64,000 nucleotides of DNA, taken from positions 124,001 through 188,000 of the forward strand of contig JAKRSB010000081.1 of the NCBI GenBank assembly GCA_022402525.1, written 5' to 3'. The stretch comes from Thermosynechococcaceae cyanobacterium MS004. Lineage in GTDB: Bacteria; Cyanobacteriota; Cyanobacteriia; Thermosynechococcales; Thermosynechococcaceae. A model generated the notes under the pieces. It did no database searches and had not been told where the DNA came from. It worked only from the letters and a program-made list of their open reading frames with translations. Positions within the stretch are counted from its first letter, which is position 1, and each line of letters starts with the position of its first letter. The translations under genes and the position numbers were made by a program. This document shows, in pieces, positions 1 to 64,000 of this stretch.

Positions 1-233
1 TTTCGAGCGGTGCTGTCTGACATCCCAAACTCTTTCTCGATCCAGTCCGTGAACTGCCCATGTCCTAGCCAATCTTTGACCTGCACCAGGTGCTGTCCAA
101 TATCCCAAATATCTTGGGCTGTACGACGCATCAGGTTCTTAATGGCGTCACGGTGCAAAATGACCGCTTCTTTTGTTGTGGGGTCTAAGACGGCATAGTC
201 AAAGCTCAGTTGGACTATTTCAGTCGTAGTCAC
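1..233 (-). CDS. DUF3102-like phage protein, partial
   Basis: The gene runs off the left edge. The visible N-terminal 77 residues include a helical stretch with RRTAQDIWDIGQHL and GHGQFTDWIEKEFGMSDSTA, which resembles the start of DUF3102 proteins found in phages and plasmids. The last part looks like a helix-turn-helix. Function is not established for the family. I chose the GTG at 233 because GAGGGG lies about seven bases before it; an in-frame ATG at 248 is the alternative. It overlaps the preceding 51-residue gene, so it is the last visible member of a tightly packed minus-strand chain that begins at 1051. Confidence 0.6.
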   Translation of the reverse strand, partial: MTTTEIVQLSFDYAVLDPTTKEAVILHRDAIKNLMRRTAQDIWDIGQHLVQVKDWLGHGQFTDWIEKEFGMSDSTAR

Positions 234-375
234 GGTGGTTCCCCTCATATTCTTCGTCTGAGAGCGCTGCGCTGGATCTGCTGCCTGTTATCGCAAAAAC
301 CACTAAAAGCGTGAGTAGCATTGCAGCGGCGGAGAAAATTACAACACCCAGGATTGAAAAGAAAATCCAGATCAT
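220..375 (-). CDS. 51-residue single-span membrane protein
   Basis: A short gene starts with ATG at 375, overlapping the stop of the preceding gene in an ATGA arrangement. It encodes one strongly hydrophobic helix at the N-terminus (roughly residues 2-30), then a short charged tail ending in DEEYEGNHRDYD. Its end overlaps the probable GTG start of the next gene. The tight coupling on both sides is the main evidence that it is translated. No family is recognised. It could be a small phage membrane protein, but nothing shows a lysis role. Confidence 0.55.
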   Translation of the reverse strand: MIWIFFSILGVVIFSAAAMLLTLLVVFAITGSRSSAALSDEEYEGNHRDYD

Positions 376-560
376 GTCAGCAGCTCCTCTCCTCTAAGGA
401 TTCTGGGGTAAACGTACTTCCACCCCTCCGCAACGAGTTCTTTTACTGGCAGCACATGACCTAGGCTGGCTGGTGCGCTAACGTACAGGCGATCGCCGAT
501 GTAGGCGTTGAGATGTCCACCAAAAATAAGGATTGTTTTGGGGCTGGGGTTAGTAGGCAT
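372..560 (-). CDS. Small phage protein of unknown function (62 aa)
   Basis: The product has a beta-rich start (TILIFGG, DRLYVSAPA) and no recognised domain. Its ATG lies inside the end of the preceding gene (11-base overlap), and its TGA overlaps the next ATG. This coupling places it in the minus-strand chain 1051-779, 786-550, 560-372, 375-220, 233-<1. I see no signal peptide or membrane span. Confidence 0.55.
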   Translation of the reverse strand: MPTNPSPKTILIFGGHLNAYIGDRLYVSAPASLGHVLPVKELVAEGWKYVYPRILRGEELLT

Positions 561-786
561 TTAGCACCTCGCCTGACAGCACCTGTGCAACTCGAAGGGC
601 AAGACTTTTTTGATGGTCTGTCTGGGCAAAGACTTTTTGAAATTCTTGGGCGCGCTCAAGGTGTCTGTTGACTTCAGTGGCCATCTCTTCAGATGAGTCT
701 GCATACTCGCTAACGGCATAATGCAGCGCCAGTCCTTGCAGTGTGGCCAGATTTTTGTAGAATTCCAGTTCATTCACTTCATTCAT
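550..786 (-). CDS. Small helical phage protein (78 aa)
   Basis: I start the protein at the ATG at 786 (MNEVNELEF), because it overlaps the preceding stop in a coupled arrangement. A longer frame up to 876 would run through the preceding gene. The product is mostly alpha-helical and charged (EEMATEVNRHLERAQEFQKVF), with no recognised domain. Function unknown; probably an early or accessory phage protein. Confidence 0.55.
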   Translation of the reverse strand: MNEVNELEFYKNLATLQGLALHYAVSEYADSSEEMATEVNRHLERAQEFQKVFAQTDHQKSLALRVAQVLSGEVLNAY

Positions 787-1051
787 GGGTTTTGAATAGT
801 TGCTCCCTGTCCAATTGCCTCCGAGCCGCAAGCTTGGAAGGATCGCCCTCAAGGTTCTTGGGGGCTGTTTCCTCATCTAATGCTTTGTCTAGTGCCTCGG
901 CAACGTTCAGCCAATGAGGACAAAATTCATTTGCCAATGGCTCAATCTGGTTTTTGATGAGGCGCTTGAGTAGTCCTGGGGCAGCGCCTAGGCCGCACTC
1001 AAGCTCAAGAATTAGGCGATTGTCTTTAATCTCAAGGCGAAGTCTGCTCAT
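779..1051 (-). CDS. Hypothetical phage protein, first gene of minus-strand chain
   Basis: This 90-residue protein starts with a beta-type stretch (RLRLEIKDNRLILELE) and continues helical. No family is recognised. It is the first gene of the left minus-strand chain. The 261 bases between it and the Ner-like gene hold two HIP1 sites and the repeated GTTTTTACGG/GTTTTTAACGG motifs, but no clear promoter that I can defend. The stop overlaps the next ATG. Confidence 0.55.
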   Translation of the reverse strand: MSRLRLEIKDNRLILELECGLGAAPGLLKRLIKNQIEPLANEFCPHWLNVAEALDKALDEETAPKNLEGDPSKLAARRQLDREQLFKTHE

Positions 1052-1312
1052 TGGGTTTAGTGGTTGTGGGTGAGTGGCTGTGGGGAGGAAGGCGATCGCC
1101 CTAGAGCAAGGCGATCGCGGTTAACCCTAGGAGTGCCGTTTTTAACGGGGTGACGCTCCCCGTGTCGGTTTTTACGGCTCTAGTAATGGGGTTTTACGAA
1201 AGGCCATCCTCAAGGGAGAAGGGCTACAACTGTGTGATGCAGCAGCGCAGCAGAAACACGCCCGACTAGCAGGCTGAGTTTCTATTCGGCTGGGGGAAAG
1301 ATTTAAGCGGCG

Positions 1313-1525
1313 CTATGCCGCGTTTTCTGAATATTTTTCAGGGAAAAGCTGAGACAAAGGAATTCCGGTTTTTTCGGAAATAGCTTTTTCAACTCTTCGT
1401 GAATTGGCAAGCCGCCACACGACTCGGCGCACCGCATTAGGCGATTTGCAGCCTAGCTCTCTGCTTAGCAGAGAGTATGAGGAGCCTTGATCTCGCAAGG
1501 CAAGCCAGATAAGCTCAGGTCGCAT
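1313..1525 (-). CDS. Ner/Nlp-like winged-helix DNA-binding regulator
   Basis: The 70-residue product resembles the Ner/Nlp family of small phage regulators. It starts with RPELIWLALRDQG, has a helix-turn-helix (LLSRELGCKSPNAVRRVV), and ends with the family-like EKAISEKTGIPLSQLFPEKY. In phages such as Mu, Ner represses early or lysogenic promoters. I start at ATG 1525 because the homology begins there; a TTG at 1579 would extend it across the first operator repeat. It is divergent from the CI-like gene at 1608, so the pair forms a plausible lysis-lysogeny switch. Confidence 0.7.
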   Translation of the reverse strand: MRPELIWLALRDQGSSYSLLSRELGCKSPNAVRRVVWRLANSRRVEKAISEKTGIPLSQLFPEKYSENAA

Positions 1526-1553
1526 AGGTTTCTTTTTTAGAACTAGATCTAGT

Positions 1554-1572
1554 TTCCTGCATTTAGCAGGAA
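1554..1572. promoter_or_regulatory. Operator-like inverted repeat 1
   Basis: TTCCTGCATTTAGCAGGAA is a dyad with eight-base perfect arms if one base is added on each side (1553-1573). It lies between the divergent Ner-like and CI-like genes. A 14-base palindrome, AACTAGATCTAGTT (1541-1554), abuts it on the left. It is probably bound by the CI-like repressor. Confidence 0.65.
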
Positions 1573-1585
1573 AAGTCAATCTTTA

Positions 1586-1604
1586 TTCCCGCATTTCCCA
1601 GGAA
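1586..1604. promoter_or_regulatory. Operator-like inverted repeat 2, overlapping the repressor RBS
   Basis: TTCCCGCATTTCCCAGGAA matches repeat 1 at 16 of 19 positions; the centres are 32 bases apart, about three helical turns. The right arm contains AGGAA, the likely ribosome-binding site of the repressor gene that starts at 1608. Binding here would allow autoregulation. Confidence 0.6.
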
Positions 1605-1607
1605 ATT

Positions 1608-2285
1608 ATGTCTGAATCTTTTGGAGAACGGTTGAAACGCTTGATAAATAAGGAGTTTGAATCGGTCAGTGAATTTGCCAGGAAGATCAAGAAGTCTTCT
1701 AAAACAGTTGACACCTGGCTTCCTAGTCCTACCAGAGAGAGATTAAGTCGGCCAAGAAAGCAGGAAGATCTGGACGCGATCGCTGAAGCCCTTAAGGTGT
1801 CAGTAGCCTACCTGTTAACTGGGGAAGATAGTCTTCTGGAGCCGAAAGGCATTGCCACGCCAGAAGAGTTGGGCACGGTGGCATACGTTAACCTAATTAA
1901 CGTGACAGTAGGTGCAGGGAATGGTCACTACGTGCAGTCTGAAGAAGTGATCGAGGTTCTTGAAATCTCTAAGTTTTTCTTGAGAGCCTACGGGCTTTCA
2001 GAACCATTCAAATGTTCAGCCGTCACGGTCATAGGGCCGTCGATGGAACCGTTACTCCGTTCTGGTGACATTGTTCTGGTTGACCACCTGCAAACGACAC
2101 CACAAGACGGAATCTATGTGGTGCGGCTGGAGGATACGGTCTATGTCAAAAACGTTGCAAAGCTTTTAGGCAACAAAGTACGGGTGTTTAGCCTTGCTGA
2201 AGGCTATCCAGTGCATGAAATTGCGGCTGATTCCCCAGACTTCGCCATCATCGGGCGTGTCGTGTGGGGTGGTCGAAGATTTTGA
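1608..2285 (+). CDS. CI/LexA-type phage repressor, S24 peptidase
   Basis: This 225-residue protein has an N-terminal helix-turn-helix domain (about residues 5-70) and a C-terminal S24 self-cleaving domain. Ser145 lies in GPSMEP and Lys181 in YVKNV, the expected catalytic pair. VGAGNG around residues 101-106 could hold the Ala-Gly cleavage site. Such repressors hold the prophage silent and are inactivated by RecA-stimulated self-cleavage after DNA damage. The AGGAA before the ATG lies inside an operator-like repeat. Both catalytic residues are present, so induction by the SOS response looks possible. Confidence 0.9.
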   Translation: MSESFGERLKRLINKEFESVSEFARKIKKSSKTVDTWLPSPTRERLSRPRKQEDLDAIAEALKVSVAYLLTGEDSLLEPKGIATPEELGTVAYVNLINVTVGAGNGHYVQSEEVIEVLEISKFFLRAYGLSEPFKCSAVTVIGPSMEPLLRSGDIVLVDHLQTTPQDGIYVVRLEDTVYVKNVAKLLGNKVRVFSLAEGYPVHEIAADSPDFAIIGRVVWGGRRF

Positions 2286-2349
2286 AGATTCTATTTCTTT
2301 TTAGAAATTTTTAGGGCATTATTAATAGTATTCCTGTCAAATTTCAGCC

Positions 2350-2769
2350 ATGCTCTCTAGCAAAACCAAAGCCTCTGAGTGGGCAGCCGCCGAATTCAAG
2401 TGGACGAAGGCTGATGCGCTGAGGGCTTTTGAGAGGACAGATTTTCCAGCAGATGAGATGGTGCTGATGAATGCAATGGTGCGCTTTGCGGGGCCAGAGC
2501 TACTGAATCGTCAGCGATTGCAAGGGGCGCAGAAAACCCAGGTAACCATTAAGAAAAAAGAAGTCAAAGCAGCGGAAGAACGGCTTGTTCAAACGGTTCA
2601 GCAGTACGAAGACCAGATCCGCTCTGATCGCAGTTCTTTCACTGTGCTCATCAAGACCCTTTATAACATTGCGAATAGATTCGGGTATAAAGACCCTTGG
2701 ATTGAGAGCCTGATTGTGGCCTATGACAAATACGTGGACGAAGACGATGCGTCCCAGAAAGCAGCATGA
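2350..2769 (+). CDS. Hypothetical phage protein (139 aa)
   Basis: The product is helical and charged, with a middle stretch (about residues 60-95) that could form a coiled coil (KKKEVKAAEERLVQTVQQYEDQI). No family is recognised. It follows the repressor after a 64-base gap and its stop overlaps the next ATG (ATGA). It is therefore the start of a plus-strand operon that runs to 3956 with every gene overlapping the next. Confidence 0.6.
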   Translation: MLSSKTKASEWAAAEFKWTKADALRAFERTDFPADEMVLMNAMVRFAGPELLNRQRLQGAQKTQVTIKKKEVKAAEERLVQTVQQYEDQIRSDRSSFTVLIKTLYNIANRFGYKDPWIESLIVAYDKYVDEDDASQKAA

Positions 2770-3137
2770 ACATCACCCGCTGCCAACTCATTGGCCTAGG
2801 GCTAAGCACCTATCAAGCCACACTATTGACCAAGCCCTGTCCCGTTAAGGGTCAAAGTAAGCGCCAAAATCTCTACGCTTCTGGGGATGTGATTCAACAA
2901 ATAGCGGCAAGATTGCAGAAGCGCATCCGCAAGGACACCAAGGCAACTTTGCAGAAGGCATTGGATGTATTACATGAGATGGCCGCCAACATGGTAGTTG
3001 TTCCCTTTGGCGCGACCGAATTTCAGACAGCATTAGCAGTGAAAGACCTGCTGAAATCTTTAAACAATTCCACGACAGAGCCACATCGACTCAAAGCCCT
3101 TGAAATTGTCGGGAAACATGCCGCTCATGCAAGATGA
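2766..3137 (+). CDS. Hypothetical phage protein (123 aa)
   Basis: The N-terminus (CQLIGLGLSTYQATLLTKPCPVKG) resembles a short DNA-binding helical hairpin, and the middle is basic (RLQKRIRKDTKATLQKALDVL). No domain is assigned. It is translationally coupled to the gene before (ATGA at 2766) and overlaps the HNH gene after it by 20 bases. Confidence 0.55.
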   Translation: MNITRCQLIGLGLSTYQATLLTKPCPVKGQSKRQNLYASGDVIQQIAARLQKRIRKDTKATLQKALDVLHEMAANMVVVPFGATEFQTALAVKDLLKSLNNSTTEPHRLKALEIVGKHAAHAR

Positions 3138-3522
3138 CTTCAAGGATATTGTTACTCGGCTGCTTCAGGATGTGGACACACCCAAGCTGAAGGTTTGCCG
3201 TCTGGAGGCTAAGCGCATTAAGAAAAAATACACCCCAAGAGAAGTCTTCAACCGCTGGCGTAGCTCAGATGAAGGAAGGCAGTGGAAGAAAGAACAGTTT
3301 GAGCGTATTAAAGGGAGATGCCCCGACTGTAGGTATATTCTTCCCAGTGCAGAGCATTTCTGCATTGACCACATCAAGTCTGTGCGCGATTACCCTGATT
3401 TGGTAATCGATCCTAAGAACTTGCGTTTATTGTGTGGCCCTTGCAATCAGCGGAAGGGTGCTACGAATATTTCTAGTGTCGTCGCAGTTTGCGAAATTTT
3501 TAATACAGAAAGTAATCTATGA
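3118..3522 (+). CDS. HNH endonuclease
   Basis: The protein has the zinc-binding and nuclease pattern of HNH enzymes: C-x2-C in GRCPDC, the catalytic pair in CIDHIKS, and a second C-x2-C in LLCGPCNQRKG. HNH proteins of phages act as DNA packaging nucleases, homing nucleases or in recombination. Here it is in the early operon beside the repressor, not beside the terminase, so a packaging role is less likely. I start at ATG 3118; ATG 3127 is also possible, and the region before 3118 has no ATG. Confidence 0.8.
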   Translation: MPLMQDDFKDIVTRLLQDVDTPKLKVCRLEAKRIKKKYTPREVFNRWRSSDEGRQWKKEQFERIKGRCPDCRYILPSAEHFCIDHIKSVRDYPDLVIDPKNLRLLCGPCNQRKGATNISSVVAVCEIFNTESNL

Positions 3523-3956
3523 AAGCAGGCACCGCATTAGCTACCATCATTGCCACTGTTTTATGTGCTGAAATAGTTTGCGCTCAATATGCTTCTTCGC
3601 CGCAGGCCAGGGAATTGCTGAGCACATTGCAAGATACTCGGAGTGCAACAGAGGTAGGAATATCATGGCTAGACTATGGCCCGATTGCGCGCAACATAAA
3701 AATTAAGTTGGATAGATTTTTGAGAGTTTCAGATTCTAAAAACCATCCTGCTGGGTACTTTTTAAAAAGCTCCGCAGATGCATATGTTAAAGCGCAAACA
3801 AGTAAGCCTAGATTTTGGATGCCGTCAATTTTCTGGCACATTGGAGGACAGTGGCTTGAGATGGCGGAGGACTGCATAAGTGGGAAGCAGAAGTGTTTAA
3901 GTATTTCAGAGGATGAGGCTAGTAAAAACTCTGAGGATAAGATTAAAAAACAGTAA
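3519..3956 (+). CDS. Secreted or periplasmic hypothetical protein
   Basis: The first 22 residues form a signal peptide: a lysine, a hydrophobic run (ALATIIATVLCAEIV) and a CAQ cleavage-like site. The mature 120 residues have two cysteines (DCISGKQKC) and a lysine-rich end. No family is recognised. Its ATG overlaps the HNH stop. Exported phage proteins expressed with a repressor are often conversion or superinfection-exclusion factors, but that is only a guess. It converges with the Rad52-like gene with four bases between the stops and no terminator. Confidence 0.6.
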   Translation: MKAGTALATIIATVLCAEIVCAQYASSPQARELLSTLQDTRSATEVGISWLDYGPIARNIKIKLDRFLRVSDSKNHPAGYFLKSSADAYVKAQTSKPRFWMPSIFWHIGGQWLEMAEDCISGKQKCLSISEDEASKNSEDKIKKQ

Positions 3957-3960
3957 GTTA

Positions 3961-4380
3961 CTACTGAGGCCGCCAACCCTGCCCAGCCAACCACCGCCGC
4001 GTCTCGCCCTGGTCACGCAGGTAAGCCCCCACACCCCAAAGTTCCGCAGCATTCCTAAACGCATCCGCCGCAGCCCGTTCGATGGGTGTTCCTCGGCTCA
4101 TATCCTTTCCATCAGCACTCAGCATCTCAATAATCGCATTCCCGATCGCGCTTCTCTGCACCCCATCAATCGTTATGGTGCAGTCCACCACACAGTAAGC
4201 ATCCACAAATACAGGTGTTCCCCAGGCCACCTGCCACGATGGGCAATGGGCATGGAAATGGTCACAAAGATTGCGCCACGGCACAAAGATATAGGTGCCA
4301 CCCCCAGGTAATCGGCGCTGGTGATGTACAGCAGCAGGCAATCGTTGACAAAGCAAAGTGTAGATTTGACTCATAAGCAT
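3961..4380 (-). CDS. Rad52/Rad22-like single-strand annealing protein
   Basis: Residues about 65-130 resemble the conserved part of Rad52/Rad22-type proteins: a strand with CVVDCTITIDGV, then GTPIERAAADAFRNAAELWG and VGAYL. The family anneals single strands during recombination, and phage members support recombination-dependent replication or lysogeny. The N-terminal part has RLPGGGTYIFVPW. At 139 residues it is short but keeps the core. It starts with ATG 4380, with a second ATG two codons on. It is the last gene of the minus-strand side of this region. Confidence 0.65.
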   Translation of the reverse strand: MLMSQIYTLLCQRLPAAVHHQRRLPGGGTYIFVPWRNLCDHFHAHCPSWQVAWGTPVFVDAYCVVDCTITIDGVQRSAIGNAIIEMLSADGKDMSRGTPIERAAADAFRNAAELWGVGAYLRDQGETRRWLAGQGWRPQ

Positions 4381-4674
4381 AGTTTAAACTTTTGATATAT
4401 TAGAGGGGCGATCGCGTTTCTTGGGGTGCCCAGTGCGGCACTCAACCTTCGATCTGGTGAAATCAGCGATGCTAGCGGCTGAAAAGGCAGGTGGGCGCGA
4501 TCGCCTAATATTGTAAAAGCGCCCCATAAGGCAACAAACCCCCTCCGGTCTAGCGACAGAGGGGGTTTGTTTTAAAGTCAGAAATAAGCTGTGGCATTCC
4601 CCACATGGGGTGGGGTAGCGAGAGAGGCGATCGCTACTTTGGAAAAAGACGGCCGGGTTGGGCTGCTGTCATGG
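4381..4674. other. Intergenic region with terminator
   Basis: This gap has three HIP1-type sites and one strong hairpin (4533-4571). I see no open frame with a good start. Its right side is the 3' end of the coiled-coil membrane gene and its left side is the 5' end of the Rad52-like gene, so the promoter of the latter should lie here. Confidence 0.5.
4533..4571. terminator. Rho-independent terminator hairpin
   Basis: A perfect 13-base stem pairs AACAAACCCCCTC with GAGGGGGTTTGTT around a 13-base loop. T-rich flanks are present on the plus side (TTTGTTTT) and within the stem on the minus side. It probably ends the transcript of the minus-strand genes 5880-4675 before the Rad52-like gene. Confidence 0.75.
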
Positions 4675-4908
4675 CTAGCGTTTCAGGACGACGGTAATAA
4701 ACACAGAGATGGTCGCACTGGCAATCAGCGAGAATGCTAGGTTAACAATGGCCTGCGTGGACTGCTGATAGTAGCCGAAGCGCAATCCCAGCTCCTTAGC
4801 CTCCTGGCGCTGCTCTTCAATGTCTTTGGTGAGCTTATCGATGGCAATTAAATTTTGTTCAGCTAAGGCTTCCAGACGGTCTAACCTGTCGGGTTGAGAT
4901 GCGGTCAT
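4675..4908 (-). CDS. XhlA-like coiled-coil/C-terminal membrane protein
   Basis: The 77-residue protein has an N-terminal coiled coil with heptads (RLDRLEALAEQNLIAIDKLT) and a C-terminal transmembrane helix (about residues 52-73) followed by VLKR. This layout matches XhlA-type haemolysin proteins of phages, which sit in the inner membrane and assist lysis, though sequence similarity is weak. GGAGGT lies upstream of the ATG. The gene lies far from the endolysin at 32418, so the assignment rests on architecture. Confidence 0.5.
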   Translation of the reverse strand: MTASQPDRLDRLEALAEQNLIAIDKLTKDIEEQRQEAKELGLRFGYYQQSTQAIVNLAFSLIASATISVFITVVLKR

Positions 4909-4945
4909 GGGTAATACCTCCAGTTCAATTATGCAACGGTGTGGC

Positions 4946-4984
4946 GGCAGACTACAACGCCATCTGCCAGGGCATGTAACTAGA
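4946..4984. repeat. Intergenic hairpin repeat, copy 1
   Basis: This 39-base copy differs from the one at 5274-5312 at two bases. It contains a GGCAGA / TCTGCC inverted pair with an 11-base loop and ends in TAACTAGA. It lies between the genes ending at 4994 and starting at 4908. Confidence 0.7.
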
Positions 4985-4993
4985 TGGGGCGGC

Positions 4994-5242
4994 TTACCAG
5001 TCTAGACCTGTGCAAACAGCCTCAAACTGATCAAAGTTTGGCACCTGACGAGCCAACCAAGCGTATTTGATAGCAAACGGGCGATCGCTTCCTTCAACGA
5101 TTGACTCAATCTCAGCAATCTCTGCTTCGCTTCGTAAGTGCCCTTTTAAGGCAAGACGCGAGTGGATAACAAGGTCAAGCTCTCTCCGAGAAAGGGATAG
5201 TAGATCGTCTTGATCGCGACTGGTCAACTGGATTGTGAGCAT
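4994..5242 (-). CDS. Hypothetical phage protein (82 aa)
   Basis: The product is acidic and helical, with no family recognised. It begins MLTIQLTSRDQDDLL and ends in FEAVCTGLDW. It lies between two copies of a 39-base hairpin repeat, in a minus-strand cluster with the genes at 5308 and 4675. A good ribosome-binding match (GGAGAAATA) is visible before the ATG. Confidence 0.5.
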   Translation of the reverse strand: MLTIQLTSRDQDDLLSLSRRELDLVIHSRLALKGHLRSEAEIAEIESIVEGSDRPFAIKYAWLARQVPNFDQFEAVCTGLDW

Positions 5243-5273
5243 AATATTTCTCCAAATAAGTTTTCAACGTGCT

Positions 5274-5312
5274 GGCAGACTACAACGCCATCTGCCAGGG
5301 CACTTAACTAGA
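5274..5312. repeat. Intergenic hairpin repeat, copy 2
   Basis: Second copy of the 39-base repeat with the GGCAGA / TCTGCC hairpin. It overlaps the stop codon of the gene 5308-5880 and precedes the gene that starts at 5242. Confidence 0.7.
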
Positions 5313-5880
5313 CGGCCAGCAGTGACTGGAGCGTGGCCTTAGACATCCGCGAAGCGTTCTTGATGCCTCGCTCCTTGGCCACAACGCGCAGCTCACGGAC
5401 GCCCATACTGAGCCGAGCTACAGAGGCGGCAGACCGAGCTTCGGCAGCGGTCTGAGGCGCTGGCGTGATCAGGGTCTGGCCAGAGGATAGAGATATAAAG
5501 CGAGAGGCATGGATAGCAATTTCTTTGTTAGCGCGTCTCAGCATCCGTTCACGGTCGGGATGAGAGACAGTGGTTGCAGGTAAATACCCAGCAACTGGCG
5601 AAGCAGGAAGCGCAAGGGGCGCAACCTCGATAATGGGCGGCACTGATGCCTCGTTGTAATCCGCCCAGAACTGAGCCGTCCATTGGCCTGCCTGATAGGT
5701 CAGCCGTGACGCTTCAATAAAGGCAATCACAAATAGGGCGATCGCTTCGACGGCAACACGGATAACGACTGGCGCGATGTGGGACTGGAAGTGCGCATCA
5801 GCGCGATAGACTGCAGACTCGAATCGCTCAAGCGCGGCGGAAAGACTGGAAACTGTAGCGGGAATGGTGTAAGCGTTCAT
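5308..5880 (-). CDS. Membrane protein with C-terminal SAP/Rho-N-like motif
   Basis: A 190-residue protein. A hydrophobic stretch near residues 40-58 (VVIRVAVEAIALFVIAFIEA) suggests one membrane span. The last 32 residues (GVRELRVVAKERGI, ASRMSKATLQSLL) look like a SAP or Rho N-terminal helix-extended-helix motif, which binds nucleic acid in other proteins. The combination is unusual. I start at ATG 5880 because AAAAGGAAC lies just upstream; a longer frame to 5931 lacks such a signal. Function unknown. Confidence 0.55.
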   Translation of the reverse strand: MNAYTIPATVSSLSAALERFESAVYRADAHFQSHIAPVVIRVAVEAIALFVIAFIEASRLTYQAGQWTAQFWADYNEASVPPIIEVAPLALPASPVAGYLPATTVSHPDRERMLRRANKEIAIHASRFISLSSGQTLITPAPQTAAEARSAASVARLSMGVRELRVVAKERGIKNASRMSKATLQSLLAV

Positions 5881-6253
5881 CTGTAGAGTTCCTTTTGAGG
5901 GAGCGCGATGTAGGGGGTGGCTCAACCTCATGAACTTAAGTTATCCCATTCAAACGGGTTTGTCAAGCGCTTTTTTGAGAAATTTTTAGAAAAACATCTC
6001 AATCCATTGCTGCGTAAAGCTTTTAGCCGATAAAAAAGATTTTCAGGTCAGATTTGAATATATATAAAGAAATTTGGCCTGAAATGTAGGTTCCTTCTGA
6101 GGGTTGCGATATGCGGGTGGCGGCAGCGCGCGCTTTTTCTAGATGCGAAATTTTTCAAAAATGCTTTGCCGCCGCCGATTTAAGTGGGGGGGGTAGTAGT
6201 CCATTCCGCTCAAACGGGATAAATTATAAAAAGCCATTTGACTGGGAACAAGA
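5881..6253. other. AT-rich divergent promoter region with duplicated leader
   Basis: This gap separates the minus-strand gene starting at 5880 from the plus-strand GIY-YIG gene. It holds two related segments, 5888-5921 and 6090-6121 (GTTCCTTTTGAGGG and GTTCCTTCTGAGGG at their starts, GGGTGGC at their ends). The first contains the ribosome-binding site of the 5880 gene. The middle is AT-rich (TATATATAAAG near 6058) and suits a promoter. A run of eight Gs lies at 6186-6193. Confidence 0.5.
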
Positions 6254-6850
6254 ATGCAAAAAAAATATTCAGGCAAAAGATTAGCAAGCTGCTGCGTTTA
6301 CGGAATTCGTAATACTGAAACTGGGCGCGTGTATGTAGGCAGCTCTACAACTGCTGGCCAAGATTTTAAGAAGCATAATTTATCTCTTGAGCGTGGAAAG
6401 CATCGCTGCAAAGAACTACAGGATGACTACAACCGACTTGGAACAGACGGGTTTGTGTTTGAGGTGCTACAGGCTGTAAGCAAAACGAAGTCTGAGACTC
6501 TGCCAATTCTTGAGCAAAAATGGATGAACGAAATTCAGTCAACTTCGGCTGGGTTATACAACACTCAAGATTTGATTCAGGGCTTTAAGGCTGGGCGCTC
6601 CGCGCCTCAAATTCATAAAACAAAAAAACGCTCAAATCCTAGCCCTGTCAGAAGCGAGGCGGTAAAGCAGAATGTTTTTCAAGCCGTGTCTATTCTGCCT
6701 GATGAGCCGTTAGCTAAAAAGGCAGTCTTTGTCACGGTGGGTCAAAGCGTCTATGATTTTTTGCAAAACTTGGATAGGGGCGATCGCATTAACCTGATGC
6801 GGCAGGCCATCACTGACGCGGTGGAGGTGCATCGGCAAGGTAGCAGGTAA
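6254..6850 (+). CDS. GIY-YIG family nuclease
   Basis: The N-terminal 100 residues have the GIY-YIG fold signature: CVYGIRNTETGRVYVGSS with the tyrosines in the expected places, a downstream HRCKELQDDYNRLG and a later glutamate in ILEQKWMNEI, then YNTQ. Such nucleases cut DNA as homing or host-degrading enzymes in phages. The C-terminal part (about residues 130-198) has a separate region that I do not recognise. It is isolated in its orientation from the tail module by 26 bases only. Start is ATG 6254 with GGGAAC upstream. Confidence 0.8.
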   Translation: MQKKYSGKRLASCCVYGIRNTETGRVYVGSSTTAGQDFKKHNLSLERGKHRCKELQDDYNRLGTDGFVFEVLQAVSKTKSETLPILEQKWMNEIQSTSAGLYNTQDLIQGFKAGRSAPQIHKTKKRSNPSPVRSEAVKQNVFQAVSILPDEPLAKKAVFVTVGQSVYDFLQNLDRGDRINLMRQAITDAVEVHRQGSR

Positions 6851-6876
6851 GAGGCGTTTTACCCCAAGCTGGGCGG

Positions 6877-9360
6877 ATGGCTCCTATTGCAATTCTTGCT
6901 CCGATTGGGATTAATTTGGCGGTTGGCCTGGGTGCAGGCTTACTGATCAATCTGCTGTCCCCTGCGCAGAAGGTAGAGGGGCAGCGACTAAATGACCTCA
7001 CGGCTCCTAAGTCTCAGTGGGGGGCGCAGATTCCCCAGGTCTGGGGCAGTATGCGGCTTGCGGGGAATGTGATTTGGGCAGATGACATTCGTGAGGTTGT
7101 CACAAAGAAGCGTCAGGGGGGCAAGGGGCTAGGCCCTAAGGTTCAATCGACGGAGTACAGCTATTTTGCAAGCATGGCGGCGCTGCTGTGCCGAGGCGAA
7201 ATTATAGGAATCCGTCGGCTGTGGCTAAACTCAAAGCTGGTGGTCAACCTGGGGGTAGATGCAGATGCCCAGACGCTGGCCAATAGCCTAAAGTTTATGG
7301 CGGACTATGTGCGGGTGTACCGTGGGACTGAAACCCAAATGCCTGACCCGCTGATTCAAGGGAAGGTGGGGATTGAAGATACCCCTGCCTATCGAGGGCT
7401 GGCTTACTTGGTGCTGGATAATTTGCCGCTGGCGGACTATGGCAATGCGTTCCCGGCGATTTCTGCGGAGGTGGTGCAGGCCGGACAGGTGATGACGAGT
7501 GGCGCGATCGCGCCTGCTGCGGTTCCGTTAGCCTCGGTTATTCAGGAAATCTGCGAGCAGGTAGGGTTTCAGCCTGCTGAACTTGACTTGGATGAGCTAG
7601 ATGAGCAGGTCAAGCACTTTTGGGTAAACACGGCTTCACCAGCAGCGGAGCATCTGTCCGTCCTGCGACGGGCATTTTTCTTTGATGCGATTGATGCGGG
7701 TGGCAAAAAGCTGAGATTTGTGAAACAGCAGCGCCCTGGCTCTGTGCAGACGGTGCCTCTAGATCGGCTGGGATGCTACGAAGCAGGCCAGACACCGCCA
7801 GACTATTTTAATGAGGTGCGGACTCAGGAATTTGAGTTACCCAGGATGGTTTCGGTGTCTTTCCCTGACCCTAACGTGGAATACCGTGAAGGGGTGCAGA
7901 TGTCAGCGGTGAAGGGTGGCACGGCTAGCCAAAATGAAGAAAGCTTAAGTTTGCTGGTGGGGATGAGCGCCAGTCAGGCAAAGACCATTGCAGACAAGCA
8001 GCTTTTCTTGGCATGGGCAAGACGGAGAAAGTTTACGTTTAGCGGATGCCTGCAGCAAGCATTGCTTGAGCCCTCTGATTTAATCTCCGCTCCTTTCCGT
8101 GGGACAGAGAGCCTGTGCTGTTTGACTCAGGTTAGGTTGGGCGCTAACTTTTTGGTTGAGATGCAGGGGCTAGCCTATGATGCCGAGATTTTTGATCATC
8201 AGGCATTTGTAAAGCAGCCTTACTCTGAAGCCTGGACGGCAGTACATAACCAGGCACATCAACTTAAGCATCCACCGATTCTGGAATGGGTGGAGCTGAC
8301 GAATGACGATGGCTCACAGGTGTATGCGCGCGGAACGTCTTACACGCTGGTTGAGGCAACGGGCGTGGTGACGATTCTGAATAGCGGGATTGAAAACAAT
8401 TCTGTGGTGCGCGCCAACTATTATGCTGAAGAGTCTGTCGGCAGTGCAATCATTGGCTCGCCGGGGGGCACCGACTTAAGAATTTTGGACATTCCGCTGA
8501 TTAATGACGAAGACAAGGAATACGGGATTTACCTTGCGGCTACTGGGGGTGAATTTTGGCGCAATGCCGCGCTCTATGCTTCTAGGACTTTTGTGAATGG
8601 TGTTGCGCTTGGGCATGAGCCGATCGCCCCAATCCTGACAAAAAGCATTATTGGGAACTGCCTCACTACCTTAGGAGCGGCTGAGCCTTACACCATTGAT
8701 TATGCCAACACGCTGGATGTAGAGGTGCCCTATGGAGATCTAGAAAGCTTCAGCATAGACCAGGTGCTGACGGGGGCAAATACCGCGCTGGTGGGCGAAG
8801 AAGTTTTACGGTTTTGTAATGCCGAGCTGATTGCACCCGAAACCTATCGGCTGTCAACCTTTGTTCGGGGTGCGCGGGGAACTGAATGGGCGATCGCTTC
8901 CCATCAGCCCAATGAGCAATTTGTGCTCCTGAGCGGCTATCTGAATGAAGTGGAAGGCAAGGTGACGGATATAGGGGGAACGGTAAGCTTTAAAGCGCTA
9001 ACAACTGGGCAAGCCATAGAAGAGGTAGATCCTGTCTCAATGGCGATTGTGCCAGTGCGATTAAGGCCCTATGCTCCAGTTATTCTTTTCGCAGAGCGAG
9101 ACGGGGGAACGGTTAATCTAGCGTGGAGTAGGCGCGATCGCAAAGGTGGGGAAAGTCAGATTTTTGCCATCAAGCCACTGAGCGAAGACGTTGAGCGCTA
9201 CTTGATAGAAGTGTGGAGCGCTGGGCTTTTAGAAAGAGCGGTGACAGTTAATGGGGCTCAGTCTTTGGCTCTTGCAGCGGTTCCTAGCCCTGTGATTATC
9301 AAGATCCATCAAGTCAGCACAAAGGTTGGAAATGGATACAGTGCGGAGGTTACGGTGTGA
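6877..9360 (+). CDS. Tail hub/tip protein, Phage-tail_3 type
   Basis: This 827-residue protein resembles the large tail-tip proteins of siphophages and gene transfer agents (Phage-tail_3). It starts with a glycine-rich hydrophobic segment, then PKSQWGAQIPQVWGSMRLAG and NVIWADDI, which is the typical opening motif. The family forms the central hub of the baseplate and guides the tape measure and DNA at infection. A GTGA overlap couples it to the DUF2793 gene. The sequence before the ATG (GTTTTACCCCAAG) resembles a degenerate copy of the late element found elsewhere in the prophage. Confidence 0.8.
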   Translation: MAPIAILAPIGINLAVGLGAGLLINLLSPAQKVEGQRLNDLTAPKSQWGAQIPQVWGSMRLAGNVIWADDIREVVTKKRQGGKGLGPKVQSTEYSYFASMAALLCRGEIIGIRRLWLNSKLVVNLGVDADAQTLANSLKFMADYVRVYRGTETQMPDPLIQGKVGIEDTPAYRGLAYLVLDNLPLADYGNAFPAISAEVVQAGQVMTSGAIAPAAVPLASVIQEICEQVGFQPAELDLDELDEQVKHFWVNTASPAAEHLSVLRRAFFFDAIDAGGKKLRFVKQQRPGSVQTVPLDRLGCYEAGQTPPDYFNEVRTQEFELPRMVSVSFPDPNVEYREGVQMSAVKGGTASQNEESLSLLVGMSASQAKTIADKQLFLAWARRRKFTFSGCLQQALLEPSDLISAPFRGTESLCCLTQVRLGANFLVEMQGLAYDAEIFDHQAFVKQPYSEAWTAVHNQAHQLKHPPILEWVELTNDDGSQVYARGTSYTLVEATGVVTILNSGIENNSVVRANYYAEESVGSAIIGSPGGTDLRILDIPLINDEDKEYGIYLAATGGEFWRNAALYASRTFVNGVALGHEPIAPILTKSIIGNCLTTLGAAEPYTIDYANTLDVEVPYGDLESFSIDQVLTGANTALVGEEVLRFCNAELIAPETYRLSTFVRGARGTEWAIASHQPNEQFVLLSGYLNEVEGKVTDIGGTVSFKALTTGQAIEEVDPVSMAIVPVRLRPYAPVILFAERDGGTVNLAWSRRDRKGGESQIFAIKPLSEDVERYLIEVWSAGLLERAVTVNGAQSLALAAVPSPVIIKIHQVSTKVGNGYSAEVTV

Positions 9361-9683
9361 CAACTGAACGATTAGGGTTTGAGGATCTGGTCGCAGGGCA
9401 AGCCGATGCTTACATTCGCTATAACGAGAATCTGCGGAAACTTGAAGCGTTGTTTGGCGCTGTCGAATCTAGGACGGTCACGACTCCGCCCAGTAGCCCC
9501 ACGGACGGGCAAGTCTGGATTATACCCAGTGGCGCTACAGGGGCTTGGGTGGGGAAGACGGATCAGTTAGCTCACTGGTATAACGAAGCATGGCATTATT
9601 ATGTGCCGTGCGATCGTTTGAGGCATTGGGTTAAAGATACAGACGTTGAGGTGATTTTTAAGGTTGGGGTGGGCTGGGTTTAA
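9357..9683 (+). CDS. DUF2793 family tail protein
   Basis: The 108-residue product shows the DUF2793 pattern: an N-terminal helix with NENLRKLEALFGAV, then PPSSPTDGQVWIIPSGATGA and WVGKTDQLAHWYNEAWHYYVP, and a final strand ending GVGWV. In gene transfer agents and related phages such proteins are at the fibre-hub junction. Function is not proven. It starts with GTG at 9357 overlapping the hub stop. It converges with the minus-strand fibre gene, whose stop is three bases away. Confidence 0.75.
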   Translation: MTTERLGFEDLVAGQADAYIRYNENLRKLEALFGAVESRTVTTPPSSPTDGQVWIIPSGATGAWVGKTDQLAHWYNEAWHYYVPCDRLRHWVKDTDVEVIFKVGVGWV

Positions 9684-9686
9684 AAA

Positions 9687-10463
9687 CTACAAAACCGCTA
9701 AATACGCATTCAACGCCGTGTTCAATACAGCGATATCGGCAGCGCTTGCACTGGTATTCCAGAGCGCGACAAAACGGGTCAAATGTGGGACTCCAAGAGA
9801 TAGCCCAGGACGTTGCCCGATTCGTATTGGTTCGGATGCAAAGGGGGTTATCGTAGCAGTATTCTCAGCAACCTGAGCCGCCCCCTTATAGAGCTTCAAG
9901 GAGCTATTAGAATCGCGAGTAACTGTCCACAGCCCCAATAAGTTCGCATCGCTATGTAATATTGTGTTAGAAGACCCGCCCCCTCCTAAAAAGACTTGCA
10001 CTTGCTGCCCACTAGGGCCGATTCCTATTTCACTCATAGCCCCACCGCTTACGGGGATAGCAATTCCCGTGAGAGTATTGCTCCCGCAAAACCAGGACAT
10101 CGCGGCGATGCCGGGGAGTATGTGCCCAGTCGCAAGAGTGCCTGCTGTACCCGTGAGGGTCAGCCCTTGCGGACTCCAGACCGGGGCAGGATCGCCTGAA
10201 ACAACCAAGTCAGCACCTCCCCGCAATTTAACCAGTGCCCCCGCAAGATTTGACCCATTAAACGTATAGACTTGGGCAAGTTTTGAAAGGACTCCCCCAT
10301 TAGACAGCGCCGAAACCAACGTAGTGAGCGCGTTCGTTTTTGCAGGGGTTATTGTGCTAGGGACTGCGGCAAGGGCGGTTAAATACGCAGCCAGATCACC
10401 ACTCAACGGGGCGAAGCCGTTTGCTGAAAAATCAACGCCAGGGATAGTTATCGTAAGGCCCAT
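9687..10463 (-). CDS. Putative tail fibre protein with LamG-like domain
   Basis: The 258-residue product is beta-rich with no charged clusters. Its C-terminal part has a pattern that fits a concanavalin/LamG-like jelly roll (GLWTVTRDSNSSLKLYKGA, EPIRIGQRP, AALW-like FVALWNTSASAADIAVL), found in receptor-binding parts of fibres. The N-terminal 60 residues are alanine/threonine rich. It lies last in a minus-strand block of three fibre genes (13564 to 9687). No catalytic residues are seen. The assignment rests on composition and position. Confidence 0.5.
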   Translation of the reverse strand: MGLTITIPGVDFSANGFAPLSGDLAAYLTALAAVPSTITPAKTNALTTLVSALSNGGVLSKLAQVYTFNGSNLAGALVKLRGGADLVVSGDPAPVWSPQGLTLTGTAGTLATGHILPGIAAMSWFCGSNTLTGIAIPVSGGAMSEIGIGPSGQQVQVFLGGGGSSNTILHSDANLLGLWTVTRDSNSSLKLYKGAAQVAENTATITPFASEPIRIGQRPGLSLGVPHLTRFVALWNTSASAADIAVLNTALNAYLAVL

Positions 10464-10472
10464 TTTATTGTC

Positions 10473-12605
10473 CTATAGTGTGATCGTGATGGCAGCAAAC
10501 ATCGCGGCATGCCCCGCATTGTTGGGATGAGTCCCGTCTGTGTCATAAATAGGCAATATTTGTGATTGGGCGTTCGGGTTGCGAACAGCTAAATCAAAAT
10601 CAATAAAGCCATTACCGAGCGGATTTGTTCTAACCCAATTATTGAAAGCAATTCTTGCGGAATCATTGCCATTACCAACAATAAGATCAGACGGGATGAT
10701 AGTGGATAAATAGGTTTTTTGACCTGCTTGAGTTGCAATTCTAGCCAATGCCTCAACATTAGATTGGTGCGTGGCAGCGCTTACCCCTTGAATAAAATCA
10801 TTGGTTCCTAGCGCGACGATCATGTGAGTTGCGTGGATAATGCGATCAAGCCATCTTTGATTGGTGATCATCGTGACGAGCGCTCCACCGCCAGCGCCTT
10901 GTAGCCAAACTGCTTGCCTAGCCGTTAGGGATTGCTGATATAGCCCAGGCCAATGCACAGGTAGCGGGTTAGATGCTGCTAGAGTCGTAAATACTATCCC
11001 TCGACTAATTGAGTCGCCTACAATTACAATCATCTGATCCACGGGAGTTTTTACGGCTAGGAACCTAATACCCGCAATGCTATCCACATCCCCGTTAGCA
11101 ACAATCAAGGGGGGGCTAGATGCGTTAGACCAGCGAGTATTAACGTTCGTGAGCCACCCCCCAGAAGCACTGCCGACTGCCGTCTGGCCCGTCATGGCGT
11201 GAGGTGCCCCTATGCGGTACCGACCTTGAATATTCTGCGCGGCTCCTAATTGCAGTACTTCCCCTACCGCAACATCAATTGCGATGGGGTCGCTCCACCC
11301 CTCAAAATCAGCCGGGACTTGTGGCCTAGATCTGCCCTGAATAGTCCCTCGCTTAAAATCTACTGCCGCCCCCGCCGCTGTGCTATTACCTACACTATGC
11401 CCTATACCCCAAGACAAAAATTGAGTTAGCCCAGAAGGGAAGGTGCCAGGGAAGATGCCTGGAATGTGATCCGAGTAGTGGGCAAAGTATGCCCTCACTG
11501 CCGCCCCCGCCTTTTGCGCCAAGAAACTTTTTCTAGTCGAATAATCATCCGCCACTGCGTTTGTCGTAGAGCCGTCGAAAAACCCTTGAGTCGAGGTGGT
11601 GGTAGGAGATAAAGGTGCGTACCCTTGCCAAAACCCGTTAAGCTCATTCCACGCGGCTACGGTAGGTGCTGGTTCTTCACCCCCTGGTTCTTCACCACCT
11701 GGTTCTTCACCCCCTGCCCCGATTACTGATCGCCCGATTGTAATTGAGGGAGAGTCGGTGACTCCAAAAATTACGTTTTTGTTAGGATCGCAAATCTTAA
11801 ATAAATAATTGCCGCCAGTAGGGTAGATAGTTTCACTCGAATCGATTAAACCTCCTGCAAATGGTAGGCTGTGTACCCGCGAAAAATAAGCGGTGCCAAG
11901 GGTATCCACGATAAAAGCCGCCTTCTGGCTCACCGCATCCCACAAGGCAAAGGCGGCAGATCGTACCCCACCCTCCGCAATAAAAGAGAGATCCCCATCC
12001 GATAGCGCGTTACCCCCGATCGCTAATGGATTAGTTTGTATAGTGGCAGCCCCGGCTACTACCACAAAATAATCAATTGCCGCAAAAACACTGACGGGAG
12101 AAGAGGGATATCGGCTGGGAGTACAGCGCCATGTTTGAGCCGTGGCCTGCTTTACGACGGTACAGGGCACACCTTTGATTGTCGTTTCGTGAGTCTGCCC
12201 TGTGACCACATATAGGTCAGGCAAAATCAGCGGCAGATCAACAAACCCACTTGTGGGGATTGTGGCGTTTGCAGAGAGAGGAAGAATATCTAGAGGCGGG
12301 TTTGTGACGATAAAAGCTGCCCCCGCTGGAATCGCTATAGTCGCAGCCCCTGGCAGGTAGCGCCGCGCCGTGACTGTCCCTGCGGATTTTGTCACGATTA
12401 CGGTTACACCCTGCAACGTGCCGAAAAGCGAGTCGCCGTCATTGATAACGCCGCTCGTAACTGTCACGGATGCCGTGGTGAGGCCATTGGCGGGGAGGGT
12501 AAACGCAGCGAGGATTAGAGAGCCTGAGATTCCTGATGGGCCTTTTAGCCCTTGATTCACTCTGACAAGCTGAGTGCGACGATCGCCAATTTGTACTACC
12601 CTCAT
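10473..12605 (-). CDS. Tail fibre protein with C-terminal SGNH hydrolase
   Basis: A 710-residue protein. Residues about 1-300 are beta-rich repeats typical of fibre shafts. A proline/glutamate linker, with GGEEP repeated three times, lies near residue 300. The last 180 residues contain an SGNH/GDSL hydrolase: block I GDSISRG, block III GTNDFI, and block V DGTHPNNAGH with catalytic Asp and His. Phage SGNH domains de-acetylate host polysaccharide, so this fibre probably removes acetyl groups from the cell surface during adsorption. It overlaps the preceding gene by four bases (ATGA). Confidence 0.75.
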   Translation of the reverse strand: MRVVQIGDRRTQLVRVNQGLKGPSGISGSLILAAFTLPANGLTTASVTVTSGVINDGDSLFGTLQGVTVIVTKSAGTVTARRYLPGAATIAIPAGAAFIVTNPPLDILPLSANATIPTSGFVDLPLILPDLYVVTGQTHETTIKGVPCTVVKQATAQTWRCTPSRYPSSPVSVFAAIDYFVVVAGAATIQTNPLAIGGNALSDGDLSFIAEGGVRSAAFALWDAVSQKAAFIVDTLGTAYFSRVHSLPFAGGLIDSSETIYPTGGNYLFKICDPNKNVIFGVTDSPSITIGRSVIGAGGEEPGGEEPGGEEPAPTVAAWNELNGFWQGYAPLSPTTTSTQGFFDGSTTNAVADDYSTRKSFLAQKAGAAVRAYFAHYSDHIPGIFPGTFPSGLTQFLSWGIGHSVGNSTAAGAAVDFKRGTIQGRSRPQVPADFEGWSDPIAIDVAVGEVLQLGAAQNIQGRYRIGAPHAMTGQTAVGSASGGWLTNVNTRWSNASSPPLIVANGDVDSIAGIRFLAVKTPVDQMIVIVGDSISRGIVFTTLAASNPLPVHWPGLYQQSLTARQAVWLQGAGGGALVTMITNQRWLDRIIHATHMIVALGTNDFIQGVSAATHQSNVEALARIATQAGQKTYLSTIIPSDLIVGNGNDSARIAFNNWVRTNPLGNGFIDFDLAVRNPNAQSQILPIYDTDGTHPNNAGHAAMFAAITITL
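11671..11715. repeat. 15-base tandem repeat, three copies, in fibre linker
   Basis: GGTTCTTCACCCCCT, GGTTCTTCACCACCT and GGTTCTTCACCCCCT follow one another. On the minus strand they encode the GGEEP linker of the SGNH fibre. Copy number could vary by slippage without changing frame. Confidence 0.9.
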
Positions 12606-13564
12606 TCGATCACCTCACAGACGCCATAAAACAAAAGCTCATCGTCAGAGCCGGAGGCCTCGTAAATCTTGATAGGGTATAGGCCCTTTTCTAAATCTGC
12701 CAAAAGGGCTTTATCTAGGCCTATGGCAAGCTTTCCATGTAAATTTTCGGTATTGAATGTGAAACTTTTGCCAGCGATTGGACTACCTACACTTTCGGTA
12801 AAAACAGATCTGCTAGCAATCACATTTTTTGAGGTGACGTCGATGGTTGCTGCCGCGCTGAGAGCAATTGCTCTGGTGTATTTTCGCTCTGCTGTAGGCT
12901 CGGTCATCGCTAGTCCCTCAACAATGGCATTACTCACAGCGCCTGGGATAGTAAGACTGTCGCCAATCTTAATTCGCTCTAAGTCTTTCTGGCTGCCTGT
13001 AGCTACAACACGCTTGGAGCTGGCCTCTGTCTGGAAAGTTGCATTAAAAACGACTGGGATTAATTCGGATTCATATTCATATAAGCCGCCTGTATAGGCT
13101 TTGCCACTTAGATCGATAGGAATTCCGACCTCTGCTAGCTCGGCATCTTCACTAAGGCTAATTGAAGCAGGGACGGCAAAAGACGTTTCAGAAGTGACAG
13201 TCGCTGATTGCTGAGAATCTACGGTTAGAGCGTTAGATAGAATTCTTATATTAATAGGCTGAGTGCCAACTAATCCGTGTGGCTCTTTTGTTGTAATGGT
13301 TGAGATGGAGCCCGGACTGATTGACAGTATGTCTACAACATATTTTTCTAAATAGTAAAGTTGGAATAAGTCGGCTCCTTTATATGCCGTAAGCTTTGTC
13401 TCGAATGGAGGGGAAGACTCGTCTGTAATAACTCCAATTGGCTCTATATCATCACTGTGAAAAGTGGCTCTCTCACGATCTAGATAAACAATTTGCCCCC
13501 CTAGGTATATGACCCCGCCTGTCTCTACTTGAGCTTGAGCTTTTACTTTGTAAGGTCTTAGCAT
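12602..13564 (-). CDS. Phage structural protein, probable tail fibre/connector
   Basis: The 320-residue product is beta-rich and lacks a recognised domain. The start (RPYKVKAQAQVETGGVIYLG) and the middle (SKRVVATGSQKDLERIKIGD) look like structural adaptor repeats. It is the first gene of the minus-strand fibre block, and its stop overlaps the start of the SGNH fibre, so it may be the fibre's base. A 12-base copy of the late element (GTTTGACCCCAT) lies 27 bases upstream of its ATG. Confidence 0.55.
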   Translation of the reverse strand: MLRPYKVKAQAQVETGGVIYLGGQIVYLDRERATFHSDDIEPIGVITDESSPPFETKLTAYKGADLFQLYYLEKYVVDILSISPGSISTITTKEPHGLVGTQPINIRILSNALTVDSQQSATVTSETSFAVPASISLSEDAELAEVGIPIDLSGKAYTGGLYEYESELIPVVFNATFQTEASSKRVVATGSQKDLERIKIGDSLTIPGAVSNAIVEGLAMTEPTAERKYTRAIALSAAATIDVTSKNVIASRSVFTESVGSPIAGKSFTFNTENLHGKLAIGLDKALLADLEKGLYPIKIYEASGSDDELLFYGVCEVIE

Positions 13565-13590
13565 TGATTAAGCCAATATCTGTGCCAATC

Positions 13591-13602
13591 ATGGGGTCAA
13601 AC
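13591..13602 (-). promoter_or_regulatory. Late element, short copy
   Basis: GTTTGACCCCAT on the minus strand, followed by GATTGG; it lacks the AGTGA end of the full copies. It stands 27 bases before the ATG of the 13564 gene, a spacing similar to the copies before the capsid and tail tube genes. See also 16216, 18916, 21637. Confidence 0.5.
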
Positions 13603-13603
13603 A

Positions 13604-14608
13604 ATGCAATTAGATTTGGGGATTAACTATGGTGCGGTTTCAACCTATCGCTATAACACCAACGGCATCACGCTAGGGAATGGGGCTGAACAGCGAAATT
13701 GCAATTGGATTCAGCCTTTGGCGCGGTATCAAATTGGCGATAAACGCCTCAATCGACAGGAACGTCAAGCGATTTTAGATGTAGCCATAGAGGCGAAAGG
13801 TAGTGCCCAAACCCTTAGATGGAAGGATTGGTGTGATTTTAAGACTGAGGGAGCAACTTTACTTGGGCTAGGAGATGGGGTCAAAACCCGATTTCAGGTT
13901 GTCAAGATATACGAATGTGATGAATATAAGGTTGTACGCCCTATCACGCGGCCTAGAAGCATTAAACTTTTGGCAGGCGATGCCCATACGGTGGATTTAG
14001 AGACTGGGGTGATTACGTTTGCAACTCCCCCACCCGCCAACTTTCCCGTGGTGATTATGCCGTTTGAGTTTGACGTGCCTGTGCGCTTTGAAGCGGATGA
14101 GCTAAGCCTGCGCTTTGATGCTTGGACGGAGGATGACGATATTTTTACCCTTAGCAGCACGAGTCTTGTGGAGGTGCGCGAGAGTCATCTTCCAGTGTTT
14201 AATCAATGTTTCCCAGATCTGGGAATCTTGCTAAGACTAAAAGTTGATTTGCGAACCTTGGGTGGCCCTCGGTTTAATACGGCTCGGTTTACGACGGCGG
14301 GTGGGTATGAGAATTCCCAATCTTATTGGGAAAATGCGCGGGGGCGATGGAATGTGGGCGATCGCGCGTTGACCAATGCAGAGAAGGACTATTTTCTAGG
14401 CTTCTTCCGCTGCTGCTGGGGGGCTGCTGCTGCGTTTCGGTTTTACGATTGGGGGCAAGACCGTCAGGTGACGGCTCGGTTTGAGACGGATGAGCTAAGC
14501 CTACGCTTTGACGCTTATGAGCCTGAGTCTGGGGAAGCCATCTATAATTTGTCCGGCCTCTCGGTTGTTGAGTTGCAGCCTTTAACGCCTTTGGCCTATA
14601 CGGTGTAG
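13604..14608 (+). CDS. DUF2460-like distal tail protein with duplicated domain
   Basis: The 334-residue protein resembles DUF2460 proteins of gene transfer agents (distal tail), which are near 200 residues. The conserved pattern of N-terminal arm, RLNRQERQAILDVAIEAKG and LRWKDWCDF is found once at about 25-80. A second related region lies at about 240-320: WNVGDRALTNAEKDYFLGFF, FRFYDWG, and RFETDELSLRFDAYEP. The first region has the equal RFEADELSLRFDAWTE. So the fold is present twice in tandem. It starts with ATG 13604 and overlaps the NlpC gene by 13 bases at its end. Confidence 0.65.
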   Translation: MQLDLGINYGAVSTYRYNTNGITLGNGAEQRNCNWIQPLARYQIGDKRLNRQERQAILDVAIEAKGSAQTLRWKDWCDFKTEGATLLGLGDGVKTRFQVVKIYECDEYKVVRPITRPRSIKLLAGDAHTVDLETGVITFATPPPANFPVVIMPFEFDVPVRFEADELSLRFDAWTEDDDIFTLSSTSLVEVRESHLPVFNQCFPDLGILLRLKVDLRTLGGPRFNTARFTTAGGYENSQSYWENARGRWNVGDRALTNAEKDYFLGFFRCCWGAAAAFRFYDWGQDRQVTARFETDELSLRFDAYEPESGEAIYNLSGLSVVELQPLTPLAYTV

Positions 14609-15048
14609 TCTACGCCTGGTACGGCAAAGGCCGCGACGATGCGGGGTCTCCAAAACTGATCGTCCAAAATATGTTCTGTAACTTCCCCTTCTCCGTCTGC
14701 ATTATGGTAGGCATGGAGCATCCCTGGGGCATTGATGCTGTCTAGGTGCGTCATTAGGGCAAAGTGACGGGGCTGGTGACGGATGCGGAAAACCAGAACG
14801 TGGCCAGGTGCAGCCTCGCTTACCTGGACTGGGGTGGAATATCGCTCGACTTCAGCGAGTAGGGTTAAGCCGTCCGGCTCCCGTCCATAAGGGATGGCCT
14901 CGAAGTAATCGGGCAAAAGGTTGAGGCTGCGGCAAAGCCCCACAATAAACCCCACACAATCACAGCCTGCTTTGCTGGTGCCCTGGTGGTGCCACGGGAC
15001 GCCGAGCCATCCGCGCGCCTCAGTGATGAGCTGGCTTGGGGTAATCAT
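14596..15048 (-). CDS. NlpC/P60 cell-wall peptidase of tail tip
   Basis: A 150-residue NlpC/P60-type cysteine peptidase. The nucleophile is Cys31 in CDCVGF, the histidine is probably His95 in RHFALM, and a third polar residue follows in HAYHNAD. Proteins of this family in siphophage tails open the peptidoglycan for DNA entry. It lies next to DUF2163, as in gene transfer agents, but on the opposite strand from the DUF2460 gene. It starts at ATG 15048, four bases before the DUF2163 stop. Confidence 0.8.
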   Translation of the reverse strand: MITPSQLITEARGWLGVPWHHQGTSKAGCDCVGFIVGLCRSLNLLPDYFEAIPYGREPDGLTLLAEVERYSTPVQVSEAAPGHVLVFRIRHQPRHFALMTHLDSINAPGMLHAYHNADGEGEVTEHILDDQFWRPRIVAAFAVPGVDYTV

Positions 15049-15911
15049 TGGCCTGTGAATCCAGATAAGATTTTGTCTGCGCCAGGAACGTCTGGCTCTC
15101 CACGGAAATTGAGGATGTTGCCATAGCGCTTGCAGTCACCCCGCGTTTTGTTGCAGCCTGCAACTGCGTTGAATGTGTCTCCGGGCTGAATCACGAAGTA
15201 GGGCGGCTCAAAGAGGGTAATGGCTTTTGCGGTGTCATCATATTTTTGGATGGTGTACTCTATGCCGTCATTGGCTCCACTGGTGAAGGTGAGCCGTCCT
15301 TGGGCGAAGTAGTCTACCCGCTTACTAAACGCGCTGCTTATAGAAATTGTCCTGCCGCTGACGCTTAGCACGGTCAATGCATGGGTGAGTGGCGCAAGGT
15401 CTTTCCGGCAGAACTGGTCACCAAATTCGGCGCGGCAGGTCTTTGAGGTTTGCTCAATGCTTTTTTGCTGGAGTAGCTGAGCCAGAGAGCGGACTTCAAC
15501 AGTAAAGGTGCGGTTGGTGCTGGTGACTTGGCCCCAAGCGCCGGAGAGGATAGGCAGGTAGTTTGGGGGCGATTGCTCAAGGCTGTCTGGCAAGTCTAAA
15601 TAGTTGACGAGAAACAGCTCCATTCTGGCGTTGTCAAACTTGCCGCCAGTTAAGTCGCGTTCACTGATGCTGTCGTCGTCTAAGACTGAATTTAGCTCAG
15701 TATTGGAAACTTCTAGACCGCTGTTGGATGCGATCGCGTTTGGGAGAAATCCGGTGGAGGCTTTGTAAAGCAGCCCGTCAATGGTCAAGTCTTCGTCTAG
15801 GGCAGTGAACCCCAGTGCTAGGCCATCTGTGCGCTGAATGCGCCAGCACCACGTTAAAGTTGTGACCTCTTGCTGAAGGTGCGCTGCCAGCGCGGGGGCA
15901 ACCTGCTTCAT
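15045..15911 (-). CDS. DUF2163 family tail protein
   Basis: The 288-residue protein has the DUF2163/BR0599 pattern: N-terminal strand pair, a middle with TCRAEFGDQFCRKDL and the C-terminal CNKTRGDCKRYGNILNFRGE. The cysteines (CRA, FCRKD, CNKT, DCKRYG) are those of the family and may bind a metal or iron-sulphur cluster in gene-transfer-agent tails. Family members form part of the tail hub with DUF2460 and NlpC. It is coupled to both neighbours by four-base overlaps. Confidence 0.8.
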   Translation of the reverse strand: MKQVAPALAAHLQQEVTTLTWCWRIQRTDGLALGFTALDEDLTIDGLLYKASTGFLPNAIASNSGLEVSNTELNSVLDDDSISERDLTGGKFDNARMELFLVNYLDLPDSLEQSPPNYLPILSGAWGQVTSTNRTFTVEVRSLAQLLQQKSIEQTSKTCRAEFGDQFCRKDLAPLTHALTVLSVSGRTISISSAFSKRVDYFAQGRLTFTSGANDGIEYTIQKYDDTAKAITLFEPPYFVIQPGDTFNAVAGCNKTRGDCKRYGNILNFRGEPDVPGADKILSGFTGQ

Positions 15912-16168
15912 GGTTTTGGGTACATGCGGCCTTTTAGCTCTGCTACCTGGTAAGAAACGCTGTTGATTTTGTCTTGGAGCACCGCAAGTTCGGCGGTTCT
16001 GGCTTCAGAGTCTTTGTGGAGCCGCTCTAACTTTTTAGTGTTGTCATGCAGCTCAAAACTTGCCCTGATGAGTAAGCCGGTGATGGATGGAAGGGTCAAG
16101 GCCGCTATAACAGGCAACATTGTCCACAATATTCTTTGAAAAACCGTTTCCTTGGTAGGAACTTGCAT
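15908..16168 (-). CDS. Small phage membrane protein with coiled coil
   Basis: The 86-residue product has an N-terminal transmembrane helix (about residues 11-35, ILWTMLPVIAALTLPSITGL) and a C-terminal coiled coil (LHDNTKKLERLHKDSEARTA, then ELAVLQDKINS). This resembles a spanin or haemolysin-type accessory more than a tail component. I choose ATG 16168; a GTG at 16192 would begin inside the late element and is unlikely to be used. Its stop overlaps the DUF2163 start. Confidence 0.5.
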   Translation of the reverse strand: MQVPTKETVFQRILWTMLPVIAALTLPSITGLLIRASFELHDNTKKLERLHKDSEARTAELAVLQDKINSVSYQVAELKGRMYPKP

Positions 16169-16187
16169 AGCTCTGTCCAACGCTGCT

Positions 16188-16204
16188 CTCACTATGGGGT
16201 CAAA
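16188..16204 (-). promoter_or_regulatory. Late element, minus-strand copy
   Basis: Reverse complement TTTGACCCCATAGTGAG. It forms a perfect 17-base inverted repeat with 16217-16233 across 12 bases and faces the minus-strand gene that starts at 16168. The putative CATAGT part lies 22 bases before the ATG. Confidence 0.65.
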
Positions 16205-16215
16205 TAGCTTGCACT

Positions 16216-16233
16216 GTTTGACCCCATAGTGAG
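16216..16233 (+). promoter_or_regulatory. Late element, plus-strand copy
   Basis: GTTTGACCCCATAGTGAG. It ends four bases before the ATG at 16237. If CATAGT acts as a -10 element, transcription would begin at or next to the ATG, giving a nearly leaderless message. Confidence 0.65.
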
Positions 16234-16236
16234 CCT

Positions 16237-16782
16237 ATGCTAAACGTCCCTAAAACATTTGCGGCTGGCGATTCTGTTGTCTGGACAGATGCCGAAATCT
16301 ATGGCGCTGATGGCCTGCTGTTTACCAGCGATGTCTACAGCCTCAGCTTTGCTTTTCGTGGCACTCAGGCGCTTAATGCAGTGGCCGTCGCTGATGGCGC
16401 TGGCTTTAAGACGACTCTAACGGCAACAGCAAACATTGCCCCAGGCGATTACTTTTGGCAGGCTTACATTACAAAAATCAGCACGGGGGAACGGCTGACA
16501 ATTGCGGAGGGGAGAACGCGGGTTGCCCCTAATTTGGCAGCTTTAACGACGGCGTTTGACGGGCGCTCTGAGACGGAGAAGCAGCTAGACCAGGTGAATG
16601 CTGCTATCTCGGCAAGGTTGGCCGGGAAGGCCGTTGCTGAGTATCAAATTTTGGGTCGGAACCTAAAATATGTGCCGCTAACGGAGCTGCAGGAGATGCG
16701 GCGACAGCTCCATCGTGAGTTGAATCAATCGGCTCAGGCCAAGAACGGGCGTAATAGGCGGCTGGCGAGGTTTACGCGATGA
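16237..16782 (+). CDS. Head-tail joining protein, gpW-like C-terminus
   Basis: The 181-residue protein has a beta-rich N-terminal part (about 1-100, with AAGDSVVWTDAEIYGADG) that I do not recognise. The C-terminal part (QVNAAISARLAGKAVAEY, GRNLKYVPLTELQEMRRQL) resembles the lambda gpW head completion protein. It precedes the portal gene as gpW does in lambda. The order gpW-portal-protease-capsid supports this. The ATG lies four bases after a late element with no good ribosome-binding site, so leaderless translation is possible. Confidence 0.6.
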   Translation: MLNVPKTFAAGDSVVWTDAEIYGADGLLFTSDVYSLSFAFRGTQALNAVAVADGAGFKTTLTATANIAPGDYFWQAYITKISTGERLTIAEGRTRVAPNLAALTTAFDGRSETEKQLDQVNAAISARLAGKAVAEYQILGRNLKYVPLTELQEMRRQLHRELNQSAQAKNGRNRRLARFTR

Positions 16783-18332
16783 GCAAAAAGAAAGCCGCTA
16801 AACCAGCCCCACGCCCCAAGGCTGCGGGAAAAGCCGGAAAGCCCAAAAGACGACGCGGCTATGATGGGGCGCGGAGCGACAGGCTGACGGCGGATTGGGC
16901 AACCCCAAGTACCCCAGCGGATGGCTTTTCTGGGTCGCTGCAGGTGCTGCGCAATCGGAGCCGAGACCTGGCGCGCAACTTTGATATTGTGAACGGGCTA
17001 TACACGACGATGCCCAACAATATCATTGGCACTGGAATGACCTTTCAGGCGAAGGTGCTGAAGGGGGATGGGCAGAAAGATTTGGATGACAAGCTCAATG
17101 CTCGCATTGAGGAAGAATTCAGATGGTGGTGTGAAGCCCGAAATTGCCACACGGGTGGGCAGCTCTCTTTTGCGGATATTGAATATATTATTTGGCGCTC
17201 GGTGATTGAGGCTGGGGAGATTTTTGTACGGTTTATTCCTCAGGCTTTTGGCGAATCACAAATTCCCTTGGGGCTAGAAATTCTGGAGGCTGAGCAGTTA
17301 GCTGAAGATTATTTTGTGGCGGCCAAGGATGGCCAAAACGCAATTTTCAACGGCATTGAGATGGATCAGTGGGGTCGGCCAGTGGCTTACTGGTTTTGGC
17401 CAAACAACCCTAGTGATTGGCGAATGGTGCGGTCTGCTACGGGGCTCAAGGCATTTCGGGTGCCAGCAAATGAGGTGCTGCACATCTATCGCAGTCTGCG
17501 GCCAAATCAGCACCGAGGGGTGCCTTGGCTGTACTGCTCGCTCATTACGATGCAGCATATCCGCCGATACATTGAGGGCGAGGTGGTGGCTGCGCGCTTG
17601 CAAAATGCGATCGCCGGATTTATCAAGCGACCAGAAAGCGAGTTACCGCCGAATCCAAATGATGAGGATGACTTGAATGATGAGCAGAACCTTGAGGACA
17701 TTGCACCAGGTGCAATTGAGTATCTAAACCCTGGGGAAGATTTTGTAGGGTTTGCGCCGAATCGGCCTAACTCGGATGCGGTGGCATTTATTCAGGAGAT
17801 GCAGCGGGGGCTATCGGCTGGCCAGGGCATCAGCTTTGAGGGAGTGTCTCGGAATTTCTCTCAGACGAATTACAGCAGCGCTCGTGCAGCAAAGCGAGAA
17901 GAGGAGCGCACTTACAAAATCCATCAGGCGGCTTCGATTCAGCAGCTTGAGACGCGGGTATACAAAAAATGGCTGGATTTCGCGGTGCTGTCTGGGGTTG
18001 TCAGTATTCCGAAGTATGAGCTGCGGAAGCGATTTTATCAGCGGCACATCTGGCGACCTCAGGGATGGGATTGGGTTGATCCGGAGAAGGATATCAAGGC
18101 GTCTATTCTGGCGCTGAGGGCTGGGCTGACTTCTTACTCTGATGTGTTGGGAGACCGGGGGCAGGATGTAGAAGAAGTCTGGGAAATGCTGGCCCATGAA
18201 ACGGCGCTGGCAGAAAAGCTGAATATTACGCTGGATAATTCGCTGTCTGGGCCAGGGCAAAGCCCAGACGCACCAGCGGCAGAAAAGAAGCGGTTGGTTT
18301 TGCCAGGGACTAAAGAATGGAGGGCTGGGTGA
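16779..18332 (+). CDS. Lambda-family portal protein
   Basis: A 517-residue portal of the lambda gpB type. A basic N-terminal tail (KKKAAKPAPRPKAAGKAGK) is followed by the typical core: RSRDLARNFDIVNGLYTTMP, WRSVIEAGEIFVRF, LEILEAEQLAEDYF, DQWGRPVAYWFW, and LHIYRSLRPNQHRGVPWLYC, ending with QTNYSSARAAKREEERTY. Portals form the dodecameric ring through which DNA enters and leaves the capsid. The ATG overlaps the gpW-like stop (ATGA), and the TGA overlaps the ATG of the protease. Confidence 0.9.
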   Translation: MSKKKAAKPAPRPKAAGKAGKPKRRRGYDGARSDRLTADWATPSTPADGFSGSLQVLRNRSRDLARNFDIVNGLYTTMPNNIIGTGMTFQAKVLKGDGQKDLDDKLNARIEEEFRWWCEARNCHTGGQLSFADIEYIIWRSVIEAGEIFVRFIPQAFGESQIPLGLEILEAEQLAEDYFVAAKDGQNAIFNGIEMDQWGRPVAYWFWPNNPSDWRMVRSATGLKAFRVPANEVLHIYRSLRPNQHRGVPWLYCSLITMQHIRRYIEGEVVAARLQNAIAGFIKRPESELPPNPNDEDDLNDEQNLEDIAPGAIEYLNPGEDFVGFAPNRPNSDAVAFIQEMQRGLSAGQGISFEGVSRNFSQTNYSSARAAKREEERTYKIHQAASIQQLETRVYKKWLDFAVLSGVVSIPKYELRKRFYQRHIWRPQGWDWVDPEKDIKASILALRAGLTSYSDVLGDRGQDVEEVWEMLAHETALAEKLNITLDNSLSGPGQSPDAPAAEKKRLVLPGTKEWRAG

Positions 18333-20302
18333 TGGAAGAACGGCTGAAGCAGCAGTTAAAGCAGGAAATTACGGGCGCTAGTTTTGTCCGAATGCAGGGG
18401 CTTTCTCTGCGGATGGAGGATGAGGATAAGGATGAGCTGACGTTTTCGTTTAGCTCGGAGCTGCCCTGCGAGCGCTGGTGGGGAACTGAGGTGCTCCTGC
18501 ACACCGAGGAAGCCGCTGACCTGTCACGGCTCAACGATGGTGGGCAGTGGTTGTTTAACCACAACCGAGACTTCTATATTGGGGTGTGCCGGAAAGCGTG
18601 GATTGATGCAACAGATAAACGGGCTTATGTGACCACAAAATGGTCTAACGCTGACCACGTTAAGCCAATCCGTCAAGACGTCAAAGACGGCATTCTAAAG
18701 AACGTCAGTTTTGCTTACGACATTGGCGATTGGATTCCGGCTGGAGAAGACGGCATTATCGTGACGCGATGGCCAGCGTTTGAAGTTTCCATCGTTACGG
18801 TTCCGGCTGACCCAACGGTGGGGATAGGCCGCGCTCAAGATGGCGATAGGCCGCTGATTTGGGGCGTGGAGCCGCCTATGGGGCGAGAAAAGCCTAAAGA
18901 GCAGACCCCTAGATCGTTTGACCCCATAGTGATTAGGGAACGTAGGGAGAACGTAGGCATGGAACCGGAAGAAATTCTACAGCAGGAGCGCGATCGCGTT
19001 GCACAGATCCGCGCAATTGGGGCTGAGCACAATTGTCCTGAGCTGGTGCAAAAGTTTGAGCTGGGCGGGTCTGTTGAAGAATTTCGGGCGGCGGTGCTGA
19101 ATGAGATGAAGGAGCGCGCAAATACTGCTCTTTCGCGCACTACTCCGGTGCTTGGCCTAAGCAAGAAAGAATCTGAGCGCTACTCTGTGCTGCGAGCGAT
19201 GCTAGCGGCGGCAACAGGGGACTGGTCAAAGGCTGGGCTTGAAAAGGAATGTCACACGGCGCTGGAGAACGTGCGAGGGAAAGAGGCAGGGGGGCAGCAT
19301 AGCTTCTACATGCCGCATTTTGACCTGACGATAGATAGCACCAAAGCACAACAGCAGCGCAGCGCGCTAGGGCTTCAGGAGCGCACGACTTACCAAGTGG
19401 GCACCTCCAACGTGGGCGGAGTCACGGTTGAAACCAGCATCTACCCTGAAATGATTGACTACCTGCGGAATGTGCCGCTGGTGATGCAGTTTGGGGCGCG
19501 GATGTGGACGGGGCTTGAAGGCAATCTTGATGTGTTGCGTCAGCTTACGTTTACGAATGTGGGCTGGATTGGGGAAGATGAAAGCCTGCCTGAAGGAAAT
19601 GCAACCTTTGGGAGTTTTCAAATCCGCCCCAGAGATGTGGGGGCATGGAGCCGCGTGACTCGGCGGATGTTGCAACAGTCTAGTATTGACATTGAAATGT
19701 TTGTCCGCGAGGAATTGATCCTGGGCATTGCCTTGGAGCTAGACCGGGTGGTGATCCATGGATCAGGAACCGGAAACGAACCTCGTGGGATTTTGAATAC
19801 TCCTGGAATTGGCTCTGTGGCACTGGGCACCAATGGCGGTGTGCCAACGTGGGCATCAATCGTAGACCTGGAAACTCAGGTGGCTACACAAAATGCCTTG
19901 ATGAGCAATGTCGCCTACATGACCACGCCAAAGGCGCGAGGCAAGCTCAAGACTACGCTGAAGGCGTCTGCTGCGGGGTCTGACTTTATCTGGGCGGATG
20001 CTGGTATTATGACCCCAAGCGGGAACCTGGGGACGCTGAATGGGTACCTGGCCGGAGCGACCAATCAGGTGCGCTCTGACCTGACCAAAGGGACATCAGG
20101 AGCGACACTAAGTGCAATGGTGTTCGGCAACTGGCGCGAGGTGATTACTGCGTTTTGGGATGGTTTGAAGGTTGATATGAACCCCTATGCAGATGCAGAC
20201 TTCCTGCGAGACGCCATGAAGATTAGGTGTATTCAGACGAGCGATGTCCAGGTTGGCAGACCTATTGCCTTTGCTTGCACTACGGACATGATTACGGCTT
20301 AG
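18332..20302 (+). CDS. Prohead protease fused to HK97-fold major capsid protein
   Basis: The 656-residue protein combines two functions. Residues about 15-190 are an S78-like prohead protease, with a catalytic His in FNHNRDFYIG and Ser in KNVSFAYDIG. Residues from about 210 are the capsid protein: a helical scaffold/delta region, then an HK97 fold with WTGLEGNLDVLRQLTFTN, RPRDVGAWSRVTRRMLQQSS, IHGSGTGNEPRGILNTPG. Between them lie a full late element (18916) and an in-frame ATG at 18959 with GGGAGA before it. Capsid alone may be made from 18959-20302. I start at ATG 18332 because GGAGG precedes it. Confidence 0.85.
   Translation: MEERLKQQLKQEITGASFVRMQGLSLRMEDEDKDELTFSFSSELPCERWWGTEVLLHTEEAADLSRLNDGGQWLFNHNRDFYIGVCRKAWIDATDKRAYVTTKWSNADHVKPIRQDVKDGILKNVSFAYDIGDWIPAGEDGIIVTRWPAFEVSIVTVPADPTVGIGRAQDGDRPLIWGVEPPMGREKPKEQTPRSFDPIVIRERRENVGMEPEEILQQERDRVAQIRAIGAEHNCPELVQKFELGGSVEEFRAAVLNEMKERANTALSRTTPVLGLSKKESERYSVLRAMLAAATGDWSKAGLEKECHTALENVRGKEAGGQHSFYMPHFDLTIDSTKAQQQRSALGLQERTTYQVGTSNVGGVTVETSIYPEMIDYLRNVPLVMQFGARMWTGLEGNLDVLRQLTFTNVGWIGEDESLPEGNATFGSFQIRPRDVGAWSRVTRRMLQQSSIDIEMFVREELILGIALELDRVVIHGSGTGNEPRGILNTPGIGSVALGTNGGVPTWASIVDLETQVATQNALMSNVAYMTTPKARGKLKTTLKASAAGSDFIWADAGIMTPSGNLGTLNGYLAGATNQVRSDLTKGTSGATLSAMVFGNWREVITAFWDGLKVDMNPYADADFLRDAMKIRCIQTSDVQVGRPIAFACTTDMITA
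18916..18933 (+). promoter_or_regulatory. Late element inside the protease-capsid gene
   Basis: GTTTGACCCCATAGTGAT at the junction of the protease and capsid parts. It lies 25 bases before the in-frame ATG at 18959, which has GGGAGAAC upstream. It is in the open frame, encoding SFDPIVI, yet conserved in DNA with the intergenic copies, which argues for a DNA or RNA role. Confidence 0.7.
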
Positions 20303-20333
20303 GCGTTACTGAATAAAGTATAAAGGCAAGAAA

Positions 20334-20438
20334 ATGGAACTAGCGGCGACCATTTTTATTTGTTTTTGTAGTTTTTTTATGCTGCTAGGCGGAAAAAGAA
20401 GAACAGGAGACGAAGCAAATGGCATCCGTAAAAACTAA
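20334..20438 (+). CDS. Tiny membrane protein (34 aa), tentative
   Basis: A 34-codon frame starts with ATG at 20334, has a hydrophobic helix of about 19 residues (LAATIFICFCSFFMLLGG) and ends inside the next gene. Its ATG follows AAAGGCAAG. It may instead be a leader peptide or chance frame, since the T-rich sequence alone would give hydrophobic residues. No family. Confidence 0.3.
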   Translation: MELAATIFICFCSFFMLLGGKRRTGDEANGIRKN

Positions 20439-20673
20439 GGCTGTAGACCCTGAAACACCAAAAACTTATATTGTGCGCTCTGGGTTTGTACTCCACCGGG
20501 AGCGCACTGTAAAAAATCCAAAGGGTGGTGAGCGGATTGTGGTGGATGTGTTTAATGGGGATGACCCATCCAGTAATGAGGTAGAGCTGACGGATGAGCA
20601 GGCGAAGCGCTATGCCCACCAGCTTGAGCCATTGGCAAGCGAGTTAGACGCAGAGGAAGCCGCAAATGTCTAG
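20419..20673 (+). CDS. Small head protein, position of gpFI
   Basis: An 84-residue charged protein with no recognised domain. It starts with ATG 20419 and begins MASVKTKAVDPETPKTY, ending DEEAANV-like. It lies after the capsid gene, where lambda-like phages carry gpFI or decoration proteins. The next gene overlaps its end by eight bases. Confidence 0.5.
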   Translation: MASVKTKAVDPETPKTYIVRSGFVLHRERTVKNPKGGERIVVDVFNGDDPSSNEVELTDEQAKRYAHQLEPLASELDAEEAANV

Positions 20674-20893
20674 AAAATCTGCGGATGAAAAGCCGGAGCA
20701 AGTTTTGGAAGACCCCAAAAAAGGGGAGGCTGAGTTTAAGCCGCCTGCTGAATTACCCCCAGCAACTGTGTATGAAGTGCTTGAACCCATAGAGCATGGG
20801 GGCACGCTCTATGGGTCTGGGGGAAGCGTTGTGCTGACCCCTGCTGAGGCGGCGGTGCATGGAGAGCGGGTGAAAGCGGATGCTGGGGGATGA
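20666..20893 (+). CDS. Small phage protein (75 aa), DUF7210-like
   Basis: The product is proline-rich and acidic in its first half, then has the pattern YEVLEPIEHGGTLYGSGGSV and LTPAEAAVHGERV, which resembles short head-associated proteins with a loop-strand core. Its ATG overlaps the end of the gene before, and its end overlaps the next ATG. Function unknown. Confidence 0.5.
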   Translation: MSRKSADEKPEQVLEDPKKGEAEFKPPAELPPATVYEVLEPIEHGGTLYGSGGSVVLTPAEAAVHGERVKADAGG

Positions 20894-21200
20894 GGTAGGG
20901 GTCTTTTTTGATCTGGGTGAGTTTGCACAGACCGCTTCTGTAGGGGGGCGGTCTTTTTTGGTGATTTTTGCTGAAAGCTTTGACCCAACCTACATGAGGG
21001 ATATGTTTGACTACATGCAGGAACGGGTAGGGGCCACGGCTCAGGCAAGAAATATTCAGGCGATCGCGAAAACCAGCGACTGTGACAACCTGACGGGGGC
21101 AACTTTGGCAATTGGCGGGAAGTCTTACCTGGTGCAGCAGGTTTACCCTATTGAGGATGGGCAGTTATCAACCATTGTGTTGAATGAGGGTTATGGCTAG
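20880..21200 (+). CDS. Head-tail joining protein, gpFII-like
   Basis: The 106-residue protein has the layout of siphophage head-tail attachment proteins: strand, a helical insert (RDMFDYMQERVGATAQARN), a strand with DNLTGATLAIGGKSYLV and a last strand LSTIVLNEG. It lies between the capsid and tail tube genes where gpFII is expected. It starts with ATG 20880 inside the preceding gene; a start further on is possible. Confidence 0.55.
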   Translation: MLGDEVGVFFDLGEFAQTASVGGRSFLVIFAESFDPTYMRDMFDYMQERVGATAQARNIQAIAKTSDCDNLTGATLAIGGKSYLVQQVYPIEDGQLSTIVLNEGYG

Positions 21201-21624
21201 AGAAGAGATTTTGAGGGCGGTGAAGGCGCGGCTGGAGTCGATGACGACGGCCAACGGGTACGGGGTTGACCTGGGGCTGAATGTCCATTATTTTCAGGAT
21301 TTTCCTGAAGTCTATGATGGGCCTCCAGCCCTCGCTTTTTTTGATGAGGAGGAAGAAAACGCCGAGGTAGGCTATCAGCAAGAGCGACGGCTGAAGATGC
21401 GGGTGGATGCGGTGGCCTATATCCAGTCAGACGCTATTGCCGAGAGCTGCGGCCTGCTTTCAGATGTTATCCGCGCGATTGGGGTAGATCGGCAGTGGGG
21501 TGGCCATGCCCTCAATACAACACTGGGGACAAACGAGAAGCATATTGAGGCGATGGGTCGGAGAGCTTGCCGGGTGACGCAGGAATTTGAGATTGTGTAT
21601 CGCGTCGGCCCATTTGAGTCCTGA
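21184..21624 (+). CDS. Tail terminator-like protein (gpU position)
   Basis: A 146-residue protein with REEILRAVKARLESM at the start, then strands with NVHYFQDFPEVYDGPPALAF and KMRVDAVAYIQSD and a final strand FEIVYRVGPF. This pattern of helix and beta sheet is that of minor tail proteins which cap the tail tube. It lies just before the tube gene. An alternative start is the ATG at 21193. Similarity is general, so the name rests partly on position. Confidence 0.55.
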   Translation: MRVMAREEILRAVKARLESMTTANGYGVDLGLNVHYFQDFPEVYDGPPALAFFDEEEENAEVGYQQERRLKMRVDAVAYIQSDAIAESCGLLSDVIRAIGVDRQWGGHALNTTLGTNEKHIEAMGRRACRVTQEFEIVYRVGPFES

Positions 21625-21636
21625 GCGGCCGTGGCT

Positions 21637-21654
21637 GTTTGACCCCATAGTGAT
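21637..21654 (+). promoter_or_regulatory. Late element before the tail tube gene
   Basis: GTTTGACCCCATAGTGAT, identical to the copy at 18916. It lies in the 51-base gap between the terminator-like gene and the tail tube gene, 21 bases before the ATG at 21676, with GGGAG as ribosome-binding site between them. Confidence 0.7.
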
Positions 21655-21675
21655 GGTGCAGAATGGGAGTCAAGT

Positions 21676-22452
21676 ATGCCAGCCAGCACCAGATATTACC
21701 GAGGTCAGGGAAAGCTTTATTTATACAATCGGACGGCGGCGGGGCGTCCTGAAAATGGCATTTTCTTGGGAAACGTGCCAGAGCTTAGCACGAGCATAAA
21801 CGTTGAAAATATTGAACATGCCGAAAGCATGACAGGCCAGCAGCTAACGGATCTGCGGGTCAATACCAAAACTCAGGCGATGCTGAGTGCAACCCTAGAA
21901 AATTACAGCACTGAAGTTTTGGCCATTGCCCTGCGGGGGACGGCTTCCACGACAAATGCAGGGACGGTGACGGCTGAACCCAAGGCGGCACTCAAGGGGC
22001 GGTTTATTAAACTGAACCGCATGAACTTGACCACTTTCACAAGCTTGACCGGGATTGGTGGCACCCCTGTCTATGTGAACGGCACGGACTATGTGGTAAA
22101 TCTCGCCACTGGGTCGATTGAAATTTTAAGTACAGGGGCGATTCCTGATTCGGTAGATGGCGCGAATAACGTTGCGGCTAACTATGCGTTTGGCGCACAA
22201 GAATCTGTTGCGGCGATGACTGCGGTTAGCAAGAATCACTATTTGATTTTTGAGGGACTGAATACGGCGGAAGGCAACAAGCCTGTGGTGGTTGAAGCCT
22301 ATAAGGTCTACTTTGACCCTGCTGCTGAGGAAAGCTGGATTAATAACGGTAATGAGGTGTCTCAGTTTCAGCTTGAAGGTGAGGTGCTGTGGGATGACCT
22401 TCAGGCGACTGATGACAAGTTCTTCAAGGTTATTCAGACGGTAAGAGCGTAG
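21676..22452 (+). CDS. Major tail tube protein
   Basis: The 258-residue protein is beta-rich with many small polar residues. It has GKLYLYNRTAAGRPENGIFL near the start and ends in a strand QFQLEGEVLWDDLQATDD. These features and the position between the terminator-like gene and the tail chaperones fit the gpV-like major tail protein. An insert with GGTPVYVNGTDYVVNLATGS may be an Ig-like loop on the tube surface. A late element lies directly upstream, as expected for a highly expressed structural gene. Confidence 0.75.
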   Translation: MPASTRYYRGQGKLYLYNRTAAGRPENGIFLGNVPELSTSINVENIEHAESMTGQQLTDLRVNTKTQAMLSATLENYSTEVLAIALRGTASTTNAGTVTAEPKAALKGRFIKLNRMNLTTFTSLTGIGGTPVYVNGTDYVVNLATGSIEILSTGAIPDSVDGANNVAANYAFGAQESVAAMTAVSKNHYLIFEGLNTAEGNKPVVVEAYKVYFDPAAEESWINNGNEVSQFQLEGEVLWDDLQATDDKFFKVIQTVRA

Positions 22453-23063
22453 TGGTAGAGCTGAGGCTAGCTGACCAGCGACGGGCGGCGCGGGAGTTTT
22501 TTCGCGCTGAAGTCCGCAATCTGGACGCTGCGACCAAGGCAACAACGCGCACCACGGCGCGAGCTTTGCGGCGGGAGACGGCCAAGGAGCTGCGGCGGTT
22601 TCGGCGCGGGAAGCAAAGTACAGGAGCCTTTCAAAAGGCGGTGAAGGTGTATGACGTTGACCCCAGAGGGCAGCTAGGCCCCGCTAGCTTTGTCCGGCTG
22701 GGGGTGCCATTTATGCATGTGTTTCAGGAGGGCAGTGTCATACGGGGGAAGCCTCGGCTGGCAATTCTGCTGCCAACTGGTGAGGCGCTGGGCTTCCGGC
22801 GAATTACGCCAGGAAATACCTGGAAACAGGCGTCTGAAAAAATGCAGGCGAGGTCGGATGATCGGCAGGTGCGGATCATTCCGATTAGCAAGGGTCGCAC
22901 GATGGTGGCTATTTTGCGGCAGGGACAGTGGGTGCCAATCTACCTGTTTCAGCAGCAGGTGAAGGAGCCAAAGAAGCTCAGCTTTTTTGAGATGGCAGAG
23001 GCGTTGGCAGATGAGATGCCGAGGTTAATTGAGGCGTTAATGAGGAATGACTATGCCAGCTAA
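22452..23063 (+). CDS. Phage protein, DUF6441-like
   Basis: The 203-residue protein is basic, with an arginine-rich helical start (ALRRETAKELRRFRRGK) and a beta-rich middle (GQLGPASFVRLGVPFMHVFQ, GFRRITPGNTWKQA). It resembles DUF6441, found in tail modules of cyanobacterial and proteobacterial phages; gpZ-like tail completion is possible. It starts with GTG at 22452, overlapping the tail tube stop by one base. Confidence 0.55.
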   Translation: MVELRLADQRRAAREFFRAEVRNLDAATKATTRTTARALRRETAKELRRFRRGKQSTGAFQKAVKVYDVDPRGQLGPASFVRLGVPFMHVFQEGSVIRGKPRLAILLPTGEALGFRRITPGNTWKQASEKMQARSDDRQVRIIPISKGRTMVAILRQGQWVPIYLFQQQVKEPKKLSFFEMAEALADEMPRLIEALMRNDYAS

Positions 23064-23472
23064 AAAGGCGGCGGCGGTGGATGAGCTTGAGGTGCTGTTT
23101 CCTGAGCAGTTGGTTGAAACCTCTGCCGGAAAGTTTGTGGTACATCCGTTCTACGTCAAGGATTTTACGGCGGTACTGGACTTGGTGAAGTCTTACAAAG
23201 GGTTTGCAACCGATGACACTAAGACGATTTTAGAGCAGGTGCTAGAGCGGGGGGATGAGGGGCTGAAGGATGTGATGCGGTTTATTCAGATGTGCTGCTC
23301 TGGGGCGAGTGATGAGCAGCTCATGAAGCTGCGGATGGATGAGCTGGTGGATCTGTTTATGGCGGGGGTGGAGGCTAACCGCGATTTTTTGTTCCAGAGG
23401 ATTCAGCAGTCAGGGCTGAGGTTTCAGCTAGCGACGACCATTTGGGATGGGCAGAAATCATTGGAAGACTGA
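23053..23472 (+). CDS. Tail assembly chaperone, gpG-like
   Basis: A 139-residue product with a first strand (GKFVVHPFYVKDFTAVLDLV) and a helical remainder. It occupies the position of lambda gpG, before the tape measure. I choose ATG 23053 because GAGG lies eight bases before it; ATG 23047 is possible. A slippery TTTTTTG at 23385-23391 (zero frame GAT TTT TTG) precedes an open -1 frame that joins the next gene, giving a gpGT-like fusion of about 205 residues. Confidence 0.75.
   Translation: MPAKKAAAVDELEVLFPEQLVETSAGKFVVHPFYVKDFTAVLDLVKSYKGFATDDTKTILEQVLERGDEGLKDVMRFIQMCCSGASDEQLMKLRMDELVDLFMAGVEANRDFLFQRIQQSGLRFQLATTIWDGQKSLED
23385..23391 (+). promoter_or_regulatory. Probable -1 programmed frameshift site
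   Basis: T TTT TTG in the reading frame of the gpG-like gene matches the X XXY YYZ slippery pattern. After a -1 shift the frame is open from GTT at 23391 through the overlap to 23669, with no stop. The downstream frame has no ATG near its start (only TTG at 23442), which supports expression by frameshift. Frameshifting here is a conserved feature of lambda-like tail chaperones. Confidence 0.7.
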
Positions 23473-23669
23473 TTCGGGCGGGTCACCGGTGGCGCGATAT
23501 TCAGTTTTATACGAAGGCGCAGCTCAACCTATTTTTTAGGGCGATCGCCAAGGTGGAGCGAGAGGAGCGGGCGGCGCGGCTCTATGATGCGGCGCTGAGT
23601 GCTGGCGCTGCTGTGAGTAAGGATGGGCTGAAGGCGTTGAACCGCAAAATACGGGAGCTACAGGGTTAA
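23391..23669 (+). CDS. gpT-like C-terminal part of tail chaperone (-1 frame)
   Basis: The open frame has 92 codons from the slippery site, with GWAEIIGRLIRAGHRWRDIQ, FYTKAQLNLFFRAI and an arginine-rich helical end. It would be joined to residues 1 to about 113 of the gpG-like protein. As a separate gene it would need a TTG start at 23442 without a clear ribosome-binding site. The TAA overlaps the tape measure ATG by one base. The gpGT product binds the tape measure and tail tube during tail assembly. Confidence 0.7.
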   Translation, partial: VPEDSAVRAEVSASDDHLGWAEIIGRLIRAGHRWRDIQFYTKAQLNLFFRAIAKVEREERAARLYDAALSAGAAVSKDGLKALNRKIRELQG

Positions 23670-26600
23670 TGACAACTCGGACGCTGGGGGTAAAGTTTGG
23701 AACGGAGGGGTTCCAGCAGGCGATTAATGAAATTCGCCGGACTGCCACTGCGTTTGATGAGGCGCTGGCGAAAGCGCAAAAGCGGGTAGATGCAGCAAAC
23801 CGCATTTATGCCTCTGCGCTGAAGAGCGGTGTGGGGGTGGAAGATGCGGCGACTGAGCGGGCCAAGGCTGCGCGGCAGGCGAATCAGATTATTCAGAATT
23901 CTTACCGCCAGTTGCGAATTAAGTCTGAGGAAGATTTAAAGCAGCAGGAGGCTCAGTACATTGCGGCCTATAACGCTATCCGCGCCGCTGGCGTTGGCAG
24001 CGCAAATGATGTTGACCGCGCGAATGCTGCGCTCAGAAAAAATTTAGGCGACATTAGCGCCCAGCTTGCGTCCAGGGCGGGGAAGTCGGGCGAGTGGGGA
24101 CAAAACCTTACTCAGTCAGTTGAACGGGCACGGCAGGCCATTAAGCAGGCAGATGCTCAATTAACCCAAAGTATCCGGCTTGAACAGGCGGCGATCGCGG
24201 CTACTCAGAAACGAGCGGCGGCCATAAAACAGCTTGCTCTTGAGGAAAGGGCGGCGGCTGCGGCTAAATTGACTGCCAATGCAAAGCTTTCTCAGGCTGA
24301 AGCGAAGCTCAGTGCTGCTCAAACTAAGGCTAGAAACCTTGAGATTGAATGGAATGATCAGGTACGGGCTGCACTGATTCAAGAGCAGAAAGTAATTAAT
24401 GAGTTAGTGGCGCTACAGGGCAGGCTTGAGGCTGCTATTAAGGAGAAAGCGGCTACTAATGTGCAGGGGGCAAAGGCTGAGGAGCAAGCCTATGACCGAG
24501 AAATTGAAAGTCTAGAGCGCCTGATTAAGCTGCAAGAGAAAGCAGCCCTGGACGCTGGGGCTAAGTATGATGCGCTTAGGCAATCGCCGCCCATTGACTT
24601 AACGAAGCGGCGGGAAGAAAAGGCGGTCAGTCAGGAATACGATGATCTAGACAGGCTCTACGAACAGACTGAACCTCAAAGAGATTTTGCTGAGCGGCAG
24701 CGGGAAAGGGCTCGACAAAGAGGCGATCGCGCTGGCATGTTGGCTGCTGATCGAGAGATAGACGCGATTGATGCTGCCAGGAAGGCGCTGCTTGAGGCTA
24801 TCGAAAGAAACCTCGATAAAGCCAATCGGCTTTCTGTTACGGAGCCAGCCGATCTAGGCAAGAAGCGGCTGGAGCGAGAATACTTGGACGAGGAGGCAAG
24901 GGCCACTCGTGCACTGATTGAGCTTGATAAGGCGCTGGCTCGTGCCCAGCAGGCTCGATCTAAATCCAATGTGGCGGGGGCAGAAGCTGAAGCGGCAGTC
25001 CATGAAAAAGAGATGGATCGGCTAGAAGCTTTAATTGCTAAAGAGAAGGAGGCGGCTGCTGCTGCCAAGGCTAGGCTTGAGCTACTGAATCAAAGGTATG
25101 ACCCGCTTAGGGCTGATGCTGAAAAAAATGCTCAGGCAGCGACTCAGCAAGCGGCTGATGCACGGACAAGGGCTGCTGCACAGGTGGAGGCTGCAACCAA
25201 GCGAGTTGAGAGCGCGGCGGGGGCTGCGGCCAAGGCTGAGGCGGATGCAGCGCAGAAGTCAGTAGCGGCTCAAACGTCTAGGGCAGATCAGGTTAAGGCC
25301 ATTGCTGCTAGGGAACGGGCAACTTGGCAAAAGGAACGCGCAAGTGGGCAAGCGTTTGAGCGGTTGGGGGTGCGGCCTGAGGCAGCGATTAACCATGAGA
25401 AGGCGCAGCTTATTGATGCCTATCGAGCCATTAGAGCGGCGGGGGTGGCCAGCGCTAAGGATATTGCCAATGCTCAACAGGCACTCAATAAGCGAACCCG
25501 TGAGTTAAATCTAGAGGCAAGTCGCGGCGCTAGGGCGTGGGCTGAGTTTGGTGGGGGGATAAAGGATGCTGGGCTAGAGATGCTCAGCTATGTGGGTCAG
25601 TCGGCACAGTTCACGATTGTGTTTGGGCTGATTAATCAGCTTAGCCAGCTTATTAATTCGGCGCTGACGTTCCCGTTTGCGGCGGCCAGATCTTGGGCTG
25701 ATTTTGAGCGGCAGATTAAGTCGATTCAGGTGGCTGCGGGGGGCGGCAATATTGATGGGCTGAGGGAACAGATTCAGGCGCTGGCTCCGGAGCTGGGCAA
25801 GATGCCCCAGGATGTGGCGGCGCTGGCGTTGGAGCTGACCAGGGCTGGGTATAGCAGTGACCAGGTGTCTAGACTGTTGCGCGGGGTTGGGTTTAGTGCC
25901 CAGGCAACGGGGGAAGAATTGTCGGTGGTGGGCACGATTACTTCTGCCGTGATTAAGGGCTTTGGGGTGGCCTCTACGGACTATGGCCGAGTCTCGGATA
26001 TTTTGACGGCTGGGGCGAATGAGTCGGCGGCTGGGATTGCGTCTTTGGGTGAGTCGTTGAAGTATGTGGGGCCTAATGCGAAGCTGGCAGACCAGAGCCT
26101 TGAAGATACGGTAACGCTACTGGCTGCGCTGACGGACACTGGGCTACAGGGGTCAATTGCTGGGACTTCACTTTCCCAGGCGTTGCAGCGGATCAAGATT
26201 GCTTCGGCGGGGGCCTCGACTGAGACCGTGGTAACGACCCGTGGGATGAAGACAGCGACTGAGGCGATCGCTGAATTAGGGGTGCAGTTCCGATATGCAG
26301 ATGGGTCGCTGCGGCCTGTGTTGGAGGTGCTGCCTGAATTAAGAAAAGCGCTGAATGGCGTCTCGAAGGAAGATCGGGATGTGCTGACTAAGGTGCTGTT
26401 TGGAGAGGAGGGAGGCCGCGCAATTAATGCGCTGCTGGTGCAGAGTGATGAAAAGCTGCAAGACCTGAATAAGACGATTAAGGAGTCGGGCGGGGCGGCT
26501 GAGGCATCGGGGAAACAAATTTTGGGCACCTTTAGCGGGGCGCTGCAAAGCCTTCAGGCTAGGGTTGAAAACTTCAAGATTAATTTAGGAGAGGCTCAAG

Positions 26601-29473
26601 CGCCGGGACTACAGCGGCTGGTGACGGTGGGCGGTGACTTGGTTGAGCGGCTGCTGAGGGTGGATGGGTTGTTTGCTGAGGTGAATGCGGCATCTTTTGA
26701 GTTTGCGAGTTATCTGGAGCGGAACCCTGCCCTGGTGGATGCGCTGGATGCACAGCTTCAGGAGCTGGTTAGGACGCTGCTCTCTGAGGCGGTGGTGCTG
26801 TCTAAGGAGATGCTTGAGTATTTTGAAAAGAACCCTGGCGCTTTACTGAAGGCAGTGAAGGCGGCTGAGAATTTCTTCAAAATTTTATTTAAGATTTCTC
26901 AAATTTCAGCAAAGCTCTTTGGGCCAATCCTTGATGAAATTGACCGGACACTCAGTTATACGGAATCTGTTTATGACTTGGTGACTAAGCCGCTGAATCC
27001 AAATAGCTGGCTGAATGCGCTGATGCAGCTCAGCAAGAATCCTCAGATTATTTCGCCAATCTATGGACAGCTTCTGCGCCCAGTGCAGTTTATACGGCCA
27101 GCTCTGGGCTTGGTGGATAAGACGAAAAAAGACCCCCTTCTTAAGTCTTCTGAAGAAGCATCAAAAGCAGCATCAGATTCTGCGTGGGCGACTGAGGTGC
27201 TGGGGGTGCTTGGGGTTCCTCTGCCCGCTGCATTACAACAATCACCGGCACAGGTTTTAAGCAAGCTGGGGGGATTGAGTCAGTCCGCTTTAGACGAGGC
27301 AGGGGGGAAACAAATACCACCCATTGACCCAGATGCGGGAGCAACTACGGTTAAGGGGGCTGACTTTATTGGGATTCAGGGTCGAACGGGGCTTAAGAAT
27401 AACTCTCAGGCTCATGTCCATTTTGAGGGCAGCCGTGAAGCAATGGCGTCTTTTGTGGCAAATGCCAACAAAATGGGCCTGAAGGTTTTTAGCTCGTCTG
27501 GAAAGGAAATCAAAGGGCCTGGAGACATTGAGCCACACTGGGATGGGAAGGCAGGCGCAACCGATTTCTTTCTAGAGGGAGCGCCTTTTGACCGGACAAA
27601 TACCAAAGTGCCTGTGCCTAATCCCTTTCAGGGTGCAGCGACGGTTAAGGATATCTCTTCCGGTGGCAGGGGCGGGACTGAGGTATTGGTGACGGAGAAG
27701 GCCACTGGACAAACTGCTCTGATGAGCCATTTTGATTCCTTGAATTTCAAGGGGTCTACTGAACTAAGCGGAGCGGATGAGGGCGATCGCCAAAAGGCTT
27801 TGTCTGACCTTTACAATTCTGCGGTTGACCGTGAGCGCAAGATTTTAGAAGAGTCTCGTCAGCGGGCTGATGATTACCGGAGTCAGCAAAACAGCATCCA
27901 GATGCAGCGCCTGGAAGACCAGCAGTTGCGGGAACGGCTACGGCAAGAACAGGCGATCGCCGCCGAACCAGAGGGCGGTAGACGGGCGGGGATGGAGGTG
28001 ATATACCAGGCAACCCTAAAGGAACAGGAGTACGCGAAGAAAACGCTGGAGCTAGATCAGGCGATCGCTCAGCTTATTGATGAGCGGCAGCGCAAGGTGC
28101 AGGACCAGGCGGCGGGACTGCCTGTGTCCGGTCGGGACTATACCTCTGAAATTAATTTCTTGAGGCAGCGCAAAAGTGAGCTGGCCGCGAATGAGTTTGC
28201 TGAGAAAAAAATCTTACAGCTCAATTTTGAGCAGGAGCTGGCTAAGGATTCAAAAGCCCTGCAAGAGCAACTGATTGAGGTCAATAAGATTTTCTCTGAG
28301 CTGCAGGGTAAGTATGGCGACCAGTCGGCAGAGAATGACGAAGCGACGGCGGTGCGTGAGCTGAATCAAGAGTTTTTGGACTACAAAATAACTCTTGAGG
28401 GAGCGGCTAAAGCGCTGAAGGATGTGATTGACAAGAAGTCCCAGCTAGGCCGCTCGACTGAAGAAGAGATGAAGCTAACTCAGTTACTGGGCGATCGCTA
28501 CCTGGAGCTGGAAGCGATTCAGAAGCGGCAGCAAGCGCGGGTGGTGCAAGAGTCTAGGTTTGCGGCACAGCAAAGGCGGCTTGATTTTAGGCAGTCCGGC
28601 GCGGATTTGGATTCTCAGCTCACGGAGGCTAGGGCCACTGCGCTAGACAATCGGGGGGATACGTTTGGGGCGGACCGGCTGCGTCAGCAAGATGCGATCG
28701 CGCAGGAGAAGCTACGCTTTGACCAGCAGATGCTTGACCTTGAGCAACGGCTGACCACGGCGCGTTCTAACTTTGTGAATGCCATCACGGGCGGGGCTGA
28801 CATTAATCGGCTGCTGGAGCTTCAGAGCCAGGTGGAAGCCTTGGAACAGATGAAGCAGAAGGCTGTGGAACTAAACACCGTCAATCTGCAAAACATTAAG
28901 GCCCAGTTTAAGGGCCTAGGAGAAGTGATTAAAGGGGAACTTCAGCAGTCCCTTGAGGGCTTCTTTACGGATGTCTTTACAGGGACAAAAAGCGTTGAGG
29001 ATGCTTTTCGGGACATGGTGGTGGGCATCTTGAAGATGCTGGCGCAGTTGGCGGCCAAGAAACTGGCATCAAGCATCATTGGCCTGATCTTTGGCGGGGG
29101 CGCTGGGAAGGGGCTATTGGGGTTTGCTGAAGGGGGGCCTGTAAAGTTTGCTTCAGGGGGGCCAGTGCGGGGGGCAGGGACGGGCACGAGCGACAGCATT
29201 CTGGCTAGGGTCAGCAATGGGGAATATATTTTTGATGCGGACTCTGTGGACTACTGGGGCGAGAATACGCTGAGGGCAATGCAAAAAGACCGGATGCCGC
29301 CTGTAGGTCTATTGCCGGAGGGTCGGCGTGACAGAGACGGTGGAGGGCGCAATATTGTGGTGAACCAGACCACGACGGTGATGACGCCGGATGCTAATTC
29401 GTTTCGGGCGACGGAGTATCAACGGAGCCGTGACCAGGCTGAGATGGTGCGGCGGGCGCTGGCGAGGGGTTAG
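23669..29473 (+). CDS. Tail tape measure protein
   Basis: A 1934-residue protein that sets tail length and forms the entry channel. Residues about 1-620 are very helical with alanine-rich coiled coil. A tape-measure core follows (about 670-850) with WADFERQIKSIQVAAGGG, ELTRAGYSSDQVSRLL and SLEDTVTLLAALTDTGLQGS. Hydrophobic helices lie near 640-660 and 1785-1815. Around 1240-1370 is a glycine-rich part with AHVHFEG and later TALMSHFDSL that resembles pieces of an M23 peptidase. The C-terminus is basic. Predicted tail length is near 290 nm at about 0.15 nm per residue. Confidence 0.9.
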   Translation: MTTRTLGVKFGTEGFQQAINEIRRTATAFDEALAKAQKRVDAANRIYASALKSGVGVEDAATERAKAARQANQIIQNSYRQLRIKSEEDLKQQEAQYIAAYNAIRAAGVGSANDVDRANAALRKNLGDISAQLASRAGKSGEWGQNLTQSVERARQAIKQADAQLTQSIRLEQAAIAATQKRAAAIKQLALEERAAAAAKLTANAKLSQAEAKLSAAQTKARNLEIEWNDQVRAALIQEQKVINELVALQGRLEAAIKEKAATNVQGAKAEEQAYDREIESLERLIKLQEKAALDAGAKYDALRQSPPIDLTKRREEKAVSQEYDDLDRLYEQTEPQRDFAERQRERARQRGDRAGMLAADREIDAIDAARKALLEAIERNLDKANRLSVTEPADLGKKRLEREYLDEEARATRALIELDKALARAQQARSKSNVAGAEAEAAVHEKEMDRLEALIAKEKEAAAAAKARLELLNQRYDPLRADAEKNAQAATQQAADARTRAAAQVEAATKRVESAAGAAAKAEADAAQKSVAAQTSRADQVKAIAARERATWQKERASGQAFERLGVRPEAAINHEKAQLIDAYRAIRAAGVASAKDIANAQQALNKRTRELNLEASRGARAWAEFGGGIKDAGLEMLSYVGQSAQFTIVFGLINQLSQLINSALTFPFAAARSWADFERQIKSIQVAAGGGNIDGLREQIQALAPELGKMPQDVAALALELTRAGYSSDQVSRLLRGVGFSAQATGEELSVVGTITSAVIKGFGVASTDYGRVSDILTAGANESAAGIASLGESLKYVGPNAKLADQSLEDTVTLLAALTDTGLQGSIAGTSLSQALQRIKIASAGASTETVVTTRGMKTATEAIAELGVQFRYADGSLRPVLEVLPELRKALNGVSKEDRDVLTKVLFGEEGGRAINALLVQSDEKLQDLNKTIKESGGAAEASGKQILGTFSGALQSLQARVENFKINLGEAQAPGLQRLVTVGGDLVERLLRVDGLFAEVNAASFEFASYLERNPALVDALDAQLQELVRTLLSEAVVLSKEMLEYFEKNPGALLKAVKAAENFFKILFKISQISAKLFGPILDEIDRTLSYTESVYDLVTKPLNPNSWLNALMQLSKNPQIISPIYGQLLRPVQFIRPALGLVDKTKKDPLLKSSEEASKAASDSAWATEVLGVLGVPLPAALQQSPAQVLSKLGGLSQSALDEAGGKQIPPIDPDAGATTVKGADFIGIQGRTGLKNNSQAHVHFEGSREAMASFVANANKMGLKVFSSSGKEIKGPGDIEPHWDGKAGATDFFLEGAPFDRTNTKVPVPNPFQGAATVKDISSGGRGGTEVLVTEKATGQTALMSHFDSLNFKGSTELSGADEGDRQKALSDLYNSAVDRERKILEESRQRADDYRSQQNSIQMQRLEDQQLRERLRQEQAIAAEPEGGRRAGMEVIYQATLKEQEYAKKTLELDQAIAQLIDERQRKVQDQAAGLPVSGRDYTSEINFLRQRKSELAANEFAEKKILQLNFEQELAKDSKALQEQLIEVNKIFSELQGKYGDQSAENDEATAVRELNQEFLDYKITLEGAAKALKDVIDKKSQLGRSTEEEMKLTQLLGDRYLELEAIQKRQQARVVQESRFAAQQRRLDFRQSGADLDSQLTEARATALDNRGDTFGADRLRQQDAIAQEKLRFDQQMLDLEQRLTTARSNFVNAITGGADINRLLELQSQVEALEQMKQKAVELNTVNLQNIKAQFKGLGEVIKGELQQSLEGFFTDVFTGTKSVEDAFRDMVVGILKMLAQLAAKKLASSIIGLIFGGGAGKGLLGFAEGGPVKFASGGPVRGAGTGTSDSILARVSNGEYIFDADSVDYWGENTLRAMQKDRMPPVGLLPEGRRDRDGGGRNIVVNQTTTVMTPDANSFRATEYQRSRDQAEMVRRALARG

Positions 29474-29570
29474 CAGTAGGACGTGCTTTAAAGCCACAAG
29501 CTTGAGCAAGTCTATCTGCAATCTCTTCTTTGCTTGGATCGATCATTCGGTTTTGGTTTGGGAATTTCAT
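29394..29570 (-). CDS. Small protein (58 aa) coupled to the large terminase
   Basis: A frame starts with ATG 29570, sharing its first base with the last base of the terminase stop (TAATG). It encodes KFPNQNRMIDPSKEEIADRL, a short helical part, then a proline/alanine-rich tail. Its last 80 bases are antisense to the tape measure gene. The coupling suggests translation by re-initiation. No family is recognised; lambda-like phages often carry a small gene here. Confidence 0.45.
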   Translation of the reverse strand: MKFPNQNRMIDPSKEEIADRLAQACGFKARPTANPSPAPAAPSQPGHGSVDTPSPETN

Positions 29571-31456
29571 TAGCTATACCAGTTTTTACGGCGCTTGGGC
29601 TTTTTGTTGGCACCCTTGACGGGCTTTTCAGTCACTTCTTCTATGACCTCATTATCCTGCGTTTCTGATGTGTCTTGGGCTTTTGCGGGCTTCGCCGTAG
29701 CCTTAAGTGCTGCCCAGTTTACGCGATTGATGCCAAGGGCGTGGGCTGCGGCATAGGCATAAACCCAACAATCCAGGGCTTCATTGCGCTTGCGCTTTTT
29801 GACCCATTCCTGTTTGGCAAACCCGCGTGTATATTTTGTGACGCGCTTTTCTGCGGTGAGCTGTTCGTAGTATTCCGGCTCTATGCCAATCGGGAAATGC
29901 AAATAGCCTGTCCCTGGTTTGGGAAGCCTCAGCCGAGCGTAGAGCACTCCTTTGATGGTGTCTGTGCCCACGGGCCAGAGTCGCACTGATTTTTTAAGAA
30001 TCTTGCCTTTGTAGCTCACTTCCTGGGGGGTGGGCTTGCCGAGGATGGGTCTACCTGGGGTCGATGACCCTCGAACAGGGTACAGCCCACGACCAGGGCG
30101 CACCCGCACGAAGTTGTAGACCTCTTGGGGTTTATAGCCTGTGTCAATGCAGGTTGCCCTGATCTTGAGCTTTGCCCCGCTGGCATGGTCAAAGGTGTTG
30201 CTTAGAAATAAGTCTAGGTCTGTCCAGACTACATCCTCTGTGGGGTCGCCCCAGAACACGGCGTGATAAATCAACCAAGCCTCTTCGCGCTCGCCCCAGC
30301 CCCAGACGCTGCACTCTAGGCGATCGCCCTGGACATCTACCCCAGCCGTAAGGATTAGCGCCTGCTCTGGTACGGTGAGTGGCTCGTAGGGGTCGGCTCT
30401 TTCTAAGAGGGTGTGCCACTCAAGCTCCTCACCTTCATCTTCGTTCCACAATTCCCCCAGAACGGTATTGACAAAGACCTTGAGCTGCTCTGAGTCGTCT
30501 TTACAGCTCAAAAATTCATCGGCTATCTTCCCCCAAGGGGTGGTGGGGAAATAGCCTTCCCAAATGTGGAACCCTGGGTATCTCCCTAGTGGGTTGGTGG
30601 GCCTCCACTGACCAGCCAGCACCATTTGAGGTTTGCTGTAGGATTCAATTCGACGGCTGCATTCCTCGCATTCATACCAGGCTGCTTCCGGTGAGCCTTC
30701 CCACTTAATTTGCCCCCATCTCAATATCTGAAAATGCCCACAGTGGGGACAGGGGACATAGTAGCGGCGCTGGTCTGACTCTAACCATGCGGTTTCAATG
30801 CGCGATCGCCCCTTTATGGTGGGGGTGCTACACAACAAAAACCCACGATTCCAGAATCGCGCGGCGCGGCGCTTTGCAATTTTGATGGGGTCGCCTTCTA
30901 AGCCAGCAGTAATGGCAAAGCGGTCAACCTCATCAAATAGCACCTTACGCACCGGGCGGGAAGCTAGGGACGCAGGGGAATTCGCCCCGGCCATTGTAAG
31001 ATGACCGCCGCGAAAGACCTTATGTAAGATGGTGCTGTTTTTGTCTCGGCTGCGGGAGCTGGCCACTAGACCATGCAGACACTCGCAGTCCCTGAGCATG
31101 GGGTCTAGGCGGTCTTTTGAAAAGGTCTCCGACATTTCCAGGGTCGGATTAATGAACAGCATGGGGCACGGGTCCAGGTGGATGTGATACCCGATGACGT
31201 TCTCTATAAAGGTGGTTTTGGCAATCTGGGCAGAGGACATGACCACCACGGTGTCTGCCTCTGCTACAGAGTCCTGCATCTCGCGCAGGTATTCAATGCG
31301 GCTGGTGCGGAACTGTCCAGGCTCTGCGCTAGATTCGGGCGATAGGACGCGGTAGGTATCCGCCCATTGACTGAGGGTGAGCTTTGGGGGTGGGCGGAAG
31401 ATTTGAGCCGATATCTGAATTAAGTCTTCAGCTTTAGCGAGTGAATAATTTACCAT
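29570..31456 (-). CDS. Terminase large subunit, GpA family
   Basis: A 628-residue gpA-type packaging ATPase/nuclease. The ATPase part (about 40-260) has a Walker A-like SSAQIAKT and Walker B VLFDEVDRF, and CSTPTIKGRSRIETAW. A zinc-type CPHCGHF / CEECSRR pair lies near 230-270. The nuclease part follows with AGVDVQGDRLECSVWGWG and a final KRNEALDCWVYAYAA. The C-terminus is basic. It moves and cuts phage DNA at the portal. It overlaps the small terminase by 23 bases and is transcribed opposite to the head genes. Confidence 0.9.
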   Translation of the reverse strand: MVNYSLAKAEDLIQISAQIFRPPPKLTLSQWADTYRVLSPESSAEPGQFRTSRIEYLREMQDSVAEADTVVVMSSAQIAKTTFIENVIGYHIHLDPCPMLFINPTLEMSETFSKDRLDPMLRDCECLHGLVASSRSRDKNSTILHKVFRGGHLTMAGANSPASLASRPVRKVLFDEVDRFAITAGLEGDPIKIAKRRAARFWNRGFLLCSTPTIKGRSRIETAWLESDQRRYYVPCPHCGHFQILRWGQIKWEGSPEAAWYECEECSRRIESYSKPQMVLAGQWRPTNPLGRYPGFHIWEGYFPTTPWGKIADEFLSCKDDSEQLKVFVNTVLGELWNEDEGEELEWHTLLERADPYEPLTVPEQALILTAGVDVQGDRLECSVWGWGEREEAWLIYHAVFWGDPTEDVVWTDLDLFLSNTFDHASGAKLKIRATCIDTGYKPQEVYNFVRVRPGRGLYPVRGSSTPGRPILGKPTPQEVSYKGKILKKSVRLWPVGTDTIKGVLYARLRLPKPGTGYLHFPIGIEPEYYEQLTAEKRVTKYTRGFAKQEWVKKRKRNEALDCWVYAYAAAHALGINRVNWAALKATAKPAKAQDTSETQDNEVIEEVTEKPVKGANKKPKRRKNWYS

Positions 31457-31886
31457 CCGCTAACTCATCAGTAGCCTCGCAAATTGCCTCATATAACAGC
31501 TTCTGACATTGCCGTGGGTCTGTAACGCTGGACAAGTCCACAGCTAATCTTGGGGGGATGGACAATAGGCGCGATCGGCAAACTCCAATAGCCTGCCCCC
31601 AGACCTGTAAAACTTGGTCAACTGCAACCAGCTCGCCTGCCTTTTCGGCAATCTCTAGCTCTAGCTTATCGGCCTGGGCTTGCGTGAGGCGGATTTTCTC
31701 TGCGTACAGCTCATCTTCAAAGGCGACTTGCTTTTTTGGGGTGGGCTTGTCCCGCAAGAATTTAATGATTGCCCTGACAATTTCAGAGATATCCTGACTT
31801 TCTTGGATAACGCCCTGCTTTTGCCATTCCCGAATAGTGCGCTCTGGAACCCCTGTGAATTTTGAAATTTCAGGAGACTTAAACAT
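31434..31886 (-). CDS. Terminase small subunit, Nu1-like
   Basis: A 150-residue DNA-recognition subunit. It begins with a winged HTH of the MerR/Nu1 type: PEISKFTGVPERTIREWQKQ. A helical coiled-coil middle (EKIRLTQAQADKLELEIAEK) follows, as in Nu1. It selects packaging sites and recruits the large subunit. It overlaps TerL by 23 bases and the preceding gene by eight. Confidence 0.8.
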   Translation of the reverse strand: MFKSPEISKFTGVPERTIREWQKQGVIQESQDISEIVRAIIKFLRDKPTPKKQVAFEDELYAEKIRLTQAQADKLELEIAEKAGELVAVDQVLQVWGQAIGVCRSRLLSIPPRLAVDLSSVTDPRQCQKLLYEAICEATDELADGKLFTR

Positions 31887-32160
31887 AGTCTGATAGGTCT
31901 ACGCCGTACAGCCCTCTTCTCCGGACGACGCGAAAAAGGGTTGCTGTGGATGCATTAAACCGCCGAGAGAGTTTGCAGTAGCTCCACCCTTGGGCTTTGA
32001 GTTGGCGGATGCTGTCTGCTTCTGAGGGGGGAAATCTCATGACCTTTAGGTTATGAGAATTAATCCCTCGGCTCCGCGCTTTGTGGCGCTTTTGAGTTGC
32101 AGCAGAACATTTGGGCAGCCGGTGACTTGCATCAGGGGGACTAACCGTATACCAGTTCAT
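31879..32160 (-). CDS. Small basic HTH protein
   Basis: The 93-residue product is basic and has a resolvase-type helix-turn-helix in its second half (SEADSIRQLKAQGWSYCKLS then RRFNASTATLFRVV). Cysteines occur in the middle. It lies between the holin-like gene and TerS and overlaps TerS by eight bases; its role may be to control packaging or late transcription. AGGAAG stands before the ATG. Confidence 0.6.
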   Translation of the reverse strand: MNWYTVSPPDASHRLPKCSAATQKRHKARSRGINSHNLKVMRFPPSEADSIRQLKAQGWSYCKLSRRFNASTATLFRVVRRRGLYGVDLSDYV

Positions 32161-32182
32161 CTATGCTTCCTGCCTTGAGCGC

Positions 32183-32407
32183 CTAGTGACGGATCTTGAC
32201 TTGGTTGAGCTTGACTTCTTTTGGCTTTAAAGAAGTCAGGTATCCTGCGACAGATCCCGCCACGGTGACAATGGCCGCTGCCACTTCCGGAGGCATTTGC
32301 ACACCGCGCAAACCTGCGACATAGATCAGGAGTGTTGAGACTGAGCCACTAATTCCCACGTTTTGGATTTTGGCAATGGGGGCCAAGCTTTTTACGATGC
32401 TGCTCAT
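32183..32407 (-). CDS. Holin-like membrane protein
   Basis: A 74-residue protein with two hydrophobic helices: about 17-34 (VGISGSVSTLLIYVAGLRG) and 38-57 (PPEVAAAIVTVAGSVAGYLT), then a basic tail (KPKEVKLNQVKIRH). A two-helix protein next to an endolysin gene is the usual holin pattern. I start at ATG 32407 with GGAGC upstream; a longer frame to 32464 has no such signal. Confidence 0.6.
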   Translation of the reverse strand: MSSIVKSLAPIAKIQNVGISGSVSTLLIYVAGLRGVQMPPEVAAAIVTVAGSVAGYLTSLKPKEVKLNQVKIRH

Positions 32408-32417
32408 GTTGATGCTC

Positions 32418-33170
32418 CTAATAAACCCACCTGATAGTCCCTGGCCCGCGCCTCCATCCCCCATCCCTCAAGTCAAGATGGGTAAAAATCCGGCCTGACG
32501 CGATGCCGTAGCCCAGCCCTCCTCCCCAATGGCGGTCTAGAAAATCCTCGAACCGATAATCGTTGCCATCCACTGCGTAGATGTCTACGGCTCCGCCATT
32601 GAGGTGCTGAGAAAGCCGAGCACCACCAACGGCGCGATTAACGGCCTCTGGCCTGTACCAGGAAGTGACAGCTATTGCAGAGCCCCACTCGCGACGAATC
32701 TTGTCCAGCTCGTCAGCCATGCGCAGGATGTTGCGCTCTACGATTGAGTTTTTGGCGGGGCGTCTGCGGGGGTCGCCTTTGGTTACTTCAAAAACAGTGA
32801 AAAACTCGCTGATGGCGTGGTCGCCTTCAGCCCAATCGATATCGCCAGGGCGAATAATCCGAGGAGATGGTGCGACTTGCTGGCTACTCTCTGCAGCGTC
32901 TTTAGGCTCAGTGGCCTCTGGATAATCTGGCTGCTTGGGCTCCGGCTTAAGCTCCCAATGGGGCTCAAATAAATACCATGTATTGAAGTTTTGTGGGCCG
33001 ACGCCTCCTGCAAGGGTCACTAGACGTTTCCCTTGCTTTAACTGTGGCGCGATCGCCCTAATGTGAAACTCGCTACCAGGGAGCACATCAAAGACAAAGC
33101 CGGAAGGAGATGAGCTGGAGTCTACCGCTTCCTTGGTGAGCTTCGTGGGTTGCTTTGCGATCGCCAGCAT
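32418..33170 (-). CDS. M15-family peptidase, probable endolysin
   Basis: A 250-residue protein. Residues about 1-75 and 75-125 are a beta and a proline-rich linker. The C-terminal part is an M15_3-type peptidase: VTSWYRPEAVNRAVGGARLS, QHLNGGAVDI, and FTHLDLRDGGW, with the zinc-binding His and Asp. M15 enzymes cut peptide cross-links of peptidoglycan. With the holin-like gene next to it, it probably acts at lysis. It is the first gene of the minus-strand late operon; the hairpin at 33210 is upstream. Confidence 0.8.
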   Translation of the reverse strand: MLAIAKQPTKLTKEAVDSSSSPSGFVFDVLPGSEFHIRAIAPQLKQGKRLVTLAGGVGPQNFNTWYLFEPHWELKPEPKQPDYPEATEPKDAAESSQQVAPSPRIIRPGDIDWAEGDHAISEFFTVFEVTKGDPRRRPAKNSIVERNILRMADELDKIRREWGSAIAVTSWYRPEAVNRAVGGARLSQHLNGGAVDIYAVDGNDYRFEDFLDRHWGGGLGYGIASGRIFTHLDLRDGGWRRGPGTIRWVY

Positions 33171-33209
33171 GGCTTGGATCCAAAATCTTGCCCCTTTATT
33201 TTAAACATG

Positions 33210-33238
33210 AAACTGTGATCTTACTGAGATCACAGTTT
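33210..33238. repeat. 12-base inverted repeat upstream of endolysin
   Basis: AAACTGTGATCT and AGATCACAGTTT pair perfectly around TACTG. It lies 40 bases upstream of the endolysin gene. No T-run follows on either side, so it may be an operator for the late operon or part of the attachment region and not a terminator. Confidence 0.6.
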
Positions 33239-33293
33239 AAATAAAGAGGTACAAAGCTTTGCTGGCAAGTATTCTGACTTCTTGACACCACCC

Positions 33294-33335
33294 TTGACAT
33301 CGTGGGGGTCTCCCGTTCGAGTCGGGATGTGTCCA
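33294..33335 (+). pseudogene. tRNA-Val(GAC) 3' half, probable attR
   Basis: The sequence fits a tRNA from anticodon loop to discriminator base: loop TTGACAT (anticodon GAC, valine), stem CGTGG, variable loop GGGTC, T-arm TCCCG-TTCGAGT-CGGGA (perfect five-base stem), acceptor strand TGTGTCC and A. The 5' half is absent: the acceptor complement GGACACA is not found upstream and the anticodon stem does not pair. Tailed phages often integrate in tRNA 3' ends, leaving such a copy at one border. Confidence 0.65.
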
Positions 33336-33493
33336 TTGGCTAGGGAACCGTTTACTAATAAGGCTTGCGGGGTTTCCTGGGAAACTTCATAGGTCGATTT
33401 TTGTCGACCGCTCGCCTTGAGTCGAGGGCATTTAGCCGTCAAACAATCAACACGGCGCTCAATGGCTTAGGGACTCTTGACTATCCAAATCTA

Positions 33494-33913
33494 TTACGGA
33501 CTCAAAGAGACAGTGGCCGAAAATTCGGTGGGGTTATGGAGAACACCTACAATAATTTTCCAGTCCTCATCGACTTTACGCAGGGTGTAGGTGAAACCAA
33601 AGTGCTCTAGGACGGAACCATTGGTTTTGTAGCGAGTCGCTGTGCCGCTGACAATTGCCTGGTTTTCGCTGACTTGATTGATTTGTAAGCCATGCACCTT
33701 ACTTTCTTTAAAGTCCCCTTCTTTCAATTCCTCGAAAAATTTGTTAAACGTACCTTTAACTTCTACATCATTGCTTATGGGTACGACAGCTTTCAGCGTT
33801 ATGAGTAGGGCGGGCAGGTGGATAAAGGGAGCAACCAAGTCTGGGTTTAGTGTATTGAAGGCTTCTGCATAGTCGATAAAAGTTTTGAAAACGGCTTTAG
33901 TATCGTCGGTCAT
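33494..33913 (-). CDS. NTF2-like/SnoaL-fold protein
   Basis: A 139-residue protein. The pattern of a starting helix (DDTKAVFKTFIDYAEAFNTL), a second helix (NKFFEELKEGDFKES) and a C-terminal sheet (AIVSGTATRYKTNGSV, EDWKIIVGVLH) is typical of SnoaL/NTF2 folds. Function varies and cannot be given. I start at ATG 33913, which has AGGAGAG upstream; a longer frame to 34033 would overlap the hydrolase. It lies behind the hydrolase gene, 25 bases from its stop, so the two form an operon. Confidence 0.65.
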   Translation of the reverse strand: MTDDTKAVFKTFIDYAEAFNTLNPDLVAPFIHLPALLITLKAVVPISNDVEVKGTFNKFFEELKEGDFKESKVHGLQINQVSENQAIVSGTATRYKTNGSVLEHFGFTYTLRKVDEDWKIIVGVLHNPTEFSATVSLSP

Positions 33914-33938
33914 GATTGTGCTCTCCTGAAGTATGGTT

Positions 33939-34799
33939 TTACGTTGTGCCGAATGATGCTCTAGAAAAGAGGTCAAGGATTGCGGGGAGGACTGTTGGAG
34001 CAGCACCCTCTGGAATTTCGTGCCCAACGCCATCTAGGGCGAGGTAGGTAGCGTTAGGGATCTGCTGGGCGTAGAGGGCAGCATGAGCTTCGGGGATGAG
34101 CGGATCTTCGGTGCCGTGTACTACTAGGGTGGGGGCAGTGATGCTGCTTAACTCTGCCATACGAGAACCAGAGCGTTGAATGGCGGTGAAGTGATGGGTA
34201 AGGCAGTGGGGGTTATAGCCTTGACGAATGACAAAGGCTTCTTGGTAAAGCTCTCGATACCGCTGCGCATCAAAGGGGTATCGGCTCCCTGACAACAGCC
34301 TCCAAAACTGAAGCTGAATGTCTAGAGGAGGAAGTTGGGCTGGGTCGAAGGGGGGATTCGGGCTAGGGTCAAACCCTAAGTTAGCGGAGTCGGCTGAGGA
34401 GGTTAAAGATGTGAGGGAGCGCACGTAGCTGGGATGGCTAATGGCAATGCGCTGGGCAATCATGCCGCCCATTGATACCCCAACGATATGGGCTGTTTTG
34501 ATGTTGAGGGCGTCTAGAAGACCAATGGCGTCTTTTGCCATGTCTTCTAGGCTGTAGGGGTTTGTAGCCCAGGTTGCGGGGTCAATGCGATCGGAGAGGC
34601 CAATATCGCGGTTGTCGAAGCGAATGACGTAGTAGTTTTGCTGAACGATGGGTTCGTAAAAGTAGGGAAACCAGTTGAGGCTTTGGGAGGCTAACCCCAT
34701 GATTAGCAGCACTACTGGATGAGAGGGATTGCCGAAAGCCTCGTAATAAAGGTCGAGACTATTAGTTTTGACTTTTCCACTTGATTGGAGAGATGTCAC
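33939..34799 (-). CDS. Alpha/beta hydrolase
   Basis: A 286-residue hydrolase. The nucleophile elbow is GVSMGG, the acid is in VHGTEDPLIP and the histidine in GVGHEIP; oxyanion residues come from LIMGLASQS. A lid is inserted between. Similar proteins act as esterases or haloperoxidase-like enzymes; the substrate cannot be given. GTG at 34799 is the start. The NTF2-like gene follows it. Confidence 0.85.
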   Translation of the reverse strand: MTSLQSSGKVKTNSLDLYYEAFGNPSHPVVLLIMGLASQSLNWFPYFYEPIVQQNYYVIRFDNRDIGLSDRIDPATWATNPYSLEDMAKDAIGLLDALNIKTAHIVGVSMGGMIAQRIAISHPSYVRSLTSLTSSADSANLGFDPSPNPPFDPAQLPPLDIQLQFWRLLSGSRYPFDAQRYRELYQEAFVIRQGYNPHCLTHHFTAIQRSGSRMAELSSITAPTLVVHGTEDPLIPEAHAALYAQQIPNATYLALDGVGHEIPEGAAPTVLPAILDLFSRASFGTT

Positions 34800-34924
34800 T
34801 GTTATAGATATCTGTGAAAGTATTAGTAGGTTCGGGTTGAAGATTAACCATCTTCAATGACATAAAATTATTGACCTGAATAAACATGAGCCAATTTCCT
34901 TCTCCGAATTCAAGTCCGGAATAT

Positions 34925-35791
34925 TTAGATTGGCTTGCTGAGCAGCCGAGTTTTTAATTCCTCAAATAAGTCAACTATTAATTGACCTAGATCTTCAACA
35001 TGGAGGCTAAGGGGTTCAAAATGCCATCCTTGTAACTCTTTGAAGAGCGGAGGCTGAAAATATTTATTTTGAAACTGTTCTGATAGAAAAGATACATCAT
35101 CTTCGGCTATTTCATCCCAATTAAAGGAAACTATGCTGGTCAGATTAAAAGTTTCACTACTTGAACGAATCAAGCACTCTGTCTGGCGTTGATTAGGATC
35201 AGTACAATTGTTTGATATTCTCCAACCTGACTTCAAAAGTCTGACAGTATTACTAATTTCAGGAGCAAGAAATATCGAAGGTTGATCAAGAATAAAGTTT
35301 TGATTTAGTAATTTTTCTGAATCAATCTTCTTGAGAATTTTTTCTGCATTCAATTCACCCAAACATTCTTTAAGAATTTTATTTCGCCTACTTGAGTTAT
35401 TACTTAAAACTTCAAGTAGAATAATATACTTACATCCGAGACTGTGCCCTAGCCATAAGTATTTTCCTTTCGAATAAACTTCAATAACACTGCTTGACTT
35501 ACTTTTTTCTTTTAGTTTTCTAATGATTTCAGATTTAACAATCTGCTGCTCTTTTAGTAATTGAAGAGATACTTTCCAGTGATCGAATTCAAATGGATTC
35601 AAAGGAAATCGATATAATATTATCGAATAACCTTGATCAAATAAAAATTGAAAAAGATGTTTGTATGCCCAAGCAGGAAAGGAACCAAAGACAAAACTGC
35701 CAATAAACTGAATAACTCCTTTGGGGTTTGAATGCAATAAAGCCTGACTATTTGATATTTTTTCATATTCTAGATAATTATTTTTTTTCAT
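34925..35791 (-). CDS. DUF1350-family protein, hydrolase fold
   Basis: The 288-residue protein resembles DUF1350, a cyanobacterial and plastid family with an alpha/beta hydrolase fold: PKGVIQFIGSFVFGSFPAWA, YKHLFQFLFDQGYSIILYRF, FEFDHWKVS and WLGHSLGCKYIILLEVL. The serine of the elbow is present (GHSLG). No biochemical role is known to me. The gene is much richer in A/T than its neighbours, with many Asn, Lys and Ile codons, so it was probably acquired. Confidence 0.75.
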   Translation of the reverse strand: MKKNNYLEYEKISNSQALLHSNPKGVIQFIGSFVFGSFPAWAYKHLFQFLFDQGYSIILYRFPLNPFEFDHWKVSLQLLKEQQIVKSEIIRKLKEKSKSSSVIEVYSKGKYLWLGHSLGCKYIILLEVLSNNSSRRNKILKECLGELNAEKILKKIDSEKLLNQNFILDQPSIFLAPEISNTVRLLKSGWRISNNCTDPNQRQTECLIRSSSETFNLTSIVSFNWDEIAEDDVSFLSEQFQNKYFQPPLFKELQGWHFEPLSLHVEDLGQLIVDLFEELKTRLLSKPI

Positions 35792-36291
35792 GTGTCTTAT
35801 AAGTATAGTTTGATATCAATTTTATATTTTTTGAATTTTAATTATTGAAAGTAGCTTTATAAACTCCCAAATTTATATTAATCAATTAAACTTTTATATG
35901 ACAAAACTATGTTCGTAATAGTAATTCAGAGATCATAGATTTGCTTCATAAAGTATTATATTTATGACCGATAATTCTTGAAATTGAAAACCTGGCCTAG
36001 AAAAATAGATCAGGATAAATTTATATGAAAAAAGTTCTAGTATTTATAACAAAAAGGATGAAGCTTCTGATTTTTACTAGCATTTAAAAATCATTTGGAC
36101 TGTTGATATGCTGGTTGACTGACACAACATGAATCTAAATCTCTGAAATCATTACTTGACAAAGACTTCAAGCAGTAGAAGCATAGAGTTGATGAGCAAA
36201 GACTGCAACCCTTGCTATAAAAGATTTCTAATCGATCTACGTCAAACTTGTGTAAGTCAACCAGGTTGTTATGTAACTATATTTGCTCAAA
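35792..36291. other. AT-rich gap without supported genes
   Basis: Very AT-rich sequence with frequent stops in all frames and no RNA structure that I can defend. It is probably part of an acquired segment together with the genes on both sides. Confidence 0.5.
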
Positions 36292-36855
36292 TCACAGCTC
36301 AAATAGCGCATTGCCACCGCTAATAGGCAATGCATAAGCTAACTCGCCTACTTCTGACTGATCACCCTTAGGTTGATCGGTTGTGAAGAAAGTCCCGCGA
36401 TGCTCTGGAATAATTAATAACTGAGCTTGTTTTGATGTAGATTTTGGACTGATAGAAATTTCAGCGTAACCCCGCAACTCAAAATTACTATCTGCCAGGA
36501 GTTTGTCGTCTAAAATATTTGGCTGTAAAATGAATAAACCGGTATCGTTACCATCTATAGAAAATGTAAAGGTTGATGTTTGAATGTCACCATCGTTTTT
36601 AAAATCACTTTCTAATACATCTTTATCTGAACCTGTAGAGTCAAGAAAAGTACGAATGCTTGTCGAATTGAAATCTGAAGTTCTTGTTGTTGCAACAAGT
36701 GATAGAGTTACCTGATCTTTTGAGATGTTTGAAATTGTCAAAAAGTAGCCTTGTAAAATTGTTCGAGTTATTGCAGAAAGAGCTGGAATCTTATCTGTAA
36801 CGAATCTGGGAAGTTGAGGTTTTAAAAGCAGTTCAAATGTGGAAATTAATGTCAT
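36292..36855 (-). CDS. Hypothetical protein (187 aa), beta-rich
   Basis: The product is rich in beta strands and Ser/Thr, with ISNISKDQVTLSLVATTRTS and FTFSIDGNDTGLFILQPN, and ends in GGNALFEL. No domain is recognised. AAGGAG lies before the ATG, so it is probably translated. It is AT-rich like the DUF1350 gene. It could be a secreted or surface-associated protein but no signal peptide is visible. Confidence 0.5.
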   Translation of the reverse strand: MTLISTFELLLKPQLPRFVTDKIPALSAITRTILQGYFLTISNISKDQVTLSLVATTRTSDFNSTSIRTFLDSTGSDKDVLESDFKNDGDIQTSTFTFSIDGNDTGLFILQPNILDDKLLADSNFELRGYAEISISPKSTSKQAQLLIIPEHRGTFFTTDQPKGDQSEVGELAYALPISGGNALFEL

Positions 36856-37544
36856 AAAGTATCTCCTTGGTTTGTTGAATTAAGAAATATATTGATTCCA
36901 GAAAAATTGGAATTTTTCTACTTGATTGCATACTGTCCAGATTTACTGTCGCTCTGTAGCGAGAAGATAAATCTGAAATCCGAATTTTTGATTTTGGGAG
37001 TAGATTAGCTTTCATACCCCATTTGCTTATGGTGGGATTTTGATTAAAGATTTTAGACAAATTAATCCTATGGATGCTATTAAATACATGATCAAGAGTG
37101 TTGGAATTGATGTATAATTTATTGCAATTTAATGTTTCTACCTAACTCATCTGTAAAAGAAATAACTTATATCTGATTGTTACTTCAGTAAGAAAAAGTG
37201 AGGTTTTATGGTATTTTCTTGTAAAGTTTTTGTAATATTGGCGTGATCGCCTATAGTCCCATAGCCCAAACAGCCCAGCAGTTTGGGTTAGGCATAGGCA
37301 GAGCGATCGCCAACGAATGACTCGATGAATTTTTTTGCAGAGAAAAATATTGTTCTAAATCTTCACTATTGAGCGATCGCTTCGTAAAGGTTCTGTCCTT
37401 GTGCGGCGATCGCTCTCTTTTCTCTCAAACTATCCAACAGAAAAGAGGGTGGCTTTTGTAGGGCGATCGCCACCAACGTATTTAGTGCTTCGAGCTACAC
37501 TGTTACTAATCGACCCGTTTAGTGCTTTAGTACACTTAACCTCT
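36856..37544. other. Gap with HIP1 cluster
   Basis: The left half is AT-rich. From 37240 the sequence changes to a dense group of HIP1-type sites (37303, 37375, 37408, 37461). A hairpin CCCAAAC / GTTTGGG lies at 37267-37289. The edge between the two compositions, near 37240, may be the right end of the acquired segment. No gene is supported; a small minus-strand frame overlapping 36855 is not convincing. Confidence 0.4.
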
Positions 37545-37748
37545 ATGCACGAAGTCATCGAGATACCCGTTGAGTTGACTCACTTTCAACTCCCTGAAGC
37601 CGTTCACGCTCGTCTTCAACTATTGTTAGATCGCCAAGATGCTGATGAAATCCTTACTCCGATGGAAAAGCAAGAGGCAGAGGGTTTAGTCGAATTAGCT
37701 GAGTTTCTGTCTCTCCTGCATCTGCGGTCACAAACGGTTACACACTAA
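37545..37748 (+). CDS. Small partner protein of HNH nuclease (67 aa)
   Basis: The 67-residue protein starts MHEVIEIPVELTHFQLPEAV and has RLQLLLDRQDADEILTPMEK, ending with a helix EFLSLLHLR. It is acidic and helical, six bases before the HNH gene. Such a small gene before an HNH gene is a pattern I associate with cyanobacteria. An antitoxin-like or immunity role is possible but not shown. I start at ATG 37545 because the longer frame begins in HIP1-rich DNA. Confidence 0.65.
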   Translation: MHEVIEIPVELTHFQLPEAVHARLQLLLDRQDADEILTPMEKQEAEGLVELAEFLSLLHLRSQTVTH

Positions 37749-37754
37749 TAATAA

Positions 37755-38177
37755 ATGGCATCGATCCCTGCATCTTTGCGTCAATTGGTCATTCAGAGGG
37801 CAAGAAACCGTTGCGAGTACTGCGGTTTATCACAATTGGGGCAGGTAGCCACATTTCACATCGATCACGTAACCCCTGTCGTGGCAGGTGGCTTAACGAC
37901 AGCCGATAACTTAGCACTTGCGTGTGTCGCTTGCTCGCTCTACAAAGGAGCAAAGCAAAACGTAGAAGACCCTGAAACGACCAAAACAGTAAAGATTTTC
38001 AACCCTCGTCAACAACTTTGGACAGACCACTTTCGCTGGAATGGTGTTGAGGTTGTTGGGGTTACAGCAGTGGGACGTGCAGCCGTAAATGCATTGAAGC
38101 TGAATCGTCCACTCATACTGGCAATTTGGACAGAAGAAGAACTACTGAGCCGTCACCTGCCACCATCACCGTCATAA
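37755..38177 (+). CDS. HNH endonuclease (chromosomal)
   Basis: A 140-residue HNH protein. The zinc and catalytic pattern is clear: RNRCEYCGLSQ, FHIDHVTPVVAGG, NLALACVACSLYKG. A C-terminal part of about 60 residues with FNPRQQLWTDHFRW is typical of a cyanobacterial subgroup of unknown role. The partner gene lies six bases upstream and probably shares a transcript. Confidence 0.85.
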   Translation: MASIPASLRQLVIQRARNRCEYCGLSQLGQVATFHIDHVTPVVAGGLTTADNLALACVACSLYKGAKQNVEDPETTKTVKIFNPRQQLWTDHFRWNGVEVVGVTAVGRAAVNALKLNRPLILAIWTEEELLSRHLPPSPS

Positions 38178-38298
38178 ACTTAAGTCAAACTTTGGCGTTT
38201 GTAGGGCGATCGCCTCAGCATCAGCTCCCCTACAGATGAAGACTCTGGAGTGAAACAGGGCGACCACGTCCATTCACGCGTCTATTCATTAGAGTTGG

Positions 38299-38676
38299 CT
38301 ATGCTGGCAAAATAGAAATACCGTAGGCATTCATTCGATGGTCGCGAGTGACCAATGTGCATCCTTCGAGAATAGACTGAGCGATGAGCATTCGATCAAA
38401 AGGGTCATCGTGGTGTCTGGGCAGAGAACTTGCTTTCATCGCATGGGCCAATGTTATAGACAGTGGCTCAAAACGACAGATCGAAATAGCCTTTGGCAGG
38501 TCGTCGGGCGCTTCTAGCTTGCCAATTGCTGTTTTTATCGCAATTTCCCAGCCGCTGGCTGCACTCACAAAGACGCTATTTTTACTATCAACCACTTGGG
38601 CGCGAATATCCTTTGACAGGGTTGGATCATCAGCCAGACACCATAACAGAATATGAGTATCTAGCAGCAACCTCAT
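38299..38676 (-). CDS. VapC-type PIN-domain toxin
   Basis: A 125-residue PIN protein with the acidic residues of the fold: LLDTHILLWCLADD (Asp6), SGWEIAIK (Glu), HHDDPFDRMLIAQ (Asp), and VTRDHRM (Asp). VapC toxins cut tRNA or rRNA. It overlaps its antitoxin by four bases, the usual order with antitoxin first. Confidence 0.9.
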   Translation of the reverse strand: MRLLLDTHILLWCLADDPTLSKDIRAQVVDSKNSVFVSAASGWEIAIKTAIGKLEAPDDLPKAISICRFEPLSITLAHAMKASSLPRHHDDPFDRMLIAQSILEGCTLVTRDHRMNAYGISILPA

Positions 38677-38912
38677 GGAGCTTCACCTTGAAAGGCACTT
38701 GCTAGGTCTGGCGGTAGCTCATCAAAATCCTCAGCAATTTTGACCTTGCCTCGCCAGATGCCTAGAGGCCGAGGGCTAGTTTGGTCGGGATAAGGAATTA
38801 ACTTAACGACTGGTTTACCGGCTTTGCTGATGATGACTTCCTCGCCTGCGATCGCCATTTCAATGAGGCGGGAAAGCTGGCTTTTAGCTTCGTGGATGTT
38901 AGTGGTATGCAT
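38673..38912 (-). CDS. Phd/YefM-type antitoxin
   Basis: A 79-residue antitoxin with an N-terminal Phd/YefM DNA-binding fold: NIHEAKSQLSRLIEMAIAGE, EEVIISKAGKPVVKLIPY. The C-terminal part (FDELPPDLASAFQG) would bind and block the toxin. Such antitoxins repress their own promoter together with the toxin. Confidence 0.9.
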   Translation of the reverse strand: MHTTNIHEAKSQLSRLIEMAIAGEEVIISKAGKPVVKLIPYPDQTSPRPLGIWRGKVKIAEDFDELPPDLASAFQGEAP

Positions 38913-39070
38913 ATCTTTTGTTGCTCTAACAAAGGTTAGCTAAGCCTAGTCTAGCTTATGTCATTATCTAAAGATCCGTCCTAATTCATACCAAGGTCGA
39001 AAACTCCATAGCCGATTGGATGACCGAGCGAAGCGATCTCGCCGTTTCTGACTATTTGCCAGTGGCAATA

Positions 39071-39247
39071 CTAGCGTGAACGTAGCCACTCCTCCAGAGC
39101 CGCAGCACTAGAAAAATTGAGCAATGCCTCGCCCCGTAACTCTAATTGTTCAATGGAAAGGGATTCAACCCGCGAGGTTAGGGCTGGAGAGACTGCTTCT
39201 GGGTTTGACCCTTGTCCAGCAGCCGTAAAAAAGCGTTTTTGAATTTG
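39071..39247 (-). pseudogene. DUF4351 C-terminal remnant
   Basis: A minus-strand frame without a start codon, bounded by TAG at both ends, encodes ALTSRVESLSIEQLELRGEA and LLNFSSAAALEEWLRSR. This is the repeat-like C-terminal DUF4351 segment found at the end of Rpn/PD-(D/E)XK transposase-like nucleases in cyanobacteria. The nuclease part is missing. It marks decay of a mobile-type gene. Confidence 0.6.
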
Positions 39248-39426
39248 CTAGACGATTAAAAAAAACTGCGGTTATTCAGTCGCCTCTCTGGAGACGCCTG
39301 GTGCTTTGACGCGGATAGCCATGACGCGATTTTTCTTTTTGAAGAGTGTATACTTGCTTTCATAAATTTAATATATATATCTATGGGATGATGTAAAAAA
39401 AAGATTTAATCTAGTACAGGTAAATT

Positions 39427-39520
39427 CCCCATCCCCTTGGGGCGAAATCTTGAGATTGCAATGCGGAGCAAAGCTCCACGAGCAATTTAGTTTTGATACC
39501 CCGTCCACTTGCGGCGGGGT
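39427..39520. repeat. Hairpins resembling an IS200/IS605 end
   Basis: CCCCATCCCCTTGGGG (39427-39442), GGAGCAAAGCTCC (39465-39477) and the imperfect hairpin ACCCCGTC/GGCGGGGT (39498-39520) followed by AGTTCATTCC lie together. Foldable GC-rich ends next to a short T-rich flank are typical of IS200/IS605 termini, but no transposase is present here. They could also be a terminator group before the STAND gene. Confidence 0.4.
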
Positions 39521-39552
39521 AGTTCATTCCACTTATATACAAGAAATAAAAA

Positions 39553-42500
39553 ATGACTGACGCTGAGGCTTTGGCTCTGGTGGATAGGCTACTGCAAGCA
39601 ACTGCTCAATCCAGCCTCAGCGATCTTCAGTCCGCTATTTTACAGGGAGTTTGGGTCGGACATTCCTATCAGAAACTTGCAGATTGCCTCGGCTACGAAG
39701 TTGACTACATCAAGCAAATTGCAGCGCGGCTCTGGAAGCAGCTTGCAACCATTACTGGGGAAGAAGTTTCTAAGCGGAACCTTCAGTCCGTCCTGCGGCG
39801 CTATCAAGAGAGTCACCTTACCCCCAATCATCACCTTCAGGACTGGGGCGAGGCGAGTGATATTTCTCACTTTTATGGTCGTCAGTCTGACCTACACACC
39901 CTAGAAGCTTGGGCGCTCAGCACCCGCTGTCGGCTGATTGGCATTTTTGGCATTGGCGGCATCGGTAAAACCACTCTTTCCGTTAAATTGGCTCAGACGG
40001 TTCAGACCCAGTTTGACTGCCTCATCTGGCGCAGTTTGCGGCAAGCACCCCCTCTGCCAGAGCTACTGAACGATATCGTGCCCCTTCTCATGGGGGCTGA
40101 GGTGACGGGGGCTTCGGTAGCTGTCTTGATGGAGCAGCTTCAACAGAAACGCTGTTTATTGGTTCTCGATAACGTGGAGTCGATTTTGCAGAGCGGCAAC
40201 CGCAGCGGCCAATACTTAACGGGCTATGAAGATTATGGCCAGCTCTTTGAGCGTATCTGTGATCAACCCCACCAGAGCTGCGTCATCTTGACCGGACGTG
40301 AAAAGCCAGGGGGCATTGCCCACCGCGAAGGGCAAGCGCTCCCCGTGCGATCGCTTCAGATCCAGGGGCTTCCAGCGATCGCCGCCCAGCAGATCCTGAT
40401 CGACCGAGGGCTATCCTCTACCCCACAACAGTATCAAGTGCTGGTGAACTATTTTGGCGGGAACCCTCTTGCCCTAAAGCTTGCCGCGACGACCATTCAA
40501 ACCCTGTTTGGAGGCGATATCCAGACCTATATGGCGGAGGGCAGCACCGTTTTTAGTAACCTCTGGGACTTACTCGATCAGCAGTTCCAGCGGCTATCGC
40601 CGCTCCAGCAGCAGGTCATGTACTGGTTTGCCATCAACCGCGAAGGGATTACAGCCTCCCAACTCCAGGCAGAATTTTTGCCAAAACAGCCGTTATCGAA
40701 GCTCCTAGAAGTGCTGGAATCTCTGCACCAACAGTCTCTGCTGGAATCAACTGAAATGGGCTTAACCCAACAGCCCGTGATTATGGAATACGTAACCGAC
40801 CGATTCATTGAAGCCATCGAGCAGGAATTGATTCACAGAGAACTGAATCTGTTGCGAACCCATGTCCTCCTTGAAGCTCAGACCCAAGACTATCTGCGAG
40901 AGGCTCAGACCCAGCTCATTGTCTGCCCCCTAGCAGAACGACTTTTAGCCCACTTTGGCGATCAAACTCAGCTAGAGCAGCACCTTTACCAAATTGTAGA
41001 CAGTCTGCGGGCCACTCCAGCGCATACGGGCTACGCAGGGGGCAACCTTCTCAATTTGTTTGGCAACCTCAAAACCAATCTCAAGGGGTTTAACTTTTCT
41101 GGTCTGTTCGTTCGCCAAGCCCATCTGCTCAATGCAGCTCTCCATGAGGTTGATTTCACGGATGCTCAGTTTAGCCAAACTGTCTTTGCTGAAACCTTTG
41201 GTGGGGTTGTGGGTGTGGCGTTCAGCCCCGATGGGAAACGGTTCGCCACGAGCGACACCAAGGGAGACATCCAAATTTGGGATGCGCAAACGGGAGCCCA
41301 GATCCGTCGCTGTAGGGGACATCAGCACTGGACTTGGGACGTAGCCTTTAGTCCCAATGGGCAGTATCTCGCTAGCGCCAGTGACGACTACCGCGTCAAA
41401 CTCTGGGATGTAGAAACAGGGCAATGCCTGCAAACCTATGAGGGCCATACCAATTCTGTGAATGCCGTGGCCTTCAGCCCCAATGGACAGATTATTGCCA
41501 GTTGTGGACAGGACGCCACCATTCGGCTGTGGCAGGTTATCCCTAGAACTCCCACCCCCGCCCTGCAAACCCTTGTGGGGCACCAGGGCCGCATCTGGGC
41601 GATCGCCTTTAGCCCCGACGGTCAAACCCTAGCCAGTGGCGGCGAAGATTGCGACTTACGACTCTGGGATGTCGCAACAGGCCGCTGCAACCAGACTTGG
41701 AAAGCCCATAATCATTGGGTTCGTTCCCTTGCCTTTAGTCCCAATGGACAGTACCTTGCCAGCAGCAGCTACGACCTCACCATCAAACTCTGGGATCTCC
41801 AGACGCCAGAACTTACCCCAGAACGTACCCCAGACTGCCTCCAAACCTTTACGGGACATTCCCAAGCGGTCACGGCGATCGCTTTTAGCCCCAAGGGTGA
41901 TCGTATCGCCAGCGGCAGCTTTGACCGCACCGTAAAACTCTGGGATGTTAATACAGGCCGCAACCTAAATACATTTTTTGGACATACCAGCCGCCTTTGG
42001 ACCTTGGCTTACCATCCTAACGGACAGCAAATTGTCAGCGGCGGCGATGACCATGCCACCAAATTTTGGGACTTACGATCTGGGCGCTGTACCAAAACCC
42101 TGGTCGGTCATACCAATGCCGTCTTATCCCTAGCCCTTAGTCCCGATGGCCAGTACCTCATTAGCGGCCATGAAGATCAGGCCACCCGAATTTGGGATAT
42201 TCAGAAGCGAGTTGTTCTCCAGACCCTACGGGAGCATACCAATCGAGTCTGGGCAGTGGCCTTTCAGCCTGCTGGCCAACAGTCCCTACTCGCCAGCGGC
42301 AGCGCTGACTACACCATTAAGCTTTGGGATTGGCAGTCCGGCACCTGCCTCAAAACGCTGCAAGGCCATAATAGTTGGGTCTGGAGCGTCGCCTTTAGCC
42401 CCGATGGGCAACACCTTGCCAGCAGTAGCTATGACCACACCCTTAAACTTTGGGATGTTGTCACCGGAGACTGCCTTCATACCCTACAAGGGCACGGTAG

Positions 42501-43110
42501 TCCAGTGGTTTCCGTTGCCTTCAGCCCCTGCGGTAAAGTTCTTGCCAGCAGCGACTTTAAGGGGACAATCCGACTGTGGAATCCAGCAAATGGAGACTGT
42601 CTTCAAACCCTCACTGGACATACCAATAGCGCTTGGTCTGTTAGCTTTAGCCCTACCGGAGAAACGCTACTTAGCGCCAGCTTTGACCAAACCCTCAAAC
42701 TCTGGGATGTTACCACCGGAGCAACTTTGCAAACCATGAACCATCAGGGCGGAGCGTTTAAGGCTTGCTTTAGTGCCAATGGTGAATTTATGCTCAGCGG
42801 TGGAGCAGATCGCAGCCTACAGCTTTGGCAGACGGAGACGGGGAAATGCATTCAAACCCTACCAGGTCATACAGATCTTATTTATGCCCTTCTGCTGAAT
42901 GCCGCGCCGTCAAAGGATGCCGACTCCTCACCGCTGATGGCTTTTAGCGGTGGCCTGGATGAGAGCATTAAGGTTTGGGATTTGACTTCGCAGGCTTGTA
43001 AATCGACCTGGAGAGTTCCCCGTCCCTACGAAGGCATGAAGGTGAGTGGGGTTCAAGGACTGTCCGAGGCTCAGCTCATGACCTTGATCGCCCTGGGATC
43101 TGTGGAGTAG
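39553..43110 (+). CDS. STAND NTPase with HTH-like N-terminus and 14 WD40 repeats
   Basis: An 1185-residue signalling protein. Residues 1-85 form an N-terminal helical domain common in cyanobacterial WD40-STAND proteins. An NB-ARC-type ATPase follows: P-loop FGIGGIGKTT at 132-141, Walker B LLVLDNVE near 200, and GNPLALKLAA near 300. From about 550 to the end are 14 WD40 repeats, each ending in a version of KLWD, enough for two seven-bladed propellers. STAND proteins switch on binding a signal and oligomerise; some act as phage sensors. No effector domain is obvious, so N-terminal adaptor recruitment is likely. Confidence 0.9.
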   Translation: MTDAEALALVDRLLQATAQSSLSDLQSAILQGVWVGHSYQKLADCLGYEVDYIKQIAARLWKQLATITGEEVSKRNLQSVLRRYQESHLTPNHHLQDWGEASDISHFYGRQSDLHTLEAWALSTRCRLIGIFGIGGIGKTTLSVKLAQTVQTQFDCLIWRSLRQAPPLPELLNDIVPLLMGAEVTGASVAVLMEQLQQKRCLLVLDNVESILQSGNRSGQYLTGYEDYGQLFERICDQPHQSCVILTGREKPGGIAHREGQALPVRSLQIQGLPAIAAQQILIDRGLSSTPQQYQVLVNYFGGNPLALKLAATTIQTLFGGDIQTYMAEGSTVFSNLWDLLDQQFQRLSPLQQQVMYWFAINREGITASQLQAEFLPKQPLSKLLEVLESLHQQSLLESTEMGLTQQPVIMEYVTDRFIEAIEQELIHRELNLLRTHVLLEAQTQDYLREAQTQLIVCPLAERLLAHFGDQTQLEQHLYQIVDSLRATPAHTGYAGGNLLNLFGNLKTNLKGFNFSGLFVRQAHLLNAALHEVDFTDAQFSQTVFAETFGGVVGVAFSPDGKRFATSDTKGDIQIWDAQTGAQIRRCRGHQHWTWDVAFSPNGQYLASASDDYRVKLWDVETGQCLQTYEGHTNSVNAVAFSPNGQIIASCGQDATIRLWQVIPRTPTPALQTLVGHQGRIWAIAFSPDGQTLASGGEDCDLRLWDVATGRCNQTWKAHNHWVRSLAFSPNGQYLASSSYDLTIKLWDLQTPELTPERTPDCLQTFTGHSQAVTAIAFSPKGDRIASGSFDRTVKLWDVNTGRNLNTFFGHTSRLWTLAYHPNGQQIVSGGDDHATKFWDLRSGRCTKTLVGHTNAVLSLALSPDGQYLISGHEDQATRIWDIQKRVVLQTLREHTNRVWAVAFQPAGQQSLLASGSADYTIKLWDWQSGTCLKTLQGHNSWVWSVAFSPDGQHLASSSYDHTLKLWDVVTGDCLHTLQGHGSPVVSVAFSPCGKVLASSDFKGTIRLWNPANGDCLQTLTGHTNSAWSVSFSPTGETLLSASFDQTLKLWDVTTGATLQTMNHQGGAFKACFSANGEFMLSGGADRSLQLWQTETGKCIQTLPGHTDLIYALLLNAAPSKDADSSPLMAFSGGLDESIKVWDLTSQACKSTWRVPRPYEGMKVSGVQGLSEAQLMTLIALGSVE

Positions 43111-43489
43111 GGGTGGGCGCTTCCTTTGCACAATTCATGTTCATTGGCGCAATTCATGAGCCAAGATTCTTAAATCCTTTCTGAAAATCTTTTCTGAGGT
43201 TTTGTTACGAAACGCAACGTTTTGTCTTGCCGGATGGACTGCAAGCCCTGATAATTTTGGGTACTGGTCTCATGTATTCTTGCGCCAGCAATATCTGGCT
43301 TAATAGCTTCCCCCGTAGGAATGGCCCACTAAAGCCATTTCACATTAGGAGCTGTCACCGATCGCGATCGCCCCATAGAAGACAACTGCCGTGATGCACT
43401 TTTCTGAAAAAAGTTAAGAGATCGCGGGTGGTCTGTCCTCATCCCTTACGATTCATTTGGCCTCAAAGCACGGCTCAGGAGAAATTTCC
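43111..43489. other. Upstream region of the membrane protein gene
   Basis: It holds a near-duplicate of GCGCAATTCATG / GCACAATTCATG at about 43127 and 43148, and HIP1-related CGATCGCGATCGCC near 43360. No gene is supported. The promoter of the gene at 43490 probably lies in the last 100 bases. Confidence 0.4.
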
Positions 43490-43936
43490 ATGGTTGGGTT
43501 TATTAAAACAATATTTTCAGGCTTACTTGGCCTCCTTGTTGCCATCCTTAAGCTGCCGATCACGCTGATTACGCTGCCGCTCAAACTTCTATCTGGGGAC
43601 AAAAATAAAACGTCTGAGGGAAACCCAGCCGCTAAAAAGAAAAAGTCAGGTGGAGCATTTTATCTAGAAGCAGATGACGCCAAAGGCTTCACTGAAGCAG
43701 CCCCAAAGGCAGACCCTGTGAAAGCAGACGCAACGAAAACAGCAGCGCCAACAGCACCGAGCGTCACAAAGGCTGCTCCCGCTCCCGCCACGACCGCGTC
43801 GGCACTGAACCTACCTCAGCCTAAGGTTACGCAGTCAGCGCCAGAACTCGCCTACTCTCAGTTTGGCCCTCGGCGCGCCCCTGGAGCAAACATGAAATCC
43901 TTCTTGGATATGGCAAAAACCGTCAGAAAGGCTTAA
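43490..43936 (+). CDS. Membrane-anchored hypothetical protein
   Basis: A 148-residue protein with an N-terminal hydrophobic part (about residues 1-36, with FIKTIFSGLLGLLVAILKLP), a lysine-rich patch (AAKKKKSGGAFYLE) and a long Ala/Pro/Lys-rich stretch, ending in SFLDMAKTVRKA. It looks like a membrane anchor with an extended cytoplasmic tail. No family. I start at ATG 43490 with AGGAGAA upstream. A terminator lies at 44006. Confidence 0.65.
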   Translation: MVGFIKTIFSGLLGLLVAILKLPITLITLPLKLLSGDKNKTSEGNPAAKKKKSGGAFYLEADDAKGFTEAAPKADPVKADATKTAAPTAPSVTKAAPAPATTASALNLPQPKVTQSAPELAYSQFGPRRAPGANMKSFLDMAKTVRKA

Positions 43937-43970
43937 GGCTACTGAGCCGACCCTTTGACTCAGCAAATAA

Positions 43971-44000
43971 AGCGTAAGCAAACAAAGCGTAAGCAAACAA
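43971..44000. repeat. 15-base perfect tandem duplication
   Basis: AGCGTAAGCAAACAA is present twice without a gap, just before the terminator at 44006. See the finding on short tandem duplications. Confidence 0.9.
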
Positions 44001-44005
44001 CATGC

Positions 44006-44037
44006 AAAAAAGTCGGGACGCCTACCCCGGCTTTTTT
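44006..44037 (+). terminator. Rho-independent terminator
   Basis: AAAAAAGTCGGG pairs with CCCGGCTTTTTT (one G-T pair), ending in six Ts. It ends transcription of the gene at 43490. The A-run on the other side would let it act in both directions. Confidence 0.8.
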
Positions 44038-44242
44038 GATGAACCTTGCCGATTAAGAACCTAAACTCTGCCTATTACTTCAAACTCTGCCCCTCTCTTT
44101 CACTGCTTCGCTTCGGTCAAGATTTGAGATTGGGCTTGGTGCGCTGTTGCTTCAGCCGTCAGTGAACGCAATTCAAGGGTTGAAACCAAGATCCAGTTCT
44201 CTATCTTGGGTAGATTCTGTGCTTTCAAGTAGACAGGTTAGT

Positions 44243-44818
44243 ATGAGTCTACCGAGCTTGATTGTGAGCTTGAGCAATGCTTTTCCTGAGAGTACAACGA
44301 TGGTCATCCGTGGGTGGTTTTCCACAGGAATTCAACAACATGCTCTGCCCTGGACTTTGGTAAAGCGGTACCAGGTACTGACCTCTGCCTCTGCAGATTT
44401 GACCTGGCAGAAAATGAGCGATCTCGCGGATTTATCTTGGCATCCTCTCATTAAGCGCACGAATGTTCCCTATGGTCTTGTGCCCAAGCCCGGTTTGATT
44501 TACGAAGCCATTCATCGCTTTATTCCGCTCCCCTTTCGGATTTTTGTGGAGGGGGTGTTGCCTCAAGAGCTGCTGAGTATTCGTATTTTGGGGCTGCCCG
44601 GTATTGAAGAACGGGTGACCTATCAAATTGTGCCCAGCGTTTGTGGCACCTATATTTCTTACTGCATTATGCTGCGCGGTTGGCTGACGCCTCTGGTTTG
44701 GTCGTTTTTGCAGGGACATGCTGCTAAAGTTGCTCAACAGCTTGCTGCTGCTGTTGAGGCTGAAGGTACTGTTTCTAAACGACTGCGATCGCCCCGCAAC
44801 AGCTGTCTCGACTTCTAA
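44243..44818 (+). CDS. SRPBCC-fold (START-like) protein
   Basis: A 191-residue protein. After an N-terminal part of about 40 residues comes a helix-grip-like pattern: YQVLTSASADLTWQKMSDLA, SWHPLIKRTNVPYGLVPKPG, GVLPQELLSIRILGLPGIEE, ending in a long helix. Such proteins bind small hydrophobic ligands; no substrate is indicated. I chose ATG 44243 with AGG upstream; the frame is open from 44147 with no ATG. It has no close operon partners. Confidence 0.65.
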   Translation: MSLPSLIVSLSNAFPESTTMVIRGWFSTGIQQHALPWTLVKRYQVLTSASADLTWQKMSDLADLSWHPLIKRTNVPYGLVPKPGLIYEAIHRFIPLPFRIFVEGVLPQELLSIRILGLPGIEERVTYQIVPSVCGTYISYCIMLRGWLTPLVWSFLQGHAAKVAQQLAAAVEAEGTVSKRLRSPRNSCLDF

Positions 44819-45044
44819 AGGTATCCCTGGAACGTTCTCGGTCTAAATCGTCCGGCGGCAGACGCGTCACGGGATAAGATTTAGATAAAGACTCAGCAAC
44901 TTCATCTTTACCTTCATCATCTTTATCTTCATCTCTCAATCCCTTACTCGCTGCCCAAGCCAGCTTTAAGAGGGTTGCTTGGTGAATAACTTGCTTGCTG
45001 AAACTTGCTTGCTGGGAAACCTGATCAAACCATTGCCAAACAAT

Positions 45045-46115
45045 ATGTCAGCCTCCTTAACCACCGCCTCTGTCCTCGAAGTGCTGCGCCCAGTTCAAGA
45101 TCCAGAACTGCGCAAAAGCCTGGTAGAACTCAACATGATCCGCAACGTCCAGATTCAGGCGGGACGGGTGGCGTTTACCTTGGTGCTCACGACACCAGCC
45201 TGCCCCCTGCGAGAGTTTATTGTGGAAGACTGCAAAAAGGCAGTCAATACCCTGGCTGGGGTGGAAAGCATTGATATTGAGGTTACGGCTGAAACCCCCC
45301 AGCAAAAAAGCTTGCCAGACCGTACCGGTATTGCTGGCGTGAAAAATATCATTGCGGTCTCCAGCGGTAAGGGCGGAGTGGGCAAAAGCACCGTCTCTGT
45401 GAATTTGGCCGTCTCCCTGGCGCAGTCTGGCGCTAAGGTGGGCATGATTGATGCCGATATCTACGGCCCAAATGTCCCCACCATGCTGGGCTTAGAGAAA
45501 GCTATCATTGAGGTACGCAAGGAAGCCCAGGGCGATGTCTTAGAGCCTGCCGCGAACCACGGGGTCAAAATGGTGTCCATGGGGTTTTTGATTGACCGGG
45601 ATCAGCCCGTGATTTGGCGCGGCCCCATGCTCAACGGCATTATTCGCCAGTTTTTGTACCAAGTGGACTGGGGTGAACTGGACTACTTGGTGATTGATCT
45701 GCCCCCTGGGACGGGCGATGCTCAGCTAACGCTGGCTCAGGCTGTGCCCATGGCTGGGGTGGTGATTGTAAGTACGCCTCAGGACGTGGCGATCTTGGAT
45801 GCCCGCAAGGGGCTGAAGATGTTTCAGCAGCTTGGTGTACCCGTCCTAGGGGTGGTGGAAAATATGAGCTACTTTATTCCACCGGATCAGCCGGATAGGC
45901 AGTACGACATTTTTGGGTCGGGGGGCGGCGAAAAGCTGGCTCAGGAGCTGGATGTGCCCTTGATCGGCTGCGTGCCCTTGGAAATCCCGGTGCGTCAAGG
46001 GGGCGATCGCGGTATTCCTATTGTGGTCGCTCAGCCAGATTCTGCCTCTGCCCAAGCCCTGAAGGCGATCGCGCAAAAGGTAGCGGCCCTAGTCTCTGTT
46101 GCGGCGCTCACCTAA
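45045..46115 (+). CDS. mrp: Mrp/ApbC iron-sulphur carrier ATPase
   Basis: A 356-residue P-loop ATPase. It begins with a MIP18/DUF59-type domain (VLEVLRPVQDPELRKSLVEL) and CPLREFIVEDC. The ATPase has SSGKGGVGKSTVSVNLAVSL, DADIYGPNVPTML, and LPPGTGDAQLTLAQ; the CxxC usual near the C-terminus is not obvious. Mrp proteins carry and transfer Fe-S clusters to apoproteins. I start at ATG 45045; the frame is open to 44979 but without the family sequence. Confidence 0.9.
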   Translation: MSASLTTASVLEVLRPVQDPELRKSLVELNMIRNVQIQAGRVAFTLVLTTPACPLREFIVEDCKKAVNTLAGVESIDIEVTAETPQQKSLPDRTGIAGVKNIIAVSSGKGGVGKSTVSVNLAVSLAQSGAKVGMIDADIYGPNVPTMLGLEKAIIEVRKEAQGDVLEPAANHGVKMVSMGFLIDRDQPVIWRGPMLNGIIRQFLYQVDWGELDYLVIDLPPGTGDAQLTLAQAVPMAGVVIVSTPQDVAILDARKGLKMFQQLGVPVLGVVENMSYFIPPDQPDRQYDIFGSGGGEKLAQELDVPLIGCVPLEIPVRQGGDRGIPIVVAQPDSASAQALKAIAQKVAALVSVAALT

Positions 46116-46209
46116 GCGGGCGGATGGATGGCCCTTTTGCTACCCTAGTCTCAGCTGGCTAGTCTCAGCTCACTATTCTTAGCCCCCTCGCGACTCTCTA
46201 ATCAATACT

Positions 46210-47505
46210 ATGCTGGCACAGCGTTCCCGACGGAGTCCTTTTTGGGTTCGGTGGTTTCAGCCTTGGCGAGACCTTGACCCGTTTTTGTTCTGGGTGCCTA
46301 TTCTGCTGACCGGACTCGGCGGCATCCTGATTCGCAGTACCGAACTTCACCACGGCTGGACGGACTGGTCTCAGCACTGGGTCATTGGTGCGGTGGGAAT
46401 TGGGCTGGTGCTGTTCCTGTCCCGCATTGACTATAAAGCGCTACTGTATTTCCACTGGATGATCTATGGCGTGACCTGCCTCTCGCTGCTGACGGTGCAA
46501 TTTATCGGCACCAGTGCCTTAGGCGCTCAGAGCTGGATTACCATTTTGGGCTTCAACATCCAGCCTTCAGAATTTGCGAAGGTGGGCGTCATTATCTCCC
46601 TGGCGGCGCTGCTGCACCATGCGCCGGCCAATACGATCTTTCGGGTTCTTAAGATCCTATTGATTACTGCCCTGCCCTGGGCCTTGGTGCTAATTCAGCC
46701 CGATCTGGGCACCTCCCTGGTCTTTGGGGCAGTGACCCTGGCCATGCTCTATTGGGGGGGCACTCACGGTGGCTGGATTATTTTAATGCTGTCTCCCCTC
46801 ATTTCGGCGATCGCCCTCAATATTCCCTTACCCACGGCGTTATCCGTGGCGTTTTGGATTGGGTGGACGCTGAGCATGGGGTTGGTGGCCTGGTTTACCC
46901 TACCCAACCGATGGGTGAGCGCCATCCTGAGCATGGGGGTGAACCTCAGTGCGGCTACCCTAGGCCACATTCTCTGGGGGTTGCTTCGGGATCACCAGCG
47001 CGATCGCATCACGCTATTTCTAGACCCAGACAAAGACCCCCTAGGCGGCGGGTATCACCTCATTCAGTCGCGGATTGCCATTGGCGCAGGGAAGCTGTTT
47101 GGCAAAGGGCTAAATCACGGCACCCAGACCCAGCTCAACTTTATTCCAGAGCAGCATACTGACTTTATTTTTTCAGCCGTGGGCGAAGAGCTTGGGTTTG
47201 TAGGCTGCATTTTGCTGTTGCTGGGCTTTTGGGTTGTCTGCGTGCGCCTCATTAAGGTAGCCAACTCCGCCAGCGATAATTTTGGCGCTCTGATTTGTAT
47301 TGGTATTTGCGCCATGGTGAGCTTTCAAACGGTCGTTAATATTGGTATGACCATTGGTCTAGCTCCCATAACGGGTATTCCGCTTCCTTGGCTGAGCTAC
47401 GGCCGTTCCGCACTGCTGACCAACTTTATAGCGATAGGTATTGCCGAGGCGATCGCCGCCCAGTCCAAACCCCCGCTCCATCCCTATGCTTCCGGTAGAC
47501 GGTAG
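46210..47505 (+). CDS. rodA: Rod shape-determining protein RodA
   Basis: A 431-residue membrane protein of the FtsW/RodA/SpoVE glycosyltransferase family with about ten spans. Motifs include GAQSWITILGFNIQPSEFAK, LIQPDLGTSLVFGAVTLAML, ILLLLGFWVVCVRL and TGIPLPWLSYGRSALLTNFI. It polymerises peptidoglycan with a class B PBP in cell elongation. HIP1 and a 14-base tandem near-repeat lie before it (46145-46172). No PBP gene is next to it here. Confidence 0.9.
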   Translation: MLAQRSRRSPFWVRWFQPWRDLDPFLFWVPILLTGLGGILIRSTELHHGWTDWSQHWVIGAVGIGLVLFLSRIDYKALLYFHWMIYGVTCLSLLTVQFIGTSALGAQSWITILGFNIQPSEFAKVGVIISLAALLHHAPANTIFRVLKILLITALPWALVLIQPDLGTSLVFGAVTLAMLYWGGTHGGWIILMLSPLISAIALNIPLPTALSVAFWIGWTLSMGLVAWFTLPNRWVSAILSMGVNLSAATLGHILWGLLRDHQRDRITLFLDPDKDPLGGGYHLIQSRIAIGAGKLFGKGLNHGTQTQLNFIPEQHTDFIFSAVGEELGFVGCILLLLGFWVVCVRLIKVANSASDNFGALICIGICAMVSFQTVVNIGMTIGLAPITGIPLPWLSYGRSALLTNFIAIGIAEAIAAQSKPPLHPYASGRR

Positions 47506-47593
47506 CTTGTTTGATCATGCTTTCAGTCTAGAGAGGAGACACACCGTCTAAAATAGAGAAAGTTTTTCACCACACCGAGAGATATAGACTGGT

Positions 47594-47794
47594 ATGCAGC
47601 CCCCCCTTCTTCTTCCCGGCACCACCGTTCGCGTTAGCAACCCCTCTGATACCTACTATCAGTTTGAGGGACAGGTTCAGCGCATCTCCGATGGTAAAGC
47701 AGCCGTTCTCTTTGAGGGTGGAAATTGGGATAAACTCGTGACGTTTCGCCTCAGTGAGCTAGAAACCGTAGACCCGCTTGGCAAGAAAGGCTAA
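47594..47794 (+). CDS. ndhS: NDH-1 subunit S
   Basis: A 66-residue SH3-like protein with [20 protein letters not shown] and [20 protein letters not shown]. NdhS is a peripheral subunit of the cyanobacterial NDH-1 complex and provides the ferredoxin docking site, thus it supports cyclic electron flow. Length and sequence match the family. It lies alone between rodA and infC. ATG 47594 is the start. Confidence 0.9.
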
Positions 47795-48140
47795 GGCTTC
47801 CCCCTACAGCCCCCTGCGTAAGCTCTGGTTTTTCGGACAGCGTCCCTGATACGCTCTAGACGCGCCCTAGAATCTTGCAGCATTAATGTTTGGCCAAAAA
47901 ACGCCAAAAATGCGCCACAACATGAATAAAAAACTGGCCACAAAAAAAATAAAAAAGATACCTAAAAAATAAATCTGACCCCTAGTCCATGAAATGTCAT
48001 CAGACAAGAAAAATCTGCATTGTGAACTATGTTGTGAAAATTTGGGATCTGTTAGGGTAAGGGTATAGAATTTAATCCACCCGATTATCCTGTAAACCCT
48101 AGTTGTCATTCACATTTCTTAGTCATTTATCACTTACCCA
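47795..48140. other. infC upstream region
   Basis: No gene is supported. The last 150 bases are T/A-rich and have GGTATAGAAT near 48062, which could be a -10 element. I do not see a structure like the leader of enteric infC. Confidence 0.4.
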
Positions 48141-48683
48141 ATGGCAGTTCCTCCAATCAGTCGAAAACCGCAGCAAGACCTTCCTAACATCAACGAACGC
48201 ATTCGTTACCCAAAAATTCGAGTGGTAGATACCTCCGGTGAGCAGCTCGGTATCATGGCTCCCCGCGAAGCAATGGTCATTGCAGACGAGAAAAACTTAG
48301 ATCTTGTCCTGGTAAGCGACAAAGCCGATCCGCCTGTCTGCCGAATTATGGACTACGGCAAATATAAGTTTGAGCAGGAAAAGAAGGCGCGGGAGGCTCG
48401 CAAAAAGCAGCATACGGCGGATGTCAAAGAAGTGAAGATGCGCTATAAGATTGAACCCCATGACTACAACGTGCGGGTCAATCATGCGGAGCGGTTTTTA
48501 AAGTCCGGCGATAAGGTTAAGGCCACCATTACCTTTCGGGGCCGAGAAATTCAGCACGCTCACCTCGCAGAAGAACTGCTTCGACGGATGGCGGACGATC
48601 TCAAGGAATTTGCCGAAGTGCAGCAGTTCCCAAAGCGGGAAGGCCGCAATATGATTATGTTTCTCTCGCCGAAGAAAGCATAG
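48141..48683 (+). CDS. infC: Translation initiation factor IF-3
   Basis: A 180-residue IF-3. N-terminal domain [20 protein letters not shown]; linker; C-terminal domain with [40 protein letters not shown] and [14 protein letters not shown]-3 keeps ribosomal subunits apart and proofreads start codons. The start is ATG 48141 here. It ends before a strong RNA structure at 48740. Confidence 0.95.
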
Positions 48684-48739
48684 GAGACTTGCCGCTCGTC
48701 GGTTACGAGTGCTCCTGAGCGCTTAAGTCCTCGAACTTG

Positions 48740-48828
48740 CAATGATCTGATCTTTAGGGGCATGTCTGATTCGTGCCCCTGCTTTGCAAGAATTCTGGAC
48801 ACAACAGAATTCTATTGCAAGATCATTG
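48740..48828. other. Three-helix RNA structure between infC and larB
   Basis: CAATGATCT (48740-48748) pairs with AGATCATTG (48820-48828) and encloses two hairpins: AGGGGCA/TGCCCCT (48756-48780) and AGAATTCTG/CAGAATTCT (48789-48813). The second can be lengthened with TTGCA/TTGCAA. All stems are perfect. It may be the infC terminator, or an RNA element in the leader of larB. No T-run follows at the 3' side. Confidence 0.55.
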
Positions 48829-48883
48829 AGTAGCTCTTAAGCCATGATTAAATAGACAGCAATGAGTAGATAGACGTAGATTT

Positions 48884-50802
<1,919 letters not shown>

Positions 50803-50885
50803 TTATTCAGCCTCAATGGGAGTAGTCAGTCAGATTAAAGCGTCAGGTTAACGCTGCGAGAGATAAGTCACGAGATAAATTAGAG

Positions 50886-50921
50886 CGCGAGATGACACGC
50901 GAGATTGCACGCGAGACTATA
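50886..50921. repeat. 12-base tandem repeat, three copies
   Basis: CGCGAGATGACA, CGCGAGATTGCA and CGCGAGACTATA follow without a gap. They lie upstream of the CNNM gene. The shared core is CGCGAGA. Confidence 0.85.
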
Positions 50922-51025
50922 AAAGACTTATCCCAAATCATATCGTTTCTGCTCGAAGTCATTCAGTTTCAGGATGGGGGTTAAGTCAGGTTTCCTTAAA
51001 GCAAATCAGCCATGAGCAGACAGAA

Positions 51026-51059
51026 AAAAGAGGAGGCCGTGAATATGGCCTCCTCTTTT
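51026..51059. terminator. Bidirectional terminator behind petH
   Basis: AAAAGAGGAGGCC pairs perfectly with GGCCTCCTCTTTT around eight bases. The A and T runs allow termination on both strands. It lies 135 bases after the petH stop and is in the petH transcript direction. Confidence 0.85.
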
Positions 51060-51193
51060 AAACGTTTGAGTCGATTTTTAAGCATGGAGCCTATGACGGA
51101 TTAAGGCACACAGGCTGCTCTAGGTTTGCATCTGACATGGAGTGCAGTGAAGACTGCGTCAACGTCTGAGCAAAAATTCTTGGCACAAAACCC

Positions 51194-52991
<1,798 letters not shown>

Positions 52992-54215
52992 TTGGCATTA
53001 CGAGTTGCTGTGGTCGGGTCAGGGCCAGCCGGTTCTTCTGCGGCTGAAACGCTGGTCAAAGCTGGCATTGAGACCTATTTGATTGAGCGTAAGCTAGATA
53101 ATGCAAAGCCCTGTGGGGGCGCAATTCCGCTTTGTATGGTGGATGAGTTTGATTTGCCGCCCCACATCATTGACCGTCAGGTGCGGAAGATGAAGATGAT
53201 TTCGCCCTCGAATGTTGAGGTCAACATTGGTGGCACGCTTAAGGATGGCGAATATATCGGAATGTGCCGCCGGGAAGTGCTAGACGGGTTTCTGCGCGAT
53301 CGCGCGATTAAGCTCGGTGCCAAAATTATCAACGGTACGGTCAACAAGCTAGAGATTCCTGCTAGCGACAGCGCGCCCTACGTCATTCACTATGCAGATT
53401 TATCGAGCGGCAGCCTAGAAGGCGAAATGAAAAAGCTCGAAGTGGATTTGGTGATTGGTGCAGATGGGGCAAATTCCCGCATTGCCAAGGAAATTGACGC
53501 TGGCGACTACAACTATGCGATCGCCTTCCAAGAGCGCATCCGACTTCCGGATGCTCAGATGGCCTACTACGAAGACTTGGCGGAAATGTACGTCGGGGAC
53601 GATGTTTCGACGGACTTTTACGCCTGGGTTTTTCCTAAGTATGACCACGTTGCGGTGGGCACTGGCACCATGCAGGTGCATAAGGCCGATATCAAAAAGC
53701 TTCAGGCTGGCATTCGCGCCCGTGCTGCCCATCGGCTCCAGGGTGGTGAAATTATTAAAGTAGAAGCCCATCCCATTCCAGAGCATCCAAGGCCGCGCCG
53801 TGTGGTGGGTCGGGTTGCCCTTGTGGGTGATGCGGCGGGCTACGTCACCAAGTCTTCCGGTGAAGGTATTTACTTTGCCGCGAAGTCTGGCCGGATGTGT
53901 GCAGAAATGATTGTGGAGCGCTCCGAAAAGGGCGCTAAGGTGCCTACGGAGAGCGACCTGAAGGCGTATATCAAGCGCTGGGACAAAGAATACGGCATCA
54001 CCTATCTGGTGCTGGATATTCTACAGCGGGTGTTTTATCGCACAGACGCAACGCGAGAGGCGTTTGTGGAAATGTGTGCCGATATTGACGTACAGCGCTT
54101 GACCTTTGACAGCTACCTCTACAAGACTGTGGTGCCTGCCAATCCGCTGACTCAGCTTAAGATTACGGCAAAAACCATTGGTAGCCTGCTGCGCGGTAAT
54201 GCTCTTGCGCCTTAG
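52992..54215 (+). CDS. chlP: Geranylgeranyl reductase
   Basis: A 407-residue flavoprotein with the FAD-binding VAVVGSGPAGSSAAETLVKA, then LDNAKPCGGAIPLCMVDEF, CRREVLDGFLRDRA, DLVIGADGANSRIAKEID and RVALVGDAAGYVTKSSGEG. ChlP reduces geranylgeranyl to phytyl groups for chlorophyll and tocopherol. I start at TTG 52992 (before ALRVAVVGSG) because GGAGGG precedes it; the frame is open to 52980. A terminator follows at 54249. Confidence 0.95.
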   Translation: MALRVAVVGSGPAGSSAAETLVKAGIETYLIERKLDNAKPCGGAIPLCMVDEFDLPPHIIDRQVRKMKMISPSNVEVNIGGTLKDGEYIGMCRREVLDGFLRDRAIKLGAKIINGTVNKLEIPASDSAPYVIHYADLSSGSLEGEMKKLEVDLVIGADGANSRIAKEIDAGDYNYAIAFQERIRLPDAQMAYYEDLAEMYVGDDVSTDFYAWVFPKYDHVAVGTGTMQVHKADIKKLQAGIRARAAHRLQGGEIIKVEAHPIPEHPRPRRVVGRVALVGDAAGYVTKSSGEGIYFAAKSGRMCAEMIVERSEKGAKVPTESDLKAYIKRWDKEYGITYLVLDILQRVFYRTDATREAFVEMCADIDVQRLTFDSYLYKTVVPANPLTQLKITAKTIGSLLRGNALAP

Positions 54216-54248
54216 GTGCTGCTTCCCTAGCATTGACTGATAGATCTT

Positions 54249-54279
54249 CTGCCCTACGGTTTCGTGGGGCAGTTTTTTT
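54249..54279 (+). terminator. chlP terminator
   Basis: CTGCCCTACG pairs with CGTGGGGCAG around GTTT, then seven Ts. It ends two bases before the stop codon of the convergent phosphopantetheinyl transferase gene. Confidence 0.85.
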
Positions 54280-54280
54280 G

Positions 54281-55078
54281 TCAACGCTGGGTCGCGGGGC
54301 TGGTTTCCCAGTCCCAGGTGTGATGCTGGAGATGGCGGGGTTGCTGGATGGTGGCCACGGCTGCAGCGAAGCTGTCCAGCATCGCGAGATCCTTCAGCCA
54401 GAGGGTAGATGTGCTGCGGCAGTGTTTCTGGCTATTCTTGAAACTGCTGGTACTAGAGTATTCTGAGACGTCATAGGCCTTTAGCCCTGGAAACAGGCGA
54501 TCGCCATGGAGCTTAATGAGCGCTTCTTTCCGCGTCCAGATCTGGAAAAACTTTGCCTGTTGTTGCTCCAGCGGTAGGTCGAAGATCTCTGCCTGCTCCT
54601 GGGCTAAAAACACACGACGGGCGATCGCCATTCCATTCACTTTGGGGTTTATCCATTCGAGGTCAAGCCCTACGGGCTGACCTTGACGCACCGCAAATAA
54701 AACCATCCCTTGAGAGTGGGAAAGATTAAAGTAAAGCTGAGGACTGGTGGGGAAGAGCTCTGGTTTCCCGTGAATTGAGTAGCAAAACTGAACTGCAGCG
54801 GGATTTTGCTGGAGATACTGGCCGAGCAAGCAGCGCAGCAGCGACCGAACCAGGATGAACTGCTCCTGAGCCTGTTTTGTTTGATAGCGCTCTGCACGCG
54901 CTAGCTCCTCACCGCTGAGCAAAGCACGCAAGTCAGAGTGTAAGCTGTTTGCGCCTTCCCCCTCGGAGACTTTCAACCGGATGGATAGGCTGGCGGACCA
55001 GAGGTGTAGCTCCCCTGCCCTTGGCAGACCAGAAATATTGGGGAGGGGAGAAATGCCAAACAAGGGGACCAAAACCAA
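54281..55078 (-). CDS. 4'-phosphopantetheinyl transferase, Sfp type
   Basis: A 265-residue protein with the Sfp motifs: HGKPEL at the start of the core, LYFNLSHSQGMVLFAV, VGLDLEWINP (metal-binding Asp/Glu) and FFQIWTRKEALIKLHGD. It moves phosphopantetheine from CoA to carrier proteins of fatty acid, polyketide or peptide synthases. In cyanobacteria the one such enzyme often serves all. The start is unclear: TTG at 55078 gives the full length and no ATG is near. Confidence 0.85.
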   Translation of the reverse strand: MVLVPLFGISPLPNISGLPRAGELHLWSASLSIRLKVSEGEGANSLHSDLRALLSGEELARAERYQTKQAQEQFILVRSLLRCLLGQYLQQNPAAVQFCYSIHGKPELFPTSPQLYFNLSHSQGMVLFAVRQGQPVGLDLEWINPKVNGMAIARRVFLAQEQAEIFDLPLEQQQAKFFQIWTRKEALIKLHGDRLFPGLKAYDVSEYSSTSSFKNSQKHCRSTSTLWLKDLAMLDSFAAAVATIQQPRHLQHHTWDWETSPATQR

Positions 55079-55167
55079 GCTCTATCTTTGTGCTGTGTTT
55101 TCCGTAACGTGCTCCGTAACGTGCATTGTCCAGAGGACAGCCCGTCTCAATGATGCAATCTATAACG

Positions 55168-55217
55168 ACACAATTTCAATAACACAATTTCAATAACACA
55201 ATCTCAATGACGCAATC
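55168..55217. repeat. 14-base tandem repeat, about 3.6 copies, upstream of crtW
   Basis: ACACAATTTCAATA occurs twice without a gap (55168, 55182), then ACACAATCTCAATG (55196) and a partial ACGCAATCTC. It lies 110 bases upstream of the ketolase gene. Confidence 0.85.
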
Positions 55218-55323
55218 TCGATTCGTCCTGTACATTGTTAAGTAATGTAAATCAAGCGGTCGGTTGAACGGTGTTTATCCAGTTATTTCAGTGGGCGATC
55301 GCGTGATAGTGCAAGAGAAAAAA

Positions 55324-56067
55324 ATGTCAGCCCCTCCAGTGCTTCAGAGACACGGGGATCAACCCGAATGGGCTAGCCTTGCGATCGCGGGCGGTATTAT
55401 CGGCCTTTGGGGAGCGAGTACGGCCATTCTTTTTACCATAAACCTTCAGGAAATCCCCTGGGTGGTCAAAGTTCTGCTGCTGCTGTGGCAAACCTTTTTG
55501 TACACTGGGCTCTTCATTACAGCGCATGATGCCATGCATGGCGCGGTTTATCCCCCCAATCGGCGCGTGAACGATGGAGTGGGAATTCTAGTCCTCAAGC
55601 TCTACGGACTATTTTCGTTCAAAACGCTGCTTCAGCGCCATATCCTGCATCATCAGTTCCCCGTCAGCGAAGTAGACCCAGACTACCAGCCTAGCGGATT
55701 TATAGGGTGGTATTGGGCTTTTATGACCCGCTACTGGAGCTGGACGCGCTTTGCTGCGCTGGTTTTGATGTTTCACGTCATTCACGGGGTTCTTGGGGTA
55801 GCTGAAGTCAACCTAGCCTGGTTTTGGGTTTATCCTTCAGTGCTTAGTTCCCTGCATCTATTTTACTTTGGCACCTACCTGCCTCACCGTCAGCCTAAGG
55901 GTGGCTACCTAGACGAGCACCGCTCCACGACGATTCGTCGCCCTTGGCTGCTGTCTCTGTTGGCCTGCTACCACTTTGGCTACCATCACGAACACCATCT
56001 TTTTACGGATGTTCCCTGGTGGCAACTGCCCAAGGCGTACAGACAGCAAGGCTATCTGGATGTTTAA
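55324..56067 (+). CDS. crtW: Beta-carotene ketolase, CrtW type
   Basis: A 247-residue membrane di-iron enzyme. The histidine boxes are present: THD-like AHDAMHGAVYP, RHILHHQFPV, LHLFYFGTYLPH, and HFGYHHEHH. It adds keto groups to beta-carotene rings to form echinenone or canthaxanthin, the latter used by orange carotenoid proteins. I start at ATG 55324; a longer frame opens at 55264. It converges with gntK, with a four-base overlap of the ends. Confidence 0.85.
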   Translation: MSAPPVLQRHGDQPEWASLAIAGGIIGLWGASTAILFTINLQEIPWVVKVLLLLWQTFLYTGLFITAHDAMHGAVYPPNRRVNDGVGILVLKLYGLFSFKTLLQRHILHHQFPVSEVDPDYQPSGFIGWYWAFMTRYWSWTRFAALVLMFHVIHGVLGVAEVNLAWFWVYPSVLSSLHLFYFGTYLPHRQPKGGYLDEHRSTTIRRPWLLSLLACYHFGYHHEHHLFTDVPWWQLPKAYRQQGYLDV

Positions 56068-56657
56068 AGCAGGTTCTTTTGGTGCGGTTTTTTGGGATGC
56101 AGTTTTTGGGGGTGCAGTTTTTTTAGATGCAGGCTCTTTGGCGCTACTGCCTGGGTGACTTCCATAGACCGGACTGAATCTAAAATCACGCGCACAATTT
56201 GATCGGGCGCTGTCCGGATATCTACAATGAGGGCTTCCTGGGGTTCTTCAAGGATAGCGAGCTGACTCTCAAGCAAAGTGCTGGGCATGAAGTGCTGTCT
56301 CGCCTCCATCCGCTGGCGAAGGAGGTCTGGGGTGCCTTTGAGATAAACAAAGTGGAGTGTATCTGTAGAATCATTGCCCCGCAGAGTATCCCGATAGCAT
56401 TGCTTCAGTGCGGAGCAGGACAGCACATAGTAGTCTGCAATTCGTCGATACAGAATAATTTGCTGCCGTAAACTGTGCAGCCAAGGCCAGCGATCGCTAT
56501 CTGTGAGTGGAACCCCATGAGCCATCTTTTCGATATTGCTTTGGGGATGAAAGTCATCCGCATCCTCAAAGACCCCACCTAAGGCGTGGGCTAATTTTGC
56601 TCCGATGCAGGATTTACCGCTTCCGGAAACGCCCATCATCACAAATGTTCTGAGCAT
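56064..56657 (-). CDS. gntK: Gluconokinase with repetitive C-terminal tail
   Basis: A 197-residue kinase with P-loop MGVSGSGKSCIGAKLAHAL and FEDADDFHP, LTDSDRWPWLHSLRQ, and CSALKQCYRDTLRG. It phosphorylates gluconate to 6-phosphogluconate. The normal length is near 165-175. Residues from about 170 form a basic tail with five-residue units (SLHLK KLHPQ KLHPK KPHQK) encoded by a 15-base repeat, which seems a later addition. It starts at ATG 56657. Confidence 0.85.
   Translation of the reverse strand: MLRTFVMMGVSGSGKSCIGAKLAHALGGVFEDADDFHPQSNIEKMAHGVPLTDSDRWPWLHSLRQQIILYRRIADYYVLSCSALKQCYRDTLRGNDSTDTLHFVYLKGTPDLLRQRMEARQHFMPSTLLESQLAILEEPQEALIVDIRTAPDQIVRVILDSVRSMEVTQAVAPKSLHLKKLHPQKLHPKKPHQKNLL
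56066..56140. repeat. 15-base minisatellite in the gntK 3' end
   Basis: Five units of about 15 bases, such as GATGCAGTTTTTGGG (56096) and GGTGCAGTTTTTTTA (56111), GATGCAGGCTCTTTG (56126), encode the repetitive tail of gluconokinase. Units are in frame, so copy changes alter tail length only. Confidence 0.75.
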
Positions 56658-56728
56658 TGTTTGTGATTTCTCCTGTGGATGCCGCTTGATGCCCTCTCCT
56701 GGACGACTGCAGCGACTCAGGCCTCAGC

Positions 56729-57538
56729 TTAGGGTGTAATTCCCCCAAATTGACGGAAATCTTCATCGCGATCGCTGAGCTTGACCCACTCAATCCCGAT
56801 CTGCTGAAACTTCTCCACCAGCAGGGCGCAGGCGGGGCGTTCTGTGGCGTAGTGCCCTGCATCAATCAAAATGAGATTGCGATCGCGGCTTTCTTGAAAT
56901 TGGTGAAATTTGCAGTCTGAGGTGAGGTAGACCTGTGCTCCTGTGCGCGCGACTGCTGGAATATAGCTCGCACCAGAGCCCCCCAGCACCGCAACTCGCT
57001 GAATACGCGTCTGGCGATCGGCAGGCGATACGAGTAGGTCTGCTGGATTAAGGGCAGCCTGAATTTTGTCTAACAGCTTTTGTAGGGTTAGGCTAGCACG
57101 CAGGTTGCCCACCCGACCGTAGCCTAGACCCTCTTGTGTAGGCTCAATGGGTTCAGTGTGCTGAAGGTCTAACCGCTGAGCCAGTACATCAGCGGTACCG
57201 TCTGCGACCTGATCAAAGTTGGTGTGGGCGCTATATACCCCAATGCGATGGGTGATCGCCAACTGCACCATCTCTCCGAGAGGATCACTCTGGTTAATGG
57301 ACTTCAGTGGGGCAAAAATCAGCGGATGATGGGCAAAAATCAGATTCACGGGTGTACCGTTCTGCTGAAGGGCGATCGCCTCTTTCATCACCGCAAGGGT
57401 AGGCGTCAGACAGACTAGAACCCGTGCGGGTTCCTGGAGCAGTCCTGGCTCAATCTGCCAGCCACAGTTGTCCCATTTTTCTTGCCAAGCGGGGCTTGCC
57501 CAAGTTTCAAACCACTGAATGAGGGTGGCAATATCCAT
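56729..57538 (-). CDS. NIF3-like dinuclear metal protein
   Basis: A 269-residue NIF3/DUF34 protein. It has the start with EKWDNCGWQIEP, metal ligands in FAHHPLIFAPLKS and HTNFDQVADGTADVL, and the C-terminal DCKFHQFQE and LIDAGHYATERPA. These proteins form hexameric toroids; some are GTP cyclohydrolase I type 2-like. The function in cyanobacteria is unknown. ATG at 57538. Confidence 0.9.
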   Translation of the reverse strand: MDIATLIQWFETWASPAWQEKWDNCGWQIEPGLLQEPARVLVCLTPTLAVMKEAIALQQNGTPVNLIFAHHPLIFAPLKSINQSDPLGEMVQLAITHRIGVYSAHTNFDQVADGTADVLAQRLDLQHTEPIEPTQEGLGYGRVGNLRASLTLQKLLDKIQAALNPADLLVSPADRQTRIQRVAVLGGSGASYIPAVARTGAQVYLTSDCKFHQFQESRDRNLILIDAGHYATERPACALLVEKFQQIGIEWVKLSDRDEDFRQFGGITP

Positions 57539-57737
57539 AGTGCATGTCCAGAGAGTGCAATCAAGACTGAAGAAGATGGGCTTGAGGATGGCTGGGATCG
57601 CTGCGTTTATCGCGCTCTTTCCTATCCTACCCCTCTAGCTGAAACCTGCATGATGGCCGTCTTGGGGACTGCTTGAGGAGGCTACTTTTTTTGAGCTAGT
57701 TTTTGAAAACCAAAGCAATTTGAGCGCCATAGTAAAC

Positions 57738-57763
57738 GGAGCAGACGCGATCGCATCTGCTCC
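57738..57763. repeat. Near-perfect palindrome around HIP1
   Basis: GGAGCAGA and TCTGCTCC enclose the ten bases CGCGATCGCA. It lies 25 bases after the SLH gene stop on its transcript side, so it may be its terminator, although no T-run follows. Confidence 0.5.
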
Positions 57764-57787
57764 GAGGGTGACGGGTCAGAGAACCCG

Positions 57788-58942
57788 CTACTTTTTAAGA
57801 CAGTTGAGGGTTCTGAGGGTTGCTGCTGCTGCATAGTTACGCAGTGCTGGCGCATTCGGCGTGAAGGCAGTCCCCGCTTCATTGACCGGAGAGGCAACGC
57901 CACAATAGGCAGACATCTGACTCATGAGGTCTGCGGCCCAGTGCCCTTGGGCATCGGAGAAGTTAAAAACGGCCTGGGTGGGCGCTAGTGTGGTCGGCTG
58001 CTTCTTGAGGGTTTTGACATACTCCGAGGTGCGTCGCAGGACGGCGAGTAGCTCAGCGCGGGTGACGGGTTTGTCCGGCAAAAATGTCCCGTCTTGGTAG
58101 CCGCTCACAATTTTATTGTCGCGGGCAAAGCTAATCTTGGCGGCGCTCCAGCGTCTTGCTTGCACGTCTGGGTAGGGGTTGCTTGTAACAGTCGCCGGAA
58201 CCGCAGGATTCACCCCTGGAACAGTCTTAATGGCCTCCAGCACCATGGAAACAAGCTGTTCGCGGGTGAGGGGTGTGAGGGGGCGGAAGGTATTGTTTTC
58301 AAATCCGGCAATGAATTTTAGCCCCACGGCTTCCTGAATTTCTTTGAGGTAGACATCTCCTGCAACGTCCGCAAACGGCAGGGCGGCACCCGTTTCTTTG
58401 GTCAGGTAGACGTGCCCTAAGGTTCTTTCGCCGAAGGTGCGTTTTGTGAATCGCCAGCCCGGATCTAGCTGGATCTTGGCAAATCCTGTGGTGTAGCCAT
58501 TGGCGCGACCAATCACAATTTCTGGATCCCCAGAGCGATCGGGGCTACCCACCAGCACGATGTCATTGTCGCGCGATCGCATCCGGAGGGTGTAGCGACC
58601 CCCATAGTCTTGCCCGTCAATGCGAATGGAGTAGCCGTTGGCATCGGTGCTGCGGCCACAGATGCCCGTGAAGTTAAAGTTCAAGAGCAGCGGATCAACA
58701 ATGGTTGGCGCGCTGCCGCTTTCGCTCCAGCAGGCCTGTTTGTCTGAGATTTGCTCTAGAACCAGAAGCTGATGGAAACCTTGACCAAAGGGCTTGGCGA
58801 TCGCAATAAACTTCGTTTGATCTACCTCTTTCTGGCCAAAGGGGATGGCAAAGGCTGCATTCATCGAAAGGGCAGCGGTCAGTGTCAGGACACTTGCACT
58901 CACAAGGGGAAGGGAGGAACGGTTGCGGCGAAAAACATGCAT
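57788..58942 (-). CDS. DUF3747/SLH-domain secreted protein
   Basis: A 384-residue exported protein. Signal peptide residues 1-32 (LVSASVLTLTAALSMNAAFA). A DUF3747-like part follows (about 33-190, with QACWSESGSAPTIVDPLLLN and GRYTLRMRSRDNDIVLVG). The C-terminal half has three S-layer homology domains, seen in FADVAGDVYLKEIQEAVGLK, YPDVQARRWSAAKISFA and FSDAQGHWAADLMSQMS. SLH domains bind wall-linked polymers, so it is a wall-attached protein. Confidence 0.9.
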   Translation of the reverse strand: MHVFRRNRSSLPLVSASVLTLTAALSMNAAFAIPFGQKEVDQTKFIAIAKPFGQGFHQLLVLEQISDKQACWSESGSAPTIVDPLLLNFNFTGICGRSTDANGYSIRIDGQDYGGRYTLRMRSRDNDIVLVGSPDRSGDPEIVIGRANGYTTGFAKIQLDPGWRFTKRTFGERTLGHVYLTKETGAALPFADVAGDVYLKEIQEAVGLKFIAGFENNTFRPLTPLTREQLVSMVLEAIKTVPGVNPAVPATVTSNPYPDVQARRWSAAKISFARDNKIVSGYQDGTFLPDKPVTRAELLAVLRRTSEYVKTLKKQPTTLAPTQAVFNFSDAQGHWAADLMSQMSAYCGVASPVNEAGTAFTPNAPALRNYAAAATLRTLNCLKK

Positions 58943-59604
58943 GATGACGAAAAAGAATTCCTAAGTGACCAAAAACTGAGAAACAATAGGGGAGAAAAAT
59001 TTTGGAGCAGAGTCGGAGTCGATATTACAGTCGTTTGTAACGGTTGCCAAGTTCCATTTGCCCTATACGCTCTCTCCGTCAGCGCTAGAAATGCATCAGT
59101 ACAGACGCTCTGACCAGGTGCCGCTGGTTCGGGTGGATGGTTGATGTGATGACTGCTGAGGGGTGGGCGTACTGAGTCCGATGTGTAGCCCATTGGTGTA
59201 GCCCATTGGTGCAGTGAATTGATGCATCGATTGGGTGCGTAGAAGTTGGTGCGTAGAAGCTCAATGTGTGAAATTTGATGTGTAGAAATTGTCGAAAGAT
59301 TTGTACAGCCTGGGAACACTAATATCAATGCACTGCTTAGAGTGACCCGTTAAGAGCGTTTCTTTTTATACTGCTGAGTTGCCCAAACCTGACTTTTTGA
59401 CAACTACAGAATCTGAAATATAAAGATGGAAGCGCTTCGATCAGTATTTGTCAGTATTTAGTAGCAAAGTTCAGTCAAGAAAGCCCACATCTCTTGTTGC
59501 AGCGCTCAACTTTAGGCGTGTCGGTTTCTGGTGAGAGGTTAACGAAAAATCTTTCTTCTTGTGATTCTTTCTTCTTGTGATATTAAGACTGTCTGGAGCA
59601 TCAA
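58943..59604. other. Repeat-rich upstream region of the GGDEF-EAL gene
   Basis: A 662-base gap without a supported gene. It has three perfect or near-perfect tandem duplications: GTGTAGCCCATTG at 59183-59208, GGTGCGTAGAAG-TT/CT at 59234-59261, and TCTTTCTTCTTGTGAT at 59550-59581. The last lies 23 bases before the gene start, in its leader. Confidence 0.7.
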
Positions 59605-62226
59605 ATGGTAAGCATGGTGAACTACTCAGATGGAGGATACACAGTTCCTTTTAAGATTACTTCGCGATCGCACAAAAAAAATAGCTCATCGCCTCAATTT
59701 GATGCATTTAAAGGGCAACAGTCTGGGGAATATCATTTACTGAGTATTGAAGATAAGCAAGAGCGTAAAATTTTACTGCTGGAAAGCTCTAGCTACTCCA
59801 TCGGTCGTCATGCGGCTAATTCTATCGTTTTAAATTCTCCAGAAATTTCTAGACACCATGCTTCTCTGCTTCGCATTCTAAATCCTAAAACCAAAAAATA
59901 TTATTTTAGAATTGTAGATGGAGATCTAAACGGAAAGCCCAGCCTAAATGGATTTTCAATCAATGAACAGCGCTGTCAAGCCCAGGATTTAGAAAATGGT
60001 GACGTTATTTCCTTTGGGGAATCCAGTAAGATTACCTATCACTGTATTTCTGATCTAGCAGAATTTAGAACTGCAATGACTCAGGTGAAAGGGGTTCCAG
60101 TCCCTAGCCTTGTTTCTGCTGCGCTGCCTGAAATCTTACTGTCGCCGAAGAAAACTTTTGGCGACTCCAAAGAAAAATCTACAGATGCTAGTGATGCTGA
60201 ACATGAAAATAATGTAGATTCATCAATTTATCGAATATATTCTTTTGCAGAGCTGACGCCAAATCCAATCATAGAATCAAACTTTGAAGAATGGATTACC
60301 TATGCAAATCCAAGCGCTCACGTACAGTTTTCTGATATTAAAGTTGGAGAAAAACATCCGCTCCTAGAAGGTATTGCTGAGCTGATTCAGGATGGTCAGC
60401 GACGGCACGGGGTAAGAGAAATTGAGTTTGAAGGAGCGATGTATGAGCAGTCCGTCCACTGCATTGTTCAGAGTCAGTTAATTCGGAGCTATTTTGTAGA
60501 TATCACCCTACGCAAACAGCTTGAAAAAAAACTCCACGAGAGCGAGCAGCGCTATATTGCAACCACTCAAGGGGCCAATGATGGACTGTGGGACTGGGAT
60601 TTGGTGAATCAAAGAGTTTATTTTTCCCCGCGCTGGAAAGCAATGATTGGCGCTTTGGAGAAGGACATTGGAGATCGCCCAGAAGACTGGTTTGAACGGG
60701 TGCATCCCCTAGATCGCGATCGCCTCAGACAGTCCCTTGCCCAGCACCTAGAGCATAAAACCCAGCATTTTGAATGCGAATACCGCATTCCACAAAAAGA
60801 TGGAAGTCTGCGCTGGTTTTTGGCGCGGGGTCTAGCGATTTGGAGTCAAGATAACCAGGCAGAGCGCATTGCTGGATCGCAAACTGACATTACTGAATAC
60901 TATCGAATTCGTGAGCAGCTCACCCACGATGCCCTGCACGACCCTATGACGGGGTTGCCCAACCGGACGCTGCTGATGGATCGCCTAGACCAGTCTATTA
61001 AAAGCCTGAAGCGACAGGAAGGCCATCTTTGCGCGCTGCTTTTTCTAGACTTAGACCGATTTAAGCTCATTAACGATAGTCTGGGGCATCTGGCCGGGGA
61101 TCAGCTTTTAGTTCAGGTGTCCCAGTGTCTGCGGAGCTGTCTAAGAGAAGAAGATACTGTCGCTCGCCTGGGCGGTGATGAATTTGTGGTGCTGCTCAAC
61201 AATATTCAGAGTACGGAAATGGCGATCGCCACGGCCAAGAAAATTTCCTATTCTCTCAATCGGCCATTTCAGGTGGGGGGGCATGAAATTTTTACGAGCG
61301 CCAGCATTGGCATTGCTGTAGGAGGTTCAGACTATGAGTCTAGCGAAGACCTGCTCCGCGATGCCGATACCGCTATGTATATTGCAAAGCACTCCGGCGA
61401 GAATCGCTACGAAATTTTTGGCAGCGGGATGCGGGTCAAAGCCATTGATCAGCTATTGCTCGAAACCGACTTGAAACGCGCGCTAGATCGCCAAGAGTTT
61501 AGCCTCGTCTATCAGCCCATTATTGCTCTGAAAGATCAGCAGCTCATAGGGTTTGAAGCGCTTCTGCGGTGGCATCATCCAGAGCGTGGTGTTGTTTCGC
61601 CCGCAGACTTTATTCCGCTGGCCGAAGAAACGGGCTTAATTATTCCGATTGGATGGTGGGTGTTGCGGGAAGCCTGCCATCAAGTGCATAGCTGGCAGCT
61701 TCAGTATCCTATGCTGTCCACCTTGACCATTAGCGTCAATATTTCCAATAAGCAGTTTGCCCAGTCTGATTTTGTGAACAAAGTAAAGTCCATTACGCAA
61801 GACGTGGGGATTAATCCCACAACGCTCAAGCTTGAAATCACAGAAGGTACGGTGATGATTGAGCCTAGTGCCGTTGCGGCCAAGCTGAAGCAGGTGAAAA
61901 CCCTGGGCGTTGAGCTGATGATGGATGACTTTGGGACTGGCTATTCGTCTCTCAACTATCTGCGGACTTTTCCCCTCGATACCCTGAAGGTAGATCAGTC
62001 TTTTGTCGATCAGATGGGCTGTGACGATGGCTTTGAAATTGTCAAAACAATTATTAACCTGGCCCACAACTTAAAAATGCAGGTGGTTGCGGAAGGAGTA
62101 GAAGATGAGGTGCAGGTCAGAAACCTTGAAGCCCTTGGATGTGAGTATGCACAGGGATATTTCTTTTCAAGACCCCTCGATCGCAGTGGCGCGGAGACGT
62201 TCATTCAGGCTAAAGCGCTTGGATGA
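59605..62226 (+). CDS. FHA-PAS-GGDEF-EAL signalling protein
   Basis: An 873-residue c-di-GMP protein. An FHA domain (about 55-150) has SYSIGRHAANSIVLNSPEIS and RHHASLLRI, which binds phosphothreonine. Two PAS-like domains follow, the second clear at about 315-440. The cyclase part has ARLGGDEFVVLL with an intact GGDEF and an RxxD inhibitory site five residues before (REED). The EAL part has GFEALLRWHHP, EITEGTVMIEP, MMDDFGTGYSSLNYLRTF. Both catalytic motifs look intact, so it may make and degrade c-di-GMP. ATG at 59605 or 59614. Confidence 0.9.
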   Translation: MVSMVNYSDGGYTVPFKITSRSHKKNSSSPQFDAFKGQQSGEYHLLSIEDKQERKILLLESSSYSIGRHAANSIVLNSPEISRHHASLLRILNPKTKKYYFRIVDGDLNGKPSLNGFSINEQRCQAQDLENGDVISFGESSKITYHCISDLAEFRTAMTQVKGVPVPSLVSAALPEILLSPKKTFGDSKEKSTDASDAEHENNVDSSIYRIYSFAELTPNPIIESNFEEWITYANPSAHVQFSDIKVGEKHPLLEGIAELIQDGQRRHGVREIEFEGAMYEQSVHCIVQSQLIRSYFVDITLRKQLEKKLHESEQRYIATTQGANDGLWDWDLVNQRVYFSPRWKAMIGALEKDIGDRPEDWFERVHPLDRDRLRQSLAQHLEHKTQHFECEYRIPQKDGSLRWFLARGLAIWSQDNQAERIAGSQTDITEYYRIREQLTHDALHDPMTGLPNRTLLMDRLDQSIKSLKRQEGHLCALLFLDLDRFKLINDSLGHLAGDQLLVQVSQCLRSCLREEDTVARLGGDEFVVLLNNIQSTEMAIATAKKISYSLNRPFQVGGHEIFTSASIGIAVGGSDYESSEDLLRDADTAMYIAKHSGENRYEIFGSGMRVKAIDQLLLETDLKRALDRQEFSLVYQPIIALKDQQLIGFEALLRWHHPERGVVSPADFIPLAEETGLIIPIGWWVLREACHQVHSWQLQYPMLSTLTISVNISNKQFAQSDFVNKVKSITQDVGINPTTLKLEITEGTVMIEPSAVAAKLKQVKTLGVELMMDDFGTGYSSLNYLRTFPLDTLKVDQSFVDQMGCDDGFEIVKTIINLAHNLKMQVVAEGVEDEVQVRNLEALGCEYAQGYFFSRPLDRSGAETFIQAKALG

Positions 62227-62257
62227 TAGCCCTCAGGTAAGCCTGAATCTATAAAGC

Positions 62258-62290
62258 AAAGGGGGTGTGAAGACTATCACAACCCCCTTT
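62258..62290. terminator. Terminator behind the GGDEF-EAL gene
   Basis: AAAGGGGGTGTGA pairs with TCACAACCCCCTTT (one bulged base) with TATTTT after it. It is placed between the convergent GGDEF-EAL and FKBP genes and can serve both. Confidence 0.8.
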
Positions 62291-62350
62291 ATATTTTGCT
62301 AGCTGTATTCTGCTAGCCGTTCAAAGATTGGCGCGGCGGATAGTTTGAGT

Positions 62351-62929
62351 CTATCTGGTACCGAGGAGTTCCACGTCAAACACAAGAGTTGCATTGGGTG
62401 GAATGACCCCGCCCGCTCCACGGGAGCCGTAGCCTAGCTCTGGTGGAATGACGAGCTCCCGACGGCCGCCAATTTTCATGGACAAAACGCCCTCATCCCA
62501 GCCTTTGATGACGCGCCCTAGCCCAATGGGGAATTCAAAGGGCTGACCGCGATCACGGGAGCTATCAAACTTGCTGCCGTCCGTCAGGGTGCCCGTGTAG
62601 TGAACGGTCACGGTTTGTCCATTTTTGGGAGAGTCTCCTGTCCCTTCCACAATATCTTTGTACTTCAGTCCTGTGGGCGTGGTGACATAGTCTGAAGGGG
62701 TTGCGGCCAGGTCTTTGGCTGAGTCGGTCATGGCAATTAAAGGTTCCGTAAAGTTTTGCGCAGCTGCAGGTTTCTCAGCCGTCGGTTGCGAAGCTGAAAT
62801 GCGTTCGGTGGGGGCTGAGTCGCTCAAGGGGGCAGCGGAAACATCAGCGGGTTTTGAGAAGATCTGAGCCACAACCAGAAAAACGACGCAGGCAAACAGC
62901 GCCGCTGCGCTAATCAAAATTCCTTGCAA
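62351..62929 (-). CDS. FKBP-type peptidyl-prolyl isomerase, membrane-anchored
   Basis: A 192-residue protein. Residues 1-24 are a signal anchor ([20 protein letters not shown]); about 65 residues of linker; then an FKBP domain with [40 protein letters not shown] and [11 protein letters not shown]. It helps folding of periplasmic or lumen proteins. I take TTG at 62929 as the start: AGGAGG lies nine bases before it and no ATG is near. Confidence 0.85.
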
Positions 62930-63091
62930 GGTCTGTTTCCTCCTAATAGTCTGAATGGTCTGATCTTTTGGATAGTCTATTCTGGATAGCTGATCTGAGC
63001 GATCGCTAAGGCCAGCATTGGCTGGGATATCTGTGCAGTGTTTGCCTGTGAATGGCCACAGCCTAAGAACGCGGCACCGATGGGAAGCCAG

Positions 63092-63415
63092 CTAGCGCCA
63101 GAGCTTATTCTCAAGATCCCGAACCTGACGTTCGAGCCGATCAATTCTACCGCGCAATTCGTCGATTTCGGGCTGACGGGCAACGCCAAAATCTTGCATA
63201 ATGTTGCGAAATTGGCGCTGTACCTGTCCTTCCCACTCTAGCGGGTCGTTCCGCAACTGCTGAAGGAGGTCTTCAACAAAGGCTCTAGCTTGCTCAGGGT
63301 TTAGCCGTCCTTCCCGTACCCATTCTTCGCTGACTTCCCGAACCTTGTCTGCGACAAAACTGGTGGTTCCTACGCCGATGAGCAACATTTGCTTCAGAAA
63401 GTTATTGGCATCCAT
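63092..63415 (-). CDS. Phasin-like protein
   Basis: A 107-residue helical protein with VGTTSFVADKVREVSEEWVR, QARAFVEDLLQQL and a C-terminal coiled coil (ELRGRIDRLERQVRDLENKL). It resembles phasin-like/poly(3-hydroxyalkanoate) granule-associated proteins in cyanobacteria. A role beyond that is unknown. Confidence 0.7.
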   Translation of the reverse strand: MDANNFLKQMLLIGVGTTSFVADKVREVSEEWVREGRLNPEQARAFVEDLLQQLRNDPLEWEGQVQRQFRNIMQDFGVARQPEIDELRGRIDRLERQVRDLENKLWR

Positions 63416-63795
63416 AGGGGGTACTGGTGAGAGGACAATGGTCTACAGAATTTTGAGATTTCCAGAATCTTGAATCAGGATCTTGATTCAGTCTCTTGCT
63501 CTCGCATGGGCTGGGCGGATTGAAGCTTTTGCCATTGACTCGGCTGTTTTGGGATCACAGGGCTTGGAACCATCATGCTTCTCAGTTATAAGCTTCTTCC
63601 TTTATTCTGTCAGACTTCCGAAAGGCAGAAAGGAGGGATTTCCGAAGTCACCCTCAGGCTTTCATCCTAAAGCTTGAGTTTTGCTTAAAGCTTTGTTGGG
63701 ATAAATTGAGCCTTGAGATTGCCTGGGAAACTCGTCACGGATAAGTCCTTTTTGATAGGGTTAAGGAGAGAGAAAGCGTCTTTTCGAGTACCTGC
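63416..63795. other. Region upstream of gun4
   Basis: A 13-base near tandem repeat (ATCTTGAATCAGG, ATCTTGATTCAG) at 63467-63491 and an AAAGCTT...AAGCTTT inverted pair near 63668-63693. No gene is supported. AAGGAGAG lies about 26 bases before the start at 63796. Confidence 0.45.
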
Positions 63796-64000
63796 ATGCC
63801 TGAGTCTATCAACGTGCCCGCCCCCCTAGACAATATGACCCATCCCACCCTGGAGGAGTTAGAGGCTCAACTGACCGCAGGCAATGAGAAAAAGCGCTTC
63901 CAGGCGGCGCTGGCGCTGGCGGAGCTGGGCGCAGCGGGGACAAATGTTTTGCAGTCTTTTTTGCTCCAGCATTCTGCCGAAGGGGCGATCGCAGGGCGTT
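63796..64000 (+). CDS. GUN4-domain protein, partial
   Basis: The gene runs off the right edge. The first 68 residues have an N-terminal extension (MPESINVPAPLDN), then TLEELEAQLTAGNEKKRFQA and LALAELGAAGTNVLQSFL, which is the helical bundle that precedes the GUN4 domain in cyanobacteria. GUN4 binds protoporphyrin and activates magnesium chelatase in chlorophyll synthesis. The GUN4 core is outside the window, so the call rests on the N-terminal bundle. Confidence 0.7.
   Translation, partial: MPESINVPAPLDNMTHPTLEELEAQLTAGNEKKRFQAALALAELGAAGTNVLQSFLLQHSAEGAIAGR

Follow-up and report, generated by a model that had tools for sequence, protein, structure and literature searches.

The late promoters of phages phiKZ and AR9 are very short phage-specific elements near the start site (PMC5312081). 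Some of them lie inside ORFs and could yield N-terminally truncated products, and the promoter sequences vary among related phages (PMC5312081). A repeated element was found in the window, that is, the whole 64 kb stretch of DNA that was analysed. The late region of its 40.5 kb prophage contains a 17-mer in three exact copies, one copy with one mismatch and one half copy, in line with the four full copies and one short copy counted in a preliminary description of this DNA. The copies are as follows.

16216..16232, + strand: element copy 1, exact; -10-like CATAGT at 16225-16230; predicted +1 on the A of ATG 16237, which would leave the head-joining gene leaderless
16189..16205, - strand: element copy 2, one mismatch, at the first base; divergent partner of copy 1; -10-like CATAGT at 16196-16191; predicted +1 near 16184
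18916..18932, + strand: element copy 3, exact; falls on the interdomain linker of the protease/capsid ORF; +1 predicted near 18937
21637..21653, + strand: element copy 4, exact; precedes the major tail protein gene; predicted +1 near 21658
13586..13602, - strand: degenerate copy 5, TTTGACCC CATGAT TG; precedes the 12602-13564 gene; weaker; predicted +1 near 13581
13591-13601, - strand: short-copy 11-mer TTTGACCCCAT, part of degenerate copy 5

When the 64 kb window was scanned for GTTTGACCCCATAGTGA with up to 3 mismatches allowed, four matches were obtained against 0.10 expected, and four or more occurred in 0 of 100 shuffles. In the whole genome (4,931,563 bases), the 16-mer TTTGACCCCATAGTGA was found exactly at the four window sites only, with no 1-mismatch copies and three 2-mismatch copies. 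An exact search of IMG/VR with the 16-mer gave no matches, and a search of 386 genomes of the phylum at 0-1 mismatch gave matches in 20, including the window's own genome, the others having at most two each, which is the chance level. The short copy is present as described, and the bases following it (CATGAT) still have A and T where the -10-like hexamer has them, but it is weaker evidence because the 11-mer occurs again at 13875-13885 (- strand), antisense within a gene.

The genes and other features around the element are listed below.

16237..16782, + strand: head-tail joining/adaptor, gpW-like gene (PHROG 5774 and 118)
16779..18332, + strand: portal protein (PHROG 21)
18317..20302, + strand: fused maturation protease and major capsid (head) protein (PHROG 617 and 80)
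18959..20302, + strand: capsid part from the internal in-frame ATG 18959, with GGGAG upstream; product proposed for copy 3, start predicted
21676..22452, + strand: major tail protein (PHROG 807)
15908..16192, - strand: small gene at the head of the minus-strand tail block, with a homologue on a second contig of the related genome
14596..15911, - strand: tail assembly (15045-15911) and minor tail (14596-15048) genes (PHROG)
12602..13564, - strand: late-region gene following degenerate copy 5; the related prophage has a homologue; no match in PHROG or Pfam
31879..32160, - strand: 93-aa HTH protein, gene overlapping the terS start; candidate late regulator
29570..31886, - strand: terminase large (29570-31456) and small (31434-31886) genes; no element copy before either
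1608..2285, + strand: CI-like S24 repressor; no element copy nearby (up to 3 mismatches); the prophage early genes include a Cro-like one at 1313-1579 and those at 2350-4311
33294..33337, no strand: attR; its 44 bp are an exact copy of the 3' end of the tRNA-Val at L058:12772-12845

The distance from the element to the start codon was 4 nt for copy 1 (ATG 16237), 20 nt for copy 2 (ATG 16168; a GTG at 16192 falls within the element), 22 nt for copy 4 (ATG 21676), and 26 nt both for copy 3 (internal in-frame ATG 18959) and for the degenerate copy (ATG 13564), with GGGAG in between at copies 3 and 4. These values agree with the 4-27 bases given in the preliminary description. The genes that it had placed behind the copies (the capsid part, the tail tube, the gpW-like gene and the divergent tail genes) keep their identities by PHROG, and the copy at 18916, inside a reading frame, indeed matches an intergenic one exactly. 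Near 16.2 kb, where the flanking genes diverge, the paired copies make up an inverted repeat of 20 nt (95%) with arms at 16188-16207 and 16214-16233. Late genes in the prophage that have no element copy are the tape measure gene and the genes at 13604 and 6877. No Rfam family reached its gathering threshold in 13000-22500.

A related prophage of the same genus, on contig C257 (38% identity between the capsid proteins), carries an 18-mer of its own, TGTATCAGGCCATGCTGA, in seven copies (three exact, three with one mismatch and one with three), all seven on the late strand. They are located at the portal gene, at the start of the capsid ORF and again within it, and at the tail tube, tape measure, DUF2460-like and NlpC genes. 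The spelling differs from that of the window element, yet it is uniform among the C257 copies. Preservation before the same genes in a related phage had been set beforehand as a test of the element, and C257 has the gpW/portal, in-capsid-ORF and tail-tube copies. The element ends exactly 4 nt before the ATG at 16216 in the window and at the portal, tape measure and NlpC genes of C257. The peptides encoded by the in-capsid-ORF copies differ between the two prophages (SFDPIV and AYQAML); therefore the DNA is kept, not the protein. A probable eighth copy, 23 nt before an ATG, was found on contig C17, which is perhaps part of the same prophage as C257; it is one of three 2-mismatch matches elsewhere in that genome, and the other two, within other ORFs, were taken as chance.

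Upstream of the five window and seven C257 copies, no run of conserved positions was found. Only the element and a preceding G are conserved, and thus there is no -35, as had been suspected from the window copies. A scan of 13400-22500 with a sigma-70-type consensus gave 11 sites, none at the element copies. The -10-like hexamers CATAGT, CATGAT, CATGCT, CATCCT and TAGCCT share A as their second and T as their sixth base, and judging from the spacing to the ATG they lie about 6 nt before the predicted +1, as in a sigma-70-type -10; the likeness to TATAAT is 4/6 in the window and 3/6 in C257. The T7-promoter-like reverse complement, CTCACTATGGGG, was dropped, as it would point away from the genes.

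Upstream of gpW (the head-joining gene) in S-LBS1-like cyanophages, TANNNTG was present in 68 of 72 loci, against a mean of 7.9/72 and a maximum of 16/72 in 200 shuffles; the IMG/VR loci are kin to one another. The end of the nearest element lies either 3-5 nt (29 loci) or 16-19 nt (39 loci) from the gpW start codon, with no other distances. A Shine-Dalgarno (SD)-like tetramer was found in 1/29 short-spaced and 35/39 long-spaced loci (0/11 and 12/14 after dereplication, p = 2e-5). The spacing classes and the presence or absence of the SD suggest that transcripts probably begin right after the element, many of them leaderless. The geometry and the missing SD at short-spaced sites fit predicted leaderless late genes, and the spacing matches the earlier proposal that CATAGT is the -10 part and that the start falls almost at ATG 16237.

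In part of this family, the sites diverge in concert. Across 63 loci with 26 distinct elements, the element at gpW and the one at the capsid start vary together: the own match is 9.19/12 against 8.07 when permuted (p = 5e-5, the floor of 20,000 permutations). Half of the distinct elements (13 of 26) nevertheless match their own capsid start at 8/12 or lower. In 11 other-phage sets (S-LBS1, L240, L242, L244, L256, L300, L301, L306, L310, L312 and L313), 38 matches lie on the late strand and one on the opposite strand, each set's gpW match being present by choice and L256 having been searched under looser settings (2 mismatches; mean in shuffles 1.05). On the stretch examined, 14 of 32 S-LBS1-like loci have a gpW element without a second copy within 3 mismatches. 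S-CBS1 has no TANNNTG upstream of gpW and S-CBS3 no second element copy within 2 mismatches, though both encode a sigma factor. The S-LBS1 element at 4676-4687 falls within the annotated capsid CDS; if the elements are true promoters, this capsid start may be annotated too far upstream.

Many relatives lack a repeated element. Among 135 loci of at least 6 kb, a dispersed 13-mer with at least three copies was found in 25, and only the window, the C257 prophage and S-LBS1 gave a recognisable element of the window type. Further dispersed words in this survey were those of L220 and L229, and of L236, as well as palindromes. When 16-mers (2 mismatches) were counted automatically upstream of ORFs in loci of at least 9 kb, the window, L159, L181, L220 and L236 were flagged and the C257 prophage was missed, we think because its ORFs, taken at their longest, begin before the elements. 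The AAATAAGAAGTAA words (L054) and the GACTTTTGACTT words (L159) have the look of simple repeats scattered along the DNA and were set aside. L078, which carries the HTH gene, has no recognisable repeated late element in 15.7 kb, and single-protein capsid and portal queries gave no close relative of the window phage.

Taken together, the element is quite likely a compact, -35-less, phage-specific late promoter read by RNA polymerase with a phage-encoded specificity factor. Polymerase bearing this putative factor would read about 17 bp and leave a -35 box unused. The upstream half, GTTTGACCC, would abut a -10-like hexamer, NANNNT (CATAGT), followed by GA, and RNA would start about 7 nt past the hexamer. 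At the gpW copy, +1 would fall on the A of the ATG and give a leaderless mRNA; the tail-tube and in-capsid-ORF copies would give leaders of about 18-22 nt with their own SD-like run. The divergent pair at 16189-16232 would start both late blocks, and the copy within the protease-capsid ORF may yield additional capsid protein lacking the protease. Factor and sites would drift together, and each phage lineage would therefore have its own spelling. Against this reading stand the relatives without a repeated element, the gpW elements that lack a second copy, the low own capsid-start matches, the modest likeness to TATAAT, the kinship of the IMG/VR loci, the sigma-encoding S-CBS1 and S-CBS3 with their missing element or second copy, the late genes of the prophage that have no copy, and the negative sigma search that follows.

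A search of the genome for sigma region 2 (PF04542) gave 11 matches, none in the prophage, and the nearest on the prophage contig lies 54 kb outside it; a protein as divergent as gp55 could escape this search. In the related isolates S-LBS1, S-CBS1 and S-CBS3, by contrast, a gene for a group-2 sigma factor is present. We infer that the terS-side HTH protein may be the late regulator. The small HTH ORF adjoins terS in the window, L078 and L158, and one 102-aa ORF intervenes in C257. In Pfam, the 93-aa protein resembles HTH_38, HTH_23, HTH_11 and similar families, all below the cut-off, and matched no RinA/ArpU family. It is single in the window prophage and doubled in the WC_1 prophage; the predicted structure of the double protein (pTM 0.33) gave no Foldseek match at E<=0.001. 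A search of 388 genomes of the class for the HTH protein gave three matches, one being the source, and missed the window genome's own copy.

There is a real, if lesser, chance that the copies are ordinary host-sigma promoters with a weak -10, whose upstream half binds a phage activator touching host RNA polymerase, as with RinA/Ltr. Such sites would also be late promoters; this reading overlaps the preferred one and the two are not exclusive. The NANNNT skeleton and the start spacing are as in sigma-70-type promoters, and the small HTH gene lies at or near terS, where S. aureus phages have RinA/Ltr regulators (PMC13123087). However, the upstream half abuts the -10, and the hexamer, too, differs by lineage and tends to agree among the genes of one phage, which an activator bound upstream only leaves unexplained.

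Mycobacteriophage L5 stoperators are short asymmetric repeats oriented with transcription and near gene starts. The window element resembles them in these features, with one copy intragenic, and could accordingly be an operator or stoperator through which the prophage repressor silences late genes in the lysogen. This is improbable: no copy (up to 3 mismatches) lies near the CI-like repressor gene, and start-codon spacing of 3-5 or 16-19 nt tied to SD presence is unexpected for an operator. Of the original wording, "promoter or operator", the promoter part is thus supported and the operator part less likely. A promoter for a phage single-subunit RNA polymerase of the T7/Syn5 type would agree with the compact 17 bp, the lack of a -35 and a separate version in each phage, but it is very unlikely, since no polymerase was found among the prophage ORFs searched with Pfam or PHROGs and the related isolates encode sigma factors instead; PF00940 had no match in the genome, a weak point as the control genomes gave none either. 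A signal tied to translation starts, or a sequence marking recombination boundaries, in either case without promoter function, would suit the several copies exactly 4 nt from an ATG, but is hardly credible when other copies lie 16-27 nt off (68 nt in one case) and many of these have an SD-like run, when short distance and SD almost exclude each other, and when the in-ORF copy is present in two phages.

If the preferred promoter reading is true, late transcription starts are predicted nearly to the base in the window prophage and dozens of environmental relatives, as are leaderless mRNAs for virion proteins. The matched promoter spellings would form a natural set for finding the specificity factor and studying factor-site co-change, and the internal capsid copy would predict how a fused protease-capsid gene yields enough capsid. 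It is a more speculative and rather doubtful extension that one conserved, -35-less promoter architecture is served by swapped specificity proteins (a sigma in the S-LBS1 type, the terS-side HTH protein in the prophage branch), with +1 on the A of the ATG, concerted sites and a protease-independent capsid.

Among known systems, the cyanosiphoviruses S-LBS1, S-CBS1 and S-CBS3 are portal and capsid relatives, and S-LBS1 and its IMG/VR relatives carry lineage-specific TANNNTG elements before gpW and often before the capsid gene; the three isolates differ in encoding a group-2 sigma factor and in element spelling, and no repeated element was seen in S-CBS1/3. The RinA/Ltr phages of S. aureus have a single promoter upstream of the packaging and structural genes, whereas the window elements are dispersed, with none before the terminase, and the window HTH protein matches general HTH families only. 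As in T4 late promoters (gp55/gp33/gp45), recognition would be limited to the downstream promoter site, without sigma-4-type contact; unlike in T4, the conserved upstream half abuts the -10, leaderless use is predicted, and a sigma domain 2 gene was not found in the window prophage. In the giant phages phiKZ and AR9, multisubunit phage RNA polymerases read the late elements, and AR9 leaders measure 26-491 nt; the window elements are nevertheless like them in being very short, phage-specific and start-proximal, in that some lie within ORFs, and in varying in spelling among relatives.

The prophage is inserted at tRNA-Val in a host genome of 4.93 Mb (the window being positions 124001–188000 of contig 131) and has a total length of ∼40.5 kb. 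Its ends, and two further genes, were located as follows.

L058 (host contig stretch with the prophage's other end), 12976–14100: integrase, at the other end of the prophage from the 44-bp copy
Window 33294–33337: 44-bp copy of the tRNA end, prophage boundary
Window 39553–43110, host flank: 1185-aa WD40-repeat protein
L058:18374 to window 248, minus strand: 624-aa ORF that spans the left boundary of the window; a Dam-type methyltransferase domain lies towards its C-terminus

The structural genes of the prophage are arranged in blocks alternating in strand, and copies of the element precede the genes for head joining, the capsid part and the tail tube, as well as the tail blocks on the minus strand. 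Three exact copies of GTTTGACCCCATAGTGA and one with one mismatch were found in the window, where 0.10 were expected at up to three mismatches; the 16-mer of the element had no further exact match in the whole genome. A fifth, degenerate copy (13586–13602) has the first bases and NANNNT in common with the element and is considered weaker, since 11 of its bases recur antisense at 13875–13885. The adjacent gene (13604–14608) contains an internal duplication of 49 nt (14075–14123 and 14468–14516, 82%).

The preliminary description had taken the element for a probable phage-specific late promoter or operator, a reading which calls for copies preserved before the same genes in related phages. This was found in the C257 prophage of the same genus, whose capsid and tail-tube proteins are 38 and 31% identical to those of the window prophage and which has its own word, TGTATCAGGCCATGCTGA. 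When the entire contig (35,437 bases) was scanned, seven copies were found, all on the late strand.

Copies of TGTATCAGGCCATGCTGA in the C257 prophage
before the portal gene
at the capsid ORF (fused maturation protease and major capsid protein)
inside the capsid ORF
before the tail-tube gene
before the tape measure gene
before the DUF2460-like gene
before the NlpC gene

The last two genes were named by homology to the window 13604 and 14596 genes. The gpW/portal, internal capsid-ORF and tail-tube positions carry an element in both prophages. Aligned on the −10-like part, the words read TTTGACCC-CATAGT-GA in the window and TATCAGGC-CATGCT-GA in C257. In both phages the internal capsid-ORF element sits in the linker that joins the protease to the capsid part, and the encoded peptides are unrelated; therefore, the DNA is what is kept. 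In the whole metagenome-assembled genome (MAG G010), six of the C257 copies and three other matches were found at up to two mismatches, and five more, including the NlpC copy, at exactly three. Two of the three other matches lie inside other ORFs; the third, 23 nt before an ATG on a contig (C17) with homologues of two window-prophage genes, is probably an eighth copy.

The position relative to gene starts was then analyzed in 83 sequences (the isolates S-LBS1, S-CBS1 and S-CBS3, and 80 IMG/VR loci kept of 392 found with a portal related to that of S-LBS1), 72 of which had a usable gpW start. TANNNTG was present within 50 nt upstream of gpW in 68 of the 72 (200 shuffles: mean 7.9, maximum 16); given that the pattern itself fixes T, A, T and G, the result lies in the distances and their link to the Shine-Dalgarno-like (SD) run, not in the invariance of these bases. 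The nearest TANNNTG ended either 3–5 nt (29 cases) or 16–19 nt (39 cases) from the start codon, and at no other distance. An SD-like tetramer was found in 1/29 short-distance versus 35/39 long-distance cases (Fisher 9e-14) and, among 28 dereplicated upstreams (25 with the element), in 0/11 versus 12/14 (p 2e-5). The simplest cause of this pattern would be transcription that begins immediately downstream of the element: the short distance would leave no room for a leader, hence no SD, and the long distance would leave room for one. A subgroup of seven loci (L252, L254–L256, L258–L260) keeps TTCATAGCCTGA at 16 nt, with GGGAGG before the ATG.

In the two prophages, the element ends exactly 4 nt from the ATG at window 16216 and at the C257 portal, tape measure and NlpC genes, with six bases separating the final T of the hexamer from the A of the ATG. 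A −10 box usually stands at this distance from +1. The remaining copies lie 20–27 nt (one of them 68 nt) from the start assumed here; several of them are followed by an SD-like run (GGGAG at 18916 and 21637), and the C257 copy at the capsid ORF is, in addition, 5 nt away from an out-of-frame ATG. Conservation is limited to the element and the preceding G (4/5 window copies, 7/7 C257 copies), apart from a single isolated upstream column uniform across the five window copies. The earlier remark that no sigma-70 −35 box is visible at the usual distance was borne out: no −35 was found among the conserved positions upstream of these 5 and 7 copies, and a consensus scan gave no sigma-70-like site at any copy.

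The element also appears to change in concert within a phage. Across 63 loci (26 distinct 12-mers), the gpW element resembled the capsid-start region of its own locus more than the elements of other loci did (9.19/12 versus 8.07 permuted, p 5e-5, which is the permutation floor; reversed elements 7.58), with relatedness of loci reduced by dereplication only. This covariation was not seen everywhere, since the own match was 8/12 or less in 13 of the 26 distinct elements. A second copy of the gpW element within three mismatches was found in 18 of 32 loci tested and in none of the other 14. L312, a related locus, has five copies of TTCCTAGCCTGA (one mismatched), and S-LBS1 has five of TCCATAGCCTGA, of which four carry one mismatch; neither has any on the opposite strand. 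In 11 other-phage sets, 38 matches lay on the late strand versus 1 on the opposite strand, the sets having been picked for a known gpW element, so that their gpW matches are there by construction; L256 was scanned at two mismatches (shuffled mean 1.05).

Judged from the loci compared, the element belongs to certain cyanobacterial branches and not to the portal family as a whole, since a dispersed 13-mer in at least three copies was absent from 110 of 135 loci (all 6 kb or longer, the majority of them from the wider portal family) and the words in the remaining 25 were mostly of another kind. Proteobacterial and other relatives (L172, L162, L184, L165, L194) carry a repeated 16-bp near-palindrome, GTGCAGGCGCCTGCAC / GTGCAGACGTCTGCAC; in the first two it lies in similar places around the portal and capsid genes, mostly inside ORFs. 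In L078, GTGGGGAATTCCCCAC lies 9 nt before the portal ORF.

L172, near-palindrome copies: 9141, 11507, 16083, 20647
L162, near-palindrome copies: 1823, 9178, 11480, 16418

In portal relatives, further repeated words stand upstream of gene starts or close to them (L220, 2560–6458; L229, 3381–5247; L236, 1046, 3776 and 11676): GAAGCGTTCATG lies 33–36 nt before three ORFs in L220, and AACGTAGAAATCAAAA-like words precede three ORFs in L236.

Several of the portal family's fused protease-capsid ORFs contain an internal start codon, ATG or GTG, in frame and downstream of the protease domain.

Window 18959: internal capsid start
L049 (portal-family locus) 10984: internal capsid start
L056 (S-LBS1) and L057 capsid ORFs: internal capsid starts

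In S-LBS1 the element is found 55 nt into the annotated capsid CDS, and its relatives L240 and L313 have an ATG 20 nt after the element; the S-LBS1 capsid start (L056 4621–4710) thus seems to be annotated too early.

As for the factor reading the element, an HTH protein and a sigma factor are candidates only. S-LBS1, S-CBS1 and S-CBS3 each encode a sigma factor in which regions 1.2 and 2 were recognized (region 4 below cut-off in S-LBS1), and according to the S-LBS1 paper it is strongly divergent among the three (PMC6157547); no sigma region 2 gene was detected by Pfam in the window prophage. In the latter, a gene overlapping the start of the terminase small subunit gene (terS) encodes an HTH protein of 93 aa. 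Relatives of this protein are encoded directly beside terS in the L078 clade and in L158, a prophage from Acaryochloridaceae; in C257, a single ORF of 102 aa lies between terS and the gene for the relative, a protein of 155 aa in which the domain is doubled. The resemblance is weak (E 0.002–0.006; window versus C257 by phmmer 2.3e-5 and 2.9e-5). Neither gene could be tied to the element, since no repeated late element was recognized in L078, which has the HTH gene, and S-CBS1/3 have the sigma factor without the repeated element.

The part of the S-LBS1 paper available mentions PePPER promoter prediction and no late element (PMC6157547). No paper on late promoters of S-LBS1-type siphoviruses was among the matches listed, in a search that left most subscription journals outside. 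The position of the HTH gene beside terS recalls RinA/Ltr (PMC13123087), and the nearest working likenesses to the element itself are the T4 late promoters and the phiKZ/AR9 promoters.

Follow-up and report, generated by a model that had tools for sequence, protein, structure and literature searches.

In a 64,000-nt stretch of the genome of Thermosynechococcaceae cyanobacterium MS004 (the window; contig JAKRSB010000081.1), a prophage carries a prohead protease and a capsid protein in one open frame. The frame extends over 18317–20302 (661 aa at its longest extent). The better start is ATG 18332, which has GGAGGG upstream and overlaps the portal stop codon as TGATG. Pfam searches identified Peptidase_S78 at residues 77–167 (E=1e-4) and Phage_capsid at residues 367–654 (E=2e-38), and PHROG 617 (phrog_617, "major head protein") covered residues 32–656 (E=3.5e-121); these matches bear out the original prediction that a single frame encodes an S78-type prohead protease and an HK97 capsid protein. 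The S78 and HK97 domains thus lie in a single ORF, as in the prohead protease–capsid fusions of phrog_617. The NCBIfam model NF045541 ("prohead protease/major capsid protein fusion") matched residues 35–275 only, at 125.8 bits and below its curated cut-off of 525 bits. H82 and S131 of the protease core are invariant in an alignment of 40–43 relatives. The protease–capsid fusion as such is an already known type, and has also been reported in thaumarchaeal proviruses (PMC6563490).

Table 1 Features of the protease–capsid locus and of the late element in the window.
Feature	Position	Strand	Basis
Protease–capsid ORF (S78 protease, linker, delta scaffold domain, HK97 capsid)	18332..20302	+	Pfam, PHROG, NCBIfam; AlphaFold model
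S78 protease core (residues 77–172)	18545..18832	+	profile match, alignment, AlphaFold model
Disordered linker (residues 174–214), holding the junction element and the internal ribosome-binding site	18836..18958	+	pLDDT <50 for residues 174–213
Junction copy of late element, (TCG)TTTGACCCCATAGTGA	18914..18932 (16-nt core 18917–18932)	+	exact repeat search
Predicted internal transcription start, ± 2–3 nt	18937	+	leaderless spacing class (element end + 5)
Shine-Dalgarno GGGAG, 9 nt 5' of internal ATG	18945..18949	+	duplex energy -7.1
Putative nested capsid gene (Met215 to end, 447 aa: delta domain and HK97 fold)	18959..20302	+	family comparison, AlphaFold model
Late element copy, 4 nt 5' of ATG 16237 (head–tail joining gene, then portal)	16217..16232	+	
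Late element copy, divergent, 5' of leftward tail operon (16192 to 14596)	16189..16204	-	
Late element copy, 22 nt 5' of ATG 21676 (major tail protein)	21638..21653	+	
Partial element copy TGTTTGACCCCAT before leftward gene 13564–12602	13591..13603	-	
93-aa helix-turn-helix protein adjoining terS, candidate factor recognizing the element	31879..32160	-	

Several other features of the window were recorded. An 827-aa tail protein (6877–9357) contains a stretch (451–529) that matches phrog_807, a major tail protein family with an Ig-like domain. A 47-nt direct repeat (4941–4987 and 5269–5315; 89% identical, 328 nt apart) lies around small leftward ORFs. The protein encoded at 5308–5931 (-) has a Rho_N domain, and its N-terminus MRLSHPLHRAPSKG (51% over 43 aa) is shared with an otherwise different protein at L017:435–956 (+), each protein coming from a different prophage of the host genus.

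AlphaFold gave the 661-aa product (mean pLDDT 77) a confident protease domain (about residues 40–168), a disordered linker (174–213), delta-domain helices from residue 217 (the first being 217–237), a further disordered stretch (352–384) and the HK97 fold. Met215, encoded by ATG 18959, was placed where the disordered linker joins the first delta (scaffold) helix. This ATG is in frame with the fused ORF and has GGGAG about 9 nt upstream, as had been pointed out from the in-frame ATG and the GGGAGA before it. Structure comparison indicated that the predicted fold matches the R4C and HK97 capsids, including HK97 prohead chains. The solved mature capsid chain of the relative R4C starts at profile position 353, after the delta domain, so the N-terminal part is absent from mature virions irrespective of the start used, and both precursors (the fusion and the capsid alone) should be trimmed to a common N-terminus after the delta domain. 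PMC10276861 gives 415 copies of the R4C capsid protein, and a text search of it returned no mention of a protease.

Relatives of the fused ORF were collected from viral contigs (80), genome contigs (80), several whole-genome loci and isolated phages, and the contigs were searched with an alignment. The peptide pattern used for retrieval lies in the protease domain and matches were ranked by full-length match, so the number of phages with split protease and capsid genes is not estimable from this collection. One apparent naturally split protease/capsid pair (L023) is most simply a frameshifted copy. Around the fused-protease prophage region of another relative (L026), a palindromic 26-mer, CAAATCCGCAACCGTTGCGGATTTGG, occurs in four copies (positions 661, 6112, 9213 and 14350).

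Two non-redundant sets of fused ORFs, a first of 46 representatives (<75% identity) and a second, independent one of 69, were used for comparison of the linker. An in-frame linker ATG was present in 112 of the 115 relatives (43/46 and 69/69, respectively). In the first set, a Shine-Dalgarno sequence preceded 28 of 56 linker ATGs (50%) vs 26 of 572 other in-frame ATGs (odds ratio 21, p=1e-18), and in the second it preceded 56 of 89 (63%) vs 43 of 800 other internal ATGs (p=3e-38), the background rate at other internal ATGs being about 5%. The linker signal exceeded synonymous-codon randomization (p=3e-5, first set), whereas control ATGs deviated with the opposite sign, that is, toward avoidance. 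Eight of nine isolated phages had a Shine-Dalgarno sequence at the linker start (e.g., R4C, cGGAGGacgcaATG); S-LBS1 and S-CBS1/3 keep the linker ATG without one. The family therefore has what is expected of a nested gene, a conserved internal in-frame start with a ribosome-binding site at a domain boundary. These comparisons suggest that the nested capsid start is genuine and widespread, and its family-wide occurrence is the strongest part of the case. The database records and family models examined list a single product and annotate neither the nested start nor the junction element, and no description of a nested capsid start was found in the open-access literature searched.

These data bear directly on the possibility that only the full-length fusion is made, with the protease acting in cis or trans in an all-fusion procapsid and being cut off together with the delta domain, the ATG and the element being incidental. 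Such a scheme would agree with the single product annotated in all databases examined, with the thaumarchaeal fusions reported in PMC6563490 and with a mature R4C chain from which everything N-terminal has been removed. It leaves unexplained, however, both the tenfold Shine-Dalgarno enrichment at linker ATGs beyond the amino-acid sequence and the repeated late elements at the junction in unrelated lineages described below, and we consider it unlikely.

The original prediction had also placed a full late element at the protease–capsid junction, and exact copies were indeed found there and before the head, tail and major tail protein genes. The 16-nt element TTTGACCCCATAGTGA has four exact copies in the window (Table 1), and a search of the whole 4.93-Mb genome with up to one mismatch returned the same four only, with zero matches for a reversed-pattern control. 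None of 100 window shuffles contained four matches, even at three mismatches. The recurrence is well beyond chance. As in a set of late promoters, the oriented element stands upstream of several late transcription units. It is without a -35 box and has a weak -10 likeness, and no sigma-70-type promoter (TTGACA - 17 - TATAAT) overlaps the junction copy. The reverse complement, TCACTATGGGG, resembles the T7 promoter core. Its orientation is opposite to that of the genes, however, and the same-genus element described below does not preserve the resemblance, so a T7-type promoter was rejected. Between the leftward tail and rightward head operons, the divergent pair at 16189–16232 makes up a perfect inverted repeat (16-nt arms, 12-nt spacer).

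No exact copy of the element was found in viral contigs. Among 388 genomes of the class searched for a degenerate form, several matches occurred only in two prophages of the same genus; the other three matches were single and attributable to chance, about 3.6 being expected by estimate. The second prophage (L019/G200, contig G200:C257, GenBank JAGVDA010000081.1) shares the host genus and encodes a fused ORF that is 39% identical. Its own repeat, GTATCAGGCCATGCT, occurs in seven copies on a single strand, one of them with a mismatch: before the portal ORF, the fused ORF, the major tail protein and the tape measure, at the junction, and at two more sites among the tail genes. These copies are limited to late genes, with none in the first 11 kb of early genes. 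The window and G200 elements align without gaps as CTGTwTsAssCCATrsTGA, and at the place homologous to ATG 18959 the G200 junction has a GTG start with GAGGG upstream. The position of the element is kept while its sequence drifts, which makes coding constraint a hard explanation; an amino-acid constraint was rejected, since the encoded residues differ (FDPIV vs YQAML) and the other copies are non-coding. The G200 copy at 32028, after the tape measure, precedes a terminator-like hairpin and not a start codon; there (L028, G200:C257:32028–32115) the element is followed by a strong hairpin and a T-rich stretch, as if promoter and terminator overlapped. A motif search upstream of G195 genes performed no better than shuffles.

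Copies other than those at the junction are located at most 30 nt 5' of a gene start in three of three cases in the window (p about 3e-6) and in five of six in G200 (p about 7e-9). Taking both prophages together, the distance from element end to start codon was either exactly 4 nt (four copies) or 20–27 nt (six copies), with nothing between; in tests devised after seeing the data, a uniform model gave P of about 0.003 for four gaps of the same length and 0.01 for the lack of intermediate distances. The 4-nt copies leave no room for a Shine-Dalgarno sequence, whereas most of the 20–27-nt copies have one. Two such classes are expected if leaderless and Shine-Dalgarno mRNAs, respectively, arise from one fixed start point. 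If CATrsT is the -10 hexamer, the ATG of the 4-nt group would be the transcription start itself, and the same leaderless reading predicts a junction transcription start at 18937 ± 3.

Junction repeats were not confined to the host genus. Among 88 loci of at least 12 kb, the junction repeat of 14 surpassed 95% of the control windows (4.4 expected, p=1e-4); since control windows hit the other copies of the element, the test is conservative. Most other relatives among these 88 had no junction repeat exceeding chance, so the promoter part of the arrangement is either restricted to certain lineages or too degenerate to be recognized. Thirteen contractile-tail prophages, from Alpha-, Beta- and Gammaproteobacteria, repeat the junction word elsewhere on the same strand, with further copies preceding head–tail joining (phrog_5774), baseplate wedge (phrog_43) or tail sheath (phrog_23) genes, assignments that were profile-checked in L206, L199 and L219 only and otherwise follow from position and N-terminal likeness. 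The element sequences vary by lineage, and the internal ATG is typically 60–92 nt downstream. A -10-like (g/a)ATACT is located 3' of the element in several of these prophages. Together with the diverged but positionally matching element of the same-genus prophage, these unrelated proteobacterial elements lend weight to the earlier suggestion that the junction element is promoter-like, and, on sequence grounds, there is good support for an internal promoter at the junction in this phage and in some members of the family.

Close to terS, each of the two cyanobacterial prophages has a gene for a small helix-turn-helix protein, and the two proteins are related. Besides itself, the window protein had one significant match among 13,054 frames, namely the G200 protein. 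Their similarity to phrog_836 (late activator) is weak (E=4e-6 for the G200 protein and 0.29 for the window protein), and no sigma factor or RNA polymerase was identified among the window proteins scanned. We tentatively propose that the helix-turn-helix protein near terS is the late activator. At 1313–2285, the window also has a divergent regulatory pair, with a Ner-like winged helix-turn-helix protein (HTH_35, phrog_769) on the minus strand and an S24/CI-like repressor on the plus strand.

Nested translation could also be real with the element serving as an RNA-level signal, for example by enhancing translation or by binding a phage RNA-binding protein in the 5' part of late genes, as the copies just 5' of start codons in sense orientation might suggest. 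A fixed transcription start is, however, a better fit to the two discrete distances (4 or 20–27 nt), and recognition at the DNA level would agree with the divergent pair at 16189/16217 and with the candidate DNA-binding protein close to terS; the proteobacterial spacing of 60–92 nt and the -10-like sequences likewise speak against an RNA signal, which we rate as slightly less probable even than production of the fusion alone. Mycobacteriophage L5 stoperators are short, asymmetric, repeated, transcription-oriented sites near gene boundaries, and the present elements share these features, but their restriction to late genes in G200 (none in the first 11 kb), their copy number of merely 4–7 and their clustered spacing to start codons make it very improbable that they are repressor sites (operators or L5-type stoperators) silencing late genes in the prophage.

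It is thus quite likely, judging from the sequence comparisons, that the locus consists of two nested in-frame genes in which the capsid has its own start and a phage-specific late promoter. Translation from ATG 18332 would yield the full-length protease–capsid fusion, which may co-assemble as a minority subunit and so carry the protease into the procapsid. ATG 18959, served by GGGAG, would yield a complete HK97-type capsid protein with its delta scaffold and shell domain. The 16-nt element would act as the late promoter, with a transcript starting near 18937, and this promoter type would be common to the head–tail-joining/portal operon, the tail operon and the major tail protein gene, with the helix-turn-helix protein as its tentative activator. 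Much capsid and little protease could be made from one gene in this way; the protein ratio and the consequences for assembly are what we infer from the arrangement. Of the original proposal that a low level of fusion and a high level of capsid would settle the stoichiometry without a separate scaffold gene, the internal start is supported across the family by the sequence comparisons, but a scaffold gene is not the issue: HK97-type phages need none because their capsid protein includes the delta domain, and the ratio concerned is that of protease to capsid.

The proposed arrangement is analogous to known systems in part. In herpesvirus UL26/UL26.5, an N-terminal maturation protease is fused to an abundant assembly protein, and a promoter inside the ORF provides the C-terminal part in excess. 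The locus would resemble it in the fusion of a protease to an assembly protein and in the proposed internal promoter for the C-terminal part; the nested UL26.5 product, however, is a scaffold, whereas here it would be the capsid protein with the delta domain as scaffold, and homology of the arrangement is not implied. Phage lambda gpC/Nu3 has an in-frame internal start within the protease ORF for an assembly partner, a likeness reflected in the annotation of PT1 as "protease C/Nu3", but lambda nests the scaffold only and its capsid gene E is separate. HK97 gp4/gp5 likewise has an S78 protease followed by a capsid protein with a delta domain, and the predicted fold matches its prohead chains, but the two are separate genes. 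The phrog_617/NF045541 fusions (VP882, S-LBS1, R4C, FoX1 and others) have the fused ORF, gene order and linker ATG in common with the window; in contrast, their records list a single product, with the internal start and junction element unannotated.

Beyond this prophage, we lean toward the view that the "protease–capsid fusions" of a very large group of tailed phages are nested pairs in which the capsid has its own internal start and, in several lineages, is also transcribed from a lineage-specific late promoter within the ORF; the fusion would then be the less abundant product and serve to bring the protease into the shell. If so, the widespread annotation of one fused protein would stand for two products with a set ratio, which would explain how few proteases are loaded among about 415 capsid subunits. 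Herpesviruses, which share the capsid fold, have a nested protease–scaffold gene to which the arrangement would be the phage equivalent, and the elements provide candidate late-promoter sequences for cyanobacterial and proteobacterial prophages, derived from sequence comparison.
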